Made by a program: the position numbers and the translations under genes. 64,000 bases of DNA, taken from NCBI RefSeq assembly GCF_030372105.1, contig NZ_JAUDBQ010000002.1, positions 248,001 through 312,000 of the forward strand, given 5' to 3'. Below are positions 1-64,000 of this stretch, one piece after another; the first letter of the stretch is position 1; every line of letters starts with the position of its first letter. The notes below the pieces were generated by a model that searched no databases, was not told the DNA's origin, and saw only the letters and a program-made list of their open reading frames with translations. Origin of the DNA: Cellulomonas cellasea (GTDB lineage Bacteria > Actinomycetota > Actinomycetes > Actinomycetales > Cellulomonadaceae).

Positions 1-860
1 TTCGGGAACAGCACGATCAGGGCCTGCTTGCGGATGCCGTACGTCAGGTACAGCGTCATCCCGAATGCGTGGAACATCGGCAGGATCGCGTAGAAGACCT
101 CCTTGCGGAGCTCCGCGCCGTGCATCCACGCCTCGCCCTGGAGCGCGTTGGAGTACAGGTTGAAGTGCGTGAGCATCGCGCCCTTGGGCAGGCCCGTGGT
201 GCCCGACGTGTACTGGATGGCGGCCAGGTCCTCCACGGCCGGGCGCGGGTGCGCGCCGTCGATCGGATCGGCGGAGAGCAGCTTCTCCCACGGGATGGTC
301 CCCGGCGCCGGGGCCGTCAGCGCGTCGCGCGTCGCGCGCAGCTTCTTCACCGGCAGGCCCAGGGCCAGGCGCTTGACCGTCGGGAACGCCTTGAGCAGGT
401 TCACCGAGACGATGTGGTCGATCTCCACATCGGCGGGGAACGCCTGGATCGCGGGGACTGCCTTGTCCCAGGCGATGACCACACGGGCCTGGTGGTCCTC
501 GAAGAGGTGCCGCAGCTCGCGGGACGTGTAGAGCGGGTTGTGCTCCACAGCGATGGCGCCCAGCCGGAGCACCGCGTAGAACGCGATCACGTGCTGCGGG
601 CAGTTCGGCAGCGCCAACGCCACCCGGTCCCCCGCCCGCACCCCGAGCTTGCGCAGCCCCTCCGCCGCGCGCGCCACCTGGTCGCCGAGCTCGGTGTACG
701 TGGTGCGACGACCGAAGAACTCCAACGCCGGATGGCTCCCGCCCTCGGCCACCGAGCGCTCGAACAACGCCACGAGGGACTCGGTGGGCAGGTCGATCTC
801 GGCCGGCACGCCCGGCTGGTAGTTCTTCACCCAGGGGTGCTGCTGGTCAGTCGTCGACAT
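1..860 (-). CDS. Long-chain fatty acid--CoA ligase (AMP-binding), 3' end outside window
   Basis: The protein activates fatty acids with ATP and CoA through an acyl-adenylate. The N-terminal 286 residues are in the window; the remainder lies beyond base 1. The P-loop signature YTSGTTGLPKG is visible near residue 216, followed by the YSNALQ and MFHAFG segments typical of FadD-like enzymes. The ATG start at 858-860 is the first in frame and gives the usual N-terminus. It is read leftwards, away from the kinase-like gene next to it, with about 80 bases between them. Substrate chain length cannot be told from this part. The family assignment is secure. Confidence 0.93.
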   Translation of the reverse strand, partial: MSTTDQQHPWVKNYQPGVPAEIDLPTESLVALFERSVAEGGSHPALEFFGRRTTYTELGDQVARAAEGLRKLGVRAGDRVALALPNCPQHVIAFYAVLRLGAIAVEHNPLYTSRELRHLFEDHQARVVIAWDKAVPAIQAFPADVEIDHIVSVNLLKAFPTVKRLALGLPVKKLRATRDALTAPAPGTIPWEKLLSADPIDGAHPRPAVEDLAAIQYTSGTTGLPKGAMLTHFNLYSNALQGEAWMHGAELRKEVFYAILPMFHAFGMTLYLTYGIRKQALIVLFP

Positions 861-940
861 GCGGCCATTGTCTCGCGCGCCGCTGGGCGCCTGTGCTCAA
901 CTCGGGGCTCGACTGCGCCACATCACCCGCATCCAGGGGT

Positions 941-1633
941 CTAGGGCACTGCGAGCAGGACCTCGTGCCCAGTGGGCGACGCCTCGGCGTCCGTCACCAG
1001 GCCCGGTGTGCCGCAGACGATCACGTCGGCCCGCTCCCACGGCCGGTCGTCGGCGAGGAACGGCAGCTCCTGGGCCATCCAGCCGTGCCAGAACTCGATG
1101 CTGGCCGCCTCGTCGCCGTTCACGCCCTGCGCGATGTCGCGGGCGATGCCCCGGCGCTCCGCCTCGGCGGCGTCGGACTGCACCCACACGGCCGCGTCCA
1201 GCAGCCCGGTGAGCGCGCGCTGGCTGGCGCCGACGCCCTCGACGATCACGAGGTCGAGCCCGGCGGGGACCTCGATGGCGCCGTCGCGCCCATGCGCCGG
1301 CCAGGCGGGCGGTTGGTAGGAGACGGCGAGCCCGCGGCGCAGCGGCTCGAGCACCCCGCTGACGAGCAGTGGCGCCCAGCCGAAGAACGACTCGTTCCAA
1401 GCCACGTCGTCGGTGTGGACGATGGCCGAGGCGGGGACGGCGGCGTTCATGCGTGCCGCGAGGGTCGTCTTGCCGCCAGCGCTGCGGCCGTCGACCGCGA
1501 CGATCCTCGGCCTGCCGGTGGGGGCGCCCCGAGTGGCGCCGAGCAGGCGCAGCAGGTCGTCGGTCGAGGCTGCGGTCCAGGGCGCGGCGACGGGCTCGCC
1601 CGCGTGCGGGGTCAGGGTCACGGTCACGCCCAC
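941..1633 (-). CDS. Uridine kinase-like P-loop NTPase
   Basis: A 230-residue P-loop protein of the uridine kinase/phosphoribulokinase type. The Walker A loop VDGRSAGGKT is at residues 48-57, and a Walker B-like LVIVEGVGA follows near residue 130. VHTDDVAW near residue 73 fits the substrate-binding acidic segment of this family. The start is GTG at 1631-1633; no strong ribosome site is seen, and a later GTG two codons downstream is also possible. Proteins of this type in actinobacteria are usually annotated as uridine kinase without biochemical proof, so the substrate is uncertain. A second, different member of the superfamily is at 17609-18271. Confidence 0.75.
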   Translation of the reverse strand: MGVTVTLTPHAGEPVAAPWTAASTDDLLRLLGATRGAPTGRPRIVAVDGRSAGGKTTLAARMNAAVPASAIVHTDDVAWNESFFGWAPLLVSGVLEPLRRGLAVSYQPPAWPAHGRDGAIEVPAGLDLVIVEGVGASQRALTGLLDAAVWVQSDAAEAERRGIARDIAQGVNGDEAASIEFWHGWMAQELPFLADDRPWERADVIVCGTPGLVTDAEASPTGHEVLLAVP

Positions 1634-1688
1634 AGCATGCCGCCCGACAGGCCAGCGCGGGTGGGAAACCGGCCGGTGTGAAACCGGC

Positions 1689-1719
1689 CCCGGCTGGAGG
1701 TGGGGTGGGCCCAGCCGGG
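1689..1719. terminator. Inverted repeat downstream of the SDR gene
   Basis: A perfect 9-bp inverted repeat (CCCGGCTGG / CCAGCCGGG) with a 13-base loop lies just past the stop of the leftward SDR gene at 1732. It is placed as an intrinsic terminator would be, but there is no clear U-tract, as is common in high-GC actinobacteria. Function is inferred from position. Confidence 0.4.
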
Positions 1720-1731
1720 ACCGGAAGCTCG

Positions 1732-2544
1732 TCAGTCGAGCAGGTCCTTCATCTTCTTCTGGATGAGCGCCGCGGACCGCCGGGGCGACAGCCGCGCCAG
1801 GCGGTCCAGCATCGTGGCGTCCTTGCCGACCGTGACCCGGTAGGCGTCGCGTTCCATCCCGTCGAGGATGATGCGAGCCGCGTCGGGGGCCGAGGTCATC
1901 TTGTGCTTCGACTGGTCCGCCGTGGCCGCGTCAGGCTTCCCGTGCATCTCCACGCCCGAGTTCTTGGTGATCTCTGTGTGGATCGCGCCCGGGAACACCA
2001 CGGTCACCGACACCGGCGTCTCCGCGAGCTCGGAATGCAGCCCCTCGGTCAGCAGCTTCACGGCTGCCTTCGACGCGCCGTACACGGTCTGCCCGGGCAC
2101 GGGGATGAACCCGCCCATGCTGGAGACGTTGACGATGTGCGCGCTCGGCCTGGCGACCAGATACGGCAGGAACGCCTTGGTGGTGTGCATCAGGCCCCAG
2201 AAGTTGATGGCCATGACGCGCTCGATGGACGGGTAGTCGAGGTCGATCAGCGGCACGAACGGCTGGATCACCCCGGCGCAGTTGATCAGCCCGTCCACCT
2301 GGCCGTGCTCCGCGATGATCGCCGCGGGCAACGCCTCGACCGCCGCGCGGTCGGTGATGTCCACGACGTGCGTCGAGAGCCTGTCCGACCGGCTGCCCGC
2401 GCGGTCCAGCGTGGCCTTCAGGCCGTCTTCGCTGATGTCGAGCGCCGCCACGCGCGCGCCGCGCTCAAGGAGGCCCAGGACCAGCTCCCGGCCGATTCCG
2501 TTGCCGCCGCCGGTTACCGCGATGGTCTTGTCTGTCACCTTCAT
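1732..2544 (-). CDS. SDR family oxidoreductase
   Basis: A 270-residue short-chain dehydrogenase. The glycine-rich NAD(P) motif TGGGNGIG is at residues 10-17, followed by LDIS (cofactor-selecting acidic position), the NCAG segment, the catalytic Ser in NVSSMGG and YGASK (Tyr-x3-Lys). The ATG at 2542-2544 is chosen because AGGAGG lies seven bases upstream; the longer frame from 2592 lacks such a site. The C-terminal extension (about residues 200-270), with RLARLSPRR and a Lys-rich end, is typical of an actinobacterial SDR subgroup of unknown substrate. It is a single gene with a hairpin after it. Confidence 0.9.
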   Translation of the reverse strand: MKVTDKTIAVTGGGNGIGRELVLGLLERGARVAALDISEDGLKATLDRAGSRSDRLSTHVVDITDRAAVEALPAAIIAEHGQVDGLINCAGVIQPFVPLIDLDYPSIERVMAINFWGLMHTTKAFLPYLVARPSAHIVNVSSMGGFIPVPGQTVYGASKAAVKLLTEGLHSELAETPVSVTVVFPGAIHTEITKNSGVEMHGKPDAATADQSKHKMTSAPDAARIILDGMERDAYRVTVGKDATMLDRLARLSPRRSAALIQKKMKDLLD

Positions 2545-2895
2545 TGGGGACACCTCCTGTGGAGTCACCGCAAGGTTAAACCCGGGGACCACCGGCTCAA
2601 CAGGACCTACGGCCCGACGTCAGCCTGCGCGACGTCGCAGGTGGGGAGGCATACAGCCCGCACCAGGACCGAGGTCCGTCACGGTTTCGCCGACTCGACC
2701 TCAGCCGTGGCTCGGCACAGCCGGGAAACAAGAAGGACCGCCACCCCCGGCGAGAGGGATGACGGCCTTCGAGTGCGCGATCAGCCTTGCGGCGATCGCA
2801 GCGAGACCAGGTTACCGCCTCGCGACAGTGGTCCCTGGCCACCGAGCCCTGCCAGGTGGAGCATGGACGCACTGTCACCGGATGAGGAGGCCATC
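2545..2895. other. Intergenic region between divergent SDR and DUF5808 genes
   Basis: No convincing gene was found here. A perfect 6-bp inverted repeat with 6-base loop (CCTGCG / CGCAGG) spans 2624-2641 and may be an operator or a chance palindrome. The short reading frames here have Arg-rich shadow composition. The start side of the DUF5808 gene holds GAGGAGG at 2884-2890. Confidence 0.4.
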
Positions 2896-3234
2896 GTGGG
2901 TTCGCATCACCAGGCCATGGGCTCGCACGACGGCCCGCACAAGAAGAAGGACTCCGGCGGCCTGGCGAGCGTGATCCGGCTGATCGTGATCGCGCTGACC
3001 ATCGCCGCCATCGTCAAGGAGCTCCGCACACCGCAGGATCAGAGGACGTGGCACGGCAACGTCGCCAGGTTCGTCCCCTACGACTTCCGCAGGCCCACCC
3101 TCGACCGGGTCCGTGAGCGGATGTGGGCGCCGGATGACGCCCAGGTGGTGAAGCCGGAGGTGTTCGGCGTCGGCTGGACGGTGAACTTCGGTCGCCTGGC
3201 CGCCCTCGCACGGCGGCGCGTCTCCGCTAGCTGA
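2896..3234 (+). CDS. DUF5808 domain-containing small membrane protein
   Basis: The predicted 112-residue protein has a His/Lys-rich N-terminus, one hydrophobic segment (VIRLIVIALTIAAIV, residues 27-41), then a soluble part with FVPYDFRRPT and the ending FGVGWTVNFGRL, which matches the DUF5808 signature as I know it. A GTG at 2896 is preferred because GAGGAGG sits five bases upstream; an in-frame ATG at 2863 is the alternative and would add 11 residues. The gene is convergent with the alcohol dehydrogenase gene, with a strong hairpin between them. Function unknown; probably membrane-anchored. Confidence 0.7.
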   Translation: MGSHHQAMGSHDGPHKKKDSGGLASVIRLIVIALTIAAIVKELRTPQDQRTWHGNVARFVPYDFRRPTLDRVRERMWAPDDAQVVKPEVFGVGWTVNFGRLAALARRRVSAS

Positions 3235-3243
3235 CGTGTCGGG

Positions 3244-3283
3244 GCCGGGCCCGACGACGCTGCCTCGCGTCGTCGGGCCCGGC
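3244..3283. terminator. Bidirectional terminator hairpin
   Basis: A perfect 17-bp inverted repeat with a 6-base loop (TGCCTC) lies between the convergent DUF5808 and alcohol dehydrogenase genes. The stem begins GCCGGGCCC and is almost all G/C. Position and strength make a two-way terminator very likely. Confidence 0.8.
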
Positions 3284-3305
3284 TCTCCACTCAGTTCCGG
3301 ACCAC

Positions 3306-4334
3306 TCAGTCGAACAGGATCGACACCTTCACCGCGCCGCTCGGCGTCGTCAGCAGGTCGAAGCCCTTCTGCAGGTCCGCGAACGGGATCCGGTGGCTGA
3401 TCATCGGGGCGAACTGCTCCCAGTGCTCCGCCAGCTGGTCGGTCACGTCGAAGATCTCCGTCGGGTAGCCCATCGCCCACCGCAGGTCGAGCTCCGCCAT
3501 GAGCGCCATGCTCATGTCCAGGGAGAGCGCGTGCTTGTAGACACCCGCCGTCGAGACCCGGGCCCGCGTCTTGGCCGAGGCCACGATCGCGTCGAAGGAC
3601 GCCTGTGCGCCCGCCACGTCGATGTACAGGTCCGTGCCCGCGCGCGGCAGCCCGATGCCGTTGGCCGCCGAGCCGTGGAGCTCCATCAGCTGGGCGGTGA
3701 CCTCCTCGGGACTGCCGCTGGAGTCGAGCACCGCGTCGGCGCCCATGCGCTTCGCCAGGTCGAGCCGGTCCTGCTGGACGTCGGCCACGACCACGTGGTC
3801 GACGCCGCGCAGCTTCAGCCAGATCAGCGCGCCCAGGCCGATCGGGCCTGCGCCGAAGATCACCACCTTGTCGGTGGGCAGCGGCTCGCCCCGGTTGACC
3901 GCGTGCAGCGCGACGGCCATCGGCTCGTTGAGCGCCGTCACCTCGAACGGGATGTCGTCGCGGATCTTCTTGACGCTGACGCCCACCTCGCAGTCCTCGA
4001 CGAGCACGTACTCCGCGAGCGCGCCGAGGCGGCCGCCGTTGCCGATCACGCCGCTCGGCGCCGCCATCGGGTTGATGAAGACCGCGTCGCCCTCGGCCAG
4101 CCCGGTCACGTCCTTGCCGACCGCCGAGACCACTCCCGTCGGCTCATGCCCGATCGGCAGCCCGCCGGGCATGGCCGGATAGCCGGGCAGGGCGCCCATC
4201 ACGTAGTACGACGTGTCCGAGCCGCAGATGCCGCACGCGCGCATCTTCACGACGACGTCGCGGTCGCCCGGAACAGGATCGGGGACCTCCCGGATCTCGA
4301 GGGTGTTCGGACCGGTCACGAACGCTGCCTTCAT
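3306..4334 (-). CDS. Zinc-dependent alcohol dehydrogenase (MDR)
   Basis: A 342-residue medium-chain dehydrogenase related to threonine, sorbitol and glutathione-independent dehydrogenases. Catalytic zinc ligands are visible in CGICGSD (about residue 35) and in GHEPTG (about 62), and the Rossmann motif GAGPIGLGAL is near residue 160. The four-Cys lobe that binds structural zinc in many relatives is not seen; GVIGNGGRLG occupies the region. The start ATG at 4334 has AGGAG six bases upstream. It is a single gene. The alcohol substrate cannot be assigned. Confidence 0.87.
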   Translation of the reverse strand: MKAAFVTGPNTLEIREVPDPVPGDRDVVVKMRACGICGSDTSYYVMGALPGYPAMPGGLPIGHEPTGVVSAVGKDVTGLAEGDAVFINPMAAPSGVIGNGGRLGALAEYVLVEDCEVGVSVKKIRDDIPFEVTALNEPMAVALHAVNRGEPLPTDKVVIFGAGPIGLGALIWLKLRGVDHVVVADVQQDRLDLAKRMGADAVLDSSGSPEEVTAQLMELHGSAANGIGLPRAGTDLYIDVAGAQASFDAIVASAKTRARVSTAGVYKHALSLDMSMALMAELDLRWAMGYPTEIFDVTDQLAEHWEQFAPMISHRIPFADLQKGFDLLTTPSGAVKVSILFD

Positions 4335-4485
4335 CGACTGCTCCTTTGCGCCAATGTGCGACCCCGCGACATTGCGGGGAGGCGCCGGGGGACGACGCCG
4401 TCACCCTTCGGACACTAGGCGGCCTGGCCAGCCACGACGTCGGGCCAAGGTCCCTGCGTCCGATCAGGCGACGTCCCCGTCGCGC

Positions 4486-5523
4486 CTACCGGCCGTCGTC
4501 GCGTCCGCGCCTGCGCAGCGACGGGTCGAGCAGCGCCGGCGGCACGTCGAACTTCTCCTCGGGGGCGAGGTCGACGCCCGGGGCCACGATCGCGTCGACG
4601 GCGTCGAGCACATCGGCGGTGAGCACGGTGTCCGCGGCGGCGAGCTGCGACGTGAGGTGGTCCATGGTGCGGGGCCCGATGATCGCGCTCGTCACCGCGG
4701 GGTGGGCGGTCACGAAGCCGAGGGCGAGCTGGATCATCGTCAGGCCCGCCTCGTCGGCGACCTTCGCCAGCTTCTCGACGGCGTCCATCCGGGCTTGGTT
4801 GGCCGGGATGGCGAGGTCGAACCGCTGCGGCATGAACGCGGAGCGGTGGGTGGCGATCTCGCGCCCCTGGCGGACCGCGCCGGACAGCCAGCCTGAGGCC
4901 AGCGGGCTCCACACAAGCACGCCGATCCCGTACTCCTGGGTCACGGGCAGCACGTGCGCCTCGATGCCTCGCTGCAGGATCGAGTAGCTGGGCTGCTCGG
5001 TGACGTACCGGCCCAGGCGGTTCTCGCGGGCGGCCCACTCGGCCTGGACGATGCGGTACGCCGGGAACGTCGAGGAGCCGAAGTAGCGGATCTTGCCCGC
5101 GCGCTGCAGGTCGGTCAGCGCCGAGAGCGTCTCCTCGTCGCTGGTGGTCGGGTCCCAGCGGTGGATCTGGAACAGGTCGACGTGATCGACGCCGAGGCGC
5201 TGCAGGGAGTGGTCGAGCTCGGCGACCAGCCAACGGCGCGAGGCTCCTCGGTGGTTGGGCTCGTCGCCCATGGGCATGCTCGCCTTCGTGGCCAGCACGA
5301 TGTCGTCGCGTCGGCCGGCGATGGCCTTGCCGACCATCTCCTCGGACCCGCCCTGGCTGTACATGTCGGCGGTGTCGATGAGGTTGACGCCCGCCTCGAG
5401 GGCGACGTCCACCATCGCAGTGGCGTCGTCCTGGGTGGTGTCGCCGATCGCCCCGAAGTTCATCGCGCCGAGCGCGAGCGAGCTGACCTGCACACCGGTG
5501 CGGCCCAAGGTGCGGTAGAGCAT
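4486..5523 (-). CDS. Aldo/keto reductase
   Basis: A 345-residue TIM-barrel NADPH oxidoreductase. The catalytic tetrad can be seen: Asp in LIDTADMY, Tyr in the same segment, Lys in LATKASM, and His in DLFQIHRWD. The later cofactor region (AIIGPRTMDHL) is of the kind that binds the adenosine phosphate. The ATG at 5523 has GGAGGAACC directly upstream. The gene is divergent from a TetR regulator, and its promoter is overlaid by two palindromes, so it is very likely the TetR target. It belongs to the yeast-type AKR group with broad carbonyl substrates. Confidence 0.92.
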   Translation of the reverse strand: MLYRTLGRTGVQVSSLALGAMNFGAIGDTTQDDATAMVDVALEAGVNLIDTADMYSQGGSEEMVGKAIAGRRDDIVLATKASMPMGDEPNHRGASRRWLVAELDHSLQRLGVDHVDLFQIHRWDPTTSDEETLSALTDLQRAGKIRYFGSSTFPAYRIVQAEWAARENRLGRYVTEQPSYSILQRGIEAHVLPVTQEYGIGVLVWSPLASGWLSGAVRQGREIATHRSAFMPQRFDLAIPANQARMDAVEKLAKVADEAGLTMIQLALGFVTAHPAVTSAIIGPRTMDHLTSQLAAADTVLTADVLDAVDAIVAPGVDLAPEEKFDVPPALLDPSLRRRGRDDGR

Positions 5524-5598
5524 GGTTCCTCCTGGGTGGGTGGGCGGCGTGGAGCGAGCCGCTTGCTGTTCATGCCTGCTGCCTGCCATGCTCAGAAA

Positions 5599-5650
5599 AC
5601 CGGAGCATTGCTCCGGTCTCGACTATACGGAGCGCTGTTCCGGTTGACAA
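5599..5650 (-). promoter_or_regulatory. Aldo/keto reductase promoter overlaid by two TetR-type operators
   Basis: Read leftwards there is a -35 TTGTCA at 5645-5650, a 17-base spacer, and a -10 TATAGT at 5622-5627. A perfect palindrome with half-site ACCGGAGCA and a 1-base centre lies at 5599-5617, over the expected start point. A second, imperfect 19-bp copy lies at 5626-5644 and fills the -35/-10 spacer. TetR proteins usually bind such palindromes in divergent promoters, so repression of the reductase gene by the adjacent TetR protein is the likely arrangement. Confidence 0.8.
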
Positions 5651-5675
5651 GAGATCGACGGAGATGGAGGGCACG

Positions 5676-6263
5676 ATGGCCGACACCCGCAGCACCTCAG
5701 GGCCGGCGACGCCGCGCAAACGGGCCGACGCCCGGCGCAACGAGGCGACGCTGCTCGCCGCGGCCGCCGCCGCGTTCGTCGCCTCAGGGGTCGAGGCTCC
5801 CGTGCGCGACATCGCGGCCAGGGCCGGCGTGGGGATGGGCACGATCTACCGCCACTTCCCCACCCGCGCGGACCTGATCGTGGCCGTGTACCGGCACCAG
5901 GTCGAGGCCTGCGCGGAGGCCGGGCCAGCCCTGCTGGAGTCCAGCAGCACACCGCAGGCGGCACTGGCGGCCTGGATCGACCTCTTCGTGGACTTCCTCG
6001 TCACCAAGCACGGCCTCGCCGAGGCGCTGCAGTCCGACAGCCCATCCTTCGACGCCCTGCACGCGTACTTCGTCGATCGGCTCGTCCCGGTGTGCGCGCA
6101 ACTGATCGACGCGGCCGCCGCCTCAGGCGAGATCCGGCCTGACCTGGATGCCTACACACTCATGCGCGGCATCGGGAACCTCTGCATCGGCTCAGGAGAC
6201 GACTCCCGCTACGACGCGCGCCGCATGGTGGAACTCGTCGTCGCGGGCCTGCGCCGGGACTAG
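5676..6263 (+). CDS. TetR family transcriptional regulator
   Basis: A 195-residue repressor. Its N-terminal helix-turn-helix spans about residues 15-60 (VRDIAARAGVGMGTIYRHFPTRADL), followed by an all-helical ligand-binding domain. GGAGGG four bases before the ATG at 5676 supports this start; an ATG four codons upstream (5664) is possible. It is divergent from the aldo/keto reductase gene with two palindromes between, so it probably represses that gene and perhaps itself. Its stop abuts the stop of the convergent LacI gene with no space. The ligand is unknown. Confidence 0.9.
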   Translation: MADTRSTSGPATPRKRADARRNEATLLAAAAAAFVASGVEAPVRDIAARAGVGMGTIYRHFPTRADLIVAVYRHQVEACAEAGPALLESSSTPQAALAAWIDLFVDFLVTKHGLAEALQSDSPSFDALHAYFVDRLVPVCAQLIDAAAASGEIRPDLDAYTLMRGIGNLCIGSGDDSRYDARRMVELVVAGLRRD

Positions 6264-7280
6264 TCACGCCGACGCGCGCCAGACCACCTCGGTGTCGAGC
6301 AGCGCGCCACCCGGCTCCACCTCGACGCCCTCGATCTGGCCGAGCACGATCTCCGCGGCGCGGCGCCCCATCAGGCGCGCGGGCTGGCGCACCGTGGACA
6401 GCGCGGGCACGCAGCGCACCGCCCAGGCGCTGTCGTCGAAGCCGACGACGCCGACGTCGCCCGGCACCGAGCGGCCGGCCTCGCGCAGCGCCTCGAGCAC
6501 CCCGGCGGCGACCGCGTCCGACGCGGCGAAGATGCCGTCGATCGCCGGCTCGCGGCGCAGCAGCTCGCGGGCGCCCTCGAGGCCGCTCGCGTACGAGTAC
6601 AACGGGTGGTCGACGACGAGCCGGGGGTCGAACTGCTCGCCGAGCGCGTCGCGGAACCCCGCCAGCCGGTCGGAGCCGGAGTCGCGGTCGAGCGCGCACG
6701 CGACCATCGCCACCCGCTGCCGCCCGGTGCCGAGCAGCTCCTGCGTCACCGAGCGCGCGGCCGAGCGGTTGTCGATGCCGACGTACGGGATCGCGGGGTG
6801 CCCCGGGGGATGCCCGATGAAGACGGCGGGCAGCCCGAGGCGCTCGACGGCGCCTGCGATCGTGTCGTGCTGGCGGGCGGAGACGAGCACCGCGCCGTCG
6901 ACGAACCCGCCGCGCAGATAGTCGGCGACGCGCTGGCTGTCGCGCTCCGAGTCGAGCACGAGGACCACGAGCTGGAAGTCCGCCTCGGAGACCACCTCGT
7001 TGGCGCCCAGCAGGATCGCGCCGATGTTCGGGTCGTCGAGGAACAGCTCGTGCGGCTCGTGGACCACGAAGCCGACGGCCCGCGAGCGCCGCGTCACGAG
7101 GTTGCGCGCGGCGGTGTTCTGCACGTAGCCGACCTTGGCGATGGCCTTCTCGATCGCCTCGCGCGCCTCGGACGAGACGTAGGACGTGCCGTTGAGCAGC
7201 CGGGACACGGTCCCCCGCGAGACCCCCGCCTCGGCGGCGACGTCGTGGATCGTGGCGCGGCGCCGGCCTGGAGGGGTCAT
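6264..7280 (-). CDS. LacI family repressor of the galactoside operon
   Basis: A 338-residue regulator with the LacI helix-turn-helix at residues 9-30 (TIHDVAAEAGVSRGTVSRLL), a hinge helix, and a periplasmic-binding-protein-like sugar domain (GFVVHEP through STVRQPARLMG). The ATG at 7280 overlaps the stop of the GH36 gene by four bases (ATGA), so it is the last gene of the operon that begins at 14702. Two palindromes of the LacI type (TGTGTGCAC / GTGCACACA) at the operon promoter are its likely sites, giving autoregulation. The inducer is probably a galactose-containing sugar, inferred from the enzymes. Confidence 0.92.
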   Translation of the reverse strand: MTPPGRRRATIHDVAAEAGVSRGTVSRLLNGTSYVSSEAREAIEKAIAKVGYVQNTAARNLVTRRSRAVGFVVHEPHELFLDDPNIGAILLGANEVVSEADFQLVVLVLDSERDSQRVADYLRGGFVDGAVLVSARQHDTIAGAVERLGLPAVFIGHPPGHPAIPYVGIDNRSAARSVTQELLGTGRQRVAMVACALDRDSGSDRLAGFRDALGEQFDPRLVVDHPLYSYASGLEGARELLRREPAIDGIFAASDAVAAGVLEALREAGRSVPGDVGVVGFDDSAWAVRCVPALSTVRQPARLMGRRAAEIVLGQIEGVEVEPGGALLDTEVVWRASA

Positions 7281-9430
7281 GGGTCGAATGTAACGTCGTC
7301 GGCCGGGCCGATCGGGCCCGCCGGGCCCACCGCCTCGACCGCGTCGACTGCGAGCAGCACGGCGTTCTCCGGGGCGAGCAGCGGCGCGGCGAGCCCGACG
7401 TCGACGAGGACCCGTCCGGGCAGCGTGGCCTCGCCGCGCGCGAGCCAGGGCGGGGGCGCGGCCTGCACCAGCAGCGGCGGCGCCCCGACAGTCCGGACGC
7501 GGTAGACGCGCTCCGGGTCGAGGCCGACGAGCCGCACCGGCGCGGGCAGCGCCGCCTCGGCCGCCGCGAGGGCGACGACCGCGAACAACGCCGCACTGCC
7601 GTCGGGGGCGACGACGCCGTGCACCAGCACGCCCGGGTCCGCGCTGTCGGCACGGACGACCCGCCCCGAGTGGAGCAGTCCGCGTCCGGCCACGTGGTCG
7701 GCGACCCAGGCCCGGACCTCGTCGAGCTCGTCGGCGCCCGCGCGGGTGAGGTCCCACTCGATCCCGGCGCTGCCGAACATGGCCGTGGCGCACCGGAAGC
7801 CGGTGCTCGCGACGCGTCCGGTCGTATGGGCGCGGGGCGCCCCGAGGTGGCCGCCCAGGTACTCGGGAGGCACCAGCACCCCGGTCCAGCGCTGGATGCC
7901 CTGGCGCTCGAGCGGGTCGTTCGTGTCGGACGTCCACACGCGGTCGACGCGCTCGAGGATCCCCAGGTCGATGCGCGCTCCCCCGGACGCGCACGACTCG
8001 ATCTCCACCGCGGGGAACCGTGCGCGCAGCTCGTCGAGCAGCCGGTACAGCGCGGTCGTCTGGCGGTGCGCCGAGCCGTGCAGCAGGTCGCGGTTGTGGT
8101 CCCACTTGAGCGAGGTGATCGGGTACTCGTCGAGCAGCGCGGCGAGGGCGTCGCGCACGTGCGCGTACGCGTCGGGGTGGCCGAGGTCGAGTGTGCGCTG
8201 GTCACGCCACGTCGGCAGGCTCGAGCCGCCCACCACCCAGTCGGGGTGGGCTCGCGCGAGGTCGGAGTCGGGGCTGACCATCTCCGGCTCGACCCAGAGC
8301 CCGAATTCCATGCCGCGCGCGTGAACACGTTCGACGAGCGGGTGCAGGCCGTCGGGCCACGCGACCGGGTCGACAGTCCAATCGCCGAGCGCACGGGCGG
8401 CGTCGGTGCGGCCGGTGAACCAGCCGTCGTCGAGCACGAACCGCTCAACCCCCACGTCGGCCGCGGCGTCCACCAGGCGGTTGAGCGTCGCGTGGTCGTG
8501 GTCGAAGTAGACGGCCTCCCAGGTGTTGAGCACGACGGGCCGTGCGCGCCGGATCGTCGACCAGGACCGGATCCACGGGTGGAACCGGTCGGACAGGCCG
8601 TCGAGCCCGGCGTCGGACCACGCCGCCACGAGCCACGGCGCGGTGTACCGCCCGCCCGGCGCGAGCCGCACCTCGCCGGGCGCGAGCAGCTCGCCGCCAC
8701 CTAGGAGGGCATGGCCCAGGGCCTGTCGCTCGGCCCACTGGCGCTTGTCGCCGCTCCACGCGACGTGCGTCGCCCAGACCTCGCCCGAGCGGAACCCGAA
8801 CCCTGGCGTCCCCGCGACCAGCAGGAAGGGGTCGTCGTGGCCGGGCCGGCCGTGGCGCGTCTCGCGCGTCCACGCTCCGTGGCCGAGCGTCAGTCGCTGC
8901 GGTCGCCGCTCATGCGCCCACAGCCCGGTGAAGTCGAGCACCTCGCGGGCGCGGTCCGGGGCCGGCAGGGACGCGTCGAGCGCCCCCAGCACGAACGTGT
9001 CGTCACCCCGGTTCTCGAGGGTGCTGCGGACGCGGAGGACGCCGTGCTCGGTGAGCTCGACGTCGGTCGTCACCGCGAGCGTGCCCGCGGCGTCGGCCAG
9101 GCGCAGCCGGATCGCGCGGTCGCCCACCGGCTCGGCGCCGGCCATGACCAGCGCAGCCGCCGGCTCCCCCGAGCCCGACCAGAAGCCCTCGAAGCCCGGC
9201 CGCCCCGTCCACCCCTGCTCACGGGTCGGCAGGATCGACAGGCGCAGCGGGGTGTCGATCGCGCTCGGCGGGACGGCCGGGACCAGCGCCACCGCGAGCC
9301 CGGCGAGGGAGTCGTCGTCGAGCGGGCCGAGGTCGCGCCCCCAGTGCAGGACGGCGGGGAGGTCCCCACCGCCCCGCACCGGGACGTCGAGCACGAGGCT
9401 CGACCCTGCTGCGCGCAGGTGCTGGATCAT
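7277..9430 (-). CDS. GH36 alpha-galactosidase
   Basis: A 717-residue alpha-galactosidase with an N-terminal beta-sandwich, a TIM barrel and a C-terminal beta domain, the usual GH36 length. The nucleophile segment LKWDHNRD carries Asp444, and the acid/base segment TSDTNDP carries Asp502. The conserved WEAVYFD, DDGWF and EPEMVS segments are also present. It hydrolyses terminal alpha-galactosides such as raffinose-type sugars or galactomannan side chains. No signal peptide is seen, so it acts in the cytoplasm on imported oligosaccharides. It starts five bases after the binding-protein stop and is translationally linked to the LacI gene. Confidence 0.95.
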   Translation of the reverse strand: MIQHLRAAGSSLVLDVPVRGGGDLPAVLHWGRDLGPLDDDSLAGLAVALVPAVPPSAIDTPLRLSILPTREQGWTGRPGFEGFWSGSGEPAAALVMAGAEPVGDRAIRLRLADAAGTLAVTTDVELTEHGVLRVRSTLENRGDDTFVLGALDASLPAPDRAREVLDFTGLWAHERRPQRLTLGHGAWTRETRHGRPGHDDPFLLVAGTPGFGFRSGEVWATHVAWSGDKRQWAERQALGHALLGGGELLAPGEVRLAPGGRYTAPWLVAAWSDAGLDGLSDRFHPWIRSWSTIRRARPVVLNTWEAVYFDHDHATLNRLVDAAADVGVERFVLDDGWFTGRTDAARALGDWTVDPVAWPDGLHPLVERVHARGMEFGLWVEPEMVSPDSDLARAHPDWVVGGSSLPTWRDQRTLDLGHPDAYAHVRDALAALLDEYPITSLKWDHNRDLLHGSAHRQTTALYRLLDELRARFPAVEIESCASGGARIDLGILERVDRVWTSDTNDPLERQGIQRWTGVLVPPEYLGGHLGAPRAHTTGRVASTGFRCATAMFGSAGIEWDLTRAGADELDEVRAWVADHVAGRGLLHSGRVVRADSADPGVLVHGVVAPDGSAALFAVVALAAAEAALPAPVRLVGLDPERVYRVRTVGAPPLLVQAAPPPWLARGEATLPGRVLVDVGLAAPLLAPENAVLLAVDAVEAVGPAGPIGPADDVTFDP

Positions 9431-9434
9431 GCGG

Positions 9435-10766
9435 TCACTTGGCGACGGGGATGGACTGCGACTCGAGCGTCGAGATCGTCGATCCCTGCGCCGACTCGAG
9501 CGACGCGAGGAGCGTCCCCGACCCGGAGACCGCGCCCTTGAAGCCGTCGGAGACGTCCGCGTAGACCTGCGTCATCGTCGGGCCCCACGTGAAGCCCGCG
9601 GGGACCTGCGTCGAGGCCTCGGCGAACACGTCGTAGATCGCCTGGCCGCCGTAGAACTCGACGCCCTCCGCGAGCGCCGGCAGGGCCGCGCCGGCCTTCG
9701 TCGCCGGGTAGAGGTTCGCGCCCTTGTTGAGCAGCGTGAGCGCCTCGTCGGACGTGTTGAGCCACAGCGCGAACTTCGAGGCCTCGTAGACGTGCTCCGA
9801 GCCGCGGAAGACAGCTGTCGACGAACCGCCCCAGTTGCCGGCGGCCTCGTCGCCCGCCTCCCACTGCGGCATGGGCGCGACGGCCCACTTGCCCGCGGTG
9901 TCGGGGGCGCCGCTCGAGATCGAGTTGGCGCCCCACACCGCCGAGACCCACGTCCACGCGGCGCCGGTGTTGTAGGCGTTGTCCCACTCGCTCGTCCACG
10001 GCGGGACGCTCGAGACGAGGTCCCGGTCGATGAGGTCCTGCCAGTACTCGGCGACCTGCGTGGACTCCTCGCCCGCGAGGTCGACGCCCCACTCGTCTCC
10101 CTCGTTCGAGAACCAGGTGCCGCCCGCCTGCCACACGAGGCCCGCGAACTGGTTGACGTCGCTCTGCGAGAAGTTCGTGATGTGCCCGCCGGCGGCCTTG
10201 ACCTTCTCCGCCGCGGCGGCGTACTCGGCCCACGTCGTCGGGACGGCAATGCCGTTCGCCTCGAACAAGTCGGCGCGGTAGAAGAGCGCCATCGGGCCGG
10301 CGTCCTGCGGGATCGCGTACGCGTGCCCGTCCTCGCCGAAGCTCACCTGGTCCCAGGTCCAGTCGACGAAGTCGCCCTGCGCGGCCAGCACGTCGGCGCA
10401 CGCCCCGAGGTCGGTGAGCCCGTTCTGGACGCGGAAGTTCGGCAGCGCGTCGTACTCGATCTGCCCGAGGTCGGGCGCGTTGCCGGCCTTGAGCTGGTTG
10501 AAGAAGTTCTGGTAGGTGCCGCCGTTGCCGTTGGGCCCGGTCTGCACTGTCACCTGGATGTCGGCGTTCGCCTCGTTCCAGACATCGACGACCTCCTCGA
10601 TGCCCGGGATCCACGTTGTGAACGTGAGCTCGACAGCGCCGTCCGACGGCTCGCAGGCGCCGGCGGCGTCACCCCCGGAGGAGGAGCCGTCGCTCGACGA
10701 GCAGCCGGCGACGAGCAGGGCGACCGCGGTGAGGGCGCCGACGCTGGCGGCCTTGGTGAGACGCAT
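9435..10766 (-). CDS. Sugar ABC transporter substrate-binding lipoprotein
   Basis: A 443-residue extracellular binding protein. The N-terminus has a lipoprotein signal peptide with lipobox VAGC at about residues 19-22, then a Ser/Gly linker and a family 1 solute-binding fold (GNAPDLGQIEYD, GPMALFYRADLFEANGI). The ATG at 10766 has an AGGA site upstream. Unusually it follows both permease genes rather than preceding them, after a 74-base gap. No ATPase gene is in the operon, so a shared MsiK-type ATPase elsewhere in the genome probably energises transport, as is common in actinobacteria. Confidence 0.92.
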   Translation of the reverse strand: MRLTKAASVGALTAVALLVAGCSSSDGSSSGGDAAGACEPSDGAVELTFTTWIPGIEEVVDVWNEANADIQVTVQTGPNGNGGTYQNFFNQLKAGNAPDLGQIEYDALPNFRVQNGLTDLGACADVLAAQGDFVDWTWDQVSFGEDGHAYAIPQDAGPMALFYRADLFEANGIAVPTTWAEYAAAAEKVKAAGGHITNFSQSDVNQFAGLVWQAGGTWFSNEGDEWGVDLAGEESTQVAEYWQDLIDRDLVSSVPPWTSEWDNAYNTGAAWTWVSAVWGANSISSGAPDTAGKWAVAPMPQWEAGDEAAGNWGGSSTAVFRGSEHVYEASKFALWLNTSDEALTLLNKGANLYPATKAGAALPALAEGVEFYGGQAIYDVFAEASTQVPAGFTWGPTMTQVYADVSDGFKGAVSGSGTLLASLESAQGSTISTLESQSIPVAK

Positions 10767-10840
10767 GGTTGTCCTTATCTGTGGAAGGGCGCACGGCAGG
10801 CAGGGCGCCGCCGGGCGATGAGCGGTCGATCGACGAGCGG

Positions 10841-11740
10841 TCACTTCACCGAGCCGGCTCCGAGCCCGTTGCGCCAGAAGCGCTGCAGCAGCAGGAAGAC
10901 GACGATCAGCGGGATGATCGCGAGCAACGCCCCGACGAGCACGTGGCCGCGCAGCTCGGGGATCTGGTTCACCTGGGTGTTCCAGGAGTAGAGGCCGAGC
11001 GTCACGGGGAAGACGGCCTCGTCGCGGAGCATGATCAGCGGGAGGAAGAAGTTGTTCCAGATCGCGACGAACTGGAACAGGAACACGGTCACGAGCGCGG
11101 GGAACATGAGCCGCACCGACACCGTGAAGAACGTGCGGACCTCGCCCGACCCGTCGAGCCGTGCGGCCTCGAGCAGCTCGTCGGGCACGCTCGCCGCGGC
11201 ATAGATCCGCGTCAGGTACACCCCGAACGGGCTGACCAGGCTCGGCAGGAACACCGCCCAGAACGTGTTCGTCAGGTTGACCTGGCTGAAGATCAGGAAG
11301 AGCGGGAGCGCGAGCGCCGTCGCCGGGACGAGGACGCCGCCGAGGACCACGTTGAACAGCGTGTCGCGGCCGCGGAACCGGTACTTCGCGAGGGCGTACC
11401 CGCACATCGAGGCGAGCACGGTGCCGAGCAGCGCGCCGCCCGCGGTGTAGGCGAGCGAGTTGCCGATCCACCGCGCGAAGATCCCGCCGTCGTAGCGCAG
11501 CAGCGCGCTGACGTTCTCGACCAGGTTCATATCGGCGAACCACAGCGGGTTCGTGCTGGTGAACTGCCCGCGGTCCTTCGTCGCGGAGACGATCAGCCAC
11601 CAGATCGGGACGAGGAAGTAGAGCGTGAAGACGCCCATGACGAGCATCGCGCCGGCGCGCGAGAACAAGCTCTCCTGGACGCCCCGCGAGGCCGCCGGCG
11701 AGGCCGTGGGCTGGGGGGCGGTGCGGACGGCGGCGCTCAC
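10841..11740 (-). CDS. Carbohydrate ABC transporter permease (MalG type)
   Basis: A 299-residue inner-membrane permease with about six membrane segments. The EAA loop reads EAARLDGSGEVRTFF and would contact the ATPase. The GTG start at 11740 overlaps the MalF-type stop by four bases (GTGA), which sets the start and indicates translational coupling. The N-terminal 25 residues are a polar Ala/Pro-rich tail. It forms a heterodimer with the preceding permease to import the galactoside recognised by the binding protein downstream. Confidence 0.93.
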   Translation of the reverse strand: MSAAVRTAPQPTASPAASRGVQESLFSRAGAMLVMGVFTLYFLVPIWWLIVSATKDRGQFTSTNPLWFADMNLVENVSALLRYDGGIFARWIGNSLAYTAGGALLGTVLASMCGYALAKYRFRGRDTLFNVVLGGVLVPATALALPLFLIFSQVNLTNTFWAVFLPSLVSPFGVYLTRIYAAASVPDELLEAARLDGSGEVRTFFTVSVRLMFPALVTVFLFQFVAIWNNFFLPLIMLRDEAVFPVTLGLYSWNTQVNQIPELRGHVLVGALLAIIPLIVVFLLLQRFWRNGLGAGSVK

Positions 11741-12663
11741 TGGACGCCCTTCTTCTGGGTCAGCTTGAGGAACGTGAACGAGAGCACGAACGTCGCGAGC
11801 GCGAGCACGACCGAGAACGCCGCGGCGAGGTGGAAGTTCGGCACGGACGACGTCGAGTAGACGGTGAGGTTCGGGGTGAACGTGCTCGTCACCGCGGAGC
11901 TGAACGAGCGGAACACCTGCGGCTCTGCGAGCAACTGGAGGGTGCCGATGATCGAGAACACCGTCGTGAGCACGATCGCCGGGATCACCAACGGGATCTT
12001 GATCGACCAGGCGATCCGCAGCTGTCCCGCGCCGTCGAGCCGTGCGGCCTCGTACACCTCGGTGGGGATCGCGAGGAGCGAGGAGTAGATGATCAGCATG
12101 TTGTAGCCGACGTAGACCCACGTGACGACGTTGGCCATCGCCCACAGCACGAGGTCCGCGGAGAGCAGGTCGACCCGCCCGGTGACAGCGGTGAACGGCG
12201 AGAGGTTCGGGGAGTACAGGAAGCCCCACATGATCGCCGCGACGACGCCGGGCACCGCGTACGGCACGAAGAACGCGAGCCGGAAGAACCTCTTGCCCCG
12301 CAGCAGCGGCGAGTCGAGGAGCAGCGCGAACACGAGCGCGAGCGCGAGCATCACGGGGACCTGGACGACCCCGAAGGCCAGCACGCGCCCGACCGAGCTC
12401 CAGAACGGCCCGTTCTCGAAGACCTGGGCGTACTGCGTGAGCCCGCCGAACACCTGGCGCGGGGCGCCGAACGTGCCCTCACGCTCGACGACGAGGAGCG
12501 ACTGCCACACCGCGTAGCCGATGGGCAGCGCGTAGAACAGCGCGAACAGCACCCCGAACGGCAGCACGAAGAACGCGATCGCGCGCTTATGCGGGACGGG
12601 AACGCGGCGCCAGGGCTGCGAGGCCCGCGTCGGCGCGGGGGCGAGGGTCTGGGTGCTCGTCAT
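11737..12663 (-). CDS. Carbohydrate ABC transporter permease (MalF type)
   Basis: A 308-residue permease with a first membrane helix at about residues 28-50 (FFVLPFGVLFALFYALPIGYA) and five more. The EAA loop reads EAARLDGAGQLRIAW. The ATG at 12663 overlaps the GH42 stop (ATGA), so it is coupled to the beta-galactosidase gene upstream and to the MalG-type gene downstream. It pairs with that permease for sugar uptake. Confidence 0.93.
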   Translation of the reverse strand: MTSTQTLAPAPTRASQPWRRVPVPHKRAIAFFVLPFGVLFALFYALPIGYAVWQSLLVVEREGTFGAPRQVFGGLTQYAQVFENGPFWSSVGRVLAFGVVQVPVMLALALVFALLLDSPLLRGKRFFRLAFFVPYAVPGVVAAIMWGFLYSPNLSPFTAVTGRVDLLSADLVLWAMANVVTWVYVGYNMLIIYSSLLAIPTEVYEAARLDGAGQLRIAWSIKIPLVIPAIVLTTVFSIIGTLQLLAEPQVFRSFSSAVTSTFTPNLTVYSTSSVPNFHLAAAFSVVLALATFVLSFTFLKLTQKKGVQ

Positions 12664-14702
12664 GCGGGTGTGCCCTCCCGGACTGGTGTGCCCTCCCGGA
12701 CGACCCGCACGCTTCCGGCGGGGACGTGGACGAGGCCATCGGCTCGTTGGTCGGTGACGAGCTCGTGCCCGGTGGCCGGGTGCTCGAGATCGCGGTGCGA
12801 GTGGTTGATGACGAAGACGTAGCTGCGACCGCCGCCCGCGCGGCGGACCACCTCGACCGACCCGTCGCTCTCCGGGCCGGTCGCCGCGACACCGGCGCCG
12901 GCCACCGCGGAGCGCATGACATCGCGCAGGTCGGGGTCGTCGAGCGCCGTCGCGATGTACCAGGCGGCGCCCGCGCCGCGCTCGGCCCGTGTGATCGCCG
13001 GCACTCCGGCGAGCGGGCCGTCGGCGTAGGAGGCGACGACGGCCGCGTCGGTGGTGCGGAGCCGCTCGGTCCACAGCGACGCGTGGGCGCCCGAGTCGAG
13101 CGCGACCCGCTGCCCGGGCAGCAGCGGCACGATCTCCTCGCTGACGACGCCGAGCAGGTCACGGAACGCGCCCGGGTACCCGCCGAGCCGCACCCGGTCA
13201 TCTTGGTCGACGATGCCCGAGTTGAACGTGACGACCGCATGCCCGCCGGCCTCGACGTGCCCGCTCACCCGGGCCGCCTGCGCGTCCGAGACCATGTGCA
13301 GGGCGGGCACCACGACGAGCCGGTATCCGCTCAGGTCGCTGTCGGGGCCGACGACGTCGACCGTCACGCCCAGCTGGTGCAGGGCCCGGTACGCGGCGTG
13401 CACCTGGTCGAGGTACCGCACGGCGTGCGAGGGCCGTGCCTCGCCGTCGGCGGCCCACCAGGACTCCCAGCTGAACAGCAGCGCGGTGTCGGCGATGACG
13501 CGGGTGCCCGCGACCTCGTCGAGCCGGTCGAGCGTCGCGCCGAGCTCGACGACCTCGCGCCACACCTCCGTGTCCGTGCCGGCATGTGGGACGAGCGCCG
13601 AGTGGAACTTCTCAGCGCCCTGCGCCGACGCCCGCCACTGGAAGAAGCAGACGCCGTCCGCGCCGCGCGCCACGTGCGTGAGGGAGTTGCGGGTCATCTG
13701 GCCCGGATCCTTGGCCACGTTGACCGGCTGCCAGTTCACGGCGCTCGTCGACTGCTCCATGAGCAGCCATGGCGCTCCCCCGGCGAGCCCGCGGGTCAGA
13801 TCGGCCGCGAACGACAGCTCGGAGCGCGGGTCGTCGAGCCGGTGGTCGAGGTAGTGGTCGTTCGCGACGACGTCCATCTCAGGCGCCCACGACCAGTAGT
13901 CGAGGTTGCGGATGTGGGCGGTGACCATGAAGTTCGTCGTGACGGGGGCGTTCGAGAACCGCCGGAGCACCTCCGCCTCGGCGCGGTGGTGGTCGAGCAG
14001 CGCGTCCGAGCTGAAGCGGTGGAAGTCGACGGCCTGCGCGGGGTTGCCGAGCGAGATCGTGGCCCGCGGCGGGAGCACGTCGGCAAAGTCCGCGTACCGC
14101 TGGCTCCAGAAGCTCGTCCCCCACGCGGCGTTGAGCGCGTCGACCGTGCCGTAGCGGCGCTCGAGCCAGATCCGGAACGCGGCGGCGGACTCGTCGCAGT
14201 AGCAGAGCGCGTTGTGGCAGCCGAGCTCGTTGGACACGTGCCACAGCGCGACCGCGGGGTGCTCTCCGTAGCGCTTCGCGACCTGGGCGACCAGCGCGAG
14301 CGCGCGGCGGCGGAACTCGGCGGAGCTCGGGCACCACGCCTGGCGACCTCCCGGCCACCGGGTCGTGCCGTCCGCCATGACGGGGAGGATCTCGGGGTGC
14401 AGCGTCGTGAGCCACGGCGGCGGCGAGGACGTGCCGGTGCCGAGGTTCACCCGGATGCCGTTCTCGTGGAGCAGGTCGACGATCTCGTCGAGGCCGGACC
14501 AGTCGTGCTCCCCCGGCCGCGGCTCGATGTGCGACCAGCCGAAGATGTTGACGGCGACCAGGTCGACGCCGGCCTCGCGCATGAGCCGGGCGTCCTCGCG
14601 CCACACGTCGCGGTCCCACTGCTCGGGGTTGTAGTCGCACCCGAACGCGATGCCGCGCGTGGTGGTGTCCCCGGCTCCGAGGACGACTTCCGGCGAGTTC
14701 AT
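12660..14702 (-). CDS. GH42 beta-galactosidase
   Basis: A 680-residue beta-galactosidase, the usual GH42 length, and the first gene of the operon. FGCDYNPEQW near residue 20 is a family hallmark. The acid/base Glu159 lies in HVSNELGCH and the nucleophile Glu316 in WLLMEQSTS; the CHNALCYC segment resembles the zinc-binding Cys cluster of the family. The trimerisation and C-terminal beta domains follow. There is no signal peptide, so it is cytoplasmic. GGGAG lies just before the ATG at 14702. Together with GH36 it would degrade oligosaccharides carrying both beta- and alpha-galactose. The C-terminus carries a 6-residue tandem duplication. Confidence 0.95.
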   Translation of the reverse strand: MNSPEVVLGAGDTTTRGIAFGCDYNPEQWDRDVWREDARLMREAGVDLVAVNIFGWSHIEPRPGEHDWSGLDEIVDLLHENGIRVNLGTGTSSPPPWLTTLHPEILPVMADGTTRWPGGRQAWCPSSAEFRRRALALVAQVAKRYGEHPAVALWHVSNELGCHNALCYCDESAAAFRIWLERRYGTVDALNAAWGTSFWSQRYADFADVLPPRATISLGNPAQAVDFHRFSSDALLDHHRAEAEVLRRFSNAPVTTNFMVTAHIRNLDYWSWAPEMDVVANDHYLDHRLDDPRSELSFAADLTRGLAGGAPWLLMEQSTSAVNWQPVNVAKDPGQMTRNSLTHVARGADGVCFFQWRASAQGAEKFHSALVPHAGTDTEVWREVVELGATLDRLDEVAGTRVIADTALLFSWESWWAADGEARPSHAVRYLDQVHAAYRALHQLGVTVDVVGPDSDLSGYRLVVVPALHMVSDAQAARVSGHVEAGGHAVVTFNSGIVDQDDRVRLGGYPGAFRDLLGVVSEEIVPLLPGQRVALDSGAHASLWTERLRTTDAAVVASYADGPLAGVPAITRAERGAGAAWYIATALDDPDLRDVMRSAVAGAGVAATGPESDGSVEVVRRAGGGRSYVFVINHSHRDLEHPATGHELVTDQRADGLVHVPAGSVRVVREGTPVREGTPA
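12667..12701. repeat. Tandem 18-bp duplication at the 3' end of the GH42 gene
   Basis: Two copies of a 17-bp sequence (GGTGTGCCCTCCCGGAC on the plus strand) lie 18 bases apart. They encode the repeated peptide REGTP at the extreme C-terminus of the beta-galactosidase. This looks like a slippage duplication that preserves the frame. Confidence 0.85.
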
Positions 14703-14740
14703 GTGCTCCCTGCCCGTCGTGCGGCGGGAGTCCGACACAG

Positions 14741-14831
14741 TGTGTGCACGTGCACACATCGTGTCGCACGTTCTCGCCGTCGAGATTGTGTGAACGTGCA
14801 CACACTAGGCAGGATGTCGATTTCGTGTCAA
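14741..14831 (-). promoter_or_regulatory. Promoter of the galactoside operon with two LacI-type operators
   Basis: Reading leftwards, a perfect -35 TTGACA (14826-14831), an 18-base spacer and a -10 TAGTGT (14802-14807) are visible. A perfect 18-bp palindrome, half-site TGTGTGCAC, lies at 14741-14758. A second copy with one mismatch at 14787-14804 overlaps the -10 element. The sites begin 46 bases apart. The second would block polymerase directly and the first lies about 40-55 bases inside the transcript. The repressor is expected to be the LacI protein at the end of the operon. Confidence 0.87.
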
Positions 14832-14945
14832 CAGTCCCGATACGGGCTCACCCGCGACGGGTCAGATGAACCGGATCGCGCTGGACCTGAGCGGCGTCGG
14901 CCACGGCGGCGAACGAGCGCACGTCGCCGTGGCCGGGCTGATCGG

Positions 14946-15896
14946 TCAGCCGGGCACGACGACCGCGCGGCTCGGACCGCCGTGGGCCCACGCCTCCCCG
15001 ACCCGCTCCAGCGAGTACGCCGTCGCGGGAGCCTCGAGGGCGCCGTCGGCGATGAGCCGCATGATGCGCGGCAGCTCGGCCATCGTCCGCTCGGCGGAGA
15101 CCGAGCCCGCGCCGCTGCCGACGATCCGGATCTTGCGGCTGCGGAGCAGCGCGGCCGGCACTGCCGCGTCCGGTCCGCCGAGTGAGCCGATCTGCACGTA
15201 GGTGATGTCGCCCTCATCCTCGGCCAGGCCGCGTCGGCCGAGGACGGCGAACGTCGCCTCGGCGACCGGGCCCCAGAGGTAGTCGAGCACCAGGGACGGC
15301 GTGTCGTCGCCGAGCGCCCCCGCGATCGCGGCCGCCGGGTCGCCCGTGGCGAGGGACACGGTCGTCGCCCCGCGCGCGGCGAGCCGCTCAAGGGCCTCGG
15401 GGTTGCGGCCCACAGCCACGACCCGCTGGGCGCCGAGGGCGAATGCCGACTGGACCGCCATGCTCCCGGACATACCGGTGGCGCCCAGCACGAGCACCGT
15501 GCCGAGCCCGCCGCGCTCCTCGCGGCGCCCCGTCAGCGCGAACCAGCCCGACATCCCCGGGTTGACGCCGGCGGCGATCGCGAGCGGGTCGGCGCCGTGG
15601 GGCAGTTCCAGGCTGAACGGCGTGACGAGCCGCTCGGCCATGGTGCCCCACGGCGCACGCGGGAATCCCGTGAACACCAGGCGCCCGTCGGCGGTCCGCG
15701 CGACGGCGTCGACCCCGGCGACCAGGGGGTAGCGGCGCTCGCTCCCGTAGTGCTGGCCGGCGGCGATCGCCTTGGTGACCCGGTGCACCCCCGCGGCGAC
15801 GAGTTCGAGCGACTCCTGGCCGGGCATCGGCTCGGGCTCGGGGAAGTCCGAGCAGACGGGACCAGCGCCGGGCCCCGCGACAACTGCAGCGCGCAT
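14946..15896 (-). CDS. Quinone oxidoreductase-like MDR protein (zinc-free)
   Basis: A 316-residue member of the zinc-free medium-chain dehydrogenase group. The cofactor motif [14 protein letters not shown] is near residue 140, and no Cys/His zinc ligands are seen. The ATG at 15896 has AGGAGG five bases upstream. It is divergent from a TetR regulator gene with two palindromes in the gap, so it is probably the regulator's target. NADPH-dependent reduction of a reactive carbonyl or quinone is the usual role of this group; the natural substrate is unknown. Confidence 0.85.
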
Positions 15897-15912
15897 GACA
15901 GCCTCCTTAACT

Positions 15913-15951
15913 AAGTTCAATGAACTTCCACTGTCGCTTAACGTTGTTAAG
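15913..15951. promoter_or_regulatory. Two palindromic operators in the MDR/TetR divergent gap
   Basis: A perfect 7-bp inverted repeat with a 1-base centre (AAGTTCA-A-TGAACTT) lies at 15913-15927. A second perfect 6-bp repeat (CTTAAC-GTT-GTTAAG) lies at 15937-15951. The first is about 16 bases from the MDR start codon and the second ends just before the TetR coding start. Both are placed to let the TetR protein control both genes. The two palindromes differ in sequence, so only one may be the real TetR site. Confidence 0.65.
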
Positions 15952-15960
15952 GTGTCAACC

Positions 15961-16590
15961 GTGACCAAGAGACTGAGCCGCGAGCGGATCGTGGCGGCCG
16001 CACTGGACCAGCTCGACGAGCACGGGATCGACGGCGTGACGGTGCGCGCGGTGGCCACGCGGCTCGAGGTGAAAGCCCCCGCGTTGTACTGGCACGTCCA
16101 CGACAAGCAGGAACTGCTCGACGAGATGGGCACGGAGATCCAGCGGCGCGTGAACGCGGCCTTCATCGCAGGCTTCGCCGGCCGGGACTGGCGGGAGAGC
16201 CTCGAGGGCTACGCCCGCATCCTGCGCGCCGAGTACCTGGCGCATCGCGACGGCGCGCGCACGTTCAGCGGAACGCGCCTCACCGACCCCGAGGCGCTGC
16301 GGGCACAGGAGGTGTGGCTGCGCTCCTGGACAGCGGCCGGGCTCCAGCTGGCCGACGCCATGGACGCCGTCGATCTGGTGACGTCCTTCGTCGTCGGGTT
16401 CGTCATCGAGGAGCAGGAGCGCAGCCAGTCCGACGCGGCGCGGTACTCCCTCGAGGCACGTGACGCGATGGTCGGCGATGAAGCGCCCCTCGTCGTCGCG
16501 GCAGGCCACGCGCGCGGCGACGAGGACGCTCGATTCGAGCGCCAACTCGCGATCGTGCTGACCGGGATCGACGCCCAGCTCGGATCCTGA
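15961..16590 (+). CDS. TetR family regulator with TetR_C-type ligand domain
   Basis: A 209-residue repressor. The DNA-binding domain is at residues 1-50 (RERIVAAALDQLDEHGIDGVTVRAVATRLEV, then ALYWHVHDKQELLD). The remainder resembles the C-terminal domain of tetracycline-repressor-like proteins, with the segment TSFVVGFVIEEQE. GTG at 15961 is preferred because TAAGG lies about eight bases upstream; GTG at 15952 would leave the ribosome site inside the operator. It is divergent from the MDR gene and probably represses it. Confidence 0.87.
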   Translation: MTKRLSRERIVAAALDQLDEHGIDGVTVRAVATRLEVKAPALYWHVHDKQELLDEMGTEIQRRVNAAFIAGFAGRDWRESLEGYARILRAEYLAHRDGARTFSGTRLTDPEALRAQEVWLRSWTAAGLQLADAMDAVDLVTSFVVGFVIEEQERSQSDAARYSLEARDAMVGDEAPLVVAAGHARGDEDARFERQLAIVLTGIDAQLGS

Positions 16591-16651
16591 CCGGGCGTCG
16601 GGCGCTCATCCGTCCCTTCAGTCGCTCGCATCTCCGGCCGATGCTCCAGGC

Positions 16652-17554
16652 ATGACGAGTGGCGCCGAGGGCGGGATGCCGACGACGAAGGTGATGCGCC
16701 TGCGGTACGCGGGCCGATGCCGCGCTTGCGGGAAGGCACTATCGGCGGGGGTCTCCGCCGAGTACGACCGGGCCAGCAGGACGGTGCGGTGCCTCGACTG
16801 CTCCACGGCAACGCCCGCACTAGCTGGTGGCGCGCCTGACCATCCGACGGCGCGGCCTGTGGAGGTCAGCCCTCCCGAGAGCGGACAGCCGGAGATCGCC
16901 TCGGGCAAGGCTGGCGGCTCCGCCCGACGTGAGTACGAACGTCGAAGCACGAAGCGCGAGGAACGCGTCCGTGCCGCACATCCCCGGATCGGGGGGTTCC
17001 TGCTCGCCATCTCCGAAGAGCCGCAGAGCACGAGAGCGTGGGCCGTCGGCGCCCGGGGTGAGGCCCTGCTCGGCAAGGGCCTCGACGGGCTCGCCGCGAA
17101 GGGCGTGCGCGTGCTGCACGATCGCCGCATCCCACGGACCAGGGCGAACATCGACCACCTCGCGGTCTCGTCGGCGGGCGTCTTCGTCATTGACGCCAAG
17201 CGGTACTCAGGACGCCCGTCGAAGCGGTCGGTCGGCGGGCTCTTCCGCCCACGGGTCACGCTGCTCATGGTCGGTGGGCGCAACCAGACCAAGCTGGTCG
17301 ACGGCGCGCACAAGCAGGTGGACGTGGTCCGGAGCGCGCTCGACGCCGCGGGGTTCGCCGACGTTCCCGTGCGCGGGATGCTGTGCTTCATCGAGGCGAG
17401 CTGGCCGCTCATCGGCGGGTCCTTCGTCATCGACGGCATCGATGTCCTGTGGCCCAAGAAGGCCGCCGAGCATCTGCTCGCCCCCGGCACGCTCGACGAG
17501 GCGATGACGGACCGAGTCCACCGCACACTGGCCACGGCGTTCCCGACTGCCTGA
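16652..17554 (+). CDS. NERD domain protein with N-terminal zinc-ribbon-like motif
   Basis: A 300-residue protein. A paired Cys motif (CRACGK at about residue 24, CLDC at about 47) looks like a small zinc ribbon. A basic, low-complexity linker precedes a nuclease-related NERD domain at about residues 130-250, with GARGE, HDRRIPRTRANIDHLAVSSAGVFVIDAKRY (Asp and the D-A-K catalytic-like set). NERD proteins resemble PD-(D/E)xK nucleases. The start is the first in-frame ATG; ATG 16676, after GAGGGCGGG, is an equally good choice. It stands alone between a TetR gene and a convergent kinase gene. Confidence 0.82.
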   Translation: MTSGAEGGMPTTKVMRLRYAGRCRACGKALSAGVSAEYDRASRTVRCLDCSTATPALAGGAPDHPTARPVEVSPPESGQPEIASGKAGGSARREYERRSTKREERVRAAHPRIGGFLLAISEEPQSTRAWAVGARGEALLGKGLDGLAAKGVRVLHDRRIPRTRANIDHLAVSSAGVFVIDAKRYSGRPSKRSVGGLFRPRVTLLMVGGRNQTKLVDGAHKQVDVVRSALDAAGFADVPVRGMLCFIEASWPLIGGSFVIDGIDVLWPKKAAEHLLAPGTLDEAMTDRVHRTLATAFPTA

Positions 17555-17608
17555 GCCGGCCGAACGACCTGACACGCGAGGGTGGAGCCGTCCCTGTGGC
17601 CCGACCCC

Positions 17609-18271
17609 TCAGCGCGTGTGGCGAACGGCTGCCGCATCGATGATCCGGGGGGTGTCGACGTCGGTGTTGTCGACCACCAGCGAGGCGCGTTCCCACGGTG
17701 CGGCATCGCGGAAGTAGGCCCGTTGGGCGCCCACGTACCGGCGCATCAACCCGCTCTCGGGATCGGCCTCGAGACCGTCGCGCTGCGCCATGCGCCTGGA
17801 GGCCTCCAGAAAGGGCACGTCGAGGAACACCGAGAAGTCCCAGAACCGCCTGAGCTCGTCACGGTGGAGGAAGACGCCCTCGACCAGCACCAGCGCGTCG
17901 GGGGGAGCCGGGAGCGGGTCAGCCTCCACGATCTGGTCCCTGGCATGGTCATACGACGCTGGGCGGTAGAGCCCACCACCGGCAGCGGCCAACGGCGTGA
18001 GCGCCCACGAGATGAGCGCCTCGTAGTTGAAGGCGTCGAGCCAGAATCCCTCGGGCGAGTGGCGCCCCCTCGCGCGCCGGATCGCCGACGGGTTGAAGAA
18101 GTCATCGACGTGCAACACGATCACCGGGCGTCCGCCGCCGCGCCGCGCCAATCGCTCGGCGAAGATGCTCTTCCCGCTCCCCCCGACGCCGTCGATCGCC
18201 ACCATGGCGCGGCTCTGCCGGGGCACGCCCGCCAACACGCGCCCGACGATCGCGTCGAAGTCGCCACCCAT
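17609..18271 (-). CDS. Uridine kinase family protein
   Basis: A 220-residue P-loop kinase. The Walker A motif DGVGGSGKS is at residues 27-35, HVDDFF at about 55-60 carries the acidic residues of the uridine kinase fold, and LVLVEGVFLHRDEL follows near residue 120. The ATG at 18271 is supported by GGGGGA two to eight bases upstream; the ATG five codons earlier is less well placed. It is divergent from the CPBP gene. A nucleoside substrate is likely by family but not proven. It is not closely similar to the kinase at 941-1633. Confidence 0.82.
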   Translation of the reverse strand: MGGDFDAIVGRVLAGVPRQSRAMVAIDGVGGSGKSIFAERLARRGGGRPVIVLHVDDFFNPSAIRRARGRHSPEGFWLDAFNYEALISWALTPLAAAGGGLYRPASYDHARDQIVEADPLPAPPDALVLVEGVFLHRDELRRFWDFSVFLDVPFLEASRRMAQRDGLEADPESGLMRRYVGAQRAYFRDAAPWERASLVVDNTDVDTPRIIDAAAVRHTR

Positions 18272-18297
18272 CAGTCCCCCATCCACTCGCAGAGGCG

Positions 18298-18327
18298 TTG
18301 CGGGTCCCCCATGCGAGGGACCCGCAA
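18298..18327. promoter_or_regulatory. 11-bp inverted repeat in a divergent promoter region
   Basis: A perfect 11-bp inverted repeat (TTGCGGGTCCC / GGGACCCGCAA) with an 8-base loop lies 27 bases upstream of the kinase start and 97 bases before the CPBP start. Because no gene ends here, a terminator is unlikely; an operator or a 5' leader hairpin is more plausible. The binding protein is unknown. Confidence 0.5.
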
Positions 18328-18423
18328 GTGTCCACCGTGCGGTGACGATTCCGGATCGTCCGATCTTTAGCGTTCCAGGTAGTCGCAGCCCACCGGCCGC
18401 GGCGATCTCTGGGAGGACGAGAC

Positions 18424-19254
18424 ATGCAGGTTCTGAAGCAGATCGTGATCGTGGTGGGGGCTGCCCTCATCGGCAGCCTGGCCGTCCAGGCCGTCGCAGA
18501 CAACTGGCTCCTCAGCCTCGTCGTCGGCCTCGCGGCCGCGGCCTTCGCACTGTTCGCGTACGCGTGGGCGATCCGCACGACGGAGCGTCGGGCGGCGGTC
18601 GAAGTGGGCTTGGCGGGAGCGGGCGGGGCATTGGGCCGAGGGCTGCTCCTCGGGTTGTTGATGTTCGGCGCCGTGATCGCGAGCATCGCGGTGGGCGGCG
18701 GCTACCGGGTCGAGGACACAGGGTCCGTGACGGCGGCGGTCGGGCTGATCGGGCTGGTGGCCGCCGGCGCGGTGGGCGAGGAGCTGATGTTCCGCGGCCT
18801 GCTGTTCCGGCTCGTCGAGAAGCGCACCGGCACCTGGGCGGCCCTGGCAGTGAGCTCTGTGGCCTTCGGCGCGATGCACCTGGCCAACCCGGACGCCACC
18901 CTGTGGGGCGTGATCGCGATCGCCATCGAGGCGGGCGCCATGCTCGGCGCGGCATACGCGGCCACCCGCACCCTGTGGCTGCCGATCGGCCTGCACATCG
19001 CCTGGAACTTCGCCGCCGCGGGCATCTTCGGCACGGTGGTCTCGGGCAGCGACATGCCTCAGGGCCTGCTGCGCGGGGTGACGTCGGGCCCGGCGATCCT
19101 CACCGGCGGCGAGTTCGGCCCCGAGGGCAGCATCTACGCCGTGCTGGCGGGCTCGCTGCTGACGGCCGTGTTCCTGGTGCTGGCCCACCGGCGCGGCAAC
19201 ATCGTGCCGAGCCGGCGGCGGGCCGCCCAGATCGCGTCGGCCGCTACGTTGTGA
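18424..19254 (+). CDS. CPBP family intramembrane glutamic endopeptidase
   Basis: A 276-residue multi-pass membrane protein with about eight hydrophobic segments. The CPBP (Abi/Rce1-like) motifs are present: EELMFRG with Glu119-Glu120 and Arg124, FGAMHL, and HIAWNF. The start ATG follows GGGAGGACGAGAC. Its stop overlaps the histidine kinase start by four bases (GTGA), so protease, kinase and response regulator form one operon. Members process prenylated or peptide substrates in the membrane; the substrate here is unknown, but coupling to a two-component system suggests a sensing or peptide-handling role. Confidence 0.88.
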   Translation: MQVLKQIVIVVGAALIGSLAVQAVADNWLLSLVVGLAAAAFALFAYAWAIRTTERRAAVEVGLAGAGGALGRGLLLGLLMFGAVIASIAVGGGYRVEDTGSVTAAVGLIGLVAAGAVGEELMFRGLLFRLVEKRTGTWAALAVSSVAFGAMHLANPDATLWGVIAIAIEAGAMLGAAYAATRTLWLPIGLHIAWNFAAAGIFGTVVSGSDMPQGLLRGVTSGPAILTGGEFGPEGSIYAVLAGSLLTAVFLVLAHRRGNIVPSRRRAAQIASAATL

Positions 19255-20432
19255 CGGTGGACCTGCGGCGGCTGCGTGACCTGTGGCAACGCCAGAGCGT
19301 CACCCTGCGCGACCTCCCGCTCGCCCTTGTGTTGGCCCTCGGGCCTCTCATCCCCTCGTGGCAGAGCCAGGGGACGCGGCTCGGCGACATGCCGGACCGT
19401 CCGCTGGACGCGCTGGCCGCCGTCGCGGTCGCACTCCAGTGCCTGCCACTGGCCGTGCGCCGCCGGTGGCCGGCGGTGTGCCTCGCCCTGGTCTCGGCCG
19501 GCTTCGCCCTCGACCAGCTCCGCGGCTATCACACGGTGGCCGGCAGCGCGCTGGCTGTGGCGCTGGTGAGCGCGGGCGCCCATCTGGACCGCTATCGGCG
19601 CACCACCGCGACCCTCGCGACCGCGGCCTACGTGGCGATGGCCGTCGGCCTCCACCGGGACGGATCCGTTGATCGCGTCAGCGACTACGTCACGTTCTAC
19701 GTCCTGCTGGCCCTCGCCTGGGGCGTCGGCGCGTGGCTGCGGCAGTCCCGCATCGCCGAGGCCGAGCACCGCCGCCAGGTCGCCGACAGCACCCGCACCG
19801 CCGAGCGCACCCGCATCGCCCGTGAGCTGCACGATGTGGTCACCCACCACGTGACGGCGATGGTCGTGCAGGCCGAGGCCGCGCGCTACGTGACCGCCGA
19901 TCCCGAGCGCCTCGACCGGACGCTCACGGCCGTCACCGACACCGGGCGCAGCGCGATCAGCGACCTGCGGCGCCTGCTCGACGTGCTCAACCCCGACCAT
20001 GGCGCCGACCCGCGGACCCCGACGGTCGGCGAGCTCCACGGCCTCGTGGAGCTGACCCGGCAGGCCGGGCAGCCAGTCGAGTACGTCGAGGAGGGCAGCC
20101 CGCCCGAGACCACCGGCGTCGCGGAGGTCGCGGCCTACCGGGTGGTCCAGGAGGCCCTGACGAACGCCCTCAAGCACGCCCATGGCAGCCGTACCATCGT
20201 GCGCGTCCGCCACGGCGAGAAGGAGATCACTGTGGAGGTCAGCACCGACGGCTCCGGCCCGCGCGCCAGGATCGTCGGCGGGAGCGTCGGCGGGATCGTC
20301 GGCGGGAGCGGGCGCGGCCTGGCCGGGCTCCGTGAACGGGTCGCCATCCTCGGCGGCGAGTTCAGCGCGGACGCGCAGACGGGTGGCGGATTCGTGGTCC
20401 AGGCCCGGATCCCCGCCGGGAGCCCGTCATGA
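19251..20432 (+). CDS. Sensor histidine kinase, NarL/DesK type
   Basis: A 393-residue kinase. About four to five N-terminal membrane helices (residues 20-165) are followed by a short coiled linker, a HisKA_3 dimerisation domain with phospho-acceptor His194 in ELHDVVTHHVTAM, and an ATPase domain with VVQEALTNALKHA and a G-rich GRGLAGLRERV lid. The GTG at 19251 overlaps the CPBP stop; GTG at 19257 is the alternative. It phosphorylates the response regulator encoded next, which overlaps it by four bases. There is no extracellular sensor domain, so it senses within the membrane. Confidence 0.92.
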   Translation: MTVDLRRLRDLWQRQSVTLRDLPLALVLALGPLIPSWQSQGTRLGDMPDRPLDALAAVAVALQCLPLAVRRRWPAVCLALVSAGFALDQLRGYHTVAGSALAVALVSAGAHLDRYRRTTATLATAAYVAMAVGLHRDGSVDRVSDYVTFYVLLALAWGVGAWLRQSRIAEAEHRRQVADSTRTAERTRIARELHDVVTHHVTAMVVQAEAARYVTADPERLDRTLTAVTDTGRSAISDLRRLLDVLNPDHGADPRTPTVGELHGLVELTRQAGQPVEYVEEGSPPETTGVAEVAAYRVVQEALTNALKHAHGSRTIVRVRHGEKEITVEVSTDGSGPRARIVGGSVGGIVGGSGRGLAGLRERVAILGGEFSADAQTGGGFVVQARIPAGSPS

Positions 20433-21088
20433 CCGAGCCCATTCGGGTGCTGGTCTGCGACGACCAGGCGCTGATCCGCACCGGGTTCGCCACGATCATC
20501 GGCGCCCAGCCCGATCTCGAGGTCGTGGGCGAGTGCGGCGACGGGCGCGCCGCAGTCGACCTCGCCGCGCGGGTGAGGCCGGACGTGCTGGTGATGGACG
20601 TGCGGATGCCGGTGCTCGACGGCATCGAGGCGACCCGGCTGCTGGCTGGCTTCGGCGTGACGAATCCCGTCAAGGTGCTCGTCGTCACGACGTTCAACCT
20701 GGACGAATACGTGTACGAGGCGCTGCGCGCCGGGGCGAGCGGGTTCCTGCTCAAGGACGCGCCGCCCGCGCAGCTGCTCCACGGCATCCGCACCGTCGCC
20801 GCTGGCGCCGCGCTGCTGGCGCCCGAGGTCACCCGACAGCTCGTCGGCAGGTACGCCAGCCGGATCAGCCCTCCGGAGCGCACGCCCGACGACGGCGCCC
20901 TGACCCCGCGCGAGCTCGAGGTGCTGCGGCTCATCGCCAGCGGCATGTCGAACAGCGAGATCGCCGCGACGCTGGTGATCAGCCACGAGACCGTCAAGAC
21001 GTACGTGTCCCGGATCCTCGCCAAGCTCGACCTGCGCGACCGGGTGCAGGCGGTGGTGTACGCGTACCGCAGGGGCTTGGTGGCCTGA
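20429..21088 (+). CDS. Response regulator, NarL/FixJ family
   Basis: A 219-residue regulator with a receiver domain at residues 5-120. The acidic pocket is DD at 11-12, phospho-accepting Asp57 is in LVMDVRMP, and Lys is in LLKDAP. A LuxR-type helix-turn-helix occupies about residues 150-210 (LTPRELEVLRLIASGMSNSEIA). ATGA overlap with the kinase gene fixes the start and shows coupling. Its targets probably include this operon; no operator could be identified. Confidence 0.95.
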   Translation: MTEPIRVLVCDDQALIRTGFATIIGAQPDLEVVGECGDGRAAVDLAARVRPDVLVMDVRMPVLDGIEATRLLAGFGVTNPVKVLVVTTFNLDEYVYEALRAGASGFLLKDAPPAQLLHGIRTVAAGAALLAPEVTRQLVGRYASRISPPERTPDDGALTPRELEVLRLIASGMSNSEIAATLVISHETVKTYVSRILAKLDLRDRVQAVVYAYRRGLVA

Positions 21089-21104
21089 CCGGCGACGCGG
21101 GCTG

Positions 21105-21803
21105 TCAGGGGTTCCGGCGGGCGCGCAGCACGACGTCGCGGGTGTGCGTCCCGCCCTGGCCGGCAGGGGCGTCGCGGTCCCGCGTCTCGTCGACCTCGAT
21201 CATCCACGCGTCGTCGAGGTGCGCCACGAAGTCCGCACGCTGCACGAAGTCGTCCAGCTCGAAGCCGCGTGAGCGCGCGTGCTCCGCGTCCATGTCGGCG
21301 TGCCACGTCGCCAGCAGGATCCCCCCGGGCGCCACGGACGCGAGAACGGCCCGCACCGCGTCCTCCCCCGGCGTCCGGCGCAGCGCCGGGTACTGCACCG
21401 AGACGACGTCAAAGGCCCCCAGGTCCGGTGCGCCCGTCGTGAGGTCAGCCTGGACCCAGTGGACGTCGACGTTCCCGGCCTGCGCCGCCGCCCGCCCCCG
21501 CTCCAGTGCCACAGCGGCGACGTCCACAGCCGTGACGTCCCACCCGCGCGCGGCCAGCCACACCGCGTCGCCTCCCTCGCCGCACCCGATGTCCAGCGCG
21601 CGCCCCGGGGCCACGTCGGACAACTCGGCGACGACGGCTCCATTCACCTTCCCGCTCCAGACCTGCTGCTGGGCGGCGTACCACGCCTCCCAGCCCATCA
21701 CCTCGGGCGAGCCCACCCCCGCAGGGCCGTGGTGGTCATGCCCGTGGGCCACGTGCTGGTGTCCTGCGCGGTTCGTCACGAGGCAAGTGTGCCCGGTTGG
21801 CAT
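21105..21803 (-). CDS. Class I SAM-dependent methyltransferase
   Basis: A 232-residue methyltransferase. SAM motif I is ALDIGCGEGGDAVWLAARG (about residues 69-87), then AVDVA, VQADL and a GGILLATWHAD strand. The N-terminus has a His-rich stretch (HQHVAHGHDHHG) that is unusual and could bind metal. The start is uncertain: ATG 21803 has GGAG only two bases upstream, and GTG 21779 is the alternative. It is convergent with the response regulator gene. The methyl acceptor is unknown; relatives include small-molecule and thiopurine-like methyltransferases. Confidence 0.82.
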   Translation of the reverse strand: MPTGHTCLVTNRAGHQHVAHGHDHHGPAGVGSPEVMGWEAWYAAQQQVWSGKVNGAVVAELSDVAPGRALDIGCGEGGDAVWLAARGWDVTAVDVAAVALERGRAAAQAGNVDVHWVQADLTTGAPDLGAFDVVSVQYPALRRTPGEDAVRAVLASVAPGGILLATWHADMDAEHARSRGFELDDFVQRADFVAHLDDAWMIEVDETRDRDAPAGQGGTHTRDVVLRARRNP

Positions 21804-21822
21804 GACTCCAGCGGGCGAGGCG

Positions 21823-22242
21823 TCAGCGCCGCGATCTGCGGCGCGCGCGCCCGAGCAGCAGCGCGCCGCCCAGCAGGCTGGCCAGCGCGAGCAACGAGAG
21901 CGCCGCCGTGGCGTCCCCGCCGGTCGCCGCGAGACGCGTCGGCACGCCGCCGGGCGCCGTCCACGCCGTGGGCGCAGCCGGGAGGGCGTCCGCCGTGTAG
22001 GCGTTGGACGTCGTCGCCGTGACCGTCCCGCCAGCGACGACAGCCACTGGCGCGGCGGCGGTGGTCGTCACCCGCACGCGGGCGGAGGATCCGTCGGCGG
22101 TCTCGGTGACAGTGCAGTGGACGCCTGCGGGCAGCCCGGGATGGGCGCGGACCGTCTCCGTGGTGGTCCTCGCGGCGATGACGATCTGGTCCTGCAGCGC
22201 GCCGCCGCAGCTGACGGTCAGCCGGATCTCATTCTTACCGGC
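21823..22242 (-). pseudogene. C-terminal remnant of a DUF5979/LAATG surface protein
   Basis: An open stretch of about 139 codons, bounded upstream by a stop codon (22243-22245), has no plausible start before GTG 22075-22077, which lies inside the domain. It reads AGKNEIRLTVSC through HCTVTETADG to TATTSNAYT, matching the repeats of the intact surface protein at 28355-30538. It then gives RLAATGGD, a hydrophobic helix and RARRRSRR, a cell-wall sorting signal. It joins the repeat in mid-domain, so the 5' part has been lost. No upstream frame restores the missing domains. Confidence 0.75.
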
Positions 22243-22485
22243 TCAGTGATCGTGCACGTGGTCCCGGCGGGTCAGAGAGCGCTCGTGCCCGCACCGCCGA
22301 CATCACGTCGTGCGATCTCGGGAGCCGGCCGTCACGCCATCAAACCCACATGAACCGTCATATCGCCACCCCGAGATATAGCATCGGACTCCCGGCTATC
22401 GCCTACACGGCGGCTCGCCCCTCCCCTCCGCCGAGGCTTGAACTCACCCGCGGCGCCTCAGTCGGCCACTGTGGAAGGGACGCAC

Positions 22486-22827
22486 ATGAGCGAGGGCGTG
22501 ACGCTCCATCTCGACGAGGACGCGCCATCGAAGCAGGCGTCTGTGCTGCGCAACGCCCTCCACCTGCTGCCCGAGGTGCCCGCGGGGACCCCGATCGAGG
22601 TCGTCGTCCACGGTGAGGGCATCAGCCTCGCCCGCCCGGGCGGCCCGGTCTCCGTATCGTTGGCGGAGGCGCTCGCCGCCGGCATCACCCTCGTCGCGTG
22701 CCACAACACGATGCAGGCCCAGGGCCTGACCAGCGACGACCTCGTGCCCCAGGCCGTCGTCGTCCCGTCCGGAGTGGGCCATCTGGTGAGGCGGCAACGC
22801 GAGGGATGGGCGTACGTGCGCCCCTGA
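22486..22827 (+). CDS. DsrE family protein
   Basis: A 113-residue single-domain protein. VTLHLDEDAPSKQASVLRNALHLL, EVVVHGEGI, LVACHNTM and VVPSGVGHLVRRQREGWAYVRP match the DsrE/F-like fold, and Cys in ACHNTM is at the position of the sulfur-relay Cys in some members. GAAGGGA six bases before the ATG at 22486 sets the start. It is convergent with the anti-sigma gene and separate from any sulfur operon here. Function in sulfur transfer is possible but unproven. Confidence 0.8.
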   Translation: MSEGVTLHLDEDAPSKQASVLRNALHLLPEVPAGTPIEVVVHGEGISLARPGGPVSVSLAEALAAGITLVACHNTMQAQGLTSDDLVPQAVVVPSGVGHLVRRQREGWAYVRP

Positions 22828-22906
22828 GCCCCATGCGCTGAGCCTCAAAGGTGCAGGACTGGCTCGTGAGCCGCCATCGAGGGGCGGGGCGTCGGCGGGC
22901 GGGCCG

Positions 22907-23668
22907 TCAGGCGCCGAGGGTGCCGCGGACGATCGAGTCGCCCGAGTGCGCCGGGTCCCCGTCGAGTGGCTCCGAGGACACGTCCACCACCGGGAACTCG
23001 CCCACGTCGAGGTCGTCGGGCAGCACGAACCGCCCGGAGTCGCCCGCGAGCAGGCCCAGGCTGACCAGCCCGGACACGTCAGGGCGCAGCAGCCAGACCT
23101 CACGCAGGCCATCCTCGTCGGGCATCACGCCGCTCATGTCCACGACCAGCACACGAGACCCGTCGGCGGTGGTCTCCAGCTCGGCGACGCCCTGAGCGTC
23201 CCAGCCGGGAAGGGCCTCGAGGGTGGCGCTGGCGACGATCGTCGGCGCGGGCTCGCGGGTCGCCCACCAGGCGCCGGCCCCGCCGATCACCACGCCGGCG
23301 GCGGCCGCTCCCGCCACCCAGGCCCAGGTGCGGCGCGGGCGGCGCAGTGGCACGACGGAAGCGCGACCCTCCTCCCGTGCCGCCTCCTCCGCGGCACGGG
23401 TCGGCCCATCCTCGGCAGCCCTCACCGGCGCCGGGTCGAGGCCCAGCTCTGCGGCGACCCGCTCCCACACGTGCGGCGCGGGCGCGACCAGCGGCTCGTC
23501 GCCGTCTGCGGCCCGCGCCACTCCCACGATCGCGCGCAGGTGTGCCAGCTCGTCGGAGCACTCCGGACAGCTCGCGAGGTGTTGCCGCTCCTCGACGGAT
23601 CCCACCTTCTCACCGAGGGCCAGGAGGCTCAGCACGTCGTCGTCCACGTGCGCGTCATTCGGCGACAC
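22907..23668 (-). CDS. Anti-sigma factor, RskA-like, membrane-bound
   Basis: A 253-residue anti-sigma factor. The cytoplasmic N-terminus has a zinc anti-sigma motif, with His in RQHLASC and Cys in CPEC (about residues 29-37). One membrane helix follows at about 114-135 (WAWVAGAAAAGVVIGGAGAWW), then an extracellular RskA-type beta domain. The GTG start at 23668 has GGGAGG upstream and lies inside the last codons of the sigma gene (14-base overlap), so the two are coupled. It should sequester the sigma factor until regulated cleavage in the membrane. Confidence 0.9.
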   Translation of the reverse strand: MSPNDAHVDDDVLSLLALGEKVGSVEERQHLASCPECSDELAHLRAIVGVARAADGDEPLVAPAPHVWERVAAELGLDPAPVRAAEDGPTRAAEEAAREEGRASVVPLRRPRRTWAWVAGAAAAGVVIGGAGAWWATREPAPTIVASATLEALPGWDAQGVAELETTADGSRVLVVDMSGVMPDEDGLREVWLLRPDVSGLVSLGLLAGDSGRFVLPDDLDVGEFPVVDVSSEPLDGDPAHSGDSIVRGTLGA

Positions 23669-24272
23669 CCTCCACCTCCCATCGGTTCCGCAGCCTGGCC
23701 AGGCTGCGCCGGACGTGACTCTTCACGGTGCCCAGCGGCAAGTCCAGGCGCCGCGCGATCTGCTCGTGCGTCAGATCGTCATAGAACGCGAGCCGCAGGA
23801 TGGTGCGCTGCGGGTCGCCGAGGCGGTCCAGCTCGTCGCGCACCACCACACGATCCACCACCCGGTCGTCGTGCCCCGGCGCCGCCCCCAATGCCTCCGC
23901 AGACGCGGACGCGCCCGCCGCGACCTCGAGCCGGCCGTCGCGCGCCCGGCGGGCGTGCGCGTCCGCCACGGCGTGCCGCGCGATGCCGAGCAGCCAGGCG
24001 GGCAGCCGCGAGCGCGTGGGATCGAACCGGCCCCGGCTGCGCCATGCGTCCACGAAGACTTGTTGGGTGACGTCCTCGGCCTCCGCGACGCTGCCCAGCG
24101 ATCTCAGCGCGATGGTGTGGACGAGTGTCGCCCAGCGCCGGTAGGCGTCTCGGACTGCGGTCTCGTCGCCGGCGGCGAACGCCGCGCCGAGCGCCGAGAC
24201 GCCGTCGTCGACCTCCGCGCCCGCTGGCCCCGACGACCCGGCCGGGTCGGGCGGGGGGACTGCCACCGCCAC
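23655..24272 (-). CDS. ECF RNA polymerase sigma factor
   Basis: An ECF sigma factor of about 205 residues with region 2 (EAEDVTQQVFVDAWRSRGRFDP) and region 4 (TILRLAFYDDLTHEQIARRLDLPLGTVKSHVRRSLARL). The gene lies 47 bases after the sortase gene and overlaps the anti-sigma gene. GTG at 24272 is preferred because GAGGAG is six bases upstream; GTG at 24317 gives a longer 220-residue form. The order DUF4397 protein, sortase, sigma, anti-sigma suggests envelope-stress or surface-display control. Its promoter was not identified. Confidence 0.9.
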   Translation of the reverse strand: MAVAVPPPDPAGSSGPAGAEVDDGVSALGAAFAAGDETAVRDAYRRWATLVHTIALRSLGSVAEAEDVTQQVFVDAWRSRGRFDPTRSRLPAWLLGIARHAVADAHARRARDGRLEVAAGASASAEALGAAPGHDDRVVDRVVVRDELDRLGDPQRTILRLAFYDDLTHEQIARRLDLPLGTVKSHVRRSLARLRNRWEVEGVAE

Positions 24273-24319
24273 GGACGACTCCTCACCCGCCGTCAAGACC
24301 CGCGCCCGCTGCGGCACGG

Positions 24320-25066
24320 TCAGCCGCCCTCGGGTACGGCCGTGACGACGACGTTCTCCGCATAGTGGCGGACGTCGCGGTCGAACGCACCTCCACAGGT
24401 GACGAGGACCAGTCGGGGCGGTCCTGCGCGGTCGAACCACTCGCCCACCGGGGCGGTGTCCTTCGGCGTCCGGACGACGTCCCGCACCCGGTACTCGTAA
24501 GTGCTCCCGTCAGCCGCGCTGACGACCACCTTCGCTCCCGGGGCCACGTCGTGGAGCCTCGCGAACGGTCCGATGCCCGTGGTCAGCGAGTCGACATGCG
24601 CGGCGATCAGCGTGGACCCCTCGGCTGCGGCGGGGGCCGGGCCGAACTCGTACCACGCGGCGACGTCCGCGCTGTCGGGCAGCTCCATGTCGCCCTCCGG
24701 GGCGACGCCCGCGGACTCGACCGGCATGTCGATGCCCAGCTCGGGCACCTGCACCCGCACGGGCGGGACCACTGCCGGCGCCGTGCTGGCTCCGAGTCCC
24801 GCATCGGTCACGGGCACCGAGCCGTCCCCGGCCGGGGACGGGCTCGACGAGGGCGCCGACTGCCCGACGGTGGCCCCAGGGTCCGGGGCTCCCGGCGTGT
24901 CGCCGCCGCACGCCGTGAAGGCGCCGAGGGCCACAAGCGCCACCGCGAGGGCTCGCCCCACCACTCGACGGCGTCCATGAACGATGGCGCGAGCCGCGGC
25001 CCGGGGGCGGACGGCTCGCGCCGCCTCACGCTCCCGGGCCGGGCGGTCCTGCGCCAGGGTGGGCAC
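24320..25066 (-). CDS. Class F sortase
   Basis: A 248-residue transpeptidase. A short basic N-terminus is followed by a hydrophobic helix ending ALGAFTACGG, a Pro/Ser-rich spacer, and a sortase domain with all three active-site residues: His157 in LIAAHVDS, Cys224 in LVTCGG and Arg233 in DVRHYAENVV. The GTG at 25066 lies three bases after the DUF4397 stop, which sets the start. Class F enzymes anchor or process surface proteins in actinobacteria. Likely substrates are the LAATG protein at 28355-30538 and others elsewhere, but pairing is inferred. Confidence 0.88.
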   Translation of the reverse strand: MPTLAQDRPAREREAARAVRPRAAARAIVHGRRRVVGRALAVALVALGAFTACGGDTPGAPDPGATVGQSAPSSSPSPAGDGSVPVTDAGLGASTAPAVVPPVRVQVPELGIDMPVESAGVAPEGDMELPDSADVAAWYEFGPAPAAAEGSTLIAAHVDSLTTGIGPFARLHDVAPGAKVVVSAADGSTYEYRVRDVVRTPKDTAPVGEWFDRAGPPRLVLVTCGGAFDRDVRHYAENVVVTAVPEGG

Positions 25067-25068
25067 GA

Positions 25069-25914
25069 TCAGCGGTCGTCCTTCGCGGCCGCGGCCTGGG
25101 TGCGTCGCGCGACCGTCAGGACGCCGGCGCCGAGCAGCGCGAGCGCGCCCGCCGCGATCATCCACGGCCGTGCGCCGGAGTCGTCGACCAGGCCAGCCTG
25201 CCCGGCCTGCACGCCCGACGGGTTGCTGTGCAGCCCGCCCACCACCTGCGTGGCGAGCGCCAGCGTGGAGGGCTCCGAAGTGGCGCTGCCCCACGCGTAG
25301 ACGATCGTGTTCGAGCCCTCGGCGACGCTCACGTCCGCCGGGCCGAGCAGCGCCGGCGCCGTCGTGCCCGCCGCGACGACCGTGGCCGACACCGTGCCCG
25401 CCGGCAGGTCGAGCGACTGCTCGTTCGGGTTCGTCAGGTTGGAGACCACGGGCTGCCCGCCCGCCAGGACGTCCACCGCCGGGGCCGCGGCGACGTGACG
25501 GACCGTGAGCCGACCCTGGCCAGCCGCGGTGGGCGACGTGTCATTCGCGAACAGCGTCGCGGTGGGCGTTCCGGCGGTGTCGAGGTGCGCGACGGCCGTG
25601 TAATTGCCGCCCGCGTCGAGGGGCAGGTCCACCGGTCCGATGGCCGGGGAGCTCGCGTCCGCCGCATCCGCCGCCGTGATGGCCACGGTGTACGTGCCCG
25701 CGGGGAGGTCGAGCGGGCCGGCGAGGCTGCCGGGCGTGAAGTCGTCGATGGTGCGCTCGCCGTTCACCCACACGTCCACGGTGAGGTCCGGCACGCCGTG
25801 CAGCACCGAGAGCTGGGCGTTGTCACCGGTCGCGGCCTGTGCGGGCACGGCGGCGAAGGTCAGTGCAGCAACAGCGATTGTTCCGGCGGCTACTGCGAAG
25901 GGTCGTGCTCGCAT
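25069..25914 (-). CDS. Secreted DUF4397 domain protein with C-terminal membrane anchor
   Basis: A 281-residue exported protein. It has a signal peptide (cleavage after PAQAA, about residue 28), two DUF4397 beta domains (LSVLHGVPDLTVDVWVNGE and RLTVRHVAAAPAVDVLAGG), and a C-terminal helix (MIAAGALALLGAGVLTVA) with a basic tail. No LPxTG or LAxTG motif precedes the helix. GGAGGACGCC before the ATG at 25914 sets the start. It is the first gene of the sortase-sigma-anti-sigma set. Adjacent class F sortase and DUF4397 genes recur in actinobacteria, so a joint envelope role is likely. Confidence 0.88.
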   Translation of the reverse strand: MRARPFAVAAGTIAVAALTFAAVPAQAATGDNAQLSVLHGVPDLTVDVWVNGERTIDDFTPGSLAGPLDLPAGTYTVAITAADAADASSPAIGPVDLPLDAGGNYTAVAHLDTAGTPTATLFANDTSPTAAGQGRLTVRHVAAAPAVDVLAGGQPVVSNLTNPNEQSLDLPAGTVSATVVAAGTTAPALLGPADVSVAEGSNTIVYAWGSATSEPSTLALATQVVGGLHSNPSGVQAGQAGLVDDSGARPWMIAAGALALLGAGVLTVARRTQAAAAKDDR

Positions 25915-26063
25915 GGCGTCCTCCAGGTTCAGCCCGTGGCACGGGCGGTGTCGTGCTGACACCTGTACTTCCGACTGAGGTCCGCCGGCGGATGCACCGA
26001 CGCGGCTCAGATCATCGACGGCGGCGCCGGCGACCGGCCGACGACAGTGGCTCCGGTCCCGAT

Positions 26064-26115
26064 CGCCCTCACGACCGCGCTCGACGGTGGCATGCCCTTC
26101 TCCGTCTTCGGCGCC
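26064..26115 (+). pseudogene. Duplicated fragment of the DUF5317 gene
   Basis: This 52-base block closely repeats 26658-26709 inside the intact DUF5317 gene. It encodes ALTTALDGGMPFSVFGA against ALTTALNGGMPFSVSGA. The flanking bases do not continue the similarity. The rest of the 429-base stretch between the DUF4397 start (25914) and the DUF5317 start (26344) holds no other gene that I can support. It is probably a remnant of a duplicated or recombined DUF5317 gene. Confidence 0.7.
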
Positions 26116-26343
26116 TTCGAAGTTCAGGGCTGGTTCGTGACCACTCCCCCGAACTGCACATCGCCCCACGCGCCCTTCCGGCTCGGCGAGATGGTCCGCA
26201 GGCAGCGCGCAGTGGGACGCCCAACGGACGAGACGGGCCTATCGGGCGCCGGCAAGGGGCCACTAGCGTCCCCGCCACGTGCAGGGGTTGGCGTCGACAG
26301 ACCCCGGCCGACGAGGCGGCGCCAAGCGAGGAGGTCATCGGGC

Positions 26344-26994
26344 GTGGCGATGCTGCTCGTGCTGCTCGTGGTCCCGGTCGCCCTCGTCATCGGCATCCTC
26401 CTGCGCGGCGAGGGCATCGCGGCCCTTGCGGATGTCCGGGTCCGCGGCCTGCTCTGGGCGATCGCGGGCGCGCTCGTGCAGCTGCTCCGCACGGCAGACC
26501 CGACGTGGGCGGCGGGCCCGCTGCACGCCGCCGGGCGGGTGCTGCCACCGCTCGCCCTCGCCGTGTGCGCGACGGGCTTCGCCCTGGCCAACGCGCGCGG
26601 CGCCAAGCGGGGCGTCCAGGTCGCGCTCGCCGCGATGCTCACCGGCGCCCTCGCGAACGCGCTCACGACGGCACTCAACGGCGGCATGCCCTTCTCCGTC
26701 TCCGGCGCTCGAGCAGCCGGCATCCCGGCTGAGCAGATCGCCGCGCCGACTCCCGGGCACGTGCCGATCGACGACGGCACAGCACTCGTCGCCCTGGCCG
26801 ACGTCATCGGGGTCCCGGGGCTCGGCGTCGTGCTCAGCGTGGGCGACCTCCTTCTGTGGGGCGGTCTCGCGGCCGCCCTCGTGATCGGCGCCCGCCGATC
26901 CACCACACGCCCCGGCGCGATCGTCGGGGAGCACCACCCGTCCGGCACCACCCCCGCGGGCAGCCCGCCCGCCGTCGAGAGGAGCACCCCATGA
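26344..26994 (+). CDS. DUF5317 family membrane protein
   Basis: A 216-residue membrane protein with about five hydrophobic segments and the family segment ALTTALNGGMPFSVSGA, followed by PGHVPIDDGTALVALADVIGVP. The GTG at 26344 has GAGGAGG nine bases upstream. Its stop overlaps the start of a 34-residue membrane peptide gene (ATGA). DUF5317 proteins have no known biochemical function. A 52-base duplicate of its central part lies about 600 bases upstream. Confidence 0.8.
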   Translation: MAMLLVLLVVPVALVIGILLRGEGIAALADVRVRGLLWAIAGALVQLLRTADPTWAAGPLHAAGRVLPPLALAVCATGFALANARGAKRGVQVALAAMLTGALANALTTALNGGMPFSVSGARAAGIPAEQIAAPTPGHVPIDDGTALVALADVIGVPGLGVVLSVGDLLLWGGLAAALVIGARRSTTRPGAIVGEHHPSGTTPAGSPPAVERSTP

Positions 26995-27095
26995 AGGTTC
27001 CCAGCCGCGAGCGCGTCCAGGTCGCCGCCGCGAGTGTCGTGACTGCCGTCCTGGCGGTCTACGCGTTCGCCGCCCCGTACACCCAGGGGCACTGA
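26991..27095 (+). CDS. Small single-pass membrane protein, 34 residues
   Basis: The peptide begins MKVPSRERVQ and has one hydrophobic helix (VAAASVVTAVLAVYAFAAPY) and a short polar end. GAGAGGAG lies eight bases before the ATG, and the start overlaps the DUF5317 stop by four bases, both good evidence that it is translated. A strong hairpin follows 25 bases after the stop. It may be an accessory subunit of the DUF5317 protein; no family is recognised. Confidence 0.65.
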   Translation: MKVPSRERVQVAAASVVTAVLAVYAFAAPYTQGH

Positions 27096-27120
27096 GCGCA
27101 TAGCCCTTGAAGAGAACGAC

Positions 27121-27152
27121 AGGGCCACCCGCCGATCACGGCGGGTGGCCCT
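27121..27152 (+). terminator. Intrinsic terminator hairpin after the DUF5317 operon
   Basis: A perfect 13-bp inverted repeat (AGGGCCACCCGCC / GGCGGGTGGCCCT) with a 6-base loop lies 25 bases after the 34-residue peptide gene and before the end of the convergent gene at 27228. It probably works in both directions. Confidence 0.8.
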
Positions 27153-27227
27153 ATCGCCGCGCCGCTCGAATGCGCACGCCACATCCGCCGATGTCAGCCC
27201 TCCACGGCATGCTCTCGAAAGGAGGGC

Positions 27228-27509
27228 CTAGAAGGAGTCCCACACGGCTCTGCCAACTGCCCGCACCGACCGACCGAGGCTGCGAAGGATCCCGAGACCG
27301 CGTCTCCTCGACTCTGCCCATGCCGCGCCCGCCAGCGTGAGAGCGGCGATCCCCGCAACAATCAGCGCCACCACGACTATGGAGAACGGAATATCGATGA
27401 GCTCGTCAAGGGCGAGCACGAGGCCCGAGATGAAAAGCACGGCGAGGGCGATCAGGGCCGCGACAGCGGGGCCACTCAGCCTCGGGCGTTGCTCTTCAGT
27501 CGCCGACAT
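27228..27509 (-). CDS. Small membrane protein, two helices
   Basis: A 93-residue protein with two hydrophobic segments (AVAALIALAVLFISGLVLAL and FSIVVVALIVAGIAALTLAGAAW) and a basic C-terminal amphipathic part (RRRGLGILRSLGRSVRAVGRAV). It is convergent with the DUF5317 operon and divergent from the gene at 27596. No family was recognised. The composition and codon use fit a real gene. Confidence 0.65.
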   Translation of the reverse strand: MSATEEQRPRLSGPAVAALIALAVLFISGLVLALDELIDIPFSIVVVALIVAGIAALTLAGAAWAESRRRGLGILRSLGRSVRAVGRAVWDSF

Positions 27510-27595
27510 GGGCCGAGACTAGGTCATTCCGGCGCGCCAGAAGCACGTCACCCCCTGCACAAGGGATGTCACTGAGGAAAGGGCGGTCGAGCACG

Positions 27596-28249
27596 ATGGC
27601 GAAACAGCAGGACGACGCACTCTGGACACTGGCGCGGGCCGAGCGGGCCACCCTCGCGGAGGACCTGAGCGGCCTGAGCGCTGAGCAGTGGCGGCGCCCC
27701 ACGCTGTGTGGCCGGTGGGACGTCGAGGAGGTCGTCGCCCATCTCATCGCCGCAGCGAGCATGAGCCAGCGGCAATGGCTCCGCAGCATGCTCGGCGCTC
27801 GCTTTCGCGCTGATGTGCACAATCAGCGCAGGATGGCCGACCACCGCGGCAGCACTCCGGCACAGACCCTCGACCGCTTTCGCGGCGTCATCGGCAGCAC
27901 CATTGCGCCGTCGAGCCACACCCCGGCCTACCTCGGCGAGGTCGTCGTGCACGCCCAGGACATCCGCCAGCCGCTGGGAATCCCCCGGACTCCGAGCGTC
28001 GACGCGCAGACACCCGTGGCCGACTTCTTCGCCCGACGCGACTTCGCCGTCGCCAGTCGCACACACGTCACGGGCCTGACGTTGCGCGCGGACGACGGGC
28101 CATTCACCGCAGGCGCCGGCCCGATGGTCACCGGGCCCACCCTCGCCTTGGTCATGAGCATGGCCGGCCGCGCCGCCTACCTGGACGAGCTCGACGGGCC
28201 TGGCGTGCCCATGCTGCGGCGGCGCCTCGTGGTGGACGCGCGCGCCTAG
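27596..28249 (+). CDS. Maleylpyruvate isomerase-like (DinB/MDMPI) protein
   Basis: A 217-residue protein of the mycothiol-dependent maleylpyruvate isomerase N-terminal group. The hallmarks are WRRPTLCGRWDVEEVVAHLI (about residues 33-52), HNQRRM and a later VVVHAQDIRQPLG, whose His residues form the metal site in this fold. The ATG at 27596 is the chosen start; ATG 27566 is possible but has AAGGG abutting it. The protein is an uncharacterised DinB-like metal-binding enzyme; members use mycothiol, which fits an actinomycete. Confidence 0.82.
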   Translation: MAKQQDDALWTLARAERATLAEDLSGLSAEQWRRPTLCGRWDVEEVVAHLIAAASMSQRQWLRSMLGARFRADVHNQRRMADHRGSTPAQTLDRFRGVIGSTIAPSSHTPAYLGEVVVHAQDIRQPLGIPRTPSVDAQTPVADFFARRDFAVASRTHVTGLTLRADDGPFTAGAGPMVTGPTLALVMSMAGRAAYLDELDGPGVPMLRRRLVVDARA

Positions 28250-28354
28250 GGCAATTGGCGCCTCACCCGCGGCGTCGGTCGGAGTCATCGAACCGCCCCT
28301 CAGGATCAGACACCGGACCCTGGAAGCGGTATAAAGGCGACAAACGACGCACGC

Positions 28355-30538
28355 ATGGCAGGCCGAGGACCGACCGGGTACCTCGCAGAGGGCTGCCGTC
28401 CCAGTCGCCAATGTCCGGGGGGACCACATGTCAGGTCGGCGAACAGCACGCTTGGGCTCCAGCCGCTTCGGGGGGTGGCTGCCTTCGCTGCCCTCCTCCT
28501 CGCGATCGGCATCGCTCCCACGGCGGCCGTCGTGGATCCCGACCCGCCGAACGAGGCACCGGTCACCTCCCCCGCCACCGACCTGACCGTGGCAGACCCT
28601 GCGACCGCCGAGGGGCAGGCTGTCAACGGCTTCCTGCCGCCCGTCGGCACCCCATTCGACCCGACTGCCGGTTACCCGACCTCCGACCCCGCGGGCTATG
28701 ACGTCGCGAACGAGGGCTTCGCCGGCATCATCCGCGCCATCGCGGAGGACACGGGGACCGTCCTGTCGATGTACTGCATCGACATCCGGACCACCACGTT
28801 CTCCGGCCTCGGATACACCAACGGGACCTGGGACGAGTCCACCGTGCCGAACGTCGGCTACATCGCGAGGATCCTCAACAGCTACTACCCGACGGTCCCG
28901 ACCGAGCCGGCCACGCCCGCGGGCGACAACGAGCGGGCCGCCGCGGTCCAGGCCGCAATCTGGTTCTTCAGCGACGGGTTTGTCGTGGCGACGAGCGACA
29001 TGCTCAACCCGATCGTGGCGACCATCGTGGCCGAGGTGCTGGCCGCAGGGCCGTTGCCGGAGCCGGCGTCACCCGACATCGCGATCACGCCCGCGTCCGC
29101 GAGTGGCGCGGTGGGCTCCCTTGTCGGGCCGTTCACCGTCACGGCGGCCACGACGACCGGCCCGGCGCCCTCGATCACGCTGTCCGTCCCCACTGGCGTC
29201 ACCGCGTATTCCGACGCCGCAGGCACTGTCGAGGTTCCCGACGGGTCAACCGTCGCGTCCGGCACGCAGATCTGGGTGCGTGGCGCCACGGCCGGCGCCG
29301 TCTCGCTCGGCGCGACCGCGACCGTCGAGGTGCCCACCGGCAACGTCTACCTCTATGACCAGAGCACGCCCGGGGTGGACGCAGCCCAGAAACTCATCCT
29401 CGCGCAGACGGCCAACATCAAAGCCGACGCGACAGCCGCGATCGAGCTGTTCGCCACCGGGGCCCTCGTCGTCGACAAGACGGTCGCCGGTGGCGCGGCG
29501 GGCGCGCAGGGCGAGGTGGTCCTCGACGTGGCGTGCACGCTCGACGGGGCGACAGTGCTGTCGGAGAGCGTCGTCATCCCGGCCGAGAGCGAGGCGGGCA
29601 CGACCTCGACGAGGTTCGACGGGATCCAGGTCGACAGCGAGTGCAGCGTCACCGAGCCGACCACCGGCGAGACGACGGCGATCGAGGTCACCACGACCAA
29701 CACCGGCGCCGTCACGATCGCGGCGGACGCAGACGCGCGAATCACCGTGACCAACACCTACGAGGTGCGGCCCGGCTCACTCGTGGTGACCAAGGTGATC
29801 GCGGGGACGGCGGCTGGATCGCAGGGCCAGGTCGAGCTCTCCGTCCAGTGCGTCCAGGGCCAGGCCACCGTGCTGTCCGAGCTCGTCGTCATCGAGGCAG
29901 GCCAAGGCGCGGGTGACACCGAGGCGTCGTTCACCGGCATCCCGTCGGGGAGCGTGTGCACGGTCACGGAGCCGACGACCGGCGAGACGGCGACAGTGGC
30001 CGTCACCACGGACCTGCCCGACCCGGTGACGATCAGCGCGACCGAGGGCGGCGAGCTGCTCGTCACCAACACCTATGACGCCCGACCGGGAACTCTGGTG
30101 GTGAGCAAGACGATCACTGGCGCCGGGGCGGGCGCCCAAGGCGCAGTCGAGCTGACGGTCGAGTGCGTGAGCGACGGCTCGCGGGTGCTGTCCGAGCGCG
30201 TGACGCTGCCCGCAGGCGCGTCAGCGGGGACCACCAGCCAGACCTTCACGGGGGTGCCGGCGAACAGCGTGTGCTCCGTCACCGAGCCCGCCACGGGCGC
30301 CACGGCGACGGTCCGGGTGACGGTGTCGCTCCCCGCCAGCGTGACGATCGCCGCGGGCGCCACGTCGACGCTCGCGGTGACCAACACCTACACCAAGGTC
30401 TCGTCCGGCGGGGGGACAGCGCTGGCCGCGACGGGCTCCGACTCCCCGCTTCCGTTGGGCGGGCTCACCATCGGACTTCTCACCCTCGGGCTCGCCTTGG
30501 TCGACGTCTCACGGCGGTGGGCGAACCGGCGCGGGTGA
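28355..30538 (+). CDS. Cell-surface thioester-domain adhesin with DUF5979 repeats and LAATG signal
   Basis: As read the protein has 727 residues. A hydrophobic export helix lies at about residues 41-54. A thioester domain follows, with Cys141 in MYCIDI and Gln199 in VQAAIWFFSD, the pair that forms an internal thioester in TED adhesins. A region rich in Thr/Ala leads to three 105-residue DUF5979 repeats, then ALAATGSD, a hydrophobic helix and RRWANRRG: a sortase signal. The N-terminus is odd. The frame from ATG 28355 has no good ribosome site, while ATG 28428, after GGGGGGACCAC, is in another frame that reaches this one only by a -1 shift at six Gs (28470-28475). Confidence 0.85.
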   Translation: MAGRGPTGYLAEGCRPSRQCPGGPHVRSANSTLGLQPLRGVAAFAALLLAIGIAPTAAVVDPDPPNEAPVTSPATDLTVADPATAEGQAVNGFLPPVGTPFDPTAGYPTSDPAGYDVANEGFAGIIRAIAEDTGTVLSMYCIDIRTTTFSGLGYTNGTWDESTVPNVGYIARILNSYYPTVPTEPATPAGDNERAAAVQAAIWFFSDGFVVATSDMLNPIVATIVAEVLAAGPLPEPASPDIAITPASASGAVGSLVGPFTVTAATTTGPAPSITLSVPTGVTAYSDAAGTVEVPDGSTVASGTQIWVRGATAGAVSLGATATVEVPTGNVYLYDQSTPGVDAAQKLILAQTANIKADATAAIELFATGALVVDKTVAGGAAGAQGEVVLDVACTLDGATVLSESVVIPAESEAGTTSTRFDGIQVDSECSVTEPTTGETTAIEVTTTNTGAVTIAADADARITVTNTYEVRPGSLVVTKVIAGTAAGSQGQVELSVQCVQGQATVLSELVVIEAGQGAGDTEASFTGIPSGSVCTVTEPTTGETATVAVTTDLPDPVTISATEGGELLVTNTYDARPGTLVVSKTITGAGAGAQGAVELTVECVSDGSRVLSERVTLPAGASAGTTSQTFTGVPANSVCSVTEPATGATATVRVTVSLPASVTIAAGATSTLAVTNTYTKVSSGGGTALAATGSDSPLPLGGLTIGLLTLGLALVDVSRRWANRRG
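29459..30403 (+). repeat. Three 315-bp tandem repeats (DUF5979 domains)
   Basis: Repeats begin at 29459, 29774 and 30089, exactly 315 bases apart. They encode G(A/S/T)LVV(D/T/S)K at the start, a Cys in (A/Q/E)C, CSVTEP or CTVTEP in the middle, and VTNTY at the end. The copies are similar but diverged, so they are old duplications rather than recent slippage. Two Cys per repeat could form a disulfide in each domain. Confidence 0.92.
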
Positions 30539-30560
30539 CCCGAGCAGCACGGCGTTGAAG

Positions 30561-30749
30561 TCAGGGCGCGAGTTCGACCCCGTGCTCTCGCAGGATCTTG
30601 ATCGCTCGTGGTCCCACCCCGTGGAGGGCCAGGAGCGCTCGCTCGCTAGCCCCGTCGAGGTCGGTGATCGTGCGAAAGCCGGCGGCTTCGAAGGCTCGCG
30701 TGGCCGGACGTCCCAGCGCCGTCGGCAGCGGTGTCGATGAGTCGGGCAT
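30561..30749 (-). CDS. Small helix-hairpin-helix DNA-binding protein
   Basis: A protein of about 62 residues: TALGRPATRAFEAAGFRTITDLDGASERALLALHGVGPRAI, which contains a helix-hairpin-helix motif with the GVGPRA hairpin. This resembles the HhH domain found at the end of RNA polymerase alpha subunits and in small stand-alone DNA-binding proteins. ATG 30749 follows GGGG; ATG 30761 is an alternative. It lies just after the LuxR gene on the same strand, eight bases beyond its stop. Confidence 0.7.
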   Translation of the reverse strand: MPDSSTPLPTALGRPATRAFEAAGFRTITDLDGASERALLALHGVGPRAIKILREHGVELAP

Positions 30750-30757
30750 GCACCCCA

Positions 30758-31852
30758 TCATTCGGAACGAAGCGGACTCTCGGCAAGAGGGGCGCCAACC
30801 TGCAGCGGAGCCTTCGGGATCCCCTCGGGGCGCAGCCGCGCGACCATCTCCCCACGGCTGCGCACCCCGACTTTGGCGAACATCGACTTCAGGTGGTCCT
30901 GGACGGTGTTCGTGGTGATGAAGAGGTGCTCGGCGATCTCAGCGGTGGAGTGCCCCCCGATGACCTCATGGCAGATCTCGCGCTCCCGGGCTGTCAGGCC
31001 GTACGCCGTCAGCAGCAACCCCAGCAGCTGGTCGCCGGTCGCCGGCTCGATCGTGATGGCGGTCTGCTCCTCATCCGAGCCGATCAGGAGGCTCGCCTCG
31101 AGCACCGCCCACCGGCCGTCAGGGCCACGCAGCCGGGCGCGGAAGCCGCCGGACTGGGAGGACCGGGCGCCGAGGGCCATCACCCGCATCATCGTCAGGA
31201 AGCGGCCGGACGCGATCTCGTCGAGCCCGTCCCTCCAGTCCCGGGCCGCTGGCGTCGCGGCTCGGAGCCCGCCGTCCGGGCCGACAACGACGATCGCTCC
31301 CCCACCGCCCGCCACCGGCGTGCGCGCCTCGGATCGCACGGCGACCCGGGTCGCGCCGGCGATCACAGGGGCGACCGACCTCATGAGCTCGACCTCCCGG
31401 TCGCTGAAGTCTGGCCCCGACCGGACCATGCCAGCCCCGCCCCAGCAGGCGCCGTCGGCCATGAACATCACCCGCAGCTCCCGCTCGACGCCGAGCGGCC
31501 GCCACACCGTGCGCAGGCGCGCGCTGCGCTCACGCTCGACCCCCGGCAGGTCGGACAAGCGCGCCACAGGCGAACCCTGGCGGGCCAGTTCGGCGAACGC
31601 GTGCGGCTCATCCGGCGCGTACTCGGCCTGGGCGAGCAGCGGCTCGTACTCGGGCGGGATCGCTGTCTCCCCGCTTGTCATCGCGCTGATGACGAGCGTC
31701 TCTGGATCGATCGTGGCCCAGCAGGCCAGGTCCGTGCCCACGTCGTCGGCGATCACCCGGATCGCCGCGGCATGCAGATCGCTGACGCCGAGGCCTGCGG
31801 CGGCCAACGCCGCGATGTCCCGACGGGCCCGGTGGGCACGCTCGTGCCACAT
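30758..31852 (-). CDS. LuxR family transcriptional regulator with GAF-like sensor region
   Basis: A 364-residue regulator. Residues 1-180 look like a GAF-type sensory region (LACWATIDPETLVISAMTSGE, VERELRVMFMADG), residues 190-285 may be a PAS-like part, and the C-terminus has a LuxR helix-turn-helix (LTAREREICHEVIGGHSTAEIAEHLFITTNTVQDHL). No receiver domain or ATPase motif is seen, so it probably binds a small molecule directly. It is downstream of DUF1304 on the same strand, with 29 bases between them. Confidence 0.88.
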   Translation of the reverse strand: MWHERAHRARRDIAALAAAGLGVSDLHAAAIRVIADDVGTDLACWATIDPETLVISAMTSGETAIPPEYEPLLAQAEYAPDEPHAFAELARQGSPVARLSDLPGVERERSARLRTVWRPLGVERELRVMFMADGACWGGAGMVRSGPDFSDREVELMRSVAPVIAGATRVAVRSEARTPVAGGGGAIVVVGPDGGLRAATPAARDWRDGLDEIASGRFLTMMRVMALGARSSQSGGFRARLRGPDGRWAVLEASLLIGSDEEQTAITIEPATGDQLLGLLLTAYGLTAREREICHEVIGGHSTAEIAEHLFITTNTVQDHLKSMFAKVGVRSRGEMVARLRPEGIPKAPLQVGAPLAESPLRSE

Positions 31853-31881
31853 ACCTCAAGTCTGGCACTGGTCCCAGCGCC

Positions 31882-32277
31882 TCACATCGCCGCGATGATC
31901 ACGACGAGGGGCGGCAGGCTGGACCCGATGGTGCCGATGACGCTGCCACCCCGCGGCCGCCAATACCCGAGCAGGTCGGCGACCGCCATGGCCAGGCTCG
32001 CCAGCAGCATGTACCAGGCGAGGGTGAGCACCACGACGCGGCCCGTCGCCACGTCTCCGACGTGGAGCATCACCAGCCCCACGATCGTCCCCACTCCGAC
32101 CAGGACGTTGCGGACGCCGACGACGAACGCCCACATCCGCACGTCCCTGACGTCGTCGACCTCGACGTGCAGCAACTTGTGGGCACGCGGCCGATTGAAG
32201 AAGACCATCTCGAGCTGCGCGGCTCCGATGTAAGCCACCGCTCCGAAGAGTGCTGCGACCTGCGCGATGCCGTTCAC
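31882..32277 (-). CDS. DUF1304 family membrane protein
   Basis: A 131-residue protein with four hydrophobic helices. The family features are FGAVAYIGAAQLEMVFFNRPRAHKLL at the start, NVLVGVGTIVGLVML, and a final GTIGSSLPPLVVIIAAM. The GTG at 32277 has AGGGG eight bases upstream. It precedes the LuxR gene on the same strand and may share its transcript. The family has no known function; it is distantly like small multipass exporters. Confidence 0.85.
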   Translation of the reverse strand: MNGIAQVAALFGAVAYIGAAQLEMVFFNRPRAHKLLHVEVDDVRDVRMWAFVVGVRNVLVGVGTIVGLVMLHVGDVATGRVVVLTLAWYMLLASLAMAVADLLGYWRPRGGSVIGTIGSSLPPLVVIIAAM

Positions 32278-32454
32278 GATGCCATCCCCTTCCAGGCGCC
32301 TTCGGTGGCGCGGCGCCCTCGCGTGCGGGATCACTCGACGCTAGGCCGCGGCCCCGCGAGGGTCGATCCCAGAAATCTGGGAAAGCTGCGTCACGGTCGG
32401 CTGCCGATCACGCGCAGGGGTCCTCGCCGGCCGTGCGGAGTAGCGTCGGAGGGC

Positions 32455-33399
32455 ATGGAGGCTCGCGAGAGCGACGCGGAAGCACCGAGTGATGACGGCC
32501 CCGTCGACCGTCCGCTCCCGCATCTCGACGGCGTCCGGCACCTGATGGTCGAGCTGCCCGACGGCCTCCGGATGCACGTCGCCGAGGCCGGAGCTGGCGA
32601 GCCGCTGGTCCTGCTGCACGGCTTCCCGCAGCACTGGTGGGGATGGCGCAAAGTCATTCCTGCCCTGGCCGCCCACCACCGCGTGACCGCCCCGGACCTG
32701 CGCGGCGCCGGGTGGACCGAGGCGACTACGGGCGGCTACACCGAGGAGCAGCTCGTCGCCGACATCGTGGCCCTCCTAGACGCGCTCGGGCTGGACCGGG
32801 TGTCCCTCGCCGGGCTCGACATCGGCGGCACGCTCGGCTTCCGGGTGTGCCTGGCCCACCCCGAGCGCGTGCGAAGGTTCGTGAGCCTCGCCGCCCCGCA
32901 CCCGTACCCCGTGCTCTCGATGGGGGTCATGCTCCGGACGTGGCAGCTGTGGCCCGGCTTCGCGACCGCGCTCCCGGCGCTGGGGCCGAGGCTGCTGAGC
33001 CGCGGCCGCCTCCCCCGCCGGATGATGCTCGGCAGCTCGGTCGCCCCGGACACCTGGTCAGCAGAGGACCTCGACCTGTTCCTCGGCAGGCTCCGAGACC
33101 CCGCCCGCGCCCGCGCCGCCGCTGCGACCTACCGTGCGCTCGCCCTCGGATCGGCCCGACGAGCCGCCGCCGGCGCCTACCGCACCACCCGGCTCGTCAC
33201 CCCCACGTTGATGCTCTACGGCACGGTCCTCTACGACGGAGACCGCGACGCGGCCGGCCACCCTGGGCTCCTGCATGGTTACGAGGAGCACGCCGACGAT
33301 GTGACCCTCGCGCACGTCCCTCGCGCGGGCTACTACCTGGCAGAGGAGCAGCCTGAGACGGTGGCCCGACATCTGCTGACATTCCTGGCCGGCCCATAA
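32455..33399 (+). CDS. Alpha/beta hydrolase, epoxide hydrolase-like, expected catalytic His absent
   Basis: A 314-residue alpha/beta hydrolase. The oxyanion-hole motif LLHGFPQHWWGW is near residue 49. The nucleophile elbow reads LAGLDIGGT with Asp122, where epoxide hydrolases have GHD(W). In that family the catalytic His is in an AGH(F/W) motif before EE.PE; here the text is RAGYYLAEEQPE with Tyr293, so the His is missing. The protein could be inactive or catalyse another reaction. GGAGGGC precedes the ATG. A P450 gene follows 70 bases after its stop on the same strand, so both may act on one substrate. Confidence 0.85.
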   Translation: MEARESDAEAPSDDGPVDRPLPHLDGVRHLMVELPDGLRMHVAEAGAGEPLVLLHGFPQHWWGWRKVIPALAAHHRVTAPDLRGAGWTEATTGGYTEEQLVADIVALLDALGLDRVSLAGLDIGGTLGFRVCLAHPERVRRFVSLAAPHPYPVLSMGVMLRTWQLWPGFATALPALGPRLLSRGRLPRRMMLGSSVAPDTWSAEDLDLFLGRLRDPARARAAAATYRALALGSARRAAAGAYRTTRLVTPTLMLYGTVLYDGDRDAAGHPGLLHGYEEHADDVTLAHVPRAGYYLAEEQPETVARHLLTFLAGP

Positions 33400-33468
33400 G
33401 GGCGGCCCGTCGGAACGCGGCGGGGCGCTGAGTCCGCAGTGTCGGGGTGGCGTCGGGCCGGGTCCAAG

Positions 33469-34707
33469 ATGGACGTCGTGACTGAACACCTGCCATCTGA
33501 TTCCCCAGCGACGCCCGACGTGCCCACGAGTGCGGGCGGCGCTGTCACCACCGAGGAGCGGGAGCGTCCGGACTGGGACCCCCGAGGCCCGAGTGTCAGC
33601 AGTGACCCGCGTGCCGCGTACGACGACATGCGAGCGCGGTGCCCCGTCGCCCACGGAACCGACGGCACGTGGACCCTGTTCACCCACGCCGACGTCACTG
33701 CCGCCGCCCTCGACCACGAGACGTTCTCCAACGCCGTCTCACGCCACCTGCAGGTGCCCAACGGTCTCGACGGCCACGAGCACACCGCGCTGCGCGCAGT
33801 CGTCGACACGTACTTCACACCCGACCGCATGCGGGCCGTGGAGCCGGCGCTGCGCCAGGTGGCCGCGGACCTCGTCGCCGAGCTGGACGTCCCGGGAGGT
33901 CTCGACGCCGTCGAGGTCGGCTCGCGGTTCGCGGTGCGCGCACAGAGCGTCTGGCTGGGCTGGCCGGCCGACCTCGAGCACGAGCTGCTGCAGTGGATGG
34001 CGGACAACCACGCCGCCACGCGCTCCCGCGACCGTGCGCGCACAGCCGAGGTCGCCCAGCGGTTCGACGCCATCATCCGCTCGCTCACGGACGCCCGCCG
34101 TCGTGCCGGAGCCGACGCCCCCGCCGACGTGACGACCGACCTCGTGCGGGAACACGTGGACGGCCGGGCGCTGACCGACGAGGAGATCGTCTCGATCCTG
34201 CGCAACTGGACGGGTGGGGACCTGGGGTCCATGGCGCTGTGCGCCGGCGTGGTGCTCACCTACCTCGCCGACCACCCCGACCTGCAGGCCCGGCTGCGAT
34301 CCGGCGTCTCCGACCACGAGCTCGACGGCGTCCTCGACGAGATCCTGCGGATCGACAACCCCTTCGTCAGCAACCGCCGCGTCGCCACCGCGCCCGTCAC
34401 CGTCGGCGGCCGACACATCGCCGCAGGCGACACGGTTCTCCTCAACTGGACGTCCGCCAACCGCGACCCCGAGACGTTCGGCGACCCCGACGCCTTCGAT
34501 CCCGACGCGAACGCGCCGCACAACCTGGTCTACGGGATCGGCAAACACGTGTGCCCCGGGCGGCCGCTCGCCACCCTCGAGCTGCGGGTGCTGACCAGGG
34601 CGATCCTGAACGCGACGGCAGCCATCGAGCCCGACCCCGAGCGGCCGCGCGAGCGCGAGGAGCCTCCCCTCGGCGGCTTCGCGGTGGCCCCGCTGCGACT
34701 GCGCTGA
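33469..34707 (+). CDS. Cytochrome P450
   Basis: A 412-residue soluble P450. The heme-ligand loop is YGIGKHVCPGRPLA with Cys362, the K-helix Glu-x-x-Arg is in DEILRID, and the I-helix reads WTGGDLGSMALC. Most P450s have an acid-Thr pair in the I-helix for oxygen activation; here the Thr is replaced by Gly/Ser. The start at ATG 33469 is a choice between several closely spaced starts, including GTG 33439. No ferredoxin or reductase gene is nearby. The substrate is unknown; co-orientation with the hydrolase suggests a shared pathway. Confidence 0.92.
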   Translation: MDVVTEHLPSDSPATPDVPTSAGGAVTTEERERPDWDPRGPSVSSDPRAAYDDMRARCPVAHGTDGTWTLFTHADVTAAALDHETFSNAVSRHLQVPNGLDGHEHTALRAVVDTYFTPDRMRAVEPALRQVAADLVAELDVPGGLDAVEVGSRFAVRAQSVWLGWPADLEHELLQWMADNHAATRSRDRARTAEVAQRFDAIIRSLTDARRRAGADAPADVTTDLVREHVDGRALTDEEIVSILRNWTGGDLGSMALCAGVVLTYLADHPDLQARLRSGVSDHELDGVLDEILRIDNPFVSNRRVATAPVTVGGRHIAAGDTVLLNWTSANRDPETFGDPDAFDPDANAPHNLVYGIGKHVCPGRPLATLELRVLTRAILNATAAIEPDPERPREREEPPLGGFAVAPLRLR

Positions 34708-34747
34708 TCGCCGGTCGCAGTCGCCGCTGACGGGGAGTGGTCCCGGC

Positions 34748-34782
34748 CCGTCGGCGCCGCGCTCAGCGCGCGGTGCCGACGG
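34748..34782. terminator. Bidirectional terminator hairpin
   Basis: A 15-bp inverted repeat with a single mismatch and a 5-base loop (arms CCGTCGGCGCCGCGC and GCGCGGTGCCGACGG) lies between the convergent P450 and AbiEii genes. Position and stem strength make a terminator likely. Confidence 0.75.
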
Positions 34783-34793
34783 CGGTCGGCGGA

Positions 34794-35555
34794 CTACGCC
34801 TTTGCGGCCGCGCTCCACGCCTCTTGGACGGAGGCAAGCGCCTCAGCGGCGGTGACTCGCAACCTTGTCTGGTGCCCGAGCGCGCGACGCCACGCGGTCT
34901 CTTCAGGGGCCGACGTGAACACCCAGCTCGCGGGCGGCCGACCCTGCGGACCGCAGCGAGTGAACACGTCGAGCGCGTCGGCGTCGATCAGCCCTCGCTC
35001 GCTCATCGCCCATAGGTCGTACAGGTCTCGGGGCGCACGCCGGTCCATCCACGCGCTGAGCTTTGCGGCGGCGAATCCCGCGCCTGTCAGGGTCTGGAGC
35101 CGCGCGGGTGGGGCGTCGCTGTAGCGCTGGTCGATGTCCCGCACTTCGGTCGGCCAGAGGTAGCCCTCGCCGCTGAGGAGCTGAACCTGGATGCTCGCGG
35201 TCCCCTCGACACCAACAGTCGCCGGTTGGCTACCCGACGTGCCACTCAACAGGGGGCGCCAGGCGGGACGGCCGTGGCTGCGGGCTAGGCCCCGCCGGAC
35301 GGCTGCCTCGATCCGTGCGGCGACGTCGGAGCGCGGAGCCAAAGCGATGAGGTCGATGTCCTCACTAAGCCGGGCATCGGTCAGGTAGGTGCGCGACAGC
35401 GCTGTGCCACCGAAGAAGACGAGGTCGTTGGTGGGGACTCTCGCGGCGATCGCGCCGAGCAGATGAGAGATCAAGTGGTCCCGGCGCACCTGTTCCATGT
35501 CGACGCCGAATCGCTCGGCGATAGCCGTCCACTCGTCGTACCGGGAGGCGGTCAT
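34794..35555 (-). CDS. abiEii: AbiEii-type nucleotidyltransferase toxin
   Basis: A 253-residue nucleotidyltransferase. The DNA-polymerase-beta-like motif is FFGGTALS (about residue 49) with LSEDIDLI (about 63), which gives the catalytic acids. A later RDLYDLW segment is also typical of the family. AbiEii proteins are toxins of type IV systems and are thought to add nucleotides to target RNA. The ATG at 35555 overlaps the AbiEi stop (ATGA). A convergent terminator follows it. This is a mobile defence module. Confidence 0.88.
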   Translation of the reverse strand: MTASRYDEWTAIAERFGVDMEQVRRDHLISHLLGAIAARVPTNDLVFFGGTALSRTYLTDARLSEDIDLIALAPRSDVAARIEAAVRRGLARSHGRPAWRPLLSGTSGSQPATVGVEGTASIQVQLLSGEGYLWPTEVRDIDQRYSDAPPARLQTLTGAGFAAAKLSAWMDRRAPRDLYDLWAMSERGLIDADALDVFTRCGPQGRPPASWVFTSAPEETAWRRALGHQTRLRVTAAEALASVQEAWSAAAKA

Positions 35556-36181
35556 CGGTTCGCCGCGACTCGCGCGTAGGTGGCGCGCATCCGTTGACGG
35601 CTGGCGATCTCGTCAAGGACTCCGGGGTCGCACGACGGCCACAGCGCGTCGATGGCCTGCTGGGCGTCGAGGTCCGCCGCACGGGGATCCGCGCGCGCGA
35701 GGTCGAGCAGTGTCTGCTCGGGCGTGGTCACCAGCGCCTGGCCGAGTTCCGTGGCGATCGCGACGGCGTCGAGCTCTCCGACCTTGCGCATGACGAAGCG
35801 AACTTCGCCCTCGCGATCGGCCAGTCGAAGCGGTCGGCGCTGGGTGGGGACGGCGGCATAACCGACGCCGATCGCACGGGGCAGGGCCTGATGCACTCGC
35901 GCAGCGCTGAGTCCGGTGAGGACCGGGACTCCATCGCCGTAGAGGACGGTGGCGACGGCAGCGGTTGCCGCTTCGAGCGCCGGCCGCCAGTTGCCGCCCG
36001 CGTGCTCCGGCGGCACGGCACAGTAGATGCCGTGAGCCAGGCGGTGCACCACCCCACGACGGTTAAGGATCGCGAGCTCAGGCCCGGGATGCGCGTAGAG
36101 GCCGGCAAGGCTCGCGGCGCGAACCGTCCGCATGGGCGCGCGCGCGAGCAGTCGACGCACCTCCCGTTCGGTGTTCACCAT
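35552..36181 (-). CDS. abiEi: AbiEi-type antitoxin/transcriptional repressor
   Basis: A 209-residue protein with the N-terminal winged helix of AbiEi (about residues 1-55: REVRRLLARAPMRTVRAASLAGLY ... LNRRGVVHRLAHGIYCAVPPE) and the long C-terminal domain. Members repress their own operon and neutralise the toxin. The start ATG at 36181 lacks an upstream ribosome site; the transcript may be nearly leaderless. The gene overlaps the toxin gene by four bases. An inverted repeat lies just upstream. Confidence 0.86.
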   Translation of the reverse strand: MVNTEREVRRLLARAPMRTVRAASLAGLYAHPGPELAILNRRGVVHRLAHGIYCAVPPEHAGGNWRPALEAATAAVATVLYGDGVPVLTGLSAARVHQALPRAIGVGYAAVPTQRRPLRLADREGEVRFVMRKVGELDAVAIATELGQALVTTPEQTLLDLARADPRAADLDAQQAIDALWPSCDPGVLDEIASRQRMRATYARVAANR

Positions 36182-36188
36182 GCAGAGT

Positions 36189-36205
36189 TTAGTCAGAGGG
36201 ACTAA
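36189..36205 (-). promoter_or_regulatory. Candidate AbiEi operator (inverted repeat)
   Basis: A perfect 6-bp inverted repeat, TTAGTC / GACTAA, with a 5-base spacer, lies 8-24 bases before the AbiEi start. AbiEi proteins are known to bind inverted repeats in their own promoters. A -10-like TAAACT overlaps it on the minus strand. The region is A/T-richer than its surroundings, as expected for a promoter. Confidence 0.6.
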
Positions 36206-36703
36206 GAACTGCATAGTCATACGCCCGATGCCCCTGCCCCGGCTCGACCGACGGGATCATGATGCTGTGACTCTCTCGCCGACGGTGTCGTCGAGCGAGA
36301 GACACAAGAAAGGACCGCAACCCACGAGGGGCAACGGTCCTTCTTGTGCACGACCGCCCTGCGGCGGTCGCCATGGTGGGGTGTTCGTGGATTGCGCTTC
36401 CGCAGGTCAGCGGGCGCAATCTGCGAATGACTCCGGGCGTTCGCACCCTCGAGGCTGCGAATCAGCACCCACCCATTTCGGGCGGCGAGCTTTCGGTGGC
36501 CCGATCGGTCTGGAGCGCAACTGTCCGGAGCCTGTGGCACGGTGCCGGTAGGCCATGCAGGAGCGACTTGAAGCCCTGGTCGTCGATCACATGGACGTGC
36601 TGACCGCGTTCCCGCATGACCCTGTCGACGAAGACGAACTTCCGGCTTGAGCCGCGGCGAGGGTCGGTCAGTCGTCGACCGACATCGAGCCGGGTCAGTA
36701 CGC
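36206..36703. other. Non-coding interval with a double hairpin (36303-36369)
   Basis: No supported gene lies in this 498-base interval between the CoiA-like stop and abiE. Two hairpins sit next to each other. The first has 14-15-base arms (CACAAGAAAGGACCG at 36303-36317, CGGTCCTTCTTGTG at 36335-36348) with one bulge and a 17-base loop that can pair further. The second is GACCGCC/GGCGGTC at 36352-36369. They could end the CoiA-like transcript or form a small structured RNA. A reading frame on the minus strand at 36462-36734 is weak and not called. Confidence 0.55.
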
Positions 36704-38674
36704 CTAGAGTCGGCCACCGAACGTCGGCTGCCAACCCGCCGAGCCCTTGGTCAGGTAGCCCGACGCCCGAAGCGCCTCGACGATCTGGTGCTCGTCGTCC
36801 TTTGTGCAGTTGCCGAGGCGTATGCCCGGCTGCGCTCGGCCGTCGTGGACCGTCGTGAGCACGTACACGGTGAGCTGCGCCGCCTCATGGAGGTGCGGCG
36901 GCAGCGACTTCCATGTCGGCCAAGCCCTGGCATCGCACCACTGTCGGGCGTCAGGTAGCGCTCGATGAACTGCGATCAGGTCGGGCACCGAGATCCCGGA
37001 CGCGTCGACTGGTCCGGAGTGGCCGGGACCGGTGGTGATGAGAGAAGCGCGGATGGCCTCTGTCTCGCGCTGAGCGTGAGCCTCGGCCCACACCTCAGCG
37101 AAGGTGCTGGCGCCTACGCGGCGCGCGTTGTCGACGTTGCGCATCGTAGGGTTCCCGTCCTGCAGGTACTTGAGCCCGGCCGGGCCCGGTCCCGCGACGC
37201 GCAGGCCAACAGCTCGAAGGGCGTCGTCGCCGCGTGCCCTCGGCGCCTGTCCGGGACCTGCGAGCACGAGCACCGCCTCACCCGGGCGAGGTCCCGGCGC
37301 TCCCCAGAACCACACCCAGCCCGCCGCCCGAAGCTGGACGAGGTAGGCCATGACAAGCCGCTCAGCGTCCGGCCGACGTGCGGCGGCTTGAAGTGGCACG
37401 AGGTCCGTCAGCCCGCGGGGGTCTACCGCAAAGCCATGGTTGGCCGCGAGCGCCTCGAGGACCGCCCAGCGCCACTCGTCGGGCGCTGCCGTGGTGATGG
37501 CGGTCTCTGCCTCCGCGGCCGGAGCGTCAACCACCTCGGGCAGGACGCCAACGGCGTGCTCGATGTACTCGCGCTCGGGTCGCCACCGGTCCTTGCGCTG
37601 CTGCAGCTCGTCGCTCAAGCGGTCGACTCGTTGCAGCCGCGCCTCGTTGGCCCGCGCGCTGGCCGCCGCGCTCGCCGCGCGCTGCCGTTCGAGTTGCTCT
37701 TGACGAAGGCGCTCGCGGCGTTCGGCCTCCTCATGGGCGGCAAGCCGTCGTTGATGCTCCGCCTTGGCACGTTCCATTTGCTCAGCTTCCCGTCGCAGGC
37801 GGTCGAGCCACTGCAGGTGCCCGGACCTGGCACGTTGGATCTGTTCGCGTAGACCGGGGATGTCGATCACCCCCTTTGTGGCGGGCATGTCCATCAGGGG
37901 ACGGCGTTCGTGGGCGCGGGCGAGCGGTGACCACAGGTCGGGCGGCTCCACGCCTGCCGCCATCAGGAGTTCATCGACATCTGGCCCGGTTCCGAGTGCG
38001 ACGGTCTCGGCGAACGGGTCGATCAGCAGCATCGGGTGGACAGCAGCGAGGACGGCCCGGAACACCGGGTGCAGTTGGAACTGGCCGCCAGTCCCGTCAC
38101 GTGAGGCGGCGTCGCGGTCGTAGTGCTTGCCGCCGAACAACCACACATTCTTGATGCCCAGCGTCGCGTAGCGGTCTCTCCGGCTCTGCCACTGGTCTGC
38201 GGTGAGAGAGGCGAACTGGACCTCGTAAGCCACCTGGGTGCCGTCTTCGAAGACGAGGAGAACGTCCGGGCGCTGGCCGGTCTCGACTTCCTGAGTGTCA
38301 GGGAAGACCTGCGCGTCCGGGTAGAGCTGCCGCAGCCATCGCGCGATCAGGTGCTTGGCGGTGTGGTGAGCGATGCTCTCCGGTGCGTGGTGCCCGGCTC
38401 CACTGCGGTGCTTGAAGTGGTGCCGGCGCTCGGTGCCGCCGTAGACGATGAACCGGTTGTCCTGGCAGTCAGCCAGCGGGCACACGAAGTGCCCGGCTCG
38501 GGCGTCGCCACGCAGGCGGTCGGCTTGGCCGGGGGCGAGAAAGACCAAGGGCGCCTCGCTCGACAGCCGTGTGTCACGAGCGAAGACCTGAGCGGCGGAC
38601 TGCGCAGGATGGCGACGGCCAGCCCGCTCTCCTCCTGAGCTCGGCGGCGTCTCCATGATCAACTCACTGGTCAC
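36704..38674 (-). CDS. CoiA-like nuclease-domain protein, 656 residues
   Basis: The N-terminal 250 residues match the competence CoiA-like fold: a Cys-containing VCPLADCQDNRF segment, HHFKHRSGAGHH, HHTAKHLIARWL, and a PD-(D/E)xK-type core in QRPDVLLVFEDGTQVAYEVQFA (Asp, Glu and Gln). A long charged coiled coil (about 285-375; REAEQMERAKAEHQRR) follows, then two winged-helix-like parts and a C-terminal KGSAGWQPTFGGRL. The GTG start at 38674 is uncertain; ATG 38656 is the alternative. It is much longer than CoiA. It is divergent from the coiled-coil gene at 38869. Confidence 0.75.
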   Translation of the reverse strand: MTSELIMETPPSSGGERAGRRHPAQSAAQVFARDTRLSSEAPLVFLAPGQADRLRGDARAGHFVCPLADCQDNRFIVYGGTERRHHFKHRSGAGHHAPESIAHHTAKHLIARWLRQLYPDAQVFPDTQEVETGQRPDVLLVFEDGTQVAYEVQFASLTADQWQSRRDRYATLGIKNVWLFGGKHYDRDAASRDGTGGQFQLHPVFRAVLAAVHPMLLIDPFAETVALGTGPDVDELLMAAGVEPPDLWSPLARAHERRPLMDMPATKGVIDIPGLREQIQRARSGHLQWLDRLRREAEQMERAKAEHQRRLAAHEEAERRERLRQEQLERQRAASAAASARANEARLQRVDRLSDELQQRKDRWRPEREYIEHAVGVLPEVVDAPAAEAETAITTAAPDEWRWAVLEALAANHGFAVDPRGLTDLVPLQAAARRPDAERLVMAYLVQLRAAGWVWFWGAPGPRPGEAVLVLAGPGQAPRARGDDALRAVGLRVAGPGPAGLKYLQDGNPTMRNVDNARRVGASTFAEVWAEAHAQRETEAIRASLITTGPGHSGPVDASGISVPDLIAVHRALPDARQWCDARAWPTWKSLPPHLHEAAQLTVYVLTTVHDGRAQPGIRLGNCTKDDEHQIVEALRASGYLTKGSAGWQPTFGGRL

Positions 38675-38868
38675 GGGCCACTTCTACACCCGAGGCCCGA
38701 CACGCGGTCAGCCCAGCGGTTCGCGGGCGGCATCAAGCACCGATCAGCTACCTGACCACCACGACCGGATGCCCACCGCCCGCCCGTTGTTGGCGTGCTT
38801 GCACCGCGCACAAATCCATCGTCCAGTCACCCCCGCAGCTCGTCTGGGCTCCGCCAAGATGGGCCTTT

Positions 38869-40290
38869 GTGGCCTCTCGTAATGCTCCTCTCAACGCTCT
38901 GCAGCTCAACGTCCTGCACTGGGTGAGGGACGGCTGCCCCGACGGTGCCTTCGAGGGCTGGTCACATAGGGTGACCGCCCGTGCCCTGCACAGCCGCGGC
39001 CTCCTCGTAGTCAAAGGGCACGGACCCGAGTGGACTGCCCGCCTGACCGAGATCGGTGTCCACTACCTCGAGCACGGCGCGTACCCCCACACGAAGCCAG
39101 CCCCGAGCACGCCGTCCGCTTCCGCGGGCGTGTCGCCCCCGAGGCGTCGCGCCGAGCCGCGACGGCCAACCCCACAACCGAGTCCACCACCATCTCGCGC
39201 GGCCACATCGCGCGAGACGGGACCAGTCGCACAGCTGATAGCCACGCTGACCGCCGGGAATCCTCCCGTGCTCGTGGACTTCCAAGAGCTGCCCCGATAC
39301 CGGAAACTGATTGCCCACGCTCACAGGCACGACAAGATCCCCGAAGGCATGCGCGTCGCGTTCGAGTACAACGCCTCGCAAGCCAAGTTGCTGGTGAGCC
39401 TCGTTCGAGAACGCGCGGTCGTGCCGGTAGCACGGCTTGTGAATCCGACCGACGTCGTGAAGGTGCTGGCGGAGAGCGAGACGTTCCCGATCGCTGGGGA
39501 GCCCCGCCAACGTGCGCTTCGCATCTTCGAGGCGCTCGTACGTGCCGCTCGCGCCCGCGGGATGACGGTCAGTATCGCGGCAGCGCAACCGGTGCCCGTC
39601 GCTCAACATGGAACTGAAGGCGGTCAGACCGACGAGCTCAGGATCGAGGCCGCGGGCGATGCGTTCACGCTGCGGCTGATCCAGGGCACCGTACGAGTCC
39701 CCCATCAGCCCACCGAGCGGGAGATCTCCCGTGCGCGCTGCGGGTACCTGTTCCCCGACTTCGACGAGATGCCCGACGAGAAGCTGGAAATGCAGCTCGA
39801 CGGAGGCACCGGCAAGGTCCTGGTGAACAGGTGGAAGGAGACCGAGACCCATCAGCTCGAGGACGACCTCGACCAGGTGCTCGAGGAGATCGCGCTGCGC
39901 CAAGGCGCGCTCGCGCAGCGGCGCCTCGAGGACGCTCGCCGACGGGAGGAAGCAGCCGCGCGCGAAGCCGAACGAAAGATCAGGGTGGCGCAGGAGAAGG
40001 AACGCGCCCGAGACGCGTACACCCGCAAGTACCTGCAGGATGCGATGCAGGACCAGGCGACCCGCTGGGCAGACGCGCAAGCGCTGCGGGCATACGCCGC
40101 GGCTGTCAGAACCGCCGCGGCCGACGCGCAGGACGATGCCGCCGACGGCGCCACATGGGCGCAGCAGATCGAGGAACGGGCCTCAGCGCTCGACCCTCTG
40201 CCGGACAGCGTGCGCACGCCAGCGATTCCCTCGCCGTCGGACGCCGACCTGGCGCCGTTCTTGCCCGGGTGGGCGCGGTACGGCCACTGA
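38869..40290 (+). CDS. Unknown coiled-coil protein with N-terminal helix-turn-helix-like part, 473 residues
   Basis: I do not recognise a named family. Residues 1-70 (LNALQLNVLHWVRDGCPDGAFEGWSHRVTARALHSRGLLVVKG) resemble a winged helix. A Pro/Arg/Ser-rich linker (about 75-120) precedes an alpha/beta domain (PVLVDFQELPRYRKLIAHAHRHDKIPEGMRV). A long charged helix at about 325-420 (RQGALAQRRLEDARRREEAAAREAERK) should form a coiled coil. The GTG start lies 194 bases from the divergent CoiA-like gene. Shared coiled coils suggest that the two proteins interact, but this is an inference. Confidence 0.65.
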   Translation: MASRNAPLNALQLNVLHWVRDGCPDGAFEGWSHRVTARALHSRGLLVVKGHGPEWTARLTEIGVHYLEHGAYPHTKPAPSTPSASAGVSPPRRRAEPRRPTPQPSPPPSRAATSRETGPVAQLIATLTAGNPPVLVDFQELPRYRKLIAHAHRHDKIPEGMRVAFEYNASQAKLLVSLVRERAVVPVARLVNPTDVVKVLAESETFPIAGEPRQRALRIFEALVRAARARGMTVSIAAAQPVPVAQHGTEGGQTDELRIEAAGDAFTLRLIQGTVRVPHQPTEREISRARCGYLFPDFDEMPDEKLEMQLDGGTGKVLVNRWKETETHQLEDDLDQVLEEIALRQGALAQRRLEDARRREEAAAREAERKIRVAQEKERARDAYTRKYLQDAMQDQATRWADAQALRAYAAAVRTAAADAQDDAADGATWAQQIEERASALDPLPDSVRTPAIPSPSDADLAPFLPGWARYGH

Positions 40291-40307
40291 TCAGCCGTCC
40301 CGGCAGG

Positions 40308-41225
40308 TCACCACCACCGCTGCTGTCGCGTCCTGATGTAGTGGACGGGGATCTCGGAGGGCTTGAGTGGGCGATCGACGGTCGGGCGCCAGTTGTACGC
40401 CGTGATCCGGTCCTCGGAGTAGGTGAGGGCGATGTGCTCGGCCGCCAGCGAGTGCCCCTGGCGCTTGAGCTCATCCAGGAGCCGTTCTATCAGCTCACCC
40501 AGCCTGTTGACCTCAGCCTCAGCCGCCCCCAAGCGCTCTTGCATCGAGACGGCTCTCTGACCGCACCACGCCCGAAGCAGCTCGTGCCGCGGCCGTACGC
40601 GCTCCAGGTACCACTCGTACTCCCACTCCGGCGAACTTGTGTAGGACTCACCGCGAGTGGTCGAGATCGTCCGACCGTGCTTGGCGGACTGCTGGTACTC
40701 CTTCTCCGCCTTGACGATCCACTCCAGGACGGGCATCGGATTGACGTGGCAAGCCAGTTCAGCGATCACCAGCGCGCCCTCGGGAGACACGACCTGGTCA
40801 CCATCAAGGGTGAAGGAGTGCACCTGCGACGCGAGTTCCACGAAGGGGATGCCGGTGAGGGTCTCGAGCTTCACCGTGTCGGCGACGAAGACTGCCTGGC
40901 GTACCGGGCGCCACGACAGAGTCGCGACGTCGGCAGGGATGAGCAACTCGAACACCTGAAAGATGCCGTCGGACTCGTGTTCGGTCAGATCCGCCTCGGC
41001 AGCCCTTTCCCAGTTGCCCCACACCTCGTCGTACGCCGCGACACCTGACCACGGACCGCGAATGCGGGCAGCCGGAACGTTCTCCTGCTTGCCCTGCGTG
41101 GGGCCATCGAGGAACTCGATGTCGTAGCGCTGGCTCTTCTTCCCGGCCTGAACTGCCACGACTCGCACGCGCTCGGAGGGCGCGTAGTCACGCAGCCGGT
41201 AGATCACCTCGTCCCCGACCTGCAC
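40308..41225 (-). CDS. Unknown protein, 305 residues, with SH3/KOW-like N-terminus
   Basis: I do not recognise this protein. Residues 1-60 (VGDEVIYRLRDYAPSERVRVVAVQAGKKSQRYDIEFLDG) look like a small SH3/Tudor-like beta barrel; the middle is mixed alpha/beta; residues 225-265 are helical and may be a coiled coil; the end is PLKPSEIPVHYIRTRQQRWW. The GTG at 41225 has GAGGAG six bases upstream. It ends 18 bases from the convergent coiled-coil gene, and may be part of the same accessory unit. Confidence 0.6.
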   Translation of the reverse strand: MQVGDEVIYRLRDYAPSERVRVVAVQAGKKSQRYDIEFLDGPTQGKQENVPAARIRGPWSGVAAYDEVWGNWERAAEADLTEHESDGIFQVFELLIPADVATLSWRPVRQAVFVADTVKLETLTGIPFVELASQVHSFTLDGDQVVSPEGALVIAELACHVNPMPVLEWIVKAEKEYQQSAKHGRTISTTRGESYTSSPEWEYEWYLERVRPRHELLRAWCGQRAVSMQERLGAAEAEVNRLGELIERLLDELKRQGHSLAAEHIALTYSEDRITAYNWRPTVDRPLKPSEIPVHYIRTRQQRWW

Positions 41226-41286
41226 CTGGCGCTCCTCAGCGATCGAACCTCGGTGTCTCGCGCCGCAACTCTCCCACTACCGGCCG

Positions 41287-41745
41287 CTACGCGGACCTTG
41301 CGAGCTCGGCGCGAATCTTGGCAAGGACGGTGTTCACCGCGACCTGAGCCTCGATCGCGTTCTTCTTCCACTCCGGGAAGTCGTCGTCGGTCAGCAGCCC
41401 CTGGAGCTTCGCCTCATCACCCACACGTTTGGTCCATTGCGTCGGGAGCAGGTCGGGCCCGAGTAGTCCGATCAAGGTGAGAGCCTCAGCACCCATCCGC
41501 TTCGTCTCGGCGGGATCGCTCGACCCGCCACGATTCAGGTTCTCGAGGAGTCGAGAGAGGACGTCGAGGTCGAACATCAGCTTGGCGTGAGCCAGCGACG
41601 CTCTGCGATCCTCCGCAGCGATCGATCGAGCGTTCCTTCGGTCCAGAGCCCCGATCATCAGCGCCACGACCGCGGCGACAACCGCAGCCAGCGCGACGAT
41701 GCTCTGGACCCAGAGGTTGGCGACATTGACGGCGTCCTGATCCAT
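41287..41745 (-). CDS. Unknown membrane-anchored protein, 152 residues
   Basis: One N-terminal membrane helix at about residues 9-33 (NLWVQSIVALAAVVAAVVALMIGAL) precedes a soluble helical part that holds LDVLSRLLENLNRGGSS and GPDLLPTQWTKRVGDEAKLQGLLTDDDFPEWKKNAIEAQVAVNTVLAKIRAEL. The cytoplasmic side probably holds the C-terminus. The ATG at 41745 is used; ATG 41754 is three codons upstream. No family was recognised. It lies 61 bases beyond the unknown gene at 40308, in the same direction. Confidence 0.6.
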   Translation of the reverse strand: MDQDAVNVANLWVQSIVALAAVVAAVVALMIGALDRRNARSIAAEDRRASLAHAKLMFDLDVLSRLLENLNRGGSSDPAETKRMGAEALTLIGLLGPDLLPTQWTKRVGDEAKLQGLLTDDDFPEWKKNAIEAQVAVNTVLAKIRAELARSA

Positions 41746-41824
41746 GCCGCACATCGTGCTACCCGGCTCTGACACCTCTCGCTGCGCCCGACCAGCCGCC
41801 AACTCGGCGAGCGCATACGGGCCC

Positions 41825-42137
41825 GTCGAGGGCATTCGGCTGGAGCTCACCGACGGCGGCGCCAATCTCGCCGAGTTCACGCTGACCGACGCCAACGAGA
41901 CCCACGTCGCGAGACCGCGAGGACCTCGAAATGGCCCAGCCCTCGGCGCCCGGCATCGACGTCCTCGCGTCCGCCGCGCTGCACGTCCTCGACGAGTCCC
42001 TCACCCGGTGTGATCTGCCGACCCGGGCTTGCTGGGTGCTCTTCTACAGCGAGGCGCCCGCCTAGGAGCATCTGACCGGCACGCGCGGGGAGCTGTCGGT
42101 CTGGACCGTTCTGCCCGACGCGGACAGCCCCGCATGA
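41825..42137 (+). pseudogene. Decayed gene of unknown family
   Basis: Coding-like sequence is spread over two frames. In the first, VEGIRLELTDGGANLAEFTLTDANETHVA is followed near 41910 by a frame change into DREDLEMAQPSAPGIDVLAS. That frame runs to WVLFYSEAPA, meets TAG at 42063-42065, and continues as EHLTGTRGELSVWTVLPDADSPA to TGA. One frameshift and one nonsense codon are therefore visible. The family was not recognised. The lack of a start codon also supports decay. Confidence 0.55.
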
Positions 42138-42280
42138 CAGCACGACGGCCTGGCTGTTCGCCGCCGGGCACCGGTAGAGCCGTCTGGGTGAGCGTCGACT
42201 CGACCACACCATCGAGATACTCGGGGTCGCTACGCTCCCGCTCGGCTACCCGAGACCGGGGCCAGCGACGGGGGGGGACG

Positions 42281-42631
42281 ATGAAGGTCGCACGCAGCGC
42301 CGTCGTGGGCATCTGCCTGGTGATCCTGGCCGGGTGCACCGGGTACGACCCGCTCTACGGCGACACCCAGGACGACTCGTACTGGAACGAGCCTCAGGAG
42401 ATCGACGAGCCCGAGCCACCGATCGAGCCGGCGCCTGACCCTGCTCCGGTGTGGGTATGCGTCTACTCCCCCACCTACGACGACGACTGGCACAACGACG
42501 TCGAGTGCAGCGACGGGATCAACGTCGACCGCCCCTACCTGCGTGAGTGGGACTCGTTCGTCACGGAGAACGAGATCATGGACTCGGCCCAGGAGCACGA
42601 GGACGCCCTCAACTCCGGCGCCGTGCCGTAG
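42281..42631 (+). CDS. Small secreted lipoprotein, acidic and Pro-rich
   Basis: The 116-residue protein begins MKVARSAVVGICLVILAGC, a lipoprotein signal with lipobox LAGC. The mature part is very acidic with a run of Glu/Pro (EPEPPIEPAPDPAP), and three Cys follow (VCVYSPTYDDDWHNDVEC). GGGGGGAC directly precedes the ATG at 42281. It is convergent with the unknown gene at 42665. No function was recognised. Confidence 0.8.
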   Translation: MKVARSAVVGICLVILAGCTGYDPLYGDTQDDSYWNEPQEIDEPEPPIEPAPDPAPVWVCVYSPTYDDDWHNDVECSDGINVDRPYLREWDSFVTENEIMDSAQEHEDALNSGAVP

Positions 42632-42664
42632 GCGCCGGCCGGGGCGTCGCAGCGGGCTGACGAG

Positions 42665-43012
42665 TCAGCTGCGGCCCCCCAGCACCTCTTCGGCGTCCAC
42701 CCGTTCGATCGCCACGCCCGTCCGCGGGATCCACCACCGGTAGTCATCATCGGAGCCGATGCCGCCGGGGTCGGTCAGGTACTCGTGGCGGTCGCCGACC
42801 CGCACGACGCCGAAGTCGCCGCGCTGCGACGCGATCCGCACCAGCGGCACCCAATCGCCGTCGAACGGAAACGCCTGGCTGCCGGGCCCGCGGTCACGTA
42901 GCAGCAGCAGGCGGTCGAGATCGAGGTAGCACACCGTGCTGCTCGTACTCCGAACCGCCCAAAAACCGCCATCGTCGATGCTGAGCTCGGTCTTCTCCAG
43001 TTCTGCTGCCAT
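42665..43012 (-). CDS. Unknown soluble protein, 115 residues
   Basis: MAAELEKTELSIDDGGFWAVRS begins the protein; the segment CYLDLDRLLLLRDRGPGSQAFPFDGDWVPL and YRWWIPRTGVAIERVDAEEVLG follow. The composition is that of a small alpha/beta protein. ATG 43012 is the likeliest start; the frame is open for another 49 codons upstream but that part overlaps the end of the ImmA gene. Not recognised. Confidence 0.55.
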   Translation of the reverse strand: MAAELEKTELSIDDGGFWAVRSTSSTVCYLDLDRLLLLRDRGPGSQAFPFDGDWVPLVRIASQRGDFGVVRVGDRHEYLTDPGGIGSDDDYRWWIPRTGVAIERVDAEEVLGGRS

Positions 43013-43058
43013 GCGGTCACCGTGCGCACACACGCTCCAGTGGCAGTGACATTGGTCG

Positions 43059-44213
43059 CTACGGTGCCGTGGTCCGGACAAGGCGAAGGCGAGGGCGAGG
43101 GTCGTCCTCACCGAGCATCCTGGCCAAGTGATGCGGCGTCCAGCACAGCTCTGACGCAAGATCCACGCGCGTCAGCCCGTGCCGTTCGGCGAGCGCCAGG
43201 GCATCGCGCAGCAGCGACGGCACCTCACCTGGAAAGCTGGTCAGTGGTTCGTCTCGACGCAGGTCGGACATGGTGTTGAGGCGCTGGTACGCGCGCCGGA
43301 CCGAGACGTCAGAGACGATGCGGCACTCGCCCATGCGTCGCACCAACGACTCGGTCGACACACCCCAGGTGGAACTGAGCTGCGTTAGCACGTTCAGGCG
43401 CATCGTCCTGGGCAGGAAGGGCTCGATCTCGGTTCGAGGTGTCAAGAACTCCGCGGCGAACTCGTCGGCCTCCCGTTCCTGAAGCCGATCGCCGGGTCTC
43501 GGGTTGGGGTGGAGCAGGAGGTGCCCGAGCTCGTGCGCGCAGGTGAAACGGAACCTAAACACGGAAGCCGCGCGCTCGGGTGTGATGATCACCATCGGGC
43601 GATCGCCGGCCCAGGTCGAGTACGCGCTCACGCGCGTGACCGCTTCGTCAGTCATCGGGATCAGACCGACGACGATACCGTGGTCTTCCATGGTCGATGC
43701 CAGGTGCGCCACCGGGCCGGCGCCGATGCCCCAGGCCGATCGCAACGCACGGGCAGCGACGCCGGGCACTGTGCCCTCACTCATCTCGGGCAAGTCAACG
43801 GGTGGTAGCTGCACACGCGCTTCGAGAGCATGCGTCAGCTCCCACAGTTGCTCGGCATGGGTCGCGGCCTTCGCACGGTCCTTGGCCCGGGTAGAGCGAA
43901 GACTCCGGAAGTGGGCGTCGGCGGCGTCCACCCTGCCCAGAGGGCGCCCCGCCGTAAAGAACTCGACGGGCACCGCGAGAGTGCGCGCCAACGCGGGCAA
44001 GAGCTCCGGGCGGGGCGTGATCGCACCGGTCTCGTACTGCCCCACGGCAGCCGGTGAGACATGGACCTTCTCGGCAAGCTCGGCCTTCGTCATCTCCGCG
44101 AGCACGCGCGCCTGCGTCAGGCGCGCGGGCTCGAACACTCGCGCGACGTCGTGAGCGGTTCGGCCCGGCGTGGATGAGTGCAGTTCGAACTCGCCCTGCC
44201 GCTCGTCACGCAT
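43059..44213 (-). CDS. XRE repressor fused to ImmA/IrrE-type metalloprotease
   Basis: A 384-residue protein. The XRE helix-turn-helix is at about residues 32-85 (LTQARVLAEMTKAELAEKVHVSPAAVGQYETG). An M78 (ImmA/IrrE) zinc protease follows with HELGH at 227-231 and a downstream EREADEFAAEFL Glu. A second helix-turn-helix-like segment near the end (HGLTRVDLASELCWTPHHLARMLGE) is unusual. The ATG at 44213 lies inside the end of the gene upstream (8-base overlap). Proteins of this type degrade a partner repressor or act as antitoxins; the partner is probably the gene at 44206-44937. Confidence 0.87.
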   Translation of the reverse strand: MRDERQGEFELHSSTPGRTAHDVARVFEPARLTQARVLAEMTKAELAEKVHVSPAAVGQYETGAITPRPELLPALARTLAVPVEFFTAGRPLGRVDAADAHFRSLRSTRAKDRAKAATHAEQLWELTHALEARVQLPPVDLPEMSEGTVPGVAARALRSAWGIGAGPVAHLASTMEDHGIVVGLIPMTDEAVTRVSAYSTWAGDRPMVIITPERAASVFRFRFTCAHELGHLLLHPNPRPGDRLQEREADEFAAEFLTPRTEIEPFLPRTMRLNVLTQLSSTWGVSTESLVRRMGECRIVSDVSVRRAYQRLNTMSDLRRDEPLTSFPGEVPSLLRDALALAERHGLTRVDLASELCWTPHHLARMLGEDDPRPRLRLVRTTAP

Positions 44214-44937
44214 CGTCGTCTGTAGTCCCCGAGAGCTCGTCATTCTCGCCCTGCAGACGCAGCCGCCTGCTCGGCGGCTCGCCGGAGTCGAATCGCCGCT
44301 CGGGTTCGGCAACCGGCGACGGCTTGCGGACCTCGTAGAGCAGGCTCTCCGGGTTGACGAAATCGATCCGCCCGTCATCGGCGAGAACCACCTCGCCCCA
44401 GATGACGTCGTGCAGGCCGGTGACCGAACAAGCGATGGCGACGACCACGACGCGGTAGGCGGCACCGTCGCCTCCGACGGTTTCCACTCGCGCGGACTCG
44501 AGCAGCTCGACGAGCGCCGCATCCCAGTCGTGGCCAAGCAGGCCGAGGTCCAGCTCTCCCTGCAGCGGGCTGGGCTTCATGCGGAACATGGCCGCGCGGG
44601 CTTCCGACGTCACGAAGCGGGACTCAGAGGGGGTGCCACGTCGCCCGTCGCCGTACCGCCATGGGAACAGCACGACACCGTTGACGGCGGGAACCTTGTA
44701 CGGCGCGCGCCCGCCAGGATTCTCCAACGACGACCCCGGAAGGGTGGCGAACTCCTCGAAGCCCTCGAGGATGCCCCGCCAGAACTGGCCGAAGACGCCC
44801 TTGCTGCGCTGCCCAGATGCCTCCTGAGCGTCCGCGGTCGCGATCTGCACCTCTCGGACCAACTCCGGCACGCGAGCCCTGAGGCTCGACCCGACCTCGC
44901 CGAAGGTCTCAACCGCCCACTGCTCTCCGCGCACCAT
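44206..44937 (-). CDS. Unknown partner of the XRE/ImmA protein, 243 residues
   Basis: The sequence begins MVRGEQWAVETFGEVGSSLRARVPELVREV. It has an Arg/Gly-containing central part (FPWRYGDGRRGTPSESRFVTSEARAAMFRM), then a folded domain (ELDLGLLGHDWDAALVELLESARV ... VVVAIACSVTGLHDVIWGEVVLADDGRIDF) and a charged tail (EPPSRRLRLQGENDE). GGAGGCCTC before ATG 44937 sets the start, and its last 8 bases overlap the next gene. No family was recognised. The tight coupling makes it a candidate toxin or effector. Confidence 0.7.
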   Translation of the reverse strand: MVRGEQWAVETFGEVGSSLRARVPELVREVQIATADAQEASGQRSKGVFGQFWRGILEGFEEFATLPGSSLENPGGRAPYKVPAVNGVVLFPWRYGDGRRGTPSESRFVTSEARAAMFRMKPSPLQGELDLGLLGHDWDAALVELLESARVETVGGDGAAYRVVVVAIACSVTGLHDVIWGEVVLADDGRIDFVNPESLLYEVRKPSPVAEPERRFDSGEPPSRRLRLQGENDELSGTTDDDA

Positions 44938-45327
44938 GAGGCCTCCTGACCCATCGACACACACTCGCCCTCCGAGACTGGTGACACTAGCAGTTCAACT
45001 TCAGTTTCGCACGAATTCTGGACCCCATTGCTTCATCGCCATCCCACTTCGACACTCCAACGACCACCGCACCTCGGGCCGAAGCTACCCACGAGCAACC
45101 CATGGCGCGGCAGTTGAGTGACAACCGAGCCGGACCTCCTCTGACCAGCGCGCGCCCCTGCCAAGATCCATCCCGCGGATCTCCGCGCCCACAGAACCCA
45201 GCCCCACGATCACGAGCTCACCAGCCGGGCCCACAACTCGCGCGAACCACCTGGCGACCAGATCGCCGATACGAGAACGCAAACCTGCAGACATTGCACC
45301 CTTCCAACCACAGGAGGCCTGGCCGCC
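44938..45327. promoter_or_regulatory. Divergent promoter region of the ImmA operon and the AAA gene, with candidate XRE operator
   Basis: For the leftward operon a -10-like TAGTGT lies at 44984-44989, and the nested palindromic sequence AACTGAAGTTGAACT lies just upstream at 44992-45006, where an XRE repressor would bind. For the rightward AAA gene AGGAGG lies at 45310-45315. No other gene was found in this 390-base interval, whose A/T content is higher than that of the flanking genes. Confidence 0.5.
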
Positions 45328-46635
45328 ATGATCGACCGGGGAATACTATTGAACGCGTTTCAACCGGCTGCAGAGGTTGACGATCCTGAGCGCTTTGCTG
45401 GTCGCGGTCAACAGGTCCGGCAGCTCGCCGACTCACTACACTCAAACGGGTCGGTGCCACTGATCTTTGGCGACCGCGGCCTGGGGAAATCTAGCCTTGC
45501 GCTGCAAGTTCGCAGAATTGCCATGGGCGACGTCGAACTTCTCGCCCACCTCAAGGCTGAGCGACTGGCACTGCCGGAGGCGAGTGCGTATCTCACATTT
45601 GCGGTGACATGCACAGACTCCACCCAGACGTTTGCGGACCTCCTGCAGGCTCTCGTGAACGCTGCAGAGAGCATCGACAACGTCCCTGACTCAAAGACGG
45701 TCGGCACATCCCAACTTGTGGACCGGACTACAAGGAAAAAACTAACGCTGAAAGTCTTCGAGTTCGAGAGCTCGAAGAAGTACCAAGTCGAAAGCGCGCG
45801 ACTCTCCTATCAGGACCTAAACCTCGAGGAGAAGCTCGTACAACTGTGCGAACTTCTCACGGCGACGTATGGCCAGCCCGTCCTATTTGTAATCGACGAG
45901 ATAGACCGAATGGGCGACACCACCGGGCTGGCGAGCTTCCTAAAGGCGTTTTCGAGTCAGTACCTGAAGTTTCTGCTGGTGGGAATCGCCGGCAGTGTCG
46001 CTGACCTGCTCGGTGACCACCAATCATTGGAGCGTCGACTCATCCCCGTACGGGTGCCGCTTATGACTCAGGTGGAACTCGGACAGATCGTCACAAAAGC
46101 ACAGTCCTACCTTGGTGCGAATCAGATCGACATTACATTTTCCGAACGCGCGATCATCGCCCTCGCACGCATTGCGGCTGGGTTTCCCTGGTTCGTGCAC
46201 GTACTTGGACAGCAAGCTCTCGTCGACGCCGACGCGCGCGGCGACACCATGATCCACACACAGGACATCTCACGAGCCGCAAGTTCGATCGTCAGCAACA
46301 CGTTCGCGCAGCAGTTCTCGGACATCTATCAGATGGCTGTCCGAGACTCATCCCGCCGGGAGACCGTCCTCCGGGCATTTGCTCGATGGACTGATGCGGA
46401 CATCCCAACGGGCGAGGTGTACCGCGTTCTCGAACGTCTCGGGGTCGACGGCGGCTCGACCTATCGATCGCACCTTTGTCGCCCTGAACACGGCTCTGTC
46501 CTGTTCGTTCCGACCTTTCAGCGCCGAGGGCTCGTCCGGTTCAGAAACGAGATGTTCAAGGCGTATGTCCGGATGAGGCCGTCGATCTACGAGGGAGTCG
46601 CCGAGCAAGTAGATCTCGCCTGGGATCAGCGTTAA
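45328..46635 (+). CDS. AAA family ATPase, accessory, lower GC
   Basis: A 435-residue ATPase. Walker A GDRGLGKSS is at residues 48-56, and Walker B VLFVIDEIDRM at about 185-195 with the acidic pair Asp190-Glu191. FAGRGQQVRQLADSL before it resembles Orc1/STAND-type ATPases. The C-terminus (about 330-435) is winged-helix-like (TGEVYRVLERLGV ... FVPTFQRRGLVRFRNEMFKAYVRM). Codon use is unlike the neighbours, with ATA, CTA and TTG codons, which suggests recent transfer. It is divergent from the XRE/ImmA pair and may belong to the same accessory unit. Confidence 0.83.
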   Translation: MIDRGILLNAFQPAAEVDDPERFAGRGQQVRQLADSLHSNGSVPLIFGDRGLGKSSLALQVRRIAMGDVELLAHLKAERLALPEASAYLTFAVTCTDSTQTFADLLQALVNAAESIDNVPDSKTVGTSQLVDRTTRKKLTLKVFEFESSKKYQVESARLSYQDLNLEEKLVQLCELLTATYGQPVLFVIDEIDRMGDTTGLASFLKAFSSQYLKFLLVGIAGSVADLLGDHQSLERRLIPVRVPLMTQVELGQIVTKAQSYLGANQIDITFSERAIIALARIAAGFPWFVHVLGQQALVDADARGDTMIHTQDISRAASSIVSNTFAQQFSDIYQMAVRDSSRRETVLRAFARWTDADIPTGEVYRVLERLGVDGGSTYRSHLCRPEHGSVLFVPTFQRRGLVRFRNEMFKAYVRMRPSIYEGVAEQVDLAWDQR

Positions 46636-46653
46636 AGCCTTAGTTCATGCGAG

Positions 46654-46686
46654 GTGCCACCACCTCCAGGAAGGAAGTGGTGGCAC
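46654..46686. terminator. Bidirectional terminator hairpin
   Basis: A perfect 10-bp inverted repeat (GTGCCACCAC / GTGGTGGCAC) with a 13-base loop lies between the convergent AAA ATPase gene and the small gene at 46693. It is well placed as a terminator for both. Confidence 0.75.
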
Positions 46687-46692
46687 TGGTGC

Positions 46693-47052
46693 TCACGCGG
46701 CGCGCGCGAGCTGGTTGTCTGGCCGCGAGGCCAGGCAGATCCCGCATTGCGGGTTGTACTCACCGGGCTCATGGACGGCCTCGGGGACGTTGCTGACCCA
46801 GTCCGCGAACAGGGCAGCGTGCACGTCGGGGTAGAACACAGCGATCTCGTCCTCGACGTGTGCCATCTGGATGAAGGCGTCCGCGGCGTCGGGCAGGCCG
46901 TGGCAGTACCGCTCCGTGGAGACGGCGGCGAACACCTCGCGCATCTGTAGCAGCCGGTCCAGGTGTCGGCGGCGTCGACGCCCGGTCAGGGGCACGGCGT
47001 ACTCCTCGTCCCGGACGGGCTCGATGGTGTCGGGGTGCGGTGTGGCGGTCAT
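46693..47052 (-). CDS. Unknown small protein, 119 residues
   Basis: The start ATG at 47052 has a strong AGGAGGTCACC ribosome site. The protein begins MTATPHPDTIEPVRDEEYAVPLTGR and has RRRRRHLDRLLQMREVFAAV, a helical middle (ADAFIQMAHVEDEIAVFYPDVHAALFADW), and a C-terminal Cys pair in QCGICLAS that could bind metal. Not recognised. It lies behind a long leader that resembles ribosomal RNA precursor sequence (see 47205-47404). Confidence 0.65.
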   Translation of the reverse strand: MTATPHPDTIEPVRDEEYAVPLTGRRRRRHLDRLLQMREVFAAVSTERYCHGLPDAADAFIQMAHVEDEIAVFYPDVHAALFADWVSNVPEAVHEPGEYNPQCGICLASRPDNQLARAA

Positions 47053-47204
47053 GGTGACCTCCTGGGTTGGGCACGCTCGCCGGCAGGGTGTCGGTCCGTC
47101 GTGCGGAGCGCGGATGCGCTCGCAGGCACTCCGTTGGCGCTGCGTACGGGGGCGCAAGGACGCGCGGGCGTGACCCGTTGCGTGTGGGCGTCGGGTCGGG
47201 TCGG

Positions 47205-47404
47205 GTCGTTGCGGTATCACCTCCTTTCTCATGACGACCCGGCCCCGCCGCCCCGCTGATGACGGGCGCGCTCGAGCCCTGCAAGACCTCGGCCCAGGTC
47301 GGTATCAACTCCTCTCTTCCGGACCGGGCAGGCAGGACTGCCGCTTGCCGCAGCCGTCCTGGCTGCTGGCGTTCTCTGTCTGCGTCTCTGTGGAGTTCTC
47401 AAGG
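47205..47404 (-). promoter_or_regulatory. Leader with rRNA-precursor-like motifs and a 14-base perfect anti-16S match
   Basis: On the minus strand, CTTGAGAACTCCACAGAGACG at 47383-47403 resembles the conserved TTGAGAACT sequence found in actinobacterial rRNA leaders and spacers. Further along, AGAAAGGAGGTGAT at 47214-47227 is fully complementary to the 16S rRNA 3' tail, yet no ATG, GTG or TTG follows at the normal distance. A related GAGGAGTTGATACCG lies about 85 bases before it. Together with the flanks, the 538 bases from 47053 to 47590 hold no gene that I can support. Confidence 0.45.
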
Positions 47405-47590
47405 TGCGGTGCGGTGATCGCGTCAGGCATCGTCGGGCGGCTTCGGCGGGGCGCAATGACCGCACACCACGAGCTCCGCCCGGTCGCGCGGCGGCCGGAC
47501 CGGCTCTGGCTCGCGTGGGTGGGAAGCGCTCGGCACGCGGCTGGATGTGAGTCGGTTGACGCTGGTGGCTCGGACCGGACGATCCCCGCC

Positions 47591-48406
47591 ATGACTGCTG
47601 CGAACACGTTGATGGAACCGACCGAGCTGCGCGACACCCTCAAGCAGTACGTCCCCGCTGGCGTCGAGGCACGGGTGTGGTCGCCCCTGCAGGGGCCCGC
47701 GATCGACCTCGTTCTCGCCGCCGGTCCCCCGCGCTGGGAGCGGGCAGGCAAGGACCTGCAGCTGATCGCGGACCTGGCCTCGTACCTGAGCCGCACGGGC
47801 GCGCAGATCACTCTCGACGCGGCACTCGCCGACACGGCGCTGACTGGGCTGGATGGTCAGCAGGCGGTCGCCGGACGTGCGCCCGGGACCCGCACAAACA
47901 AGCGCGCCCGGTTCCATCGGCTGCAGGCCGCCTACCGCGGTGTGCCGTGGCGTAAGCCGCGACGCGACGACGGGCAGCGCATCGAGTCCCTGCCGCAGCC
48001 CGGCGACGTCGCGCAGATCGTGTCCCTGCTCCCGGCCGACCGTGCCGGCGGGCGCTTGGGCGCCGGCGCCGTGCAGTCCGCCCTCGACGCCGCCCGACGC
48101 GCGCGCGTCAAGGCGCCCGATGCCGAGACCGTGGCCGATGGGAGCCAGACACCACACGCCGACCATGAGCTCGACCCGAAGGTGTGGGCGGCGGCGCGCT
48201 CCTACGCCCGGGCGAACAACGTGGCGCTGACCAAGCGCCTTCTCGACGCCCGTGCCGTCTTCGAGGTCTTCGAGCGCCCTGAGCCGGTGGCGGTTCTCGC
48301 GAGCCGGTTCCACCTGACCCGCCGTGATCTCGAACTCGGGCTGACCCAGCTCGCCATGCTCCCCGTCGAGCCCGCGCCCGAGCACGCCGCGCTGCTGCGC
48401 GGGTAA
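47591..48406 (+). CDS. Helical DNA-binding-like protein of the transposase unit, 271 residues
   Basis: The sequence MTAANTLMEPTELRDTLKQYV begins the protein. Residues 55-115 (KDLQLIADLASYLSRTGAQITLDAALADTALTGLDG ... RTNKRARFHRLQAAYRGVP) resemble the SAM-like core-binding domain of recombinases. An Arg/Lys-rich stretch and a C-terminal helix-turn-helix-like segment follow (EPVAVLASRFHLTRRDLELGLTQL). The first in-frame ATG after a long non-coding leader is taken. It lies 81 bases before the recombinase-like gene. No named family was recognised. Confidence 0.6.
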   Translation: MTAANTLMEPTELRDTLKQYVPAGVEARVWSPLQGPAIDLVLAAGPPRWERAGKDLQLIADLASYLSRTGAQITLDAALADTALTGLDGQQAVAGRAPGTRTNKRARFHRLQAAYRGVPWRKPRRDDGQRIESLPQPGDVAQIVSLLPADRAGGRLGAGAVQSALDAARRARVKAPDAETVADGSQTPHADHELDPKVWAAARSYARANNVALTKRLLDARAVFEVFERPEPVAVLASRFHLTRRDLELGLTQLAMLPVEPAPEHAALLRG

Positions 48407-48487
48407 GGCGTGCGGCCATTGCGCCGCCCTCCCCGGCGAGCACGTTCCGTCTCGTTCACTGACCCGACAGGACGGAAGGCCGCTGCC

Positions 48488-49507
48488 ATGTCCCCCACCC
48501 CCCAGCGCGCCCGGCGCGTATCGAAAGCCCAGGCGCTGCGCCACCGCGAGGCACTGGCTGCCCAGGCGTCCGCACACCGGGACCTCTCCCCCCAGGCCGT
48601 CCGCATCATCGCGACCTTCGACATCACCCGGTACGGCACGACCACGCAGCCGGTGCGGCCGTTCCTGACCGACGCGATCACCCGCAGCCGGCTCACCGGG
48701 CTAGAGAGCATCCGCAAGCACTGCCGGCACCTGACGGCCCTGGCGGTGTTCTCCGACGCCCAGGGGCTGCCGCTGAGAGTCGAGGTGGTGCTCACCACGG
48801 ACAACATCGACGACTACATCCGCCGCGGGATGCACGCCGAGTCCCGGGACAACCGCGCCGAGCGACGCCGCCGCCTGCTGTGGGTCGCGCAGTCCGCCAA
48901 CCCCGGCCCCACAGTCCCGGCCCGGCTCGCCCCGGTCGGCTACCAGGCGGTCAAAGCGCCCTACACCCCCGACGAGCGCGCGACGATCCTGCGCGCTGCG
49001 CGCACCCAGCCGACCGAGCGCGGCGGACAGCAGCTTGCCGCCGTCGTGGCGCTCGGGTTCGGTGCCGGCGCTGACTCGATCGATCTGCGCGAGCTCTGGA
49101 TCCACGACATCACCGACCACGGCCTCGACGGGCTGACCGTGGCCTTCCACGGATCCCGGCCCCGGATCGTGCCCGTGCGGCGGGTCGTTGAGGACCTGCT
49201 GCGACAGGCCATCGCAGGGCGGGCACCTGACGAGCTCGTGATCGGGCAGGAGGTCACCCGCCGGAACACCGCCGCTCGAGTCATCGCCCACGCCGCGCTC
49301 TACAAGGTTCCGCACATCGAACCGGCCCGGATGCGCGCGACCTGGCTCGCCGACCTAATGACCGACACCGTCCCGCTCGCCGTCATCCTGCAGGCCGCCG
49401 GCTTGAAGTCCGCGCGCACCCTCACCGATGTCCTGCCGCACACCAGCGCCTGGCTGCAGGCCAAGACCATCCCCGGCACGACACTCGTGCGCGGAGGTGC
49501 CAAGTGA
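48488..49507 (+). CDS. Tyrosine-recombinase-like protein without catalytic residues, 339 residues
   Basis: The N-terminal domain (FLTDAITRSRLTGLESIRKHCRHLTALAVFS) resembles a core-binding domain. The C-terminal domain follows the recombinase pattern: GFGAGADSIDLRELWIHDI replaces the usual GLR.sE..L, FHGSRPRIVPV matches the beta hairpin, and ARMRATWLADLMTDTVPLAVILQAAGLKSARTLTDVLPH matches the H-x-x-R to Tyr region. The first Arg, the His and the catalytic Tyr are all missing. It is probably a DNA-binding scaffold rather than an enzyme. ATG 48488 is the preferred start. Confidence 0.6.
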   Translation: MSPTPQRARRVSKAQALRHREALAAQASAHRDLSPQAVRIIATFDITRYGTTTQPVRPFLTDAITRSRLTGLESIRKHCRHLTALAVFSDAQGLPLRVEVVLTTDNIDDYIRRGMHAESRDNRAERRRRLLWVAQSANPGPTVPARLAPVGYQAVKAPYTPDERATILRAARTQPTERGGQQLAAVVALGFGAGADSIDLRELWIHDITDHGLDGLTVAFHGSRPRIVPVRRVVEDLLRQAIAGRAPDELVIGQEVTRRNTAARVIAHAALYKVPHIEPARMRATWLADLMTDTVPLAVILQAAGLKSARTLTDVLPHTSAWLQAKTIPGTTLVRGGAK

Positions 49508-51420
49508 ACGCCGACCTACGCCTCGTCCCGACCCAGACCCCGCAGGTGGCAGGCAGCGTTGAGGCCCCCACGGTGACCAAGTTGAGCGGGAAGCGGCTGC
49601 GGCCCGACGCGATCGCCCGCACCGCCCACGTCATCGACACCAGCGGCATCCTCGACATGCTGGTCCCGCCGCGCGTCCCGGGAGCCCGCGGCCGCATCGG
49701 CAAGCTGCGGGAGAACACCCGTCTGTTCCTGATCGGGCTGTCCCTGTGCACCCGGCTCGGGTACGAGACCACCGTCAAGGGCGTGCACGAGGTCCTCACC
49801 GAGTGCCTCGACCGCGAGACCCAGTGGACCCTCGGTGTCCTGCGCCCCCGCGTCACGAAGTCCGACACCCGGCACCCGAAGGGGGCTGTGCCCGGAATGC
49901 TCTCACCCGCGCTGGTCGAGAACGGCAAGCAACGCAAGCGGGTGTTCCCCAACGGCGTCGAGGAGATCAGCTACGACGACCTGCACAACGCCACCCGGAT
50001 CCTGCGTGAGCGCTGGGACTACGGCCACGGGTCCGCACCCGACCTGGACCCCGACGAGCGCGCCCGACGCGCCGCGGTGATCGGCGACGTCGCGCAGGCG
50101 CTCATCGACGCCACCACGATCGACCGCACCGGCGGCACGTTCGCCATCGACGGCACCGGGCAGTGGGCGTGGGAACGAGGCGCCGCACGTGGCAAGCGCG
50201 ACCTGCAGACCGCCGCCGCCGACAAGTCCGGCGAGCAGATCGACGACATGATCGTCGCCAACATCGCCATCGACGACGCCGACGGAAGCACCGCACCCGT
50301 CGACCAGGACGCCCGCGTCCCGAACCGCCGGCAGGTCTCGATGAGCGACGCCGCCTGGGGGTACAAGACCGGCAAGGACGGCCGCAAGGAAGTCGGCTAC
50401 GGCTTCCACCAGCACACCATCGTGCGCGTCCCCGAACCCGGAGCCCGCGGAAGCGAACCGCTCCTGGTCGACGGGTTCGTCCTCGTCCCGGCCAACGCCG
50501 ACGTCGTCGACGTCTCCCTCGACCTCATCGACCGCATCCGCAGCCGCCACCCGTTCACCCTACTGCTCGGCGACCTCCTCTACAGCAACCTGCGCGCCGA
50601 CCGTTGGGCCTACCCCCTCGCCCAGCGCGGCATCGAACAGGCTCTGCGACTGCGCACCGACCAGCACAGGGTCGTCGACATCCAGGGCGCCCAGATGCAG
50701 CACGCCTGGCTGCACTGCCCGTCCGCGCCCATGACCCAGCGACCCCTGCCCGAGGACAACGCCACCGAGGACCGGTGGCACGAGATCTACGACGCCGCCG
50801 AGGACTTCAAGCGCCACTGGGCCTTCGACCGCAAGGAGTCCGGGCTGTCCACCACTCTGACGTCCAAGTGGATCTGCCCCGCCGCCGCCGGACGCGTCGG
50901 CTGCTACGCCCGCCCCGACACCGTCCAGGGCGCCATCGACCTCAACATGCCCCTGATCACCCCGCCGCAGGACTGGGCCAACCGCCCCTGCTGCATCCGC
51001 AAGACCATCGACTTCACCCCCAGCCTCCGCGACCCGAACCACCAACGCAAGATCGCCCAGCGCGACTACGTCGCCACCCGCCGCTGGCGGCAGCGCACCA
51101 ACCTGCGCACCCTCGTCGAAGGCACCTTCGGGATCCTGAAGAACCCCAGCCGACAGCGTCTGCGCCGCGGGCAGAACCGCCTGCCCGGCCTCGCCATGGC
51201 GACCCTCGTCGCCGCCGTGAAGATCTCCGTCTTCAATGAAGAGCAGCTCCGCCTGTGGCACGCCCGCACCGAGGACGGCCCCGTCGACCACCCTCTTCTC
51301 CAGCCCGACCAGCCCGACTGGGGCTATCGCAACCTCACCCAGGACGAGTCCGAAGCCATCGACCGCCAGCACCTGACGCTGCCTGCGGGGGCGCGTTCCA
51401 TCGCAAAGCCGGCGGCTTGA
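49504..51420 (+). CDS. DDE transposase-like protein, 638 residues
   Basis: The likely DDE triad is Asp216 in FAIDGTGQW, Asp357 in LLGDLLYSN and Glu539 in LVEGTFGILKN. SDAAWGYKTGKDGRKEVGYGFHQHTIV, between the acids, matches the substrate loop of IS1182/IS5-type transposases, and the end of the domain has LRRGQNRLPGLAMATLVAA. It is longer than typical IS transposases, with about 190 residues before the first acid. Cys pairs (WICPAAAGRVGC, RPCC) may bind zinc. The GTG start at 49504 overlaps the recombinase-like stop by four bases. Confidence 0.75.
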   Translation: MNADLRLVPTQTPQVAGSVEAPTVTKLSGKRLRPDAIARTAHVIDTSGILDMLVPPRVPGARGRIGKLRENTRLFLIGLSLCTRLGYETTVKGVHEVLTECLDRETQWTLGVLRPRVTKSDTRHPKGAVPGMLSPALVENGKQRKRVFPNGVEEISYDDLHNATRILRERWDYGHGSAPDLDPDERARRAAVIGDVAQALIDATTIDRTGGTFAIDGTGQWAWERGAARGKRDLQTAAADKSGEQIDDMIVANIAIDDADGSTAPVDQDARVPNRRQVSMSDAAWGYKTGKDGRKEVGYGFHQHTIVRVPEPGARGSEPLLVDGFVLVPANADVVDVSLDLIDRIRSRHPFTLLLGDLLYSNLRADRWAYPLAQRGIEQALRLRTDQHRVVDIQGAQMQHAWLHCPSAPMTQRPLPEDNATEDRWHEIYDAAEDFKRHWAFDRKESGLSTTLTSKWICPAAAGRVGCYARPDTVQGAIDLNMPLITPPQDWANRPCCIRKTIDFTPSLRDPNHQRKIAQRDYVATRRWRQRTNLRTLVEGTFGILKNPSRQRLRRGQNRLPGLAMATLVAAVKISVFNEEQLRLWHARTEDGPVDHPLLQPDQPDWGYRNLTQDESEAIDRQHLTLPAGARSIAKPAA

Positions 51421-51482
51421 GCTCGGCGCGGCGCTCCAGGGCGTGTCGCCCGGTGCCCTAACCTCCACCCTGGAGGGGCTAC

Positions 51483-52457
51483 ATGGCACCGATTCAGCTG
51501 GACAACACGCTCGTCGTCGGCATTGCCTCGAGCGCTCTGTTCGATCTCACCGAGTCCGACGGGGTCTTCCGAGCGAAGGGCGAGGCGGAGTACCGGAAGT
51601 ACCAGGAGGAGAACCTCCACAACACGCTGGACCCCGGCGTGGCGTTCACCTTCATCAAGCGTCTCCTCTCGCTCAACGACTTGGCCGACACCCCGGGCGA
51701 CCCGCTCGTCGAGGTCATCGTGCTGTCACGCAACGACCCGGACACGGGTCTTCGCGTCATGAAGTCGATCGAGACGCACAAGCTCGCGATCACCCGAGCC
51801 GTCTTCATGCAGGGTCGATCGCCGCACAGGTTCATGCCCGCGTTCAACATGTCGCTGTTCTTGTCCGCAAGTGCGGACGACGTTCGAGAGGCAGTCGGCG
51901 AGGGCCTGCCCGCGGGCCAGGTGCTGCCGTCGCTTACCGTCGAGGACGGCTCGAAGGACCTACGCATCGCCTTCGACTTCGACGGTGTCCTCGCGGATGA
52001 CGCCTCTGAGAGCGTGATGCAGGCAGATGGACTTCCCGCCTTCCATGCGCACGAGGTCGCGAACCTCACGGAACCTCACAACCCGGGGCCGCTCAAGCGA
52101 TTCCTCGAAGCAGTCAACCGCATCCAGGACCACGAGGAGGCGAAGCGACTTCGCGATCCTGAATACCGCATCCGCGTGCACGTCGCGCTCGTCACGGCGC
52201 GCAACGCACCCTCACACGAGCGCGCGATGGCGAGCCTCAAGCAGTGGGGCGTTCGCGTCAATGACGCGTTCTTCCTCGGCGGCGTCGAGAAGGCGCGAGT
52301 ACTCGAGATTCTCAAGCCGCACATCTTCTTCGACGACCAACGCGGCCACCTCGCCAACGCCGCCAAGGTCGCGCCCAGCGTGCACGTGCCCTTCGGCGTG
52401 ATCAACCAGCAGCACGCCGACATCGTCGCGTCCGAGACCTCGAGCCCACCGTCCTGA
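51483..52457 (+). CDS. 5'-nucleotidase (cytosolic NT5C1-like, HAD fold)
   Basis: A 324-residue protein resembling cytosolic 5'-nucleotidase type 1. The HAD catalytic motif IAFDFDGVLADD is near residues 161-172, followed by LVTARNAPSHERAM and IFFDDQRGHL with the second acid pair. N-terminal segments NTLVVGIASSALFDLTE and RFMPAFNMSLFLSA also fit. GGAGGGGCTAC lies before the ATG. It would dephosphorylate nucleoside monophosphates. A strong hairpin follows the gene, and the tmRNA gene is convergent. It is the boundary between accessory and core-like DNA. Confidence 0.85.
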   Translation: MAPIQLDNTLVVGIASSALFDLTESDGVFRAKGEAEYRKYQEENLHNTLDPGVAFTFIKRLLSLNDLADTPGDPLVEVIVLSRNDPDTGLRVMKSIETHKLAITRAVFMQGRSPHRFMPAFNMSLFLSASADDVREAVGEGLPAGQVLPSLTVEDGSKDLRIAFDFDGVLADDASESVMQADGLPAFHAHEVANLTEPHNPGPLKRFLEAVNRIQDHEEAKRLRDPEYRIRVHVALVTARNAPSHERAMASLKQWGVRVNDAFFLGGVEKARVLEILKPHIFFDDQRGHLANAAKVAPSVHVPFGVINQQHADIVASETSSPPS

Positions 52458-52478
52458 ACGTCCTGCGCAGAAGACAAG

Positions 52479-52510
52479 TGAGGCCCGCCCCCAGCAGGGG
52501 ACGGGCCTCA
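52479..52510. terminator. Bidirectional terminator for nucleotidase gene and tmRNA
   Basis: Outer arms TGAGGCCCG/CGGGCCTCA and inner CCC/GGG pairs form a long hairpin with a short loop around CAGCA. It lies 22 bases after the nucleotidase stop. It can serve the convergent tmRNA gene as well. Confidence 0.8.
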
Positions 52511-52523
52511 TCGCAATCTACGA

Positions 52524-52541
52524 AGAATGCTCTCGCATTCT
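52524..52541 (-). terminator. Short hairpin after the tmRNA 3' end
   Basis: AGAATGC/GCATTCT forms a perfect 7-bp stem with a 4-base loop, 13 bases past the tmRNA CCA end. It probably acts as a terminator or RNase processing signal for the tmRNA precursor. Confidence 0.6.
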
Positions 52542-52553
52542 ACGAAGACCTCA

Positions 52554-52923
52554 TGGTGGAGGTGGCGGGAATCGAACCCGCGTCCGATGACGTGGAACCA
52601 GGACTTCTCCGGGCGCAGCTCGCTGCGCTCTTTCTCAGCCCTCGCGATCTAGCAAGCGTGTCGCGAAAGCGGGCTCAGTTGTCTAAGAGTCCCCACAGCC
52701 CCGACAACGAAGGCTGTGAGCAGTGGCTCTCTAGATGACGCCAGTTACCGAGTCGAGAGCACTCTCGGGCTGACGGACTTCAGGACTCGCTCAGGCGGCG
52801 AGTGCGAAGTCGGTGCGCTTGGAATCGGCACCTATTGGTTTGCGCGGATCGTTAACGAGATAACCGTGCGTCCTCGGCCCGCTTCTCCTGGCTGAACGAC
52901 CACCGTCGAAACCGATCACCCCC
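52554..52923 (-). ncRNA. ssrA: Transfer-messenger RNA (tmRNA)
   Basis: The 370-base RNA begins GGGGGTGATCGGTTTCGACG and ends with GGTTCGATTCCCGCC, CACCTCC and ACCA. The first seven bases (GGGGGTG) pair with CACCTCC, giving the tRNA-like acceptor stem. The tag frame encodes ADSKRTDFALAA followed by TGA (about 52795-52830 region), ending in the ALAA degradation signal. It rescues stalled ribosomes together with SmpB and tags products for Clp proteases. The gene is a known hotspot for integration of mobile DNA, and the accessory zone lies next to its 3' end. Confidence 0.96.
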
Positions 52924-53172
52924 ATGTGCAGTTATCAACCGCACGACTGCCCCGGGGGGCGGACGTGCACTGTCAGTCTACGTGAGAACGCGCCAGACGT
53001 CGCCAAGATTCCCTCGGACGGGTCCGGGCCGCCTCCATCACCACCAGCGCAGACGGCCCGGCGCGCCGTCCACACCTCTCGCCCACGCACCACCTGTCGC
53101 GTTCCCCGCGCGCGATGAGCCGCCGAGCGCCACTATGCACGGAGTGTCCGCGCCGATCCCCCCGAGGTGACC

Positions 53173-53676
53173 ATGTCCGACCCCGATGAGACACCCAGTG
53201 GCGACCGCAACGAGACCCCGACGGAGCGGATGGACCGCAACTGGAACGAGCTGCTCCAGGAGCTGCGCGTCACCCAGACCGGCGTGCAGATCCTCACGGG
53301 GTTCCTGCTGACGGTGCCGTTCCAGCAGCGGTTCGCCGACCTGGACGCCTACCAGCGCAACCTGTACTTGGAGCTGGTGGTGCTGGCGGTGGTGACGACC
53401 GGCCTGATCGTGGCGCCGGTGAGCGTGCACCGGATCTTGTTCCGCAAGCGGTTGAAGCGGGAGCTGGTGACGGCGGCCGATCGGTTGGCACGGGCGGGTT
53501 TGGCGACGTTGGCGCTGGTGCTGTCGGGGACCACGATGCTGCTGTTCGACGTGGTGGTGGGGCGCACCGAGGGGATCATCGCGGGGGCCACGGTGCTGGT
53601 GGCGCTGACGATGCTGTGGCTGGTGGTGCCGCTGCGCCTGGCCAGGCTGGCCGGGGAGTCACGCCCGGGCCAGTAG
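53173..53676 (+). CDS. DUF6328 family membrane protein
   Basis: A 167-residue protein. A charged N-terminus (TERMDRNWNELLQELRVTQTGVQILTGFLLTVPFQQRF) is the conserved family segment, followed by about four membrane helices (LYLELVVLAVVTTGLIVAPVSVH, LARAGLATLALVLSGTTMLLFDVVVG, GIIAGATVLVALTMLWLVVPL). GAGGTGACC precedes the ATG at 53173; GTG 53167 is possible. A function is unknown. It is separate from the tmRNA gene by about 250 bases without a supported gene. Confidence 0.82.
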   Translation: MSDPDETPSGDRNETPTERMDRNWNELLQELRVTQTGVQILTGFLLTVPFQQRFADLDAYQRNLYLELVVLAVVTTGLIVAPVSVHRILFRKRLKRELVTAADRLARAGLATLALVLSGTTMLLFDVVVGRTEGIIAGATVLVALTMLWLVVPLRLARLAGESRPGQ

Positions 53677-53762
53677 CGGGTCGACAAGCCAACGAGACGA
53701 GTTCACCCGGCGACACGCTTGCAAAAGCCGAGATCGTCATAGTTCCCACCTATTGTCATCCG

Positions 53763-54059
53763 ATGATCTTTTTCGGTTGGGGCCGCAAGAACAAGACGCA
53801 GCAGCTCGGCACGCATCAGGCGTTGATTTTGAGTTTCAACTACTTCCACCTCTTCTGGCTTTTCCGCGTGGCTTTCGGGCTCAGGTACAGCGTCGCCACC
53901 CTCACGGACGAGGGTTGGGCCACCCGCCCGTTGTCCCCTGCCGAGGTCGAGGCGGGAGGCCCCACGACTGAGTTGACGCTGCACTGGTGGTGGCGCTTCG
54001 GCCTGCTCATCGCGATCGCGGCCGTCGTCGTCATCGCGACGCTCGCCTCGATCACCTGA
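53763..54059 (+). CDS. Small membrane protein, 98 residues
   Basis: MIFFGWGRKNKTQQLG begins the protein; hydrophobic segments lie at about residues 19-35 (ALILSFNYFHLFWLFRVAF) and at the end (FGLLIAIAAVVVIATLASIT). No ribosome site is visible before the ATG, so it may be leaderless. The gene is convergent with the DNA ligase gene (11 bases between the ends). Not recognised. Confidence 0.55.
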   Translation: MIFFGWGRKNKTQQLGTHQALILSFNYFHLFWLFRVAFGLRYSVATLTDEGWATRPLSPAEVEAGGPTTELTLHWWWRFGLLIAIAAVVVIATLASIT

Positions 54060-54070
54060 CGGGACCGGGA

Positions 54071-55129
54071 CTACTCCCCGGCCGCCAGCACATCCGCGAG
54101 CGCATAGGACACCGGCTCCTCGAGTTGCTCGTAGGTGCACGAGGACGGGTCGCGGTCGGGCCGCCACCGCCGGAACTGAGCGACGTGCCGGAACCTGTCG
54201 CCCTCGAGGTGGTCGTAGCCGACCTCGACCACCAGCTCGGGGCGTAGCGGGATGAACGAGAGGTCCTTGCCGGCGCTCCAGCGGCTCTGCTCGGACTCGC
54301 GGGGGGTGCGGCCCGCGGCGTCGTAGTTCCACGGGTGGTCCTCGAGCGAGGTGACCAGCGGGGCGAGCTCGGTGACGAGCTCGCGGCGCCGGGCCATCGA
54401 GAACGCGGCGGCGACACCGACGGACGCGAGTACACCCGCGGAGGTGTAGAGGCCGAGCAGCAGGGAGCCCACGGCGTCGTCGCCGGACTTGTGCGGGCGG
54501 TACCCGGCGACCACGCAGTCGGCGGTGCGCTCGTGCTTGACCTTCGACATGACCCGCTTGCCGGGCTCGTAGAGCAGGTCAGCCCGCTTCGCGACGACCC
54601 CGTCGAGCCCGGCGCCCTCGAAGCTCTGGAACCAGTCGGCGGCGACGGCCTCGTCGTCGGTCTGCGCAGTGACATAGACCTGGGGGTTGGGTCTGACGAT
54701 CTGCTCCATCAGGGCCCGGCGTTCCGCGAACGGCTTGCCGGTCAGGTCGGTGTCGTCCAGGGCGAGCAGGTCGAAGAGGATCAGCAGCGCGGGCGTCTCC
54801 CGGGAGAGCAGTCGCACGCGCGAGGCGGCAGGGTGGATGCGCTGTTGGAGGGCGTCCCAGTCCAGCCCCCCAGTGGTGGCGGACGGGACGACGATCTCCC
54901 CGTCGACGACGCACCGTTCAGGCAACTGTGCCAGTGCCGCGTCCACGATGTCGGGGAAGTACCGCTGCATGGGGCGCGTGTTGCGGCTGCCGATCTCCAC
55001 CTCGTCGCCATCCCGGAAGACGATCGCGCGGAAGCCGTCCCACTTGGGCTCGTACAACTCCCCCGCGGGGATCGCCGGCACGGACTTGGCCAGCATCGGG
55101 TCCACCGGCGGCATCACAGGCAGGTCCAT
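54071..55129 (-). CDS. ATP-dependent DNA ligase (LigC/LigD-ligase type)
   Basis: A 352-residue ligase. The adenylated Lys29 lies in EPKWDGFRAI, with EIGSRN, the VVDGEIV motif and the GLDGVVAKR and VKHERTADCVV motifs of the nucleotidyltransferase domain, then an OB-fold with RPELVVEVGYDHLEG and RHVAQFRRWRPDRD. It is the short stand-alone type without polymerase or nuclease domains. Such ligases take part in non-homologous end joining or repair in actinobacteria. The ATG at 55129 starts the conserved part; no Ku or LigD gene is in the window. Confidence 0.92.
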   Translation of the reverse strand: MDLPVMPPVDPMLAKSVPAIPAGELYEPKWDGFRAIVFRDGDEVEIGSRNTRPMQRYFPDIVDAALAQLPERCVVDGEIVVPSATTGGLDWDALQQRIHPAASRVRLLSRETPALLILFDLLALDDTDLTGKPFAERRALMEQIVRPNPQVYVTAQTDDEAVAADWFQSFEGAGLDGVVAKRADLLYEPGKRVMSKVKHERTADCVVAGYRPHKSGDDAVGSLLLGLYTSAGVLASVGVAAAFSMARRRELVTELAPLVTSLEDHPWNYDAAGRTPRESEQSRWSAGKDLSFIPLRPELVVEVGYDHLEGDRFRHVAQFRRWRPDRDPSSCTYEQLEEPVSYALADVLAAGE

Positions 55130-55180
55130 CGGCCCAGTGTGGCCCGCACTCCGCACGCTGGCCACAGGTGGCCTCCGGGC

Positions 55181-56419
55181 CTACACCGGCCCGAACGCCA
55201 GCACGCAGTTCTGCCCGCCGAACCCGAACGCGTTGGTCACGGCGTGCCGCACGCGCTGCTCCCGGGCGACGCCGGGCACGTAGTCGAGGTCGCATTCGGG
55301 GTCGGGCGTCGTGTAGTTGATGGTCGGCGGGATGACGCCCTCGACGATGGACATCGCGCACAGCAGCGACGCCAGCGTCCCGGCGGCGCCGATGAGGTGC
55401 CCGGTCATCGACTTGGGCGCCGTGACCGACAGGCCGTCGGCGTGCGCTCCGAAGACCTGCCGCAGGGCAGCGGTCTCGGTGCGGTCGTTGGCCAGGGTGG
55501 AGGTGCCGTGCGCGGCGACCAGCTCGATGTCCGACGGGTCGAGGCGCGCTCGGCGCAGCGCTTGCGCGATGGCCTGTGCGGCGTACTTCCCGGTGGGGTC
55601 GGGGGCGACGATGTGGAACGCGTCGGAGGTCATCGCGCCGCCCAGCACCTCGGCGTAGACGCGCGCTCCGCGGGCCCGGGCGTGCGACAGCAGCTCCATC
55701 GCGCAGACCACGGCGCCCTCGGAGAACACGAAGCCGTCGCGGTCGGCGTCGAAGGGCCGGCTGGCCTCCTGCGGGGAGTCGTTGTTGCGGGAGAGCCCGC
55801 GCATGGTGGTGAGCCCGGCGAACATCACGGGGGTGATGGCGGCGTCGGTCCCACCGGCGATGACGACGTCGGCCTCACCGGACAGCAGGGTCCGGCGGGC
55901 GTCGAGCAGGGCGGCGGTCCCGCTGGCGCAGGCGAGCGCGGACGCGTTGACGGGGCCGTGCACCCCCAGGTCGATCGCCACCTCGCAGGCCGCCATGTTG
56001 GTGAGCGACGACGCGACGAAGCTGGGGCTGATGGCCCGGATGCCCTCCATGCCGTACGCCTCGGTGGCCTCCTGGATCTCCGGGTAGCCGGAGACGGCGC
56101 TGTTGATGACGATCCCGGCGTCGACGTCGTCGAGCGTCGGCCCGAGTCCCGCGTCGGCCACCGCCTCGCGCGACGCCGCGACCGCGAGCTGGGAGGCGCG
56201 GGAGGAGCGCTTGAGCCGTTTGAAGGGCAGCAGCGCCGCCGGGTCGAAGCCGCGCACCTCCCCCGCGATGCGGGTCGGGAAGTCGGAGGCGTCGAATGCC
56301 GTGATCTTGTCGATGCCGGATCGGCCCTCCAGCAGCCCCGCCCAGGTCTCGGGCCAGGAGTTGCCCAGCGGGGTGAGGGCGCCCATCCCGGTGATGACCA
56401 CCCGTCGATCGTCAGCCAC
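55181..56419 (-). CDS. Beta-ketoacyl-ACP synthase (FabF-like)
   Basis: A 412-residue condensing enzyme. Cys164 (ALACASGTA), His304 (VAAHGTST) and His341 (MTGHLIGAAG), with Lys336 before it, complete the catalytic set. GTG 56419 overlaps the upstream acyl-CoA synthetase stop by eight bases. It would extend an acyl chain from malonyl-ACP. It is not in a standard fab operon; no ACP, FabD or FabG gene lies nearby. It is last in a three-gene set with the ligase and the reductase. Confidence 0.92.
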   Translation of the reverse strand: MADDRRVVITGMGALTPLGNSWPETWAGLLEGRSGIDKITAFDASDFPTRIAGEVRGFDPAALLPFKRLKRSSRASQLAVAASREAVADAGLGPTLDDVDAGIVINSAVSGYPEIQEATEAYGMEGIRAISPSFVASSLTNMAACEVAIDLGVHGPVNASALACASGTAALLDARRTLLSGEADVVIAGGTDAAITPVMFAGLTTMRGLSRNNDSPQEASRPFDADRDGFVFSEGAVVCAMELLSHARARGARVYAEVLGGAMTSDAFHIVAPDPTGKYAAQAIAQALRRARLDPSDIELVAAHGTSTLANDRTETAALRQVFGAHADGLSVTAPKSMTGHLIGAAGTLASLLCAMSIVEGVIPPTINYTTPDPECDLDYVPGVAREQRVRHAVTNAFGFGGQNCVLAFGPV

Positions 56420-58088
56420 GGTGGTCCGCGTCCACAACCGCCGGGCCGACCCCGGCCGACGGCGACTCGAGCAACCCGTCCCGCTCGTCCCGCACCGCCT
56501 GCTCGACGACCTTGAAGTGCATCTTCTTGCCCGTCGCGGTCAGCGGCACCTCGTCCACGAACCGGTAGGCGCGCGGCCGCTTGAAGTCCGCGAGCGCGTC
56601 ATGCCCCCGGCAGAACGCGTCCAGCTCGTCGACGGTCACCGTCCCGTCGCGGCGGATCACGTACGCGACGATCCGCTGCCCCCACTGGTCGTCCGGCAGC
56701 CCCACCACCACGGCGTTCGCGACATCGGGGTGGTCCGCGAGCGCGGCCTCGACCTGCACGGGGTGCACGTTCTCCCCGCCGGAGATGATCATGTCGTCCT
56801 TGCGGCCCAGGATCGTCACGTACCCGTCGGCGTCCCACGTGGCCATGTCCCCGGGGTAGAGCCACCCGTCGTGGAACTTCTCCTCCTCGAGGCCCGGCAG
56901 GTTCACGTAGCTGTAGCCGGACTTGGGCGAGCGCATGATCAGCTCGCCGGCCTCGACGCCGTCCTGCGCGGCGAGCTCGTCGGGTGCGGCGCGCCGGTCC
57001 TCGAAGACCTTGACCACGGCGACGTCGTCGTCGGTGCACGCCCGCCCGGCGGTGCCCGCGTGCTCGGGCAGGTCCTCGGGCCGCAGGAAGGTGTTCCAGA
57101 ACGCCTCGGTGGTGCCGTATCCGTTGAAGATCCGCGGCGTGAGCACCTGCTGGTAGCGCAGCGCCGCGGCGCGGTCCAGGGGCGCGCCCATCGTGACGAT
57201 GCCGTTGAGGGAATTGAGATCGCGCGGCTCCCGCTCCTGCTCGGCGGCGAGCAGCTCGAGCGTGGTGGGCGCGCCGATCAGGAAGGTCAGGGCGTGCTCC
57301 CCCACCCAGTCGAGGACTGTGGCCGCGTCGAACGCGCGCAGCGGGACCACGCTGGCGCCGATGTAGAACGCGGGCGTCGGCCCCCCGGAGTGCAGTCCGC
57401 CCCGGTGGAACCAGGGGGTCATGTTGAGGCTGCGGTCGTTCGGGGTGAGCGGGAAGTGCATGATCACGTCGTGGGCGGACATCACCTCCACGACGGACGG
57501 CAGCGCCACACCCTTGGGCATCCCAGTGGTGCCCGAGGTGTACAGCCGGGTCGTCTCCTCGTACGTGGAGAAGTCCTCGGGCAGCGCGGGCGCCCCGCCG
57601 CCGGACTGTGCGAGCGCGGCGTCGAAGGTGTGCGCGCCGTTGCCGCCCGGCCCCACCACCAGCACTGCGGGCGAGGTGGCCGCCAGGTCGAGGGCCCGCT
57701 GCGCGGCGGGGGCGCACTCCTGGTCGTAGACGAACACGACCGGCATGCTGTCGCGCAGGATGTGCGCGATCTCGGCGGGGGCCAGCCGGTAGTTGACCGG
57801 CACGCTGACCGCGCCGAGCCGGTGCGTCGCCAGGTACAGCAGCGCGAACTCGACGCCGTTGTAAAGCTGGAAGACCACCGGGTCGCCGCGGCCGACACCC
57901 CGCTCCATGAGCATGGTCGCGGTGCGGTCCACATCCTCGCCGAGCTGGCGGTAGGTCCACGTCCGCCCGCTCGCCGGGTCGGTGACGGCCACGCTGCCGC
58001 CATACCGCGCCACGTTGCGCCGGAACCCGGCGGCGTAGGTCAGCTCGCGCTCGAAGTACTGCTGGAACCGGGTCGGGTCGTAGCTCAC
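56412..58088 (-). CDS. Acyl-CoA synthetase (AMP-binding)
   Basis: A 558-residue acyl-adenylate enzyme. It carries the P-loop LYTSGTTGMPKGVA, the NGYGTTEA motif, YPGDMATWDADGYVTILGRKDDMI and the C-terminal Lys in TATGKKMHFKV. The start is GTG 58088 with an AGAGGACC ribosome site. It activates a carboxylic acid, perhaps as primer for the condensing enzyme encoded next (8-base overlap). The reductase gene upstream is on the same strand, 36 bases away. Confidence 0.93.
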   Translation of the reverse strand: MSYDPTRFQQYFERELTYAAGFRRNVARYGGSVAVTDPASGRTWTYRQLGEDVDRTATMLMERGVGRGDPVVFQLYNGVEFALLYLATHRLGAVSVPVNYRLAPAEIAHILRDSMPVVFVYDQECAPAAQRALDLAATSPAVLVVGPGGNGAHTFDAALAQSGGGAPALPEDFSTYEETTRLYTSGTTGMPKGVALPSVVEVMSAHDVIMHFPLTPNDRSLNMTPWFHRGGLHSGGPTPAFYIGASVVPLRAFDAATVLDWVGEHALTFLIGAPTTLELLAAEQEREPRDLNSLNGIVTMGAPLDRAAALRYQQVLTPRIFNGYGTTEAFWNTFLRPEDLPEHAGTAGRACTDDDVAVVKVFEDRRAAPDELAAQDGVEAGELIMRSPKSGYSYVNLPGLEEEKFHDGWLYPGDMATWDADGYVTILGRKDDMIISGGENVHPVQVEAALADHPDVANAVVVGLPDDQWGQRIVAYVIRRDGTVTVDELDAFCRGHDALADFKRPRAYRFVDEVPLTATGKKMHFKVVEQAVRDERDGLLESPSAGVGPAVVDADHRG

Positions 58089-58124
58089 GGTGCGGGTCCT
58101 CTCGGGTCGTCAGCCGGGCACGTG

Positions 58125-58943
58125 TCAGTCCCGGCGTGGTCGCTCCGGGAGGGCGATCGGCGCTGTCGCGTCGACGTGGAACGGCGGCGCGGTGAGGGAC
58201 AGGCCCCCGTCCACCACGAGGGTCTGGCCGGTGATGTACTCCGAGTCGGGTGAGAGCAGGAACTCGACGGTCGCGGCCATCTCGTCGGCGGTGCCCGCGC
58301 GGCGCTTGGGGATGCGGGACAGCACGCTCTCGATCGGCGGGATGCCGTCCATCGAGTAGTAGTAGTCGAGCGAGTCCGACTCGATGAGGCCCCCGCTGAC
58401 GGCGTTCACGTTGATGCCGTAGCCGGCGAGCTCCACGGCCATGAACCGCACGAACGCCTCGACGGCCGCCTTGTACGAGCCGAGCGCCGCATAGGTGGGG
58501 AACGCCCGGATGCTGCCGTAGCTGGTCAGCGCGACGATGCGCCCGCCCCGGTCCATGAGCTTCACGGCCTCCTGCGTGCCCAGCACGAACGGCCGCACGT
58601 TCACGGCGTACGCCCGGTCCAGGTGGTGCGGCTTGAGGTCGACCACATGCTTGAACGCGGCGGCGGCTGCGCTGTTGACGAAGTAGTCGAGCCGGCCGTA
58701 CTCCTCGGCGACGGTGTCGAAGAGGCTGGCCACCTCCTCCGGGTGCTCCACGTCGGCCCGCACGGCGAAGCCTCCGCCGCCCAGCCGCTTGAGCTCGCGC
58801 ACCACGTCGTCGGCCAGCTCGTGGTTCTTGCGATACCCGACCACCACCTGGCAGCCGCGCTCGGCCAAGCGCTCGGCCACCCGGCGCCCGATCCCCCGGG
58901 ACCCCCCGGTCACCAGCGCGATCTTGTCGTTGCTCTGCTCCAC
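58125..58943 (-). CDS. FabL-like enoyl-ACP reductase (SDR)
   Basis: A 272-residue SDR. The cofactor motif TGGSRGIG is at residues 12-19. The catalytic pair is Tyr151 and Lys158, spaced as Tyr-x6-Lys (YAALGSYK), which is typical of enoyl-ACP reductases such as FabI and FabL rather than of ketoreductases (Tyr-x3-Lys). It lacks other FabI features and is most like FabL. It precedes the acyl-CoA synthetase and condensing enzyme, suggesting a dedicated chain-building or chain-reducing unit. Confidence 0.83.
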
Positions 58944-59005
58944 GTCGTCTCCCCTGCCCCTGGTACGCCGACCTGGTCAGTCTGGCCTGGCGCCGCCCAC
59001 GGTGG

Positions 59006-59857
59006 CTATACCGAAACCGTGAGGAACAGGTTGAACAGGTGCGGGTGGTGGGCGTGCACCAGCACCGCGAACACCACCGCGTCGAACAGCAGGTGCACCA
59101 CCAGCACGTACGTGAGCGATGCCGTCTTGGCGTAGGTGAGCCCCTGCACCAAGGCGAATGGCACGGTGAGCAGCGGCCCCCACTCCTGGTAGCCGAGCTC
59201 CCACAGGAACGAGACGAAGACCGCCGCCTGCAGCACGTTCGCCGTCCACATCGAGAAGTGGCGGCGCAGCAGCGCGAACACGGTGCAGATGAAGAACAGC
59301 TCGTCCCACGTCCCCACGGCCGCGACGCCGACGAACAGCCGCGCGATCTCCCCCGAGCCGTCGAGCGCCGGCCAGTTCTGCCACACGCCAGAGGTGAGGA
59401 AGTACCAGGGCAGCACCACATACCCGGCGACCACCACCACGATCAGATACGTCCAGTGCACCCGGGTCCACGGGCGGCCGACCCGCCACGGGAACGTGAT
59501 CGCGTCATGCCGCAGCCACCACCGCGACAGCGCGAACGGGACAGCCACCGCGAGCGAGAGCACCACGGCGAACTTGGCGATGCCCGCATTCGACAGGTCC
59601 GCCCTCAACGAGATGGCGCTGATGATCCCCATGCCGACGCCGATCAGCGTCAGGTCCGCCCCGAGCGCGCGGTCCACCGCCCAGCCGAGCAGCACGCCCG
59701 CGATGAGCGGCAGGTAGGCGATGGGGCGCAGGTGGATCGCGAACAGCAGCACCGCGGAGCCGCAGACCAGCGCGGCGGCGAGCAGGCGGCCCGCGGCCGC
59801 CAGATGGCCGGTCGGCTGGATCCGCAGCGGCGCGGACCCGTGCAGGGTGTCGGTCAC
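59006..59857 (-). CDS. CPBP family membrane protein
   Basis: A 283-residue multipass protein. The CPBP pattern is altered: [18 protein letters not shown] holds Asp-Glu in place of Glu-Glu and a later Arg, then VVHLLFDAV supplies the His of the family. About eight hydrophobic helices can be counted. The GTG start at 59857 follows AAGGTACC. It is divergent from the DUF255 gene and upstream of the reductase gene (62 bases), so it might belong to the fatty-acid set. Protease activity is uncertain because of the Asp. Confidence 0.78.
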
Positions 59858-59947
59858 AGCGGTACCTTGCCGCACCTCGGCAACTGCGACCAGCCGGGCG
59901 CGCCCTCCGGATCGCCGCGCGGGCGCCCACACGAGAGAGTGGGGAAT

Positions 59948-62050
59948 GTGACCAACCGTCTCGCGGCCAGCACCAGCCCCTACCTGCAGCAGCACGCGCA
60001 GAACCCGGTCCACTGGCAGGAGTGGGGCGAGGACGCCTTCGCCGAGGCCCGACGCCGCGACGTCCCGTTGCTGGTGTCGATCGGCTATGCGTCCTGCCAC
60101 TGGTGCCACGTCATGGCGCATGAGTCCTTCGAGGACGAGGGCACCGCCGCGTACATGAACGAGCACTTCGTCAACGTGAAGGTCGACCGCGAGGAGCGGC
60201 CCGATGTGGACGCCGTGTTCATGGCCGCGACGCAGGCCACGACGGGGCAGGGCGGTTGGCCGATGACGGTCTTCACCACCCCCGACGGCCGCCCCTTCTA
60301 CTGCGGCACCTACTTCCCACCGCAGCCGGTGGGCGGGTTGGCGTCCTTCCGGCAGGTGCTCGAGGCCGTGGCAGACGCGTGGAGGACGCAGCGCGCCGAC
60401 CTGGAGCACAACGCTGGCCTCCTCGGTGACGCGCTCGGCTCCCGGCCTGCCGTCGGCCCGGGCCAGGGCCCGCTGTCGGACGCCGCCCTGGAGGCCGCCA
60501 CCGCCGCCGCCCGCGACGAGGTCACCGGCGACTACGACGCCCAGAACGGCGGCTTCGGCGCCGCGCCCAAGTTCCCGCCGTCGCTGGTGCTCGAGTGGCT
60601 GCTGCGCCGGGCCGCGCGCGCACACGACATCGTCGCGATGGACATGGCCGAGCACACGCTCACGGCGATGGCCCGCGGCGGGATGGCGGATCAGATCGGC
60701 GGCGGCTTCGCGCGGTACTCGGTGGACGGGCGCTGGACCGTGCCGCACTTCGAGAAGATGCTCGAGGACAACGCGCTGCTGCTGCGCGTGTACCTGCACT
60801 GGTGGCGCGCGACGGGCTCGGCGCTCGCGCTGGACGTCGTGGAGCGAACCGCCCGGTGGATGACGCGCGCGCTGCACACCGACCAGGGCGCCTTCGCCTC
60901 CTCCCTCGACGCCGACACCGACGGGGTGGAGGGCCTCACCTACGTGTGGACGCCCGCGCAGCTCGTCGAGGTGCTGGGCGAGGAGGACGGGACGTGGGCC
61001 GCCGAGGTCTACGCGGTCACCGAGGCGGGGACCTTCGAGCACGGGACGTCGGTGCTGCAGCTGAGGCACGATCCCGGCGCCGACGCCGCCGAGCGGCTGG
61101 CCTCCGTGCGCCGCCGCCTGCTCAAGGCCCGCCGCGCACGCCCCCAGCCGGCTCGCGACGACAAGGTCGTCGCAGCCTGGAACGGCCTGGCCATCGCAGC
61201 GCTGGCCGAGGCTGGCGCCATGCTGGGCCACCGGCAGTGGGTGGGGGCCGCCCTGCGCGCCGCGGCGCTGCTCGACACCGTCCACCTGCGCACCGAGCCC
61301 ACCGGCCCGGACGGGGCGCCGCAGACCCGGCTCCTGCGCACCTCCCGCGACGGTGTGGCCGGCTCCGCGCCGGGCGTCCTCGCCGACTACGCCCACGTGG
61401 CCGAGGGGTTCTTGACCCTGTACTCCGCGACCGACGACGAGCACTGGTACGTGCGCGCAGGCGAGCTCCTGGAGACAGTCCTGACGCGCTTCGCCGACGG
61501 CGAGGGCGGCTTCTTCGACACCGCTGACGACCGCACCGACCCGGTCCTCGCCCGCCTGCAACGCCCCCAGGAGATCGCCGACGGTCCCGCGCCCTCAGGC
61601 CAGTCGGCCGCCGCCGGTGCGCTGCTCGCCTACTCGGCGCTCTCCGGCTTCGCCCGCCACCGCCAAGCGGCGGAGCTCGCGCTGGCGGCCCCGCTGGCCA
61701 TCGCGCCCCGGGCGCCCCGGGCCTGCGGGTGGGCGCTCGCCACCGCTGACGCGATGCTGGACGGCCCGGTGCAGGTGGCCGTCGTCGGGCGCGGCCTCGA
61801 CCCGTCCACCGCCGAGCTCGCCCAGGTGGCCTGGCGTTCCACGGCGCCGGGCCACGTGCTCGCGGTGGGCGACCCGGAGCGCATGGAGGTCGTCGGCACG
61901 CGGGTGCCCCTCTTGGAGGGCCGGACCCTGGTCGACGGCCTCGCCGCCGCCTACGTGTGCCGGGGGTTCGTGTGCGACCTGCCGACCACCCAGCCCGCAC
62001 AGCTCGCGCGGTCGCTCGGTGGCGGGGCCACCGCGGCGGGCGCACGATGA
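59948..62050 (+). CDS. Thioredoxin-domain protein, DUF255 (YyaL/SPATA20-like)
   Basis: A 700-residue protein. An N-terminal thioredoxin-like domain has the CHWC motif (Cys50-His-Trp-Cys53) within [17 protein letters not shown], followed by an (alpha/alpha)6 barrel domain resembling glycosidases and N-acylglucosamine epimerases ([45 protein letters not shown]). The length is normal for this widely conserved family, whose role is unknown. The GTG at 59948 follows GTGGGGAAT. A DinB-like gene follows four bases after the stop region. Confidence 0.92.
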
Positions 62051-62053
62051 GGT

Positions 62054-62635
62054 ATGGACGAACTCCACCTTCTCCACCGCGTCAACGCGGACAAGATCAC
62101 CTCGCTCGTGACCCAGGTGGGCGACCGCTGGGACACGCAGACTCCCTACGCCGACTGGACTGTCCGCGACCTCGTCAACCACCTCACCGCTGAGCAGCTG
62201 TGGGCCCCTGAGCTGCTGGCCGGGCGCAGCGTCCAGGAGATCGGCCACCGCTTCGAGGGGGACGTGCTGGGGAGCGAGCCCCTCGCCGCCTGGAGGCTGG
62301 CCGTCGAGGCGGCACTCGCGGCCTTCGCGGAGCCTGGGGCCCTCGACCGCTCGGTCCACTTCGGGGACAAGTCCCTGACCGCCGCCGAGTACCTCGATCA
62401 GATGGTCACCGACCTGGCCCTGCACAGCTGGGACCTGGCGACGGCCATCGACGCCGACGCCGACATCGACCCCGCGACGGTGGACCGCCTGCTCGTGGAG
62501 TGGACTGGCCGCGCCGAGGAGTCCCTGCGCGGGCCCATGTTCACCGGACCCGACGAGCCGCCTCAGCCCATCGACGTCTCCGACGAGGAGGAGGCTCAGA
62601 CCCGGCTGCTGGCCCTGTTCGGCCGGCGCGCCTGA
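62054..62635 (+). CDS. TIGR03086-like metal-binding protein (DinB/MDMPI)
   Basis: A 193-residue protein of the maleylpyruvate isomerase-like DinB superfamily. WTVRDLVNHLTAEQLWAPELL (about residues 34-55) holds the first metal His, and ALHSWDLATAI (about 122-132) the last. The ATG lies four bases past the DUF255 stop, with GATGAGGT upstream, so the two genes are coupled. The related protein at 27596-28249 is not closely similar. It probably uses mycothiol; its substrate is unknown. Confidence 0.85.
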   Translation: MDELHLLHRVNADKITSLVTQVGDRWDTQTPYADWTVRDLVNHLTAEQLWAPELLAGRSVQEIGHRFEGDVLGSEPLAAWRLAVEAALAAFAEPGALDRSVHFGDKSLTAAEYLDQMVTDLALHSWDLATAIDADADIDPATVDRLLVEWTGRAEESLRGPMFTGPDEPPQPIDVSDEEEAQTRLLALFGRRA

Positions 62636-62638
62636 GGC

Positions 62639-64000
62639 TCACCAGCCCCCGCCGCCACCGCCACCACCGCCGCCGCCGGAGAAGCCGCCCCCGCCCGAGA
62701 AGCCCGAGTCGCCCGACGACCCGGGAGTCGCGGACAACGACGTCGTCGCGACCTGGCTGAACCGTTCCAGGTTGCTGCCGAATGCCGCGTACGAGACCCA
62801 GAACGCCCCTGTGTGCCCGTACGACCCGACGTACCACTCAGGCTCGGCCACGGCTCCGCCCTGGGCGGCGAGCGTGCCGAAGACCCGCGCCCACCGCTCG
62901 GTGAGCCCGAAGACGATCGCGTACGGCAGGTAGCGGGAGAAGACGTCCACGCCCTCCTCGAACCTGAGCTGCTCCGCCTCGGCGGTGGCCAGGTACTGCT
63001 GGAAGCCCCGCGCCTCGGCGAGGACCGCGGTGCCGTCGGCGGTGCGCGCAGGCGCCGCGTTCGCCATCAACAGCACTGTGACGCCGACGAGGCCGAGCGC
63101 GACGGGCGGCAGGAACGCGCCGGAGACCTCGAACATCAGGGCCGCGACCCCCAGGGCGCCGGCCAGGGCGATCAGCCCCAGGCCCGCCCAGCGCCAGTGC
63201 ATGCGCACGACCGCCGGTGAGGTGCGGAACCAGCCGCGGGCGATGACCTCCTCGTACAGGCCGCTCTGCACCGAGGCCATCGTCGCCGCGAAGGTGGTCT
63301 TCAGCTCCGAGAGCGCGACCTCGGAGCGGCCCGTGAACAGGCCGTCGTACAGGCTGCGCTCGAAGTCGATCAGGCCCTCCGCGTCCCGCAGCCGCACCAG
63401 CGTCCAGTCCTTCGGCTTCTTGCCCGGCTTGCTGCGCGGCACCTCCTCGATGCGCAGGTAGCCGCGGACCGCCAAGTCGATCAGCGTGGCCGTGACGTCC
63501 TTCGGGTGGGCGACCTCGTCGAGCAGCGTGCCGAGCTCGCCGGGCCGGACCCCCGCCGGCGGGGCGAACTGCACAGCGACGGGCGCCCGCCGGTCACGGA
63601 AGCCGACGGCCGGCTCCGCGCCGTCGACGGGCATGAGGCCCGGGGTGAGGCCCAGGTAGGCCCGGTCACGGCCGCGCGTGCGCACCCGGTGGGTGGCCAG
63701 GCCGATGCCCCCGACGCCCACCAGCAGCGCGAGCGAGCCGGTCAGCGGGGTCGGCGTCAGCACGTCCACCGGCTCCGGGCGCTCCTCGAACACGGGCGCG
63801 GCGTCGACGAGTGTGCCCACGGGCCAGCCGACGGCGACGGTGAGCTGGTCCCGCACCGGCACCGCCGCCTGCGTGAACGTCGCGGCGTCTGCGGCCACGT
63901 CGACCCCGTCGCAGGATGCCTCCGAGCCGGCGGGTCCCGCGTAGCAGGCGGCCTGCAAGATCTCCGCAGGACCGGTCACTGTGACGCTGACGTGCGCGAG
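62639..64000 (-). CDS. DUF2207 domain membrane protein, 5' part outside window
   Basis: The C-terminal 453 residues are present. Visible features are an extracellular DUF2207 part (VRDQLTVAVGWPVGTL), a membrane helix (GSLALLVGVGGIGLATH), a cytoplasmic domain with IDLAVRGYLRIEEV and KPGKKPKDWTLVRL, two further helices (LGLIALAGALGVAALMF and PPVALGLVGVTVLLMA), and a Gly/Ser-rich tail (SGGGGFSGGGG). This order is typical of DUF2207 proteins (also called YfnA/YciQ-like). The start lies beyond base 64000. It is convergent with the DinB-like gene, three bases apart. Confidence 0.9.
   Translation of the reverse strand, partial: LAHVSVTVTGPAEILQAACYAGPAGSEASCDGVDVAADAATFTQAAVPVRDQLTVAVGWPVGTLVDAAPVFEERPEPVDVLTPTPLTGSLALLVGVGGIGLATHRVRTRGRDRAYLGLTPGLMPVDGAEPAVGFRDRRAPVAVQFAPPAGVRPGELGTLLDEVAHPKDVTATLIDLAVRGYLRIEEVPRSKPGKKPKDWTLVRLRDAEGLIDFERSLYDGLFTGRSEVALSELKTTFAATMASVQSGLYEEVIARGWFRTSPAVVRMHWRWAGLGLIALAGALGVAALMFEVSGAFLPPVALGLVGVTVLLMANAAPARTADGTAVLAEARGFQQYLATAEAEQLRFEEGVDVFSRYLPYAIVFGLTERWARVFGTLAAQGGAVAEPEWYVGSYGHTGAFWVSYAAFGSNLERFSQVATTSLSATPGSSGDSGFSGGGGFSGGGGGGGGGGGW

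Follow-up and report, generated by a model that had tools for sequence, protein, structure and literature searches.

The window analysed here, a stretch of 64,000 nucleotides from Cellulomonas cellasea, contains three consecutive genes on the forward strand, encoding P0001 (47591–48406), P0002 (48488–49507) and P0003 (49504–51420). A preliminary description of this DNA had placed three open reading frames at these positions, with a 4 bp overlap between the second and the third, and both points were confirmed. It had read the first product as a helical protein, the second as a tyrosine recombinase with lost catalytic residues and the third as a DDE protein. The larger element around the trio, its ends, the adjoining tmRNA gene and the kinship of the first two proteins had no place in it.

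P0003 is a predicted DDE transposase of DDE_Tnp_1_6/IS1182-like type. The triad named earlier, D216, D357 and E539, falls among 12 invariant columns in an alignment of 12 DDE proteins, as do W528 and R535, despite identities to P0003 of only 18–24% for ten of the eleven other members. At E ≤ 1, the IS1182 model (NF033551) matches 9/12 members (best 4.2e-11) and the Pfam family DDE_Tnp_1_6 matches seven (best 6.1e-6; none for P0003 alone). Against the NCBIfam IS1182 model, which has a cut-off of 270, P0003 scores 18.9 bits and thus lies outside the IS1182 family. At one related locus (L028) the DDE frame is open (5943–7790), and the stretch past the conserved E is unlike that of the other members.

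HMM searches agree with a recombinase origin of P0002, which matches a PHROG integrase with an E-value of 2.8e-5 and Pfam Phage_integrase with 0.17 only; its 12-member profile matches a single PDB chain, the XerC-like recombinase 4a8e (E 2.1e-5). From the recombinase catalytic set Arg-His-Arg-His/Trp-Tyr, ArgII (R283) is the sole residue kept; ArgI is replaced by D196, HisII by A280 and HisIII by L306, and V315 occupies the Tyr position. P0002 is therefore a homologue of the tyrosine recombinases that lacks the catalytic set of an active one, as had been proposed. The full active site is present in none of 25 P0002-like proteins, with ArgI found in 1, HisII in 2, HisIII in 0 and Tyr at the aligned position in 6 of the 25. 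The second copy at locus L130 has ArgI, ArgII and Tyr, and neither His. Profile–profile comparison of P0001 with P0002 (probability 98.6, E 1.4e-15) identifies the supposed helical protein as a paralogue of P0002, shrunken and degenerate. Structure prediction, suggested earlier as a check, gave from two-sequence alignments (window and L017) a mean pLDDT of 41.1 for P0002 and 29.7 for P0003, too low for the models to be used.

The pairing of these genes recurs elsewhere. Immediately before the DDE gene, all 13 loci of a first set (the window, L017 and L018–L028) carry a P0002 relative, which was also found in 13 of the 20 loci of a second set; six of the seven second-set loci where it went undetected still adjoin a tRNA or tmRNA gene. 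The 4 bp overlap is possible in 10/11 first-set relatives if the DDE gene is assumed to begin at the start codon closest to the preceding stop, and first-start ORF coordinates give it in 9/20 second-set loci (L129, L131, L132, L133, L134, L135, L140, L141 and L143).

The trio is part of a 16.2-kb element (36378–52552) inserted at the 3′ end of ssrA, the tmRNA gene, which is intact (52554–52923, reverse strand; ARAGORN; Rfam RF00023, 1.6e-62). Its 16-bp terminal inverted repeats, GGGGTGTTCGTGGATT at 36378–36393 on the forward strand and GAGGTCTTCGTAGAAT, read inward, at 52537–52552 on the reverse strand, match at 12/16 positions. Outside them lie identical ATGGT duplications at 36373–36377 and 52553–52557, the latter comprising A73-C-C-A of the tmRNA and one further base. 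The joint search for repeat and duplication gave a p-value of 0.002, and the element in the window thus bears both of these marks of a DDE transposon. An internal second copy of the right-end repeat is located at 52517–52528 (reverse strand), 22 bp from the terminal copy. The left end, which resembles that of the C. carbonis element, emerged with a degenerate pattern; exact 10-mers and the motif of the right end did not point to it. A homology break with genome G003 at 34783 was considered as an element end and rejected. A search of 121 family genomes with the left flank yielded no convincing empty site, the other matches being short (E 3e-4 to 1e-3); the empty sites at ssrA in G002 and G004 served instead, and the flank matches them weakly (E 0.009 and 0.032).

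Between its ends, the element encodes, on the reverse strand, a CoiA nuclease-like protein (36704–38674; Pfam CoiA_nuc 1e-12) and an HTH protein with an IrrE/ImmA-type peptidase (43059–44156; Peptidase_M78 3.1e-21, HTH_31 3.8e-13). A 5′-nucleotidase-family protein on the forward strand (51483–52457; Pfam 2e-124) belongs to the candidate defence family PDC-S08 (PADLOC 1.4e-136). Three further cargo ORFs, at 38869–40290 (forward), 40308–41225 and 44206–44964 (both reverse), have no Pfam family at E 0.01. A small divergent gene (46693–47232, reverse strand), whose true start is probably further downstream, occurs in 7/13 first-set loci by iterated profile search. The AAA ATPase at 45328–46635 (forward strand; Pfam AAA_16 1.3e-8) was considered as a TnsC-like core part and rejected because it was found in no other locus searched, phmmer returning only itself. 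The defence-like genes around the trio look like cargo. The second reading offered in the preliminary description, a domesticated defence or rearrangement system, is unsupported, since the trio sits inside an element that has short direct repeats and ends like those of a transposon.

Three other recombinase families are absent from the elements of this genome, which occur in the window and on contigs C33 and C7. PF00589 has four matches in the genome, all outside the window and these two contigs, so none of these elements shows the active integrase of its own that an integrase island in a tRNA gene or ssrA would carry. This search is blind to the divergent P0002-type proteins themselves, and an equally divergent active recombinase could therefore be missed. 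PF00239 has no match anywhere in the genome, and the single rve match, at C12:91565, is outside all three elements, which thus lack a TnsB-type transposase. TniQ has no match in the genome or among the Pfam-scanned ORFs; control genomes are likewise without a match.

DDE relatives were found in 10/99 related genomes and in 31/396 Actinomycetota genomes searched. In 29 of 34 fetched loci the stop of the DDE gene faces the 3′ end of a tRNA or tmRNA gene (13/14 in the first set, with the tandem copy L029 included, and 16/20 in the second), and the distance is 116–269 bp in 25/34. None of 30 control loci taken with the IS1182 model (17/30 above its cut-off) had a tRNA or tmRNA gene so placed within flanks of up to 1.5 kb. 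The targets comprise Leu, Ser, Pro, Gly, Met and Tyr tRNAs and tmRNA; two loci, L143 and L148, have neither kind of gene nearby. A plasmid search gave one record for P0003, S. clavuligerus pSCL3, and none for P0002. Around this only plasmid relative, the nearest 5 kb or so contain no tRNA, and the record annotates both proteins as hypothetical. One scan of viral contigs gave no P0003 relative.

The flanks, whose comparison had been proposed earlier as a check, show inverted repeats and target duplications at a fixed position. A 5-bp repeat beginning at N73, the discriminator base, together with a 16-bp inverted repeat was found at p ≤ 0.01 in 13/27 loci and at 0.05 in 14/27, compared with 0–1 and 0–3 of 27 in nine shifted frames. 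The rule was settled on after inspection of some of these very loci, with the shifted frames as safeguard. The best inverted repeats match at 16/16 positions (G005, G019). No left end reached p ≤ 0.01 in 14/27 loci, including the C7 copy of this genome (p 0.78), and the best direct repeat in G056, G474 and G030 is 6–7 bp, not 5. Beyond the left end of the C. carbonis element, the flanking DNA matches the sequence that immediately follows ssrA in two genomes, G002 (E 5e-12) and G004 (3e-9). In G004, the 7.1-kb element is followed by a second copy of 762 bp, which has both ends and is too small to hold the DDE gene. At the right end, the repeat pair peaks across the family at a spacing of 23 bp, where mean identity is 0.56 and shuffling reached at most 0.369 (n = 28). 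Strong hairpins (z ≤ −3) occur at 18/28 right ends, the other ten having z > −3, and outside 9/14 left ends; in two of these nine cases (G000, G004) the hairpin belongs to the tandem copy that comes next. Shared 8-mers occur at 6/29 right ends against 8 in the shuffle, and the left-end 8-mer CAGGTCAG at 7/15 against 4.

The incomplete active sites, the intact DDE triad, the conserved gene order, the fixed insertion point, the inverted, 5-bp and right-end repeats and, for this genome's elements, the lack of matches to three other recombinase families can be read directly from the DNA. On this basis we consider it probable that the three genes form the transposition module for a family of site-specific DDE transposons in Actinomycetota, which dead recombinases would home to tRNA and tmRNA ends. 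P0003 would be the catalyst, P0002 and P0001 would bind the tRNA gene and recruit it, and the elements would still be mobile. P0003 would recognise the inverted repeats, present once on the left and, with a spacing of about 23 bp, twice on the right, and join the element to a staggered cut, giving the 5-bp duplication. P0002, partnered by the degenerate P0001, would have kept the tyrosine-recombinase fold and lost the active site; by recognising the 3′ part of the tRNA or tmRNA gene it would position the transposase so that the cut begins at the discriminator base (position 73), and the element would thus land at the end of the RNA gene, transposase side toward the gene. The element would supply its own hairpin at the end facing the RNA gene and would carry variable cargo, partly defence-like in the window. 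The first reading in the preliminary description, a scaffold that guides the transposase, is thus the best supported, by the conserved pair, the dead sites, the DDE triad and the exact tRNA/tmRNA position; the guiding itself, and with it the choice of target by a dead recombinase, is what we infer.

The 3′ ends of tRNA and tmRNA genes are also classic insertion places of integrase islands. The islands could have been integrated by tyrosine recombination, through an active recombinase in trans or residual activity of P0002 and P0001, with the direct repeat as crossover overlap, the inverted repeats as core sites and the DDE protein serving excision or regulation. Inverted arms around a short overlap resemble an att core and would likewise yield inverted ends and a short direct repeat, and Tyr is retained in some P0002 relatives. 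Elsewhere near ssrA in G005, 26 bp of the gene's 3′ end are repeated in the usual integrase-island pattern; this copy and a 313-bp ssrA fragment in G006 were rejected as parts of the family, since they seem to belong to other islands. However, integrase islands typically duplicate more of the RNA gene than 5 bp, none of the 25 relatives has the full catalytic set, and PF00589 has no match in the window, C33 or C7. Together with inverted repeats of up to 16/16, the 5-bp repeat from N73 and a triad invariant across such divergent proteins, this makes integration by tyrosine recombination very unlikely. That the trio is instead a passenger, or a defence or rearrangement operon, in tRNA islands moved by something else draws on the IrrE peptidase, CoiA nuclease and PDC-S08 neighbours and on a gene of the C. 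carbonis element that looks, by eye, Shedu-like. The placement of the DDE stop close to the RNA gene in 25/34 loci, beside a repeat-bearing end with an inverse copy at the other end, renders this scarcely credible, and for ten other ORFs in the 7.1-kb element of G004 Pfam gives no family at E 0.01.

Intrinsic target preference can occur in ordinary DDE elements, and P0003 could recognise the tRNA gene alone, leaving P0002 and P0001 as accessory proteins (architectural, regulatory or for immunity) without a part in target selection. The six second-set loci that adjoin an RNA gene without a detected P0002 fit such a division of labour. We nevertheless consider it unlikely: IS1182-model transposases of the same phylum, taken regardless of partner genes, had a tRNA nearby in 0/30 loci, the P0002 and P0003 genes are tightly coupled, and TnsF offers a precedent for a recombinase-derived selector in the available part of its description (PMC10293859). 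If dead recombinases do direct P0003, tyrosine integrases would have become target selectors by catalytic loss more than once, here for a non-Tn7 transposase family. Selection of this kind would account for tRNA and tmRNA islands without a findable active integrase and would provide a compact, two- to three-protein system for site-specific DDE insertion. Since targets differ among relatives, swaps between them should then allow the determinant of specificity to be mapped.

Compared with known systems, the trio shares a related DDE core with the IS1182 family and differs from it in the sub-threshold score of P0003, the large cargo element, the dead recombinase partners and the fixed tRNA/tmRNA target. 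Tyrosine-integrase islands in tRNA and ssrA genes are alike in genomic address, size range, cargo and tandem accretion, whereas in the trio elements the recombinase relatives lack a full active site, a 5-bp repeat starts at N73 and a DDE transposase is present. Recombinase-in-trio (RIT) elements encode multiple recombinase-fold proteins per operon, with active tyrosine recombinases and no DDE transposase. The same holds for Tsy in the available part of PMC10293859. Judged on that portion, the multi-recombinase operon is common to all, and the trio differs by its dead recombinases and DDE transposase. We know of no recombinase-fold partner in the eukaryotic small-RNA-gene transposons. Eukaryotic DNA transposons that target small RNA genes, as described in the accessible text of PMC3706591, share this kind of target with the trio element. 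Their hosts, according to the same text, are eukaryotic.

Some Tn7-like elements and CASTs home to tRNA genes. Targets named in the part of PMC10293859 at hand include tRNA-Leu and tRNA-Val, and DDE transposition to a site by a tRNA gene is common to these and the trio elements. The latter use another transposase superfamily, and no TniQ-type selector was found in them (control genomes likewise lack a TniQ match). By description, the closest precedent appears to be TnsF of the Tn7-like Tn6022, an inactive recombinase-derived target selector with two core-binding-like domains, a partial catalytic domain and zinc fingers, which is required for transposition into comM alongside TnsA, TnsB, TnsC and TniQ (Faure et al., 2023; PMC10293859, in part). 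Within that excerpt, both systems combine a DDE transposon, an inactive recombinase-derived protein (a putative selector here) and a fixed kind of target gene; the trio element differs in having no rve-type (TnsB) transposase, in its DDE_Tnp_1/IS1182-like enzyme and in targeting tRNA and tmRNA 3′ ends rather than comM. We lean towards the view that the trio represents a previously undescribed transposon superfamily, in which an IS1182-like DDE transposase captured dead, tRNA-specialised tyrosine integrases as target selector, independently of Tn7/TnsF and without an AAA+ or TniQ adaptor. Two or three proteins would then suffice to insert elements as large as tens of kilobases next to many different tRNA genes, always at the same base, and the recombinase-derived proteins would determine the target.

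Three open reading frames, proposed in the preliminary description, were confirmed at the same places: P0001 (47591–48406), P0002 (48488–49507) and P0003 (49504–51420), all on the forward strand. P0002 alone matched tyrosine integrases weakly (PHROG, E = 2.8e-5; Pfam, E = 0.17), and its family profile matched a single PDB chain, from a XerC-like recombinase, with the alignment falling in the catalytic domain (E = 2.1e-5). Among 25 P0002-like proteins, ArgII and the R of R-x-V-P were present in all, ArgI in one, HisII in two, Tyr at the aligned position in six and HisIII in none. The full catalytic set occurred in none of the 25, in agreement with the earlier view of P0002 as a catalytically dead tyrosine-recombinase relative. 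For reference, L202, a genuine integrase encoded in the same genome, was placed in a second alignment, where these columns hold ArgII, the GH histidine and Tyr; as its ArgI was left unaligned, the ArgI column is based on the alignment to the XerC-like chain. The six Tyr-bearing proteins, among them one at locus L130 that has ArgI too, may be relics of a catalytically active ancestor.

The match between the P0002 family and an alignment of P0001 plus four relatives (from the window, L017, L132, L137 and L142) spanned 236 columns (E = 1.4e-15, probability 98.6), so the unit comprises two recombinase-derived proteins and a transposase. At L130 and L143, the P0002 profile matched both upstream proteins over long stretches; at L024 and L026, a P0001-like stretch, judged by eye, seems fused N-terminally to the P0002 part.

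P0003 alone matched no Pfam family at E ≤ 1 and the IS1182 model at E = 5.7e-4. Nine of 12 family members matched the IS1182 model (best 4.2e-11) and seven of 12 DDE_Tnp_1_6 (best 6.1e-6). The proposed triad of D216, D357 and E539 held, being invariant in 12/12 members despite only 18–24% identity to P0003 for ten of the eleven others. Relatives were found in 10/99 genomes around that of the window using P0003 alone, and in 31/396 genomes of the phylum using the 12-member profile; the genome of the window figures in each count, so the two are not additive. This genome holds three copies (contigs C12, C33 and C7), and a search of genome contigs gave one close relative, in Cellulomonas carbonis (L017, 74% identical).

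We examined the surroundings of 14 loci of a first set (window, L017, L018–L029) and 20 of a second (L129–L148), the latter from 18 of the 30 other phylum genomes with DDE relatives and chosen mainly by score before their neighbourhood was viewed. The 3′ end of a tRNA or tmRNA gene (Leu, Ser, Pro, Gly, Met, Tyr or tmRNA) faced the DDE stop codon in 13/14 and 16/20 loci, respectively. The distance between them was 222–269 bp in 11 first-set loci; the window and L017 each have one cargo gene in between and measure ~1.1 and 1.4 kb. In the second set, 14 loci fell within 116–243 bp, and two tmRNA loci reached 1.6 and 4.0 kb. No RNA gene faced the stop at L029 (a second copy in G030), L131 and L142 (near contig ends), L143 or L148. 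Among 30 control loci of the IS1182 model from the same phylum, 17 of which exceed the model cut-off, none had any tRNA or tmRNA gene in flanks of up to 1.5 kb. A P0002 relative was detected in 13 of the 20 second-set loci and went undetected in seven. A copy on the Streptomyces clavuligerus plasmid pSCL3 (L212) has no tRNA gene nearby, which may reflect a second target mode. There, the DDE gene and an upstream gene in the P0002 position (3304–6032) are both annotated as hypothetical, and an end-like sequence, seen by eye, follows the DDE gene.

Both element ends first became evident from tandem copies on C33 of the window's genome (29.8 kb) and in G004 (7.1 kb), and inverted ends were next located in G005 (34.7 kb) and G019 (18.2 kb). 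The end consensus is GGGGTGTTCaCGgAAc. Under a rule fixed after some of these ends had been seen, a 5-bp repeat starting at position 73 of the RNA gene with 16-bp inverted repeats was found at p ≤ 0.01 in 13/27 loci (13 first-set, 14 second-set), against 0–1/27 in nine shifted frames; in the other 14 no left end reached p ≤ 0.01. The 27 exclude G003, which has no DDE gene, as well as L029 and six loci of the second set (four lacking an RNA gene, L145 with only 1.2 kb, and L146). Right ends repeat the end sequence directly at a spacing of 23 bp (mean identity 0.56 versus a shuffled maximum of 0.369, n = 28), and 18/28 bear a strong hairpin (z ≤ −3). A 762-bp copy with both ends stands in tandem with the full G004 element, 7115–7876 outward from tRNA-Leu (L018, L030); too short for the DDE gene, it is likely a non-autonomous form. 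Ten other ORFs of the full G004 element had no Pfam match at 0.01.

The window's element extends from 36378 to 52552, flanked by the target duplication ATGGT (36373–36377 and 52553–52557), corresponding to tmRNA A73-C-C-A plus one base. Its cargo includes a CoiA-type nuclease, an HTH-IrrE protein, an AAA ATPase and a PDC-S08 5′-nucleotidase. A 15.6-kb element in C. carbonis (p = 0.002 for its left end) combines this module, likewise next to the tmRNA gene, ssrA, with different cargo. Just beyond the window element's left end lies an AbiEi/AbiEii toxin-antitoxin pair (34797–36220), a region with a 71.6% identical stretch elsewhere in G003. Comparison with G003 also revealed a long ORF with internal repeats at 28355–30538, whose copies share ~66% DNA identity.

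In G002 and G004, whose ssrA sites are empty, the gene is directly followed by a terminator-like stretch. The left outside flank of the C. carbonis element matched this stretch (E = 5e-12 and 3e-9), whereas the corresponding flank of the window's element did so only weakly (0.009 and 0.032) and better matched a displaced copy at 2701–2830 (1e-7), all in very small databases. Hairpins at z ≤ −3 (shuffles in two-base blocks) occurred in 9/14 outside flanks, two of the nine being right ends of a following tandem copy. From the flank matches and hairpins, insertion appears to separate the RNA gene from its terminator, with the element apparently supplying its own hairpin. At 2728–2802, 75 bp share ~90% identity with the sequence immediately following ssrA in G002 and G004, which suggests stepwise accretion of ~50 kb (2803–52555) at ssrA, with the present element as the piece adjoining the gene. 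L062 (G006) carries an incomplete ssrA of 313 bp and an additional copy of the right end (7705–7797, 10947–11257), both probably left behind by earlier ssrA insertions. In G005 (L066; near 3050 and 19285), 26 bp of the ssrA 3′ terminus recur ~16 kb from ssrA, as is usual for integrase islands.

Integration by a recombinase-type mechanism could also produce the geometry of the element ends, since an att core, too, would yield a short repeat flanked by inverted ends. Other evidence speaks against it: the active site is missing, the inverted repeats are long, the direct repeat is 5 bp and right-end repeats are present. As for other recombinases, PF00589 had four matches in the window's genome and rve one, all outside the window and none on C33 or C7, and PF00239 had none; the PF00589 search is blind to the dead proteins, so an equally divergent active recombinase would be missed too. 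The address, ends, dead active sites and DDE triad, all read from sequence, fit a DDE transposon whose target would be chosen by the dead recombinases.

Searches of open full-text literature, which lacks most subscription articles and every bioRxiv preprint, turned up no account of this family. Faure et al. (2023; PMC10293859) describe Tsy as well as TnsF, a recombinase that has lost its activity and, jointly with TniQ, chooses comM as the target of Tn6022; TniQ gave no match in the window's genome in a search run without a positive control. From the IS1182 control loci and the TnsF precedent, we infer that the tRNA gene would be read by P0002 and not by P0003. TnsF of Tn6022 provides a precedent for an inactive recombinase acting as target selector, the role proposed here for P0002.
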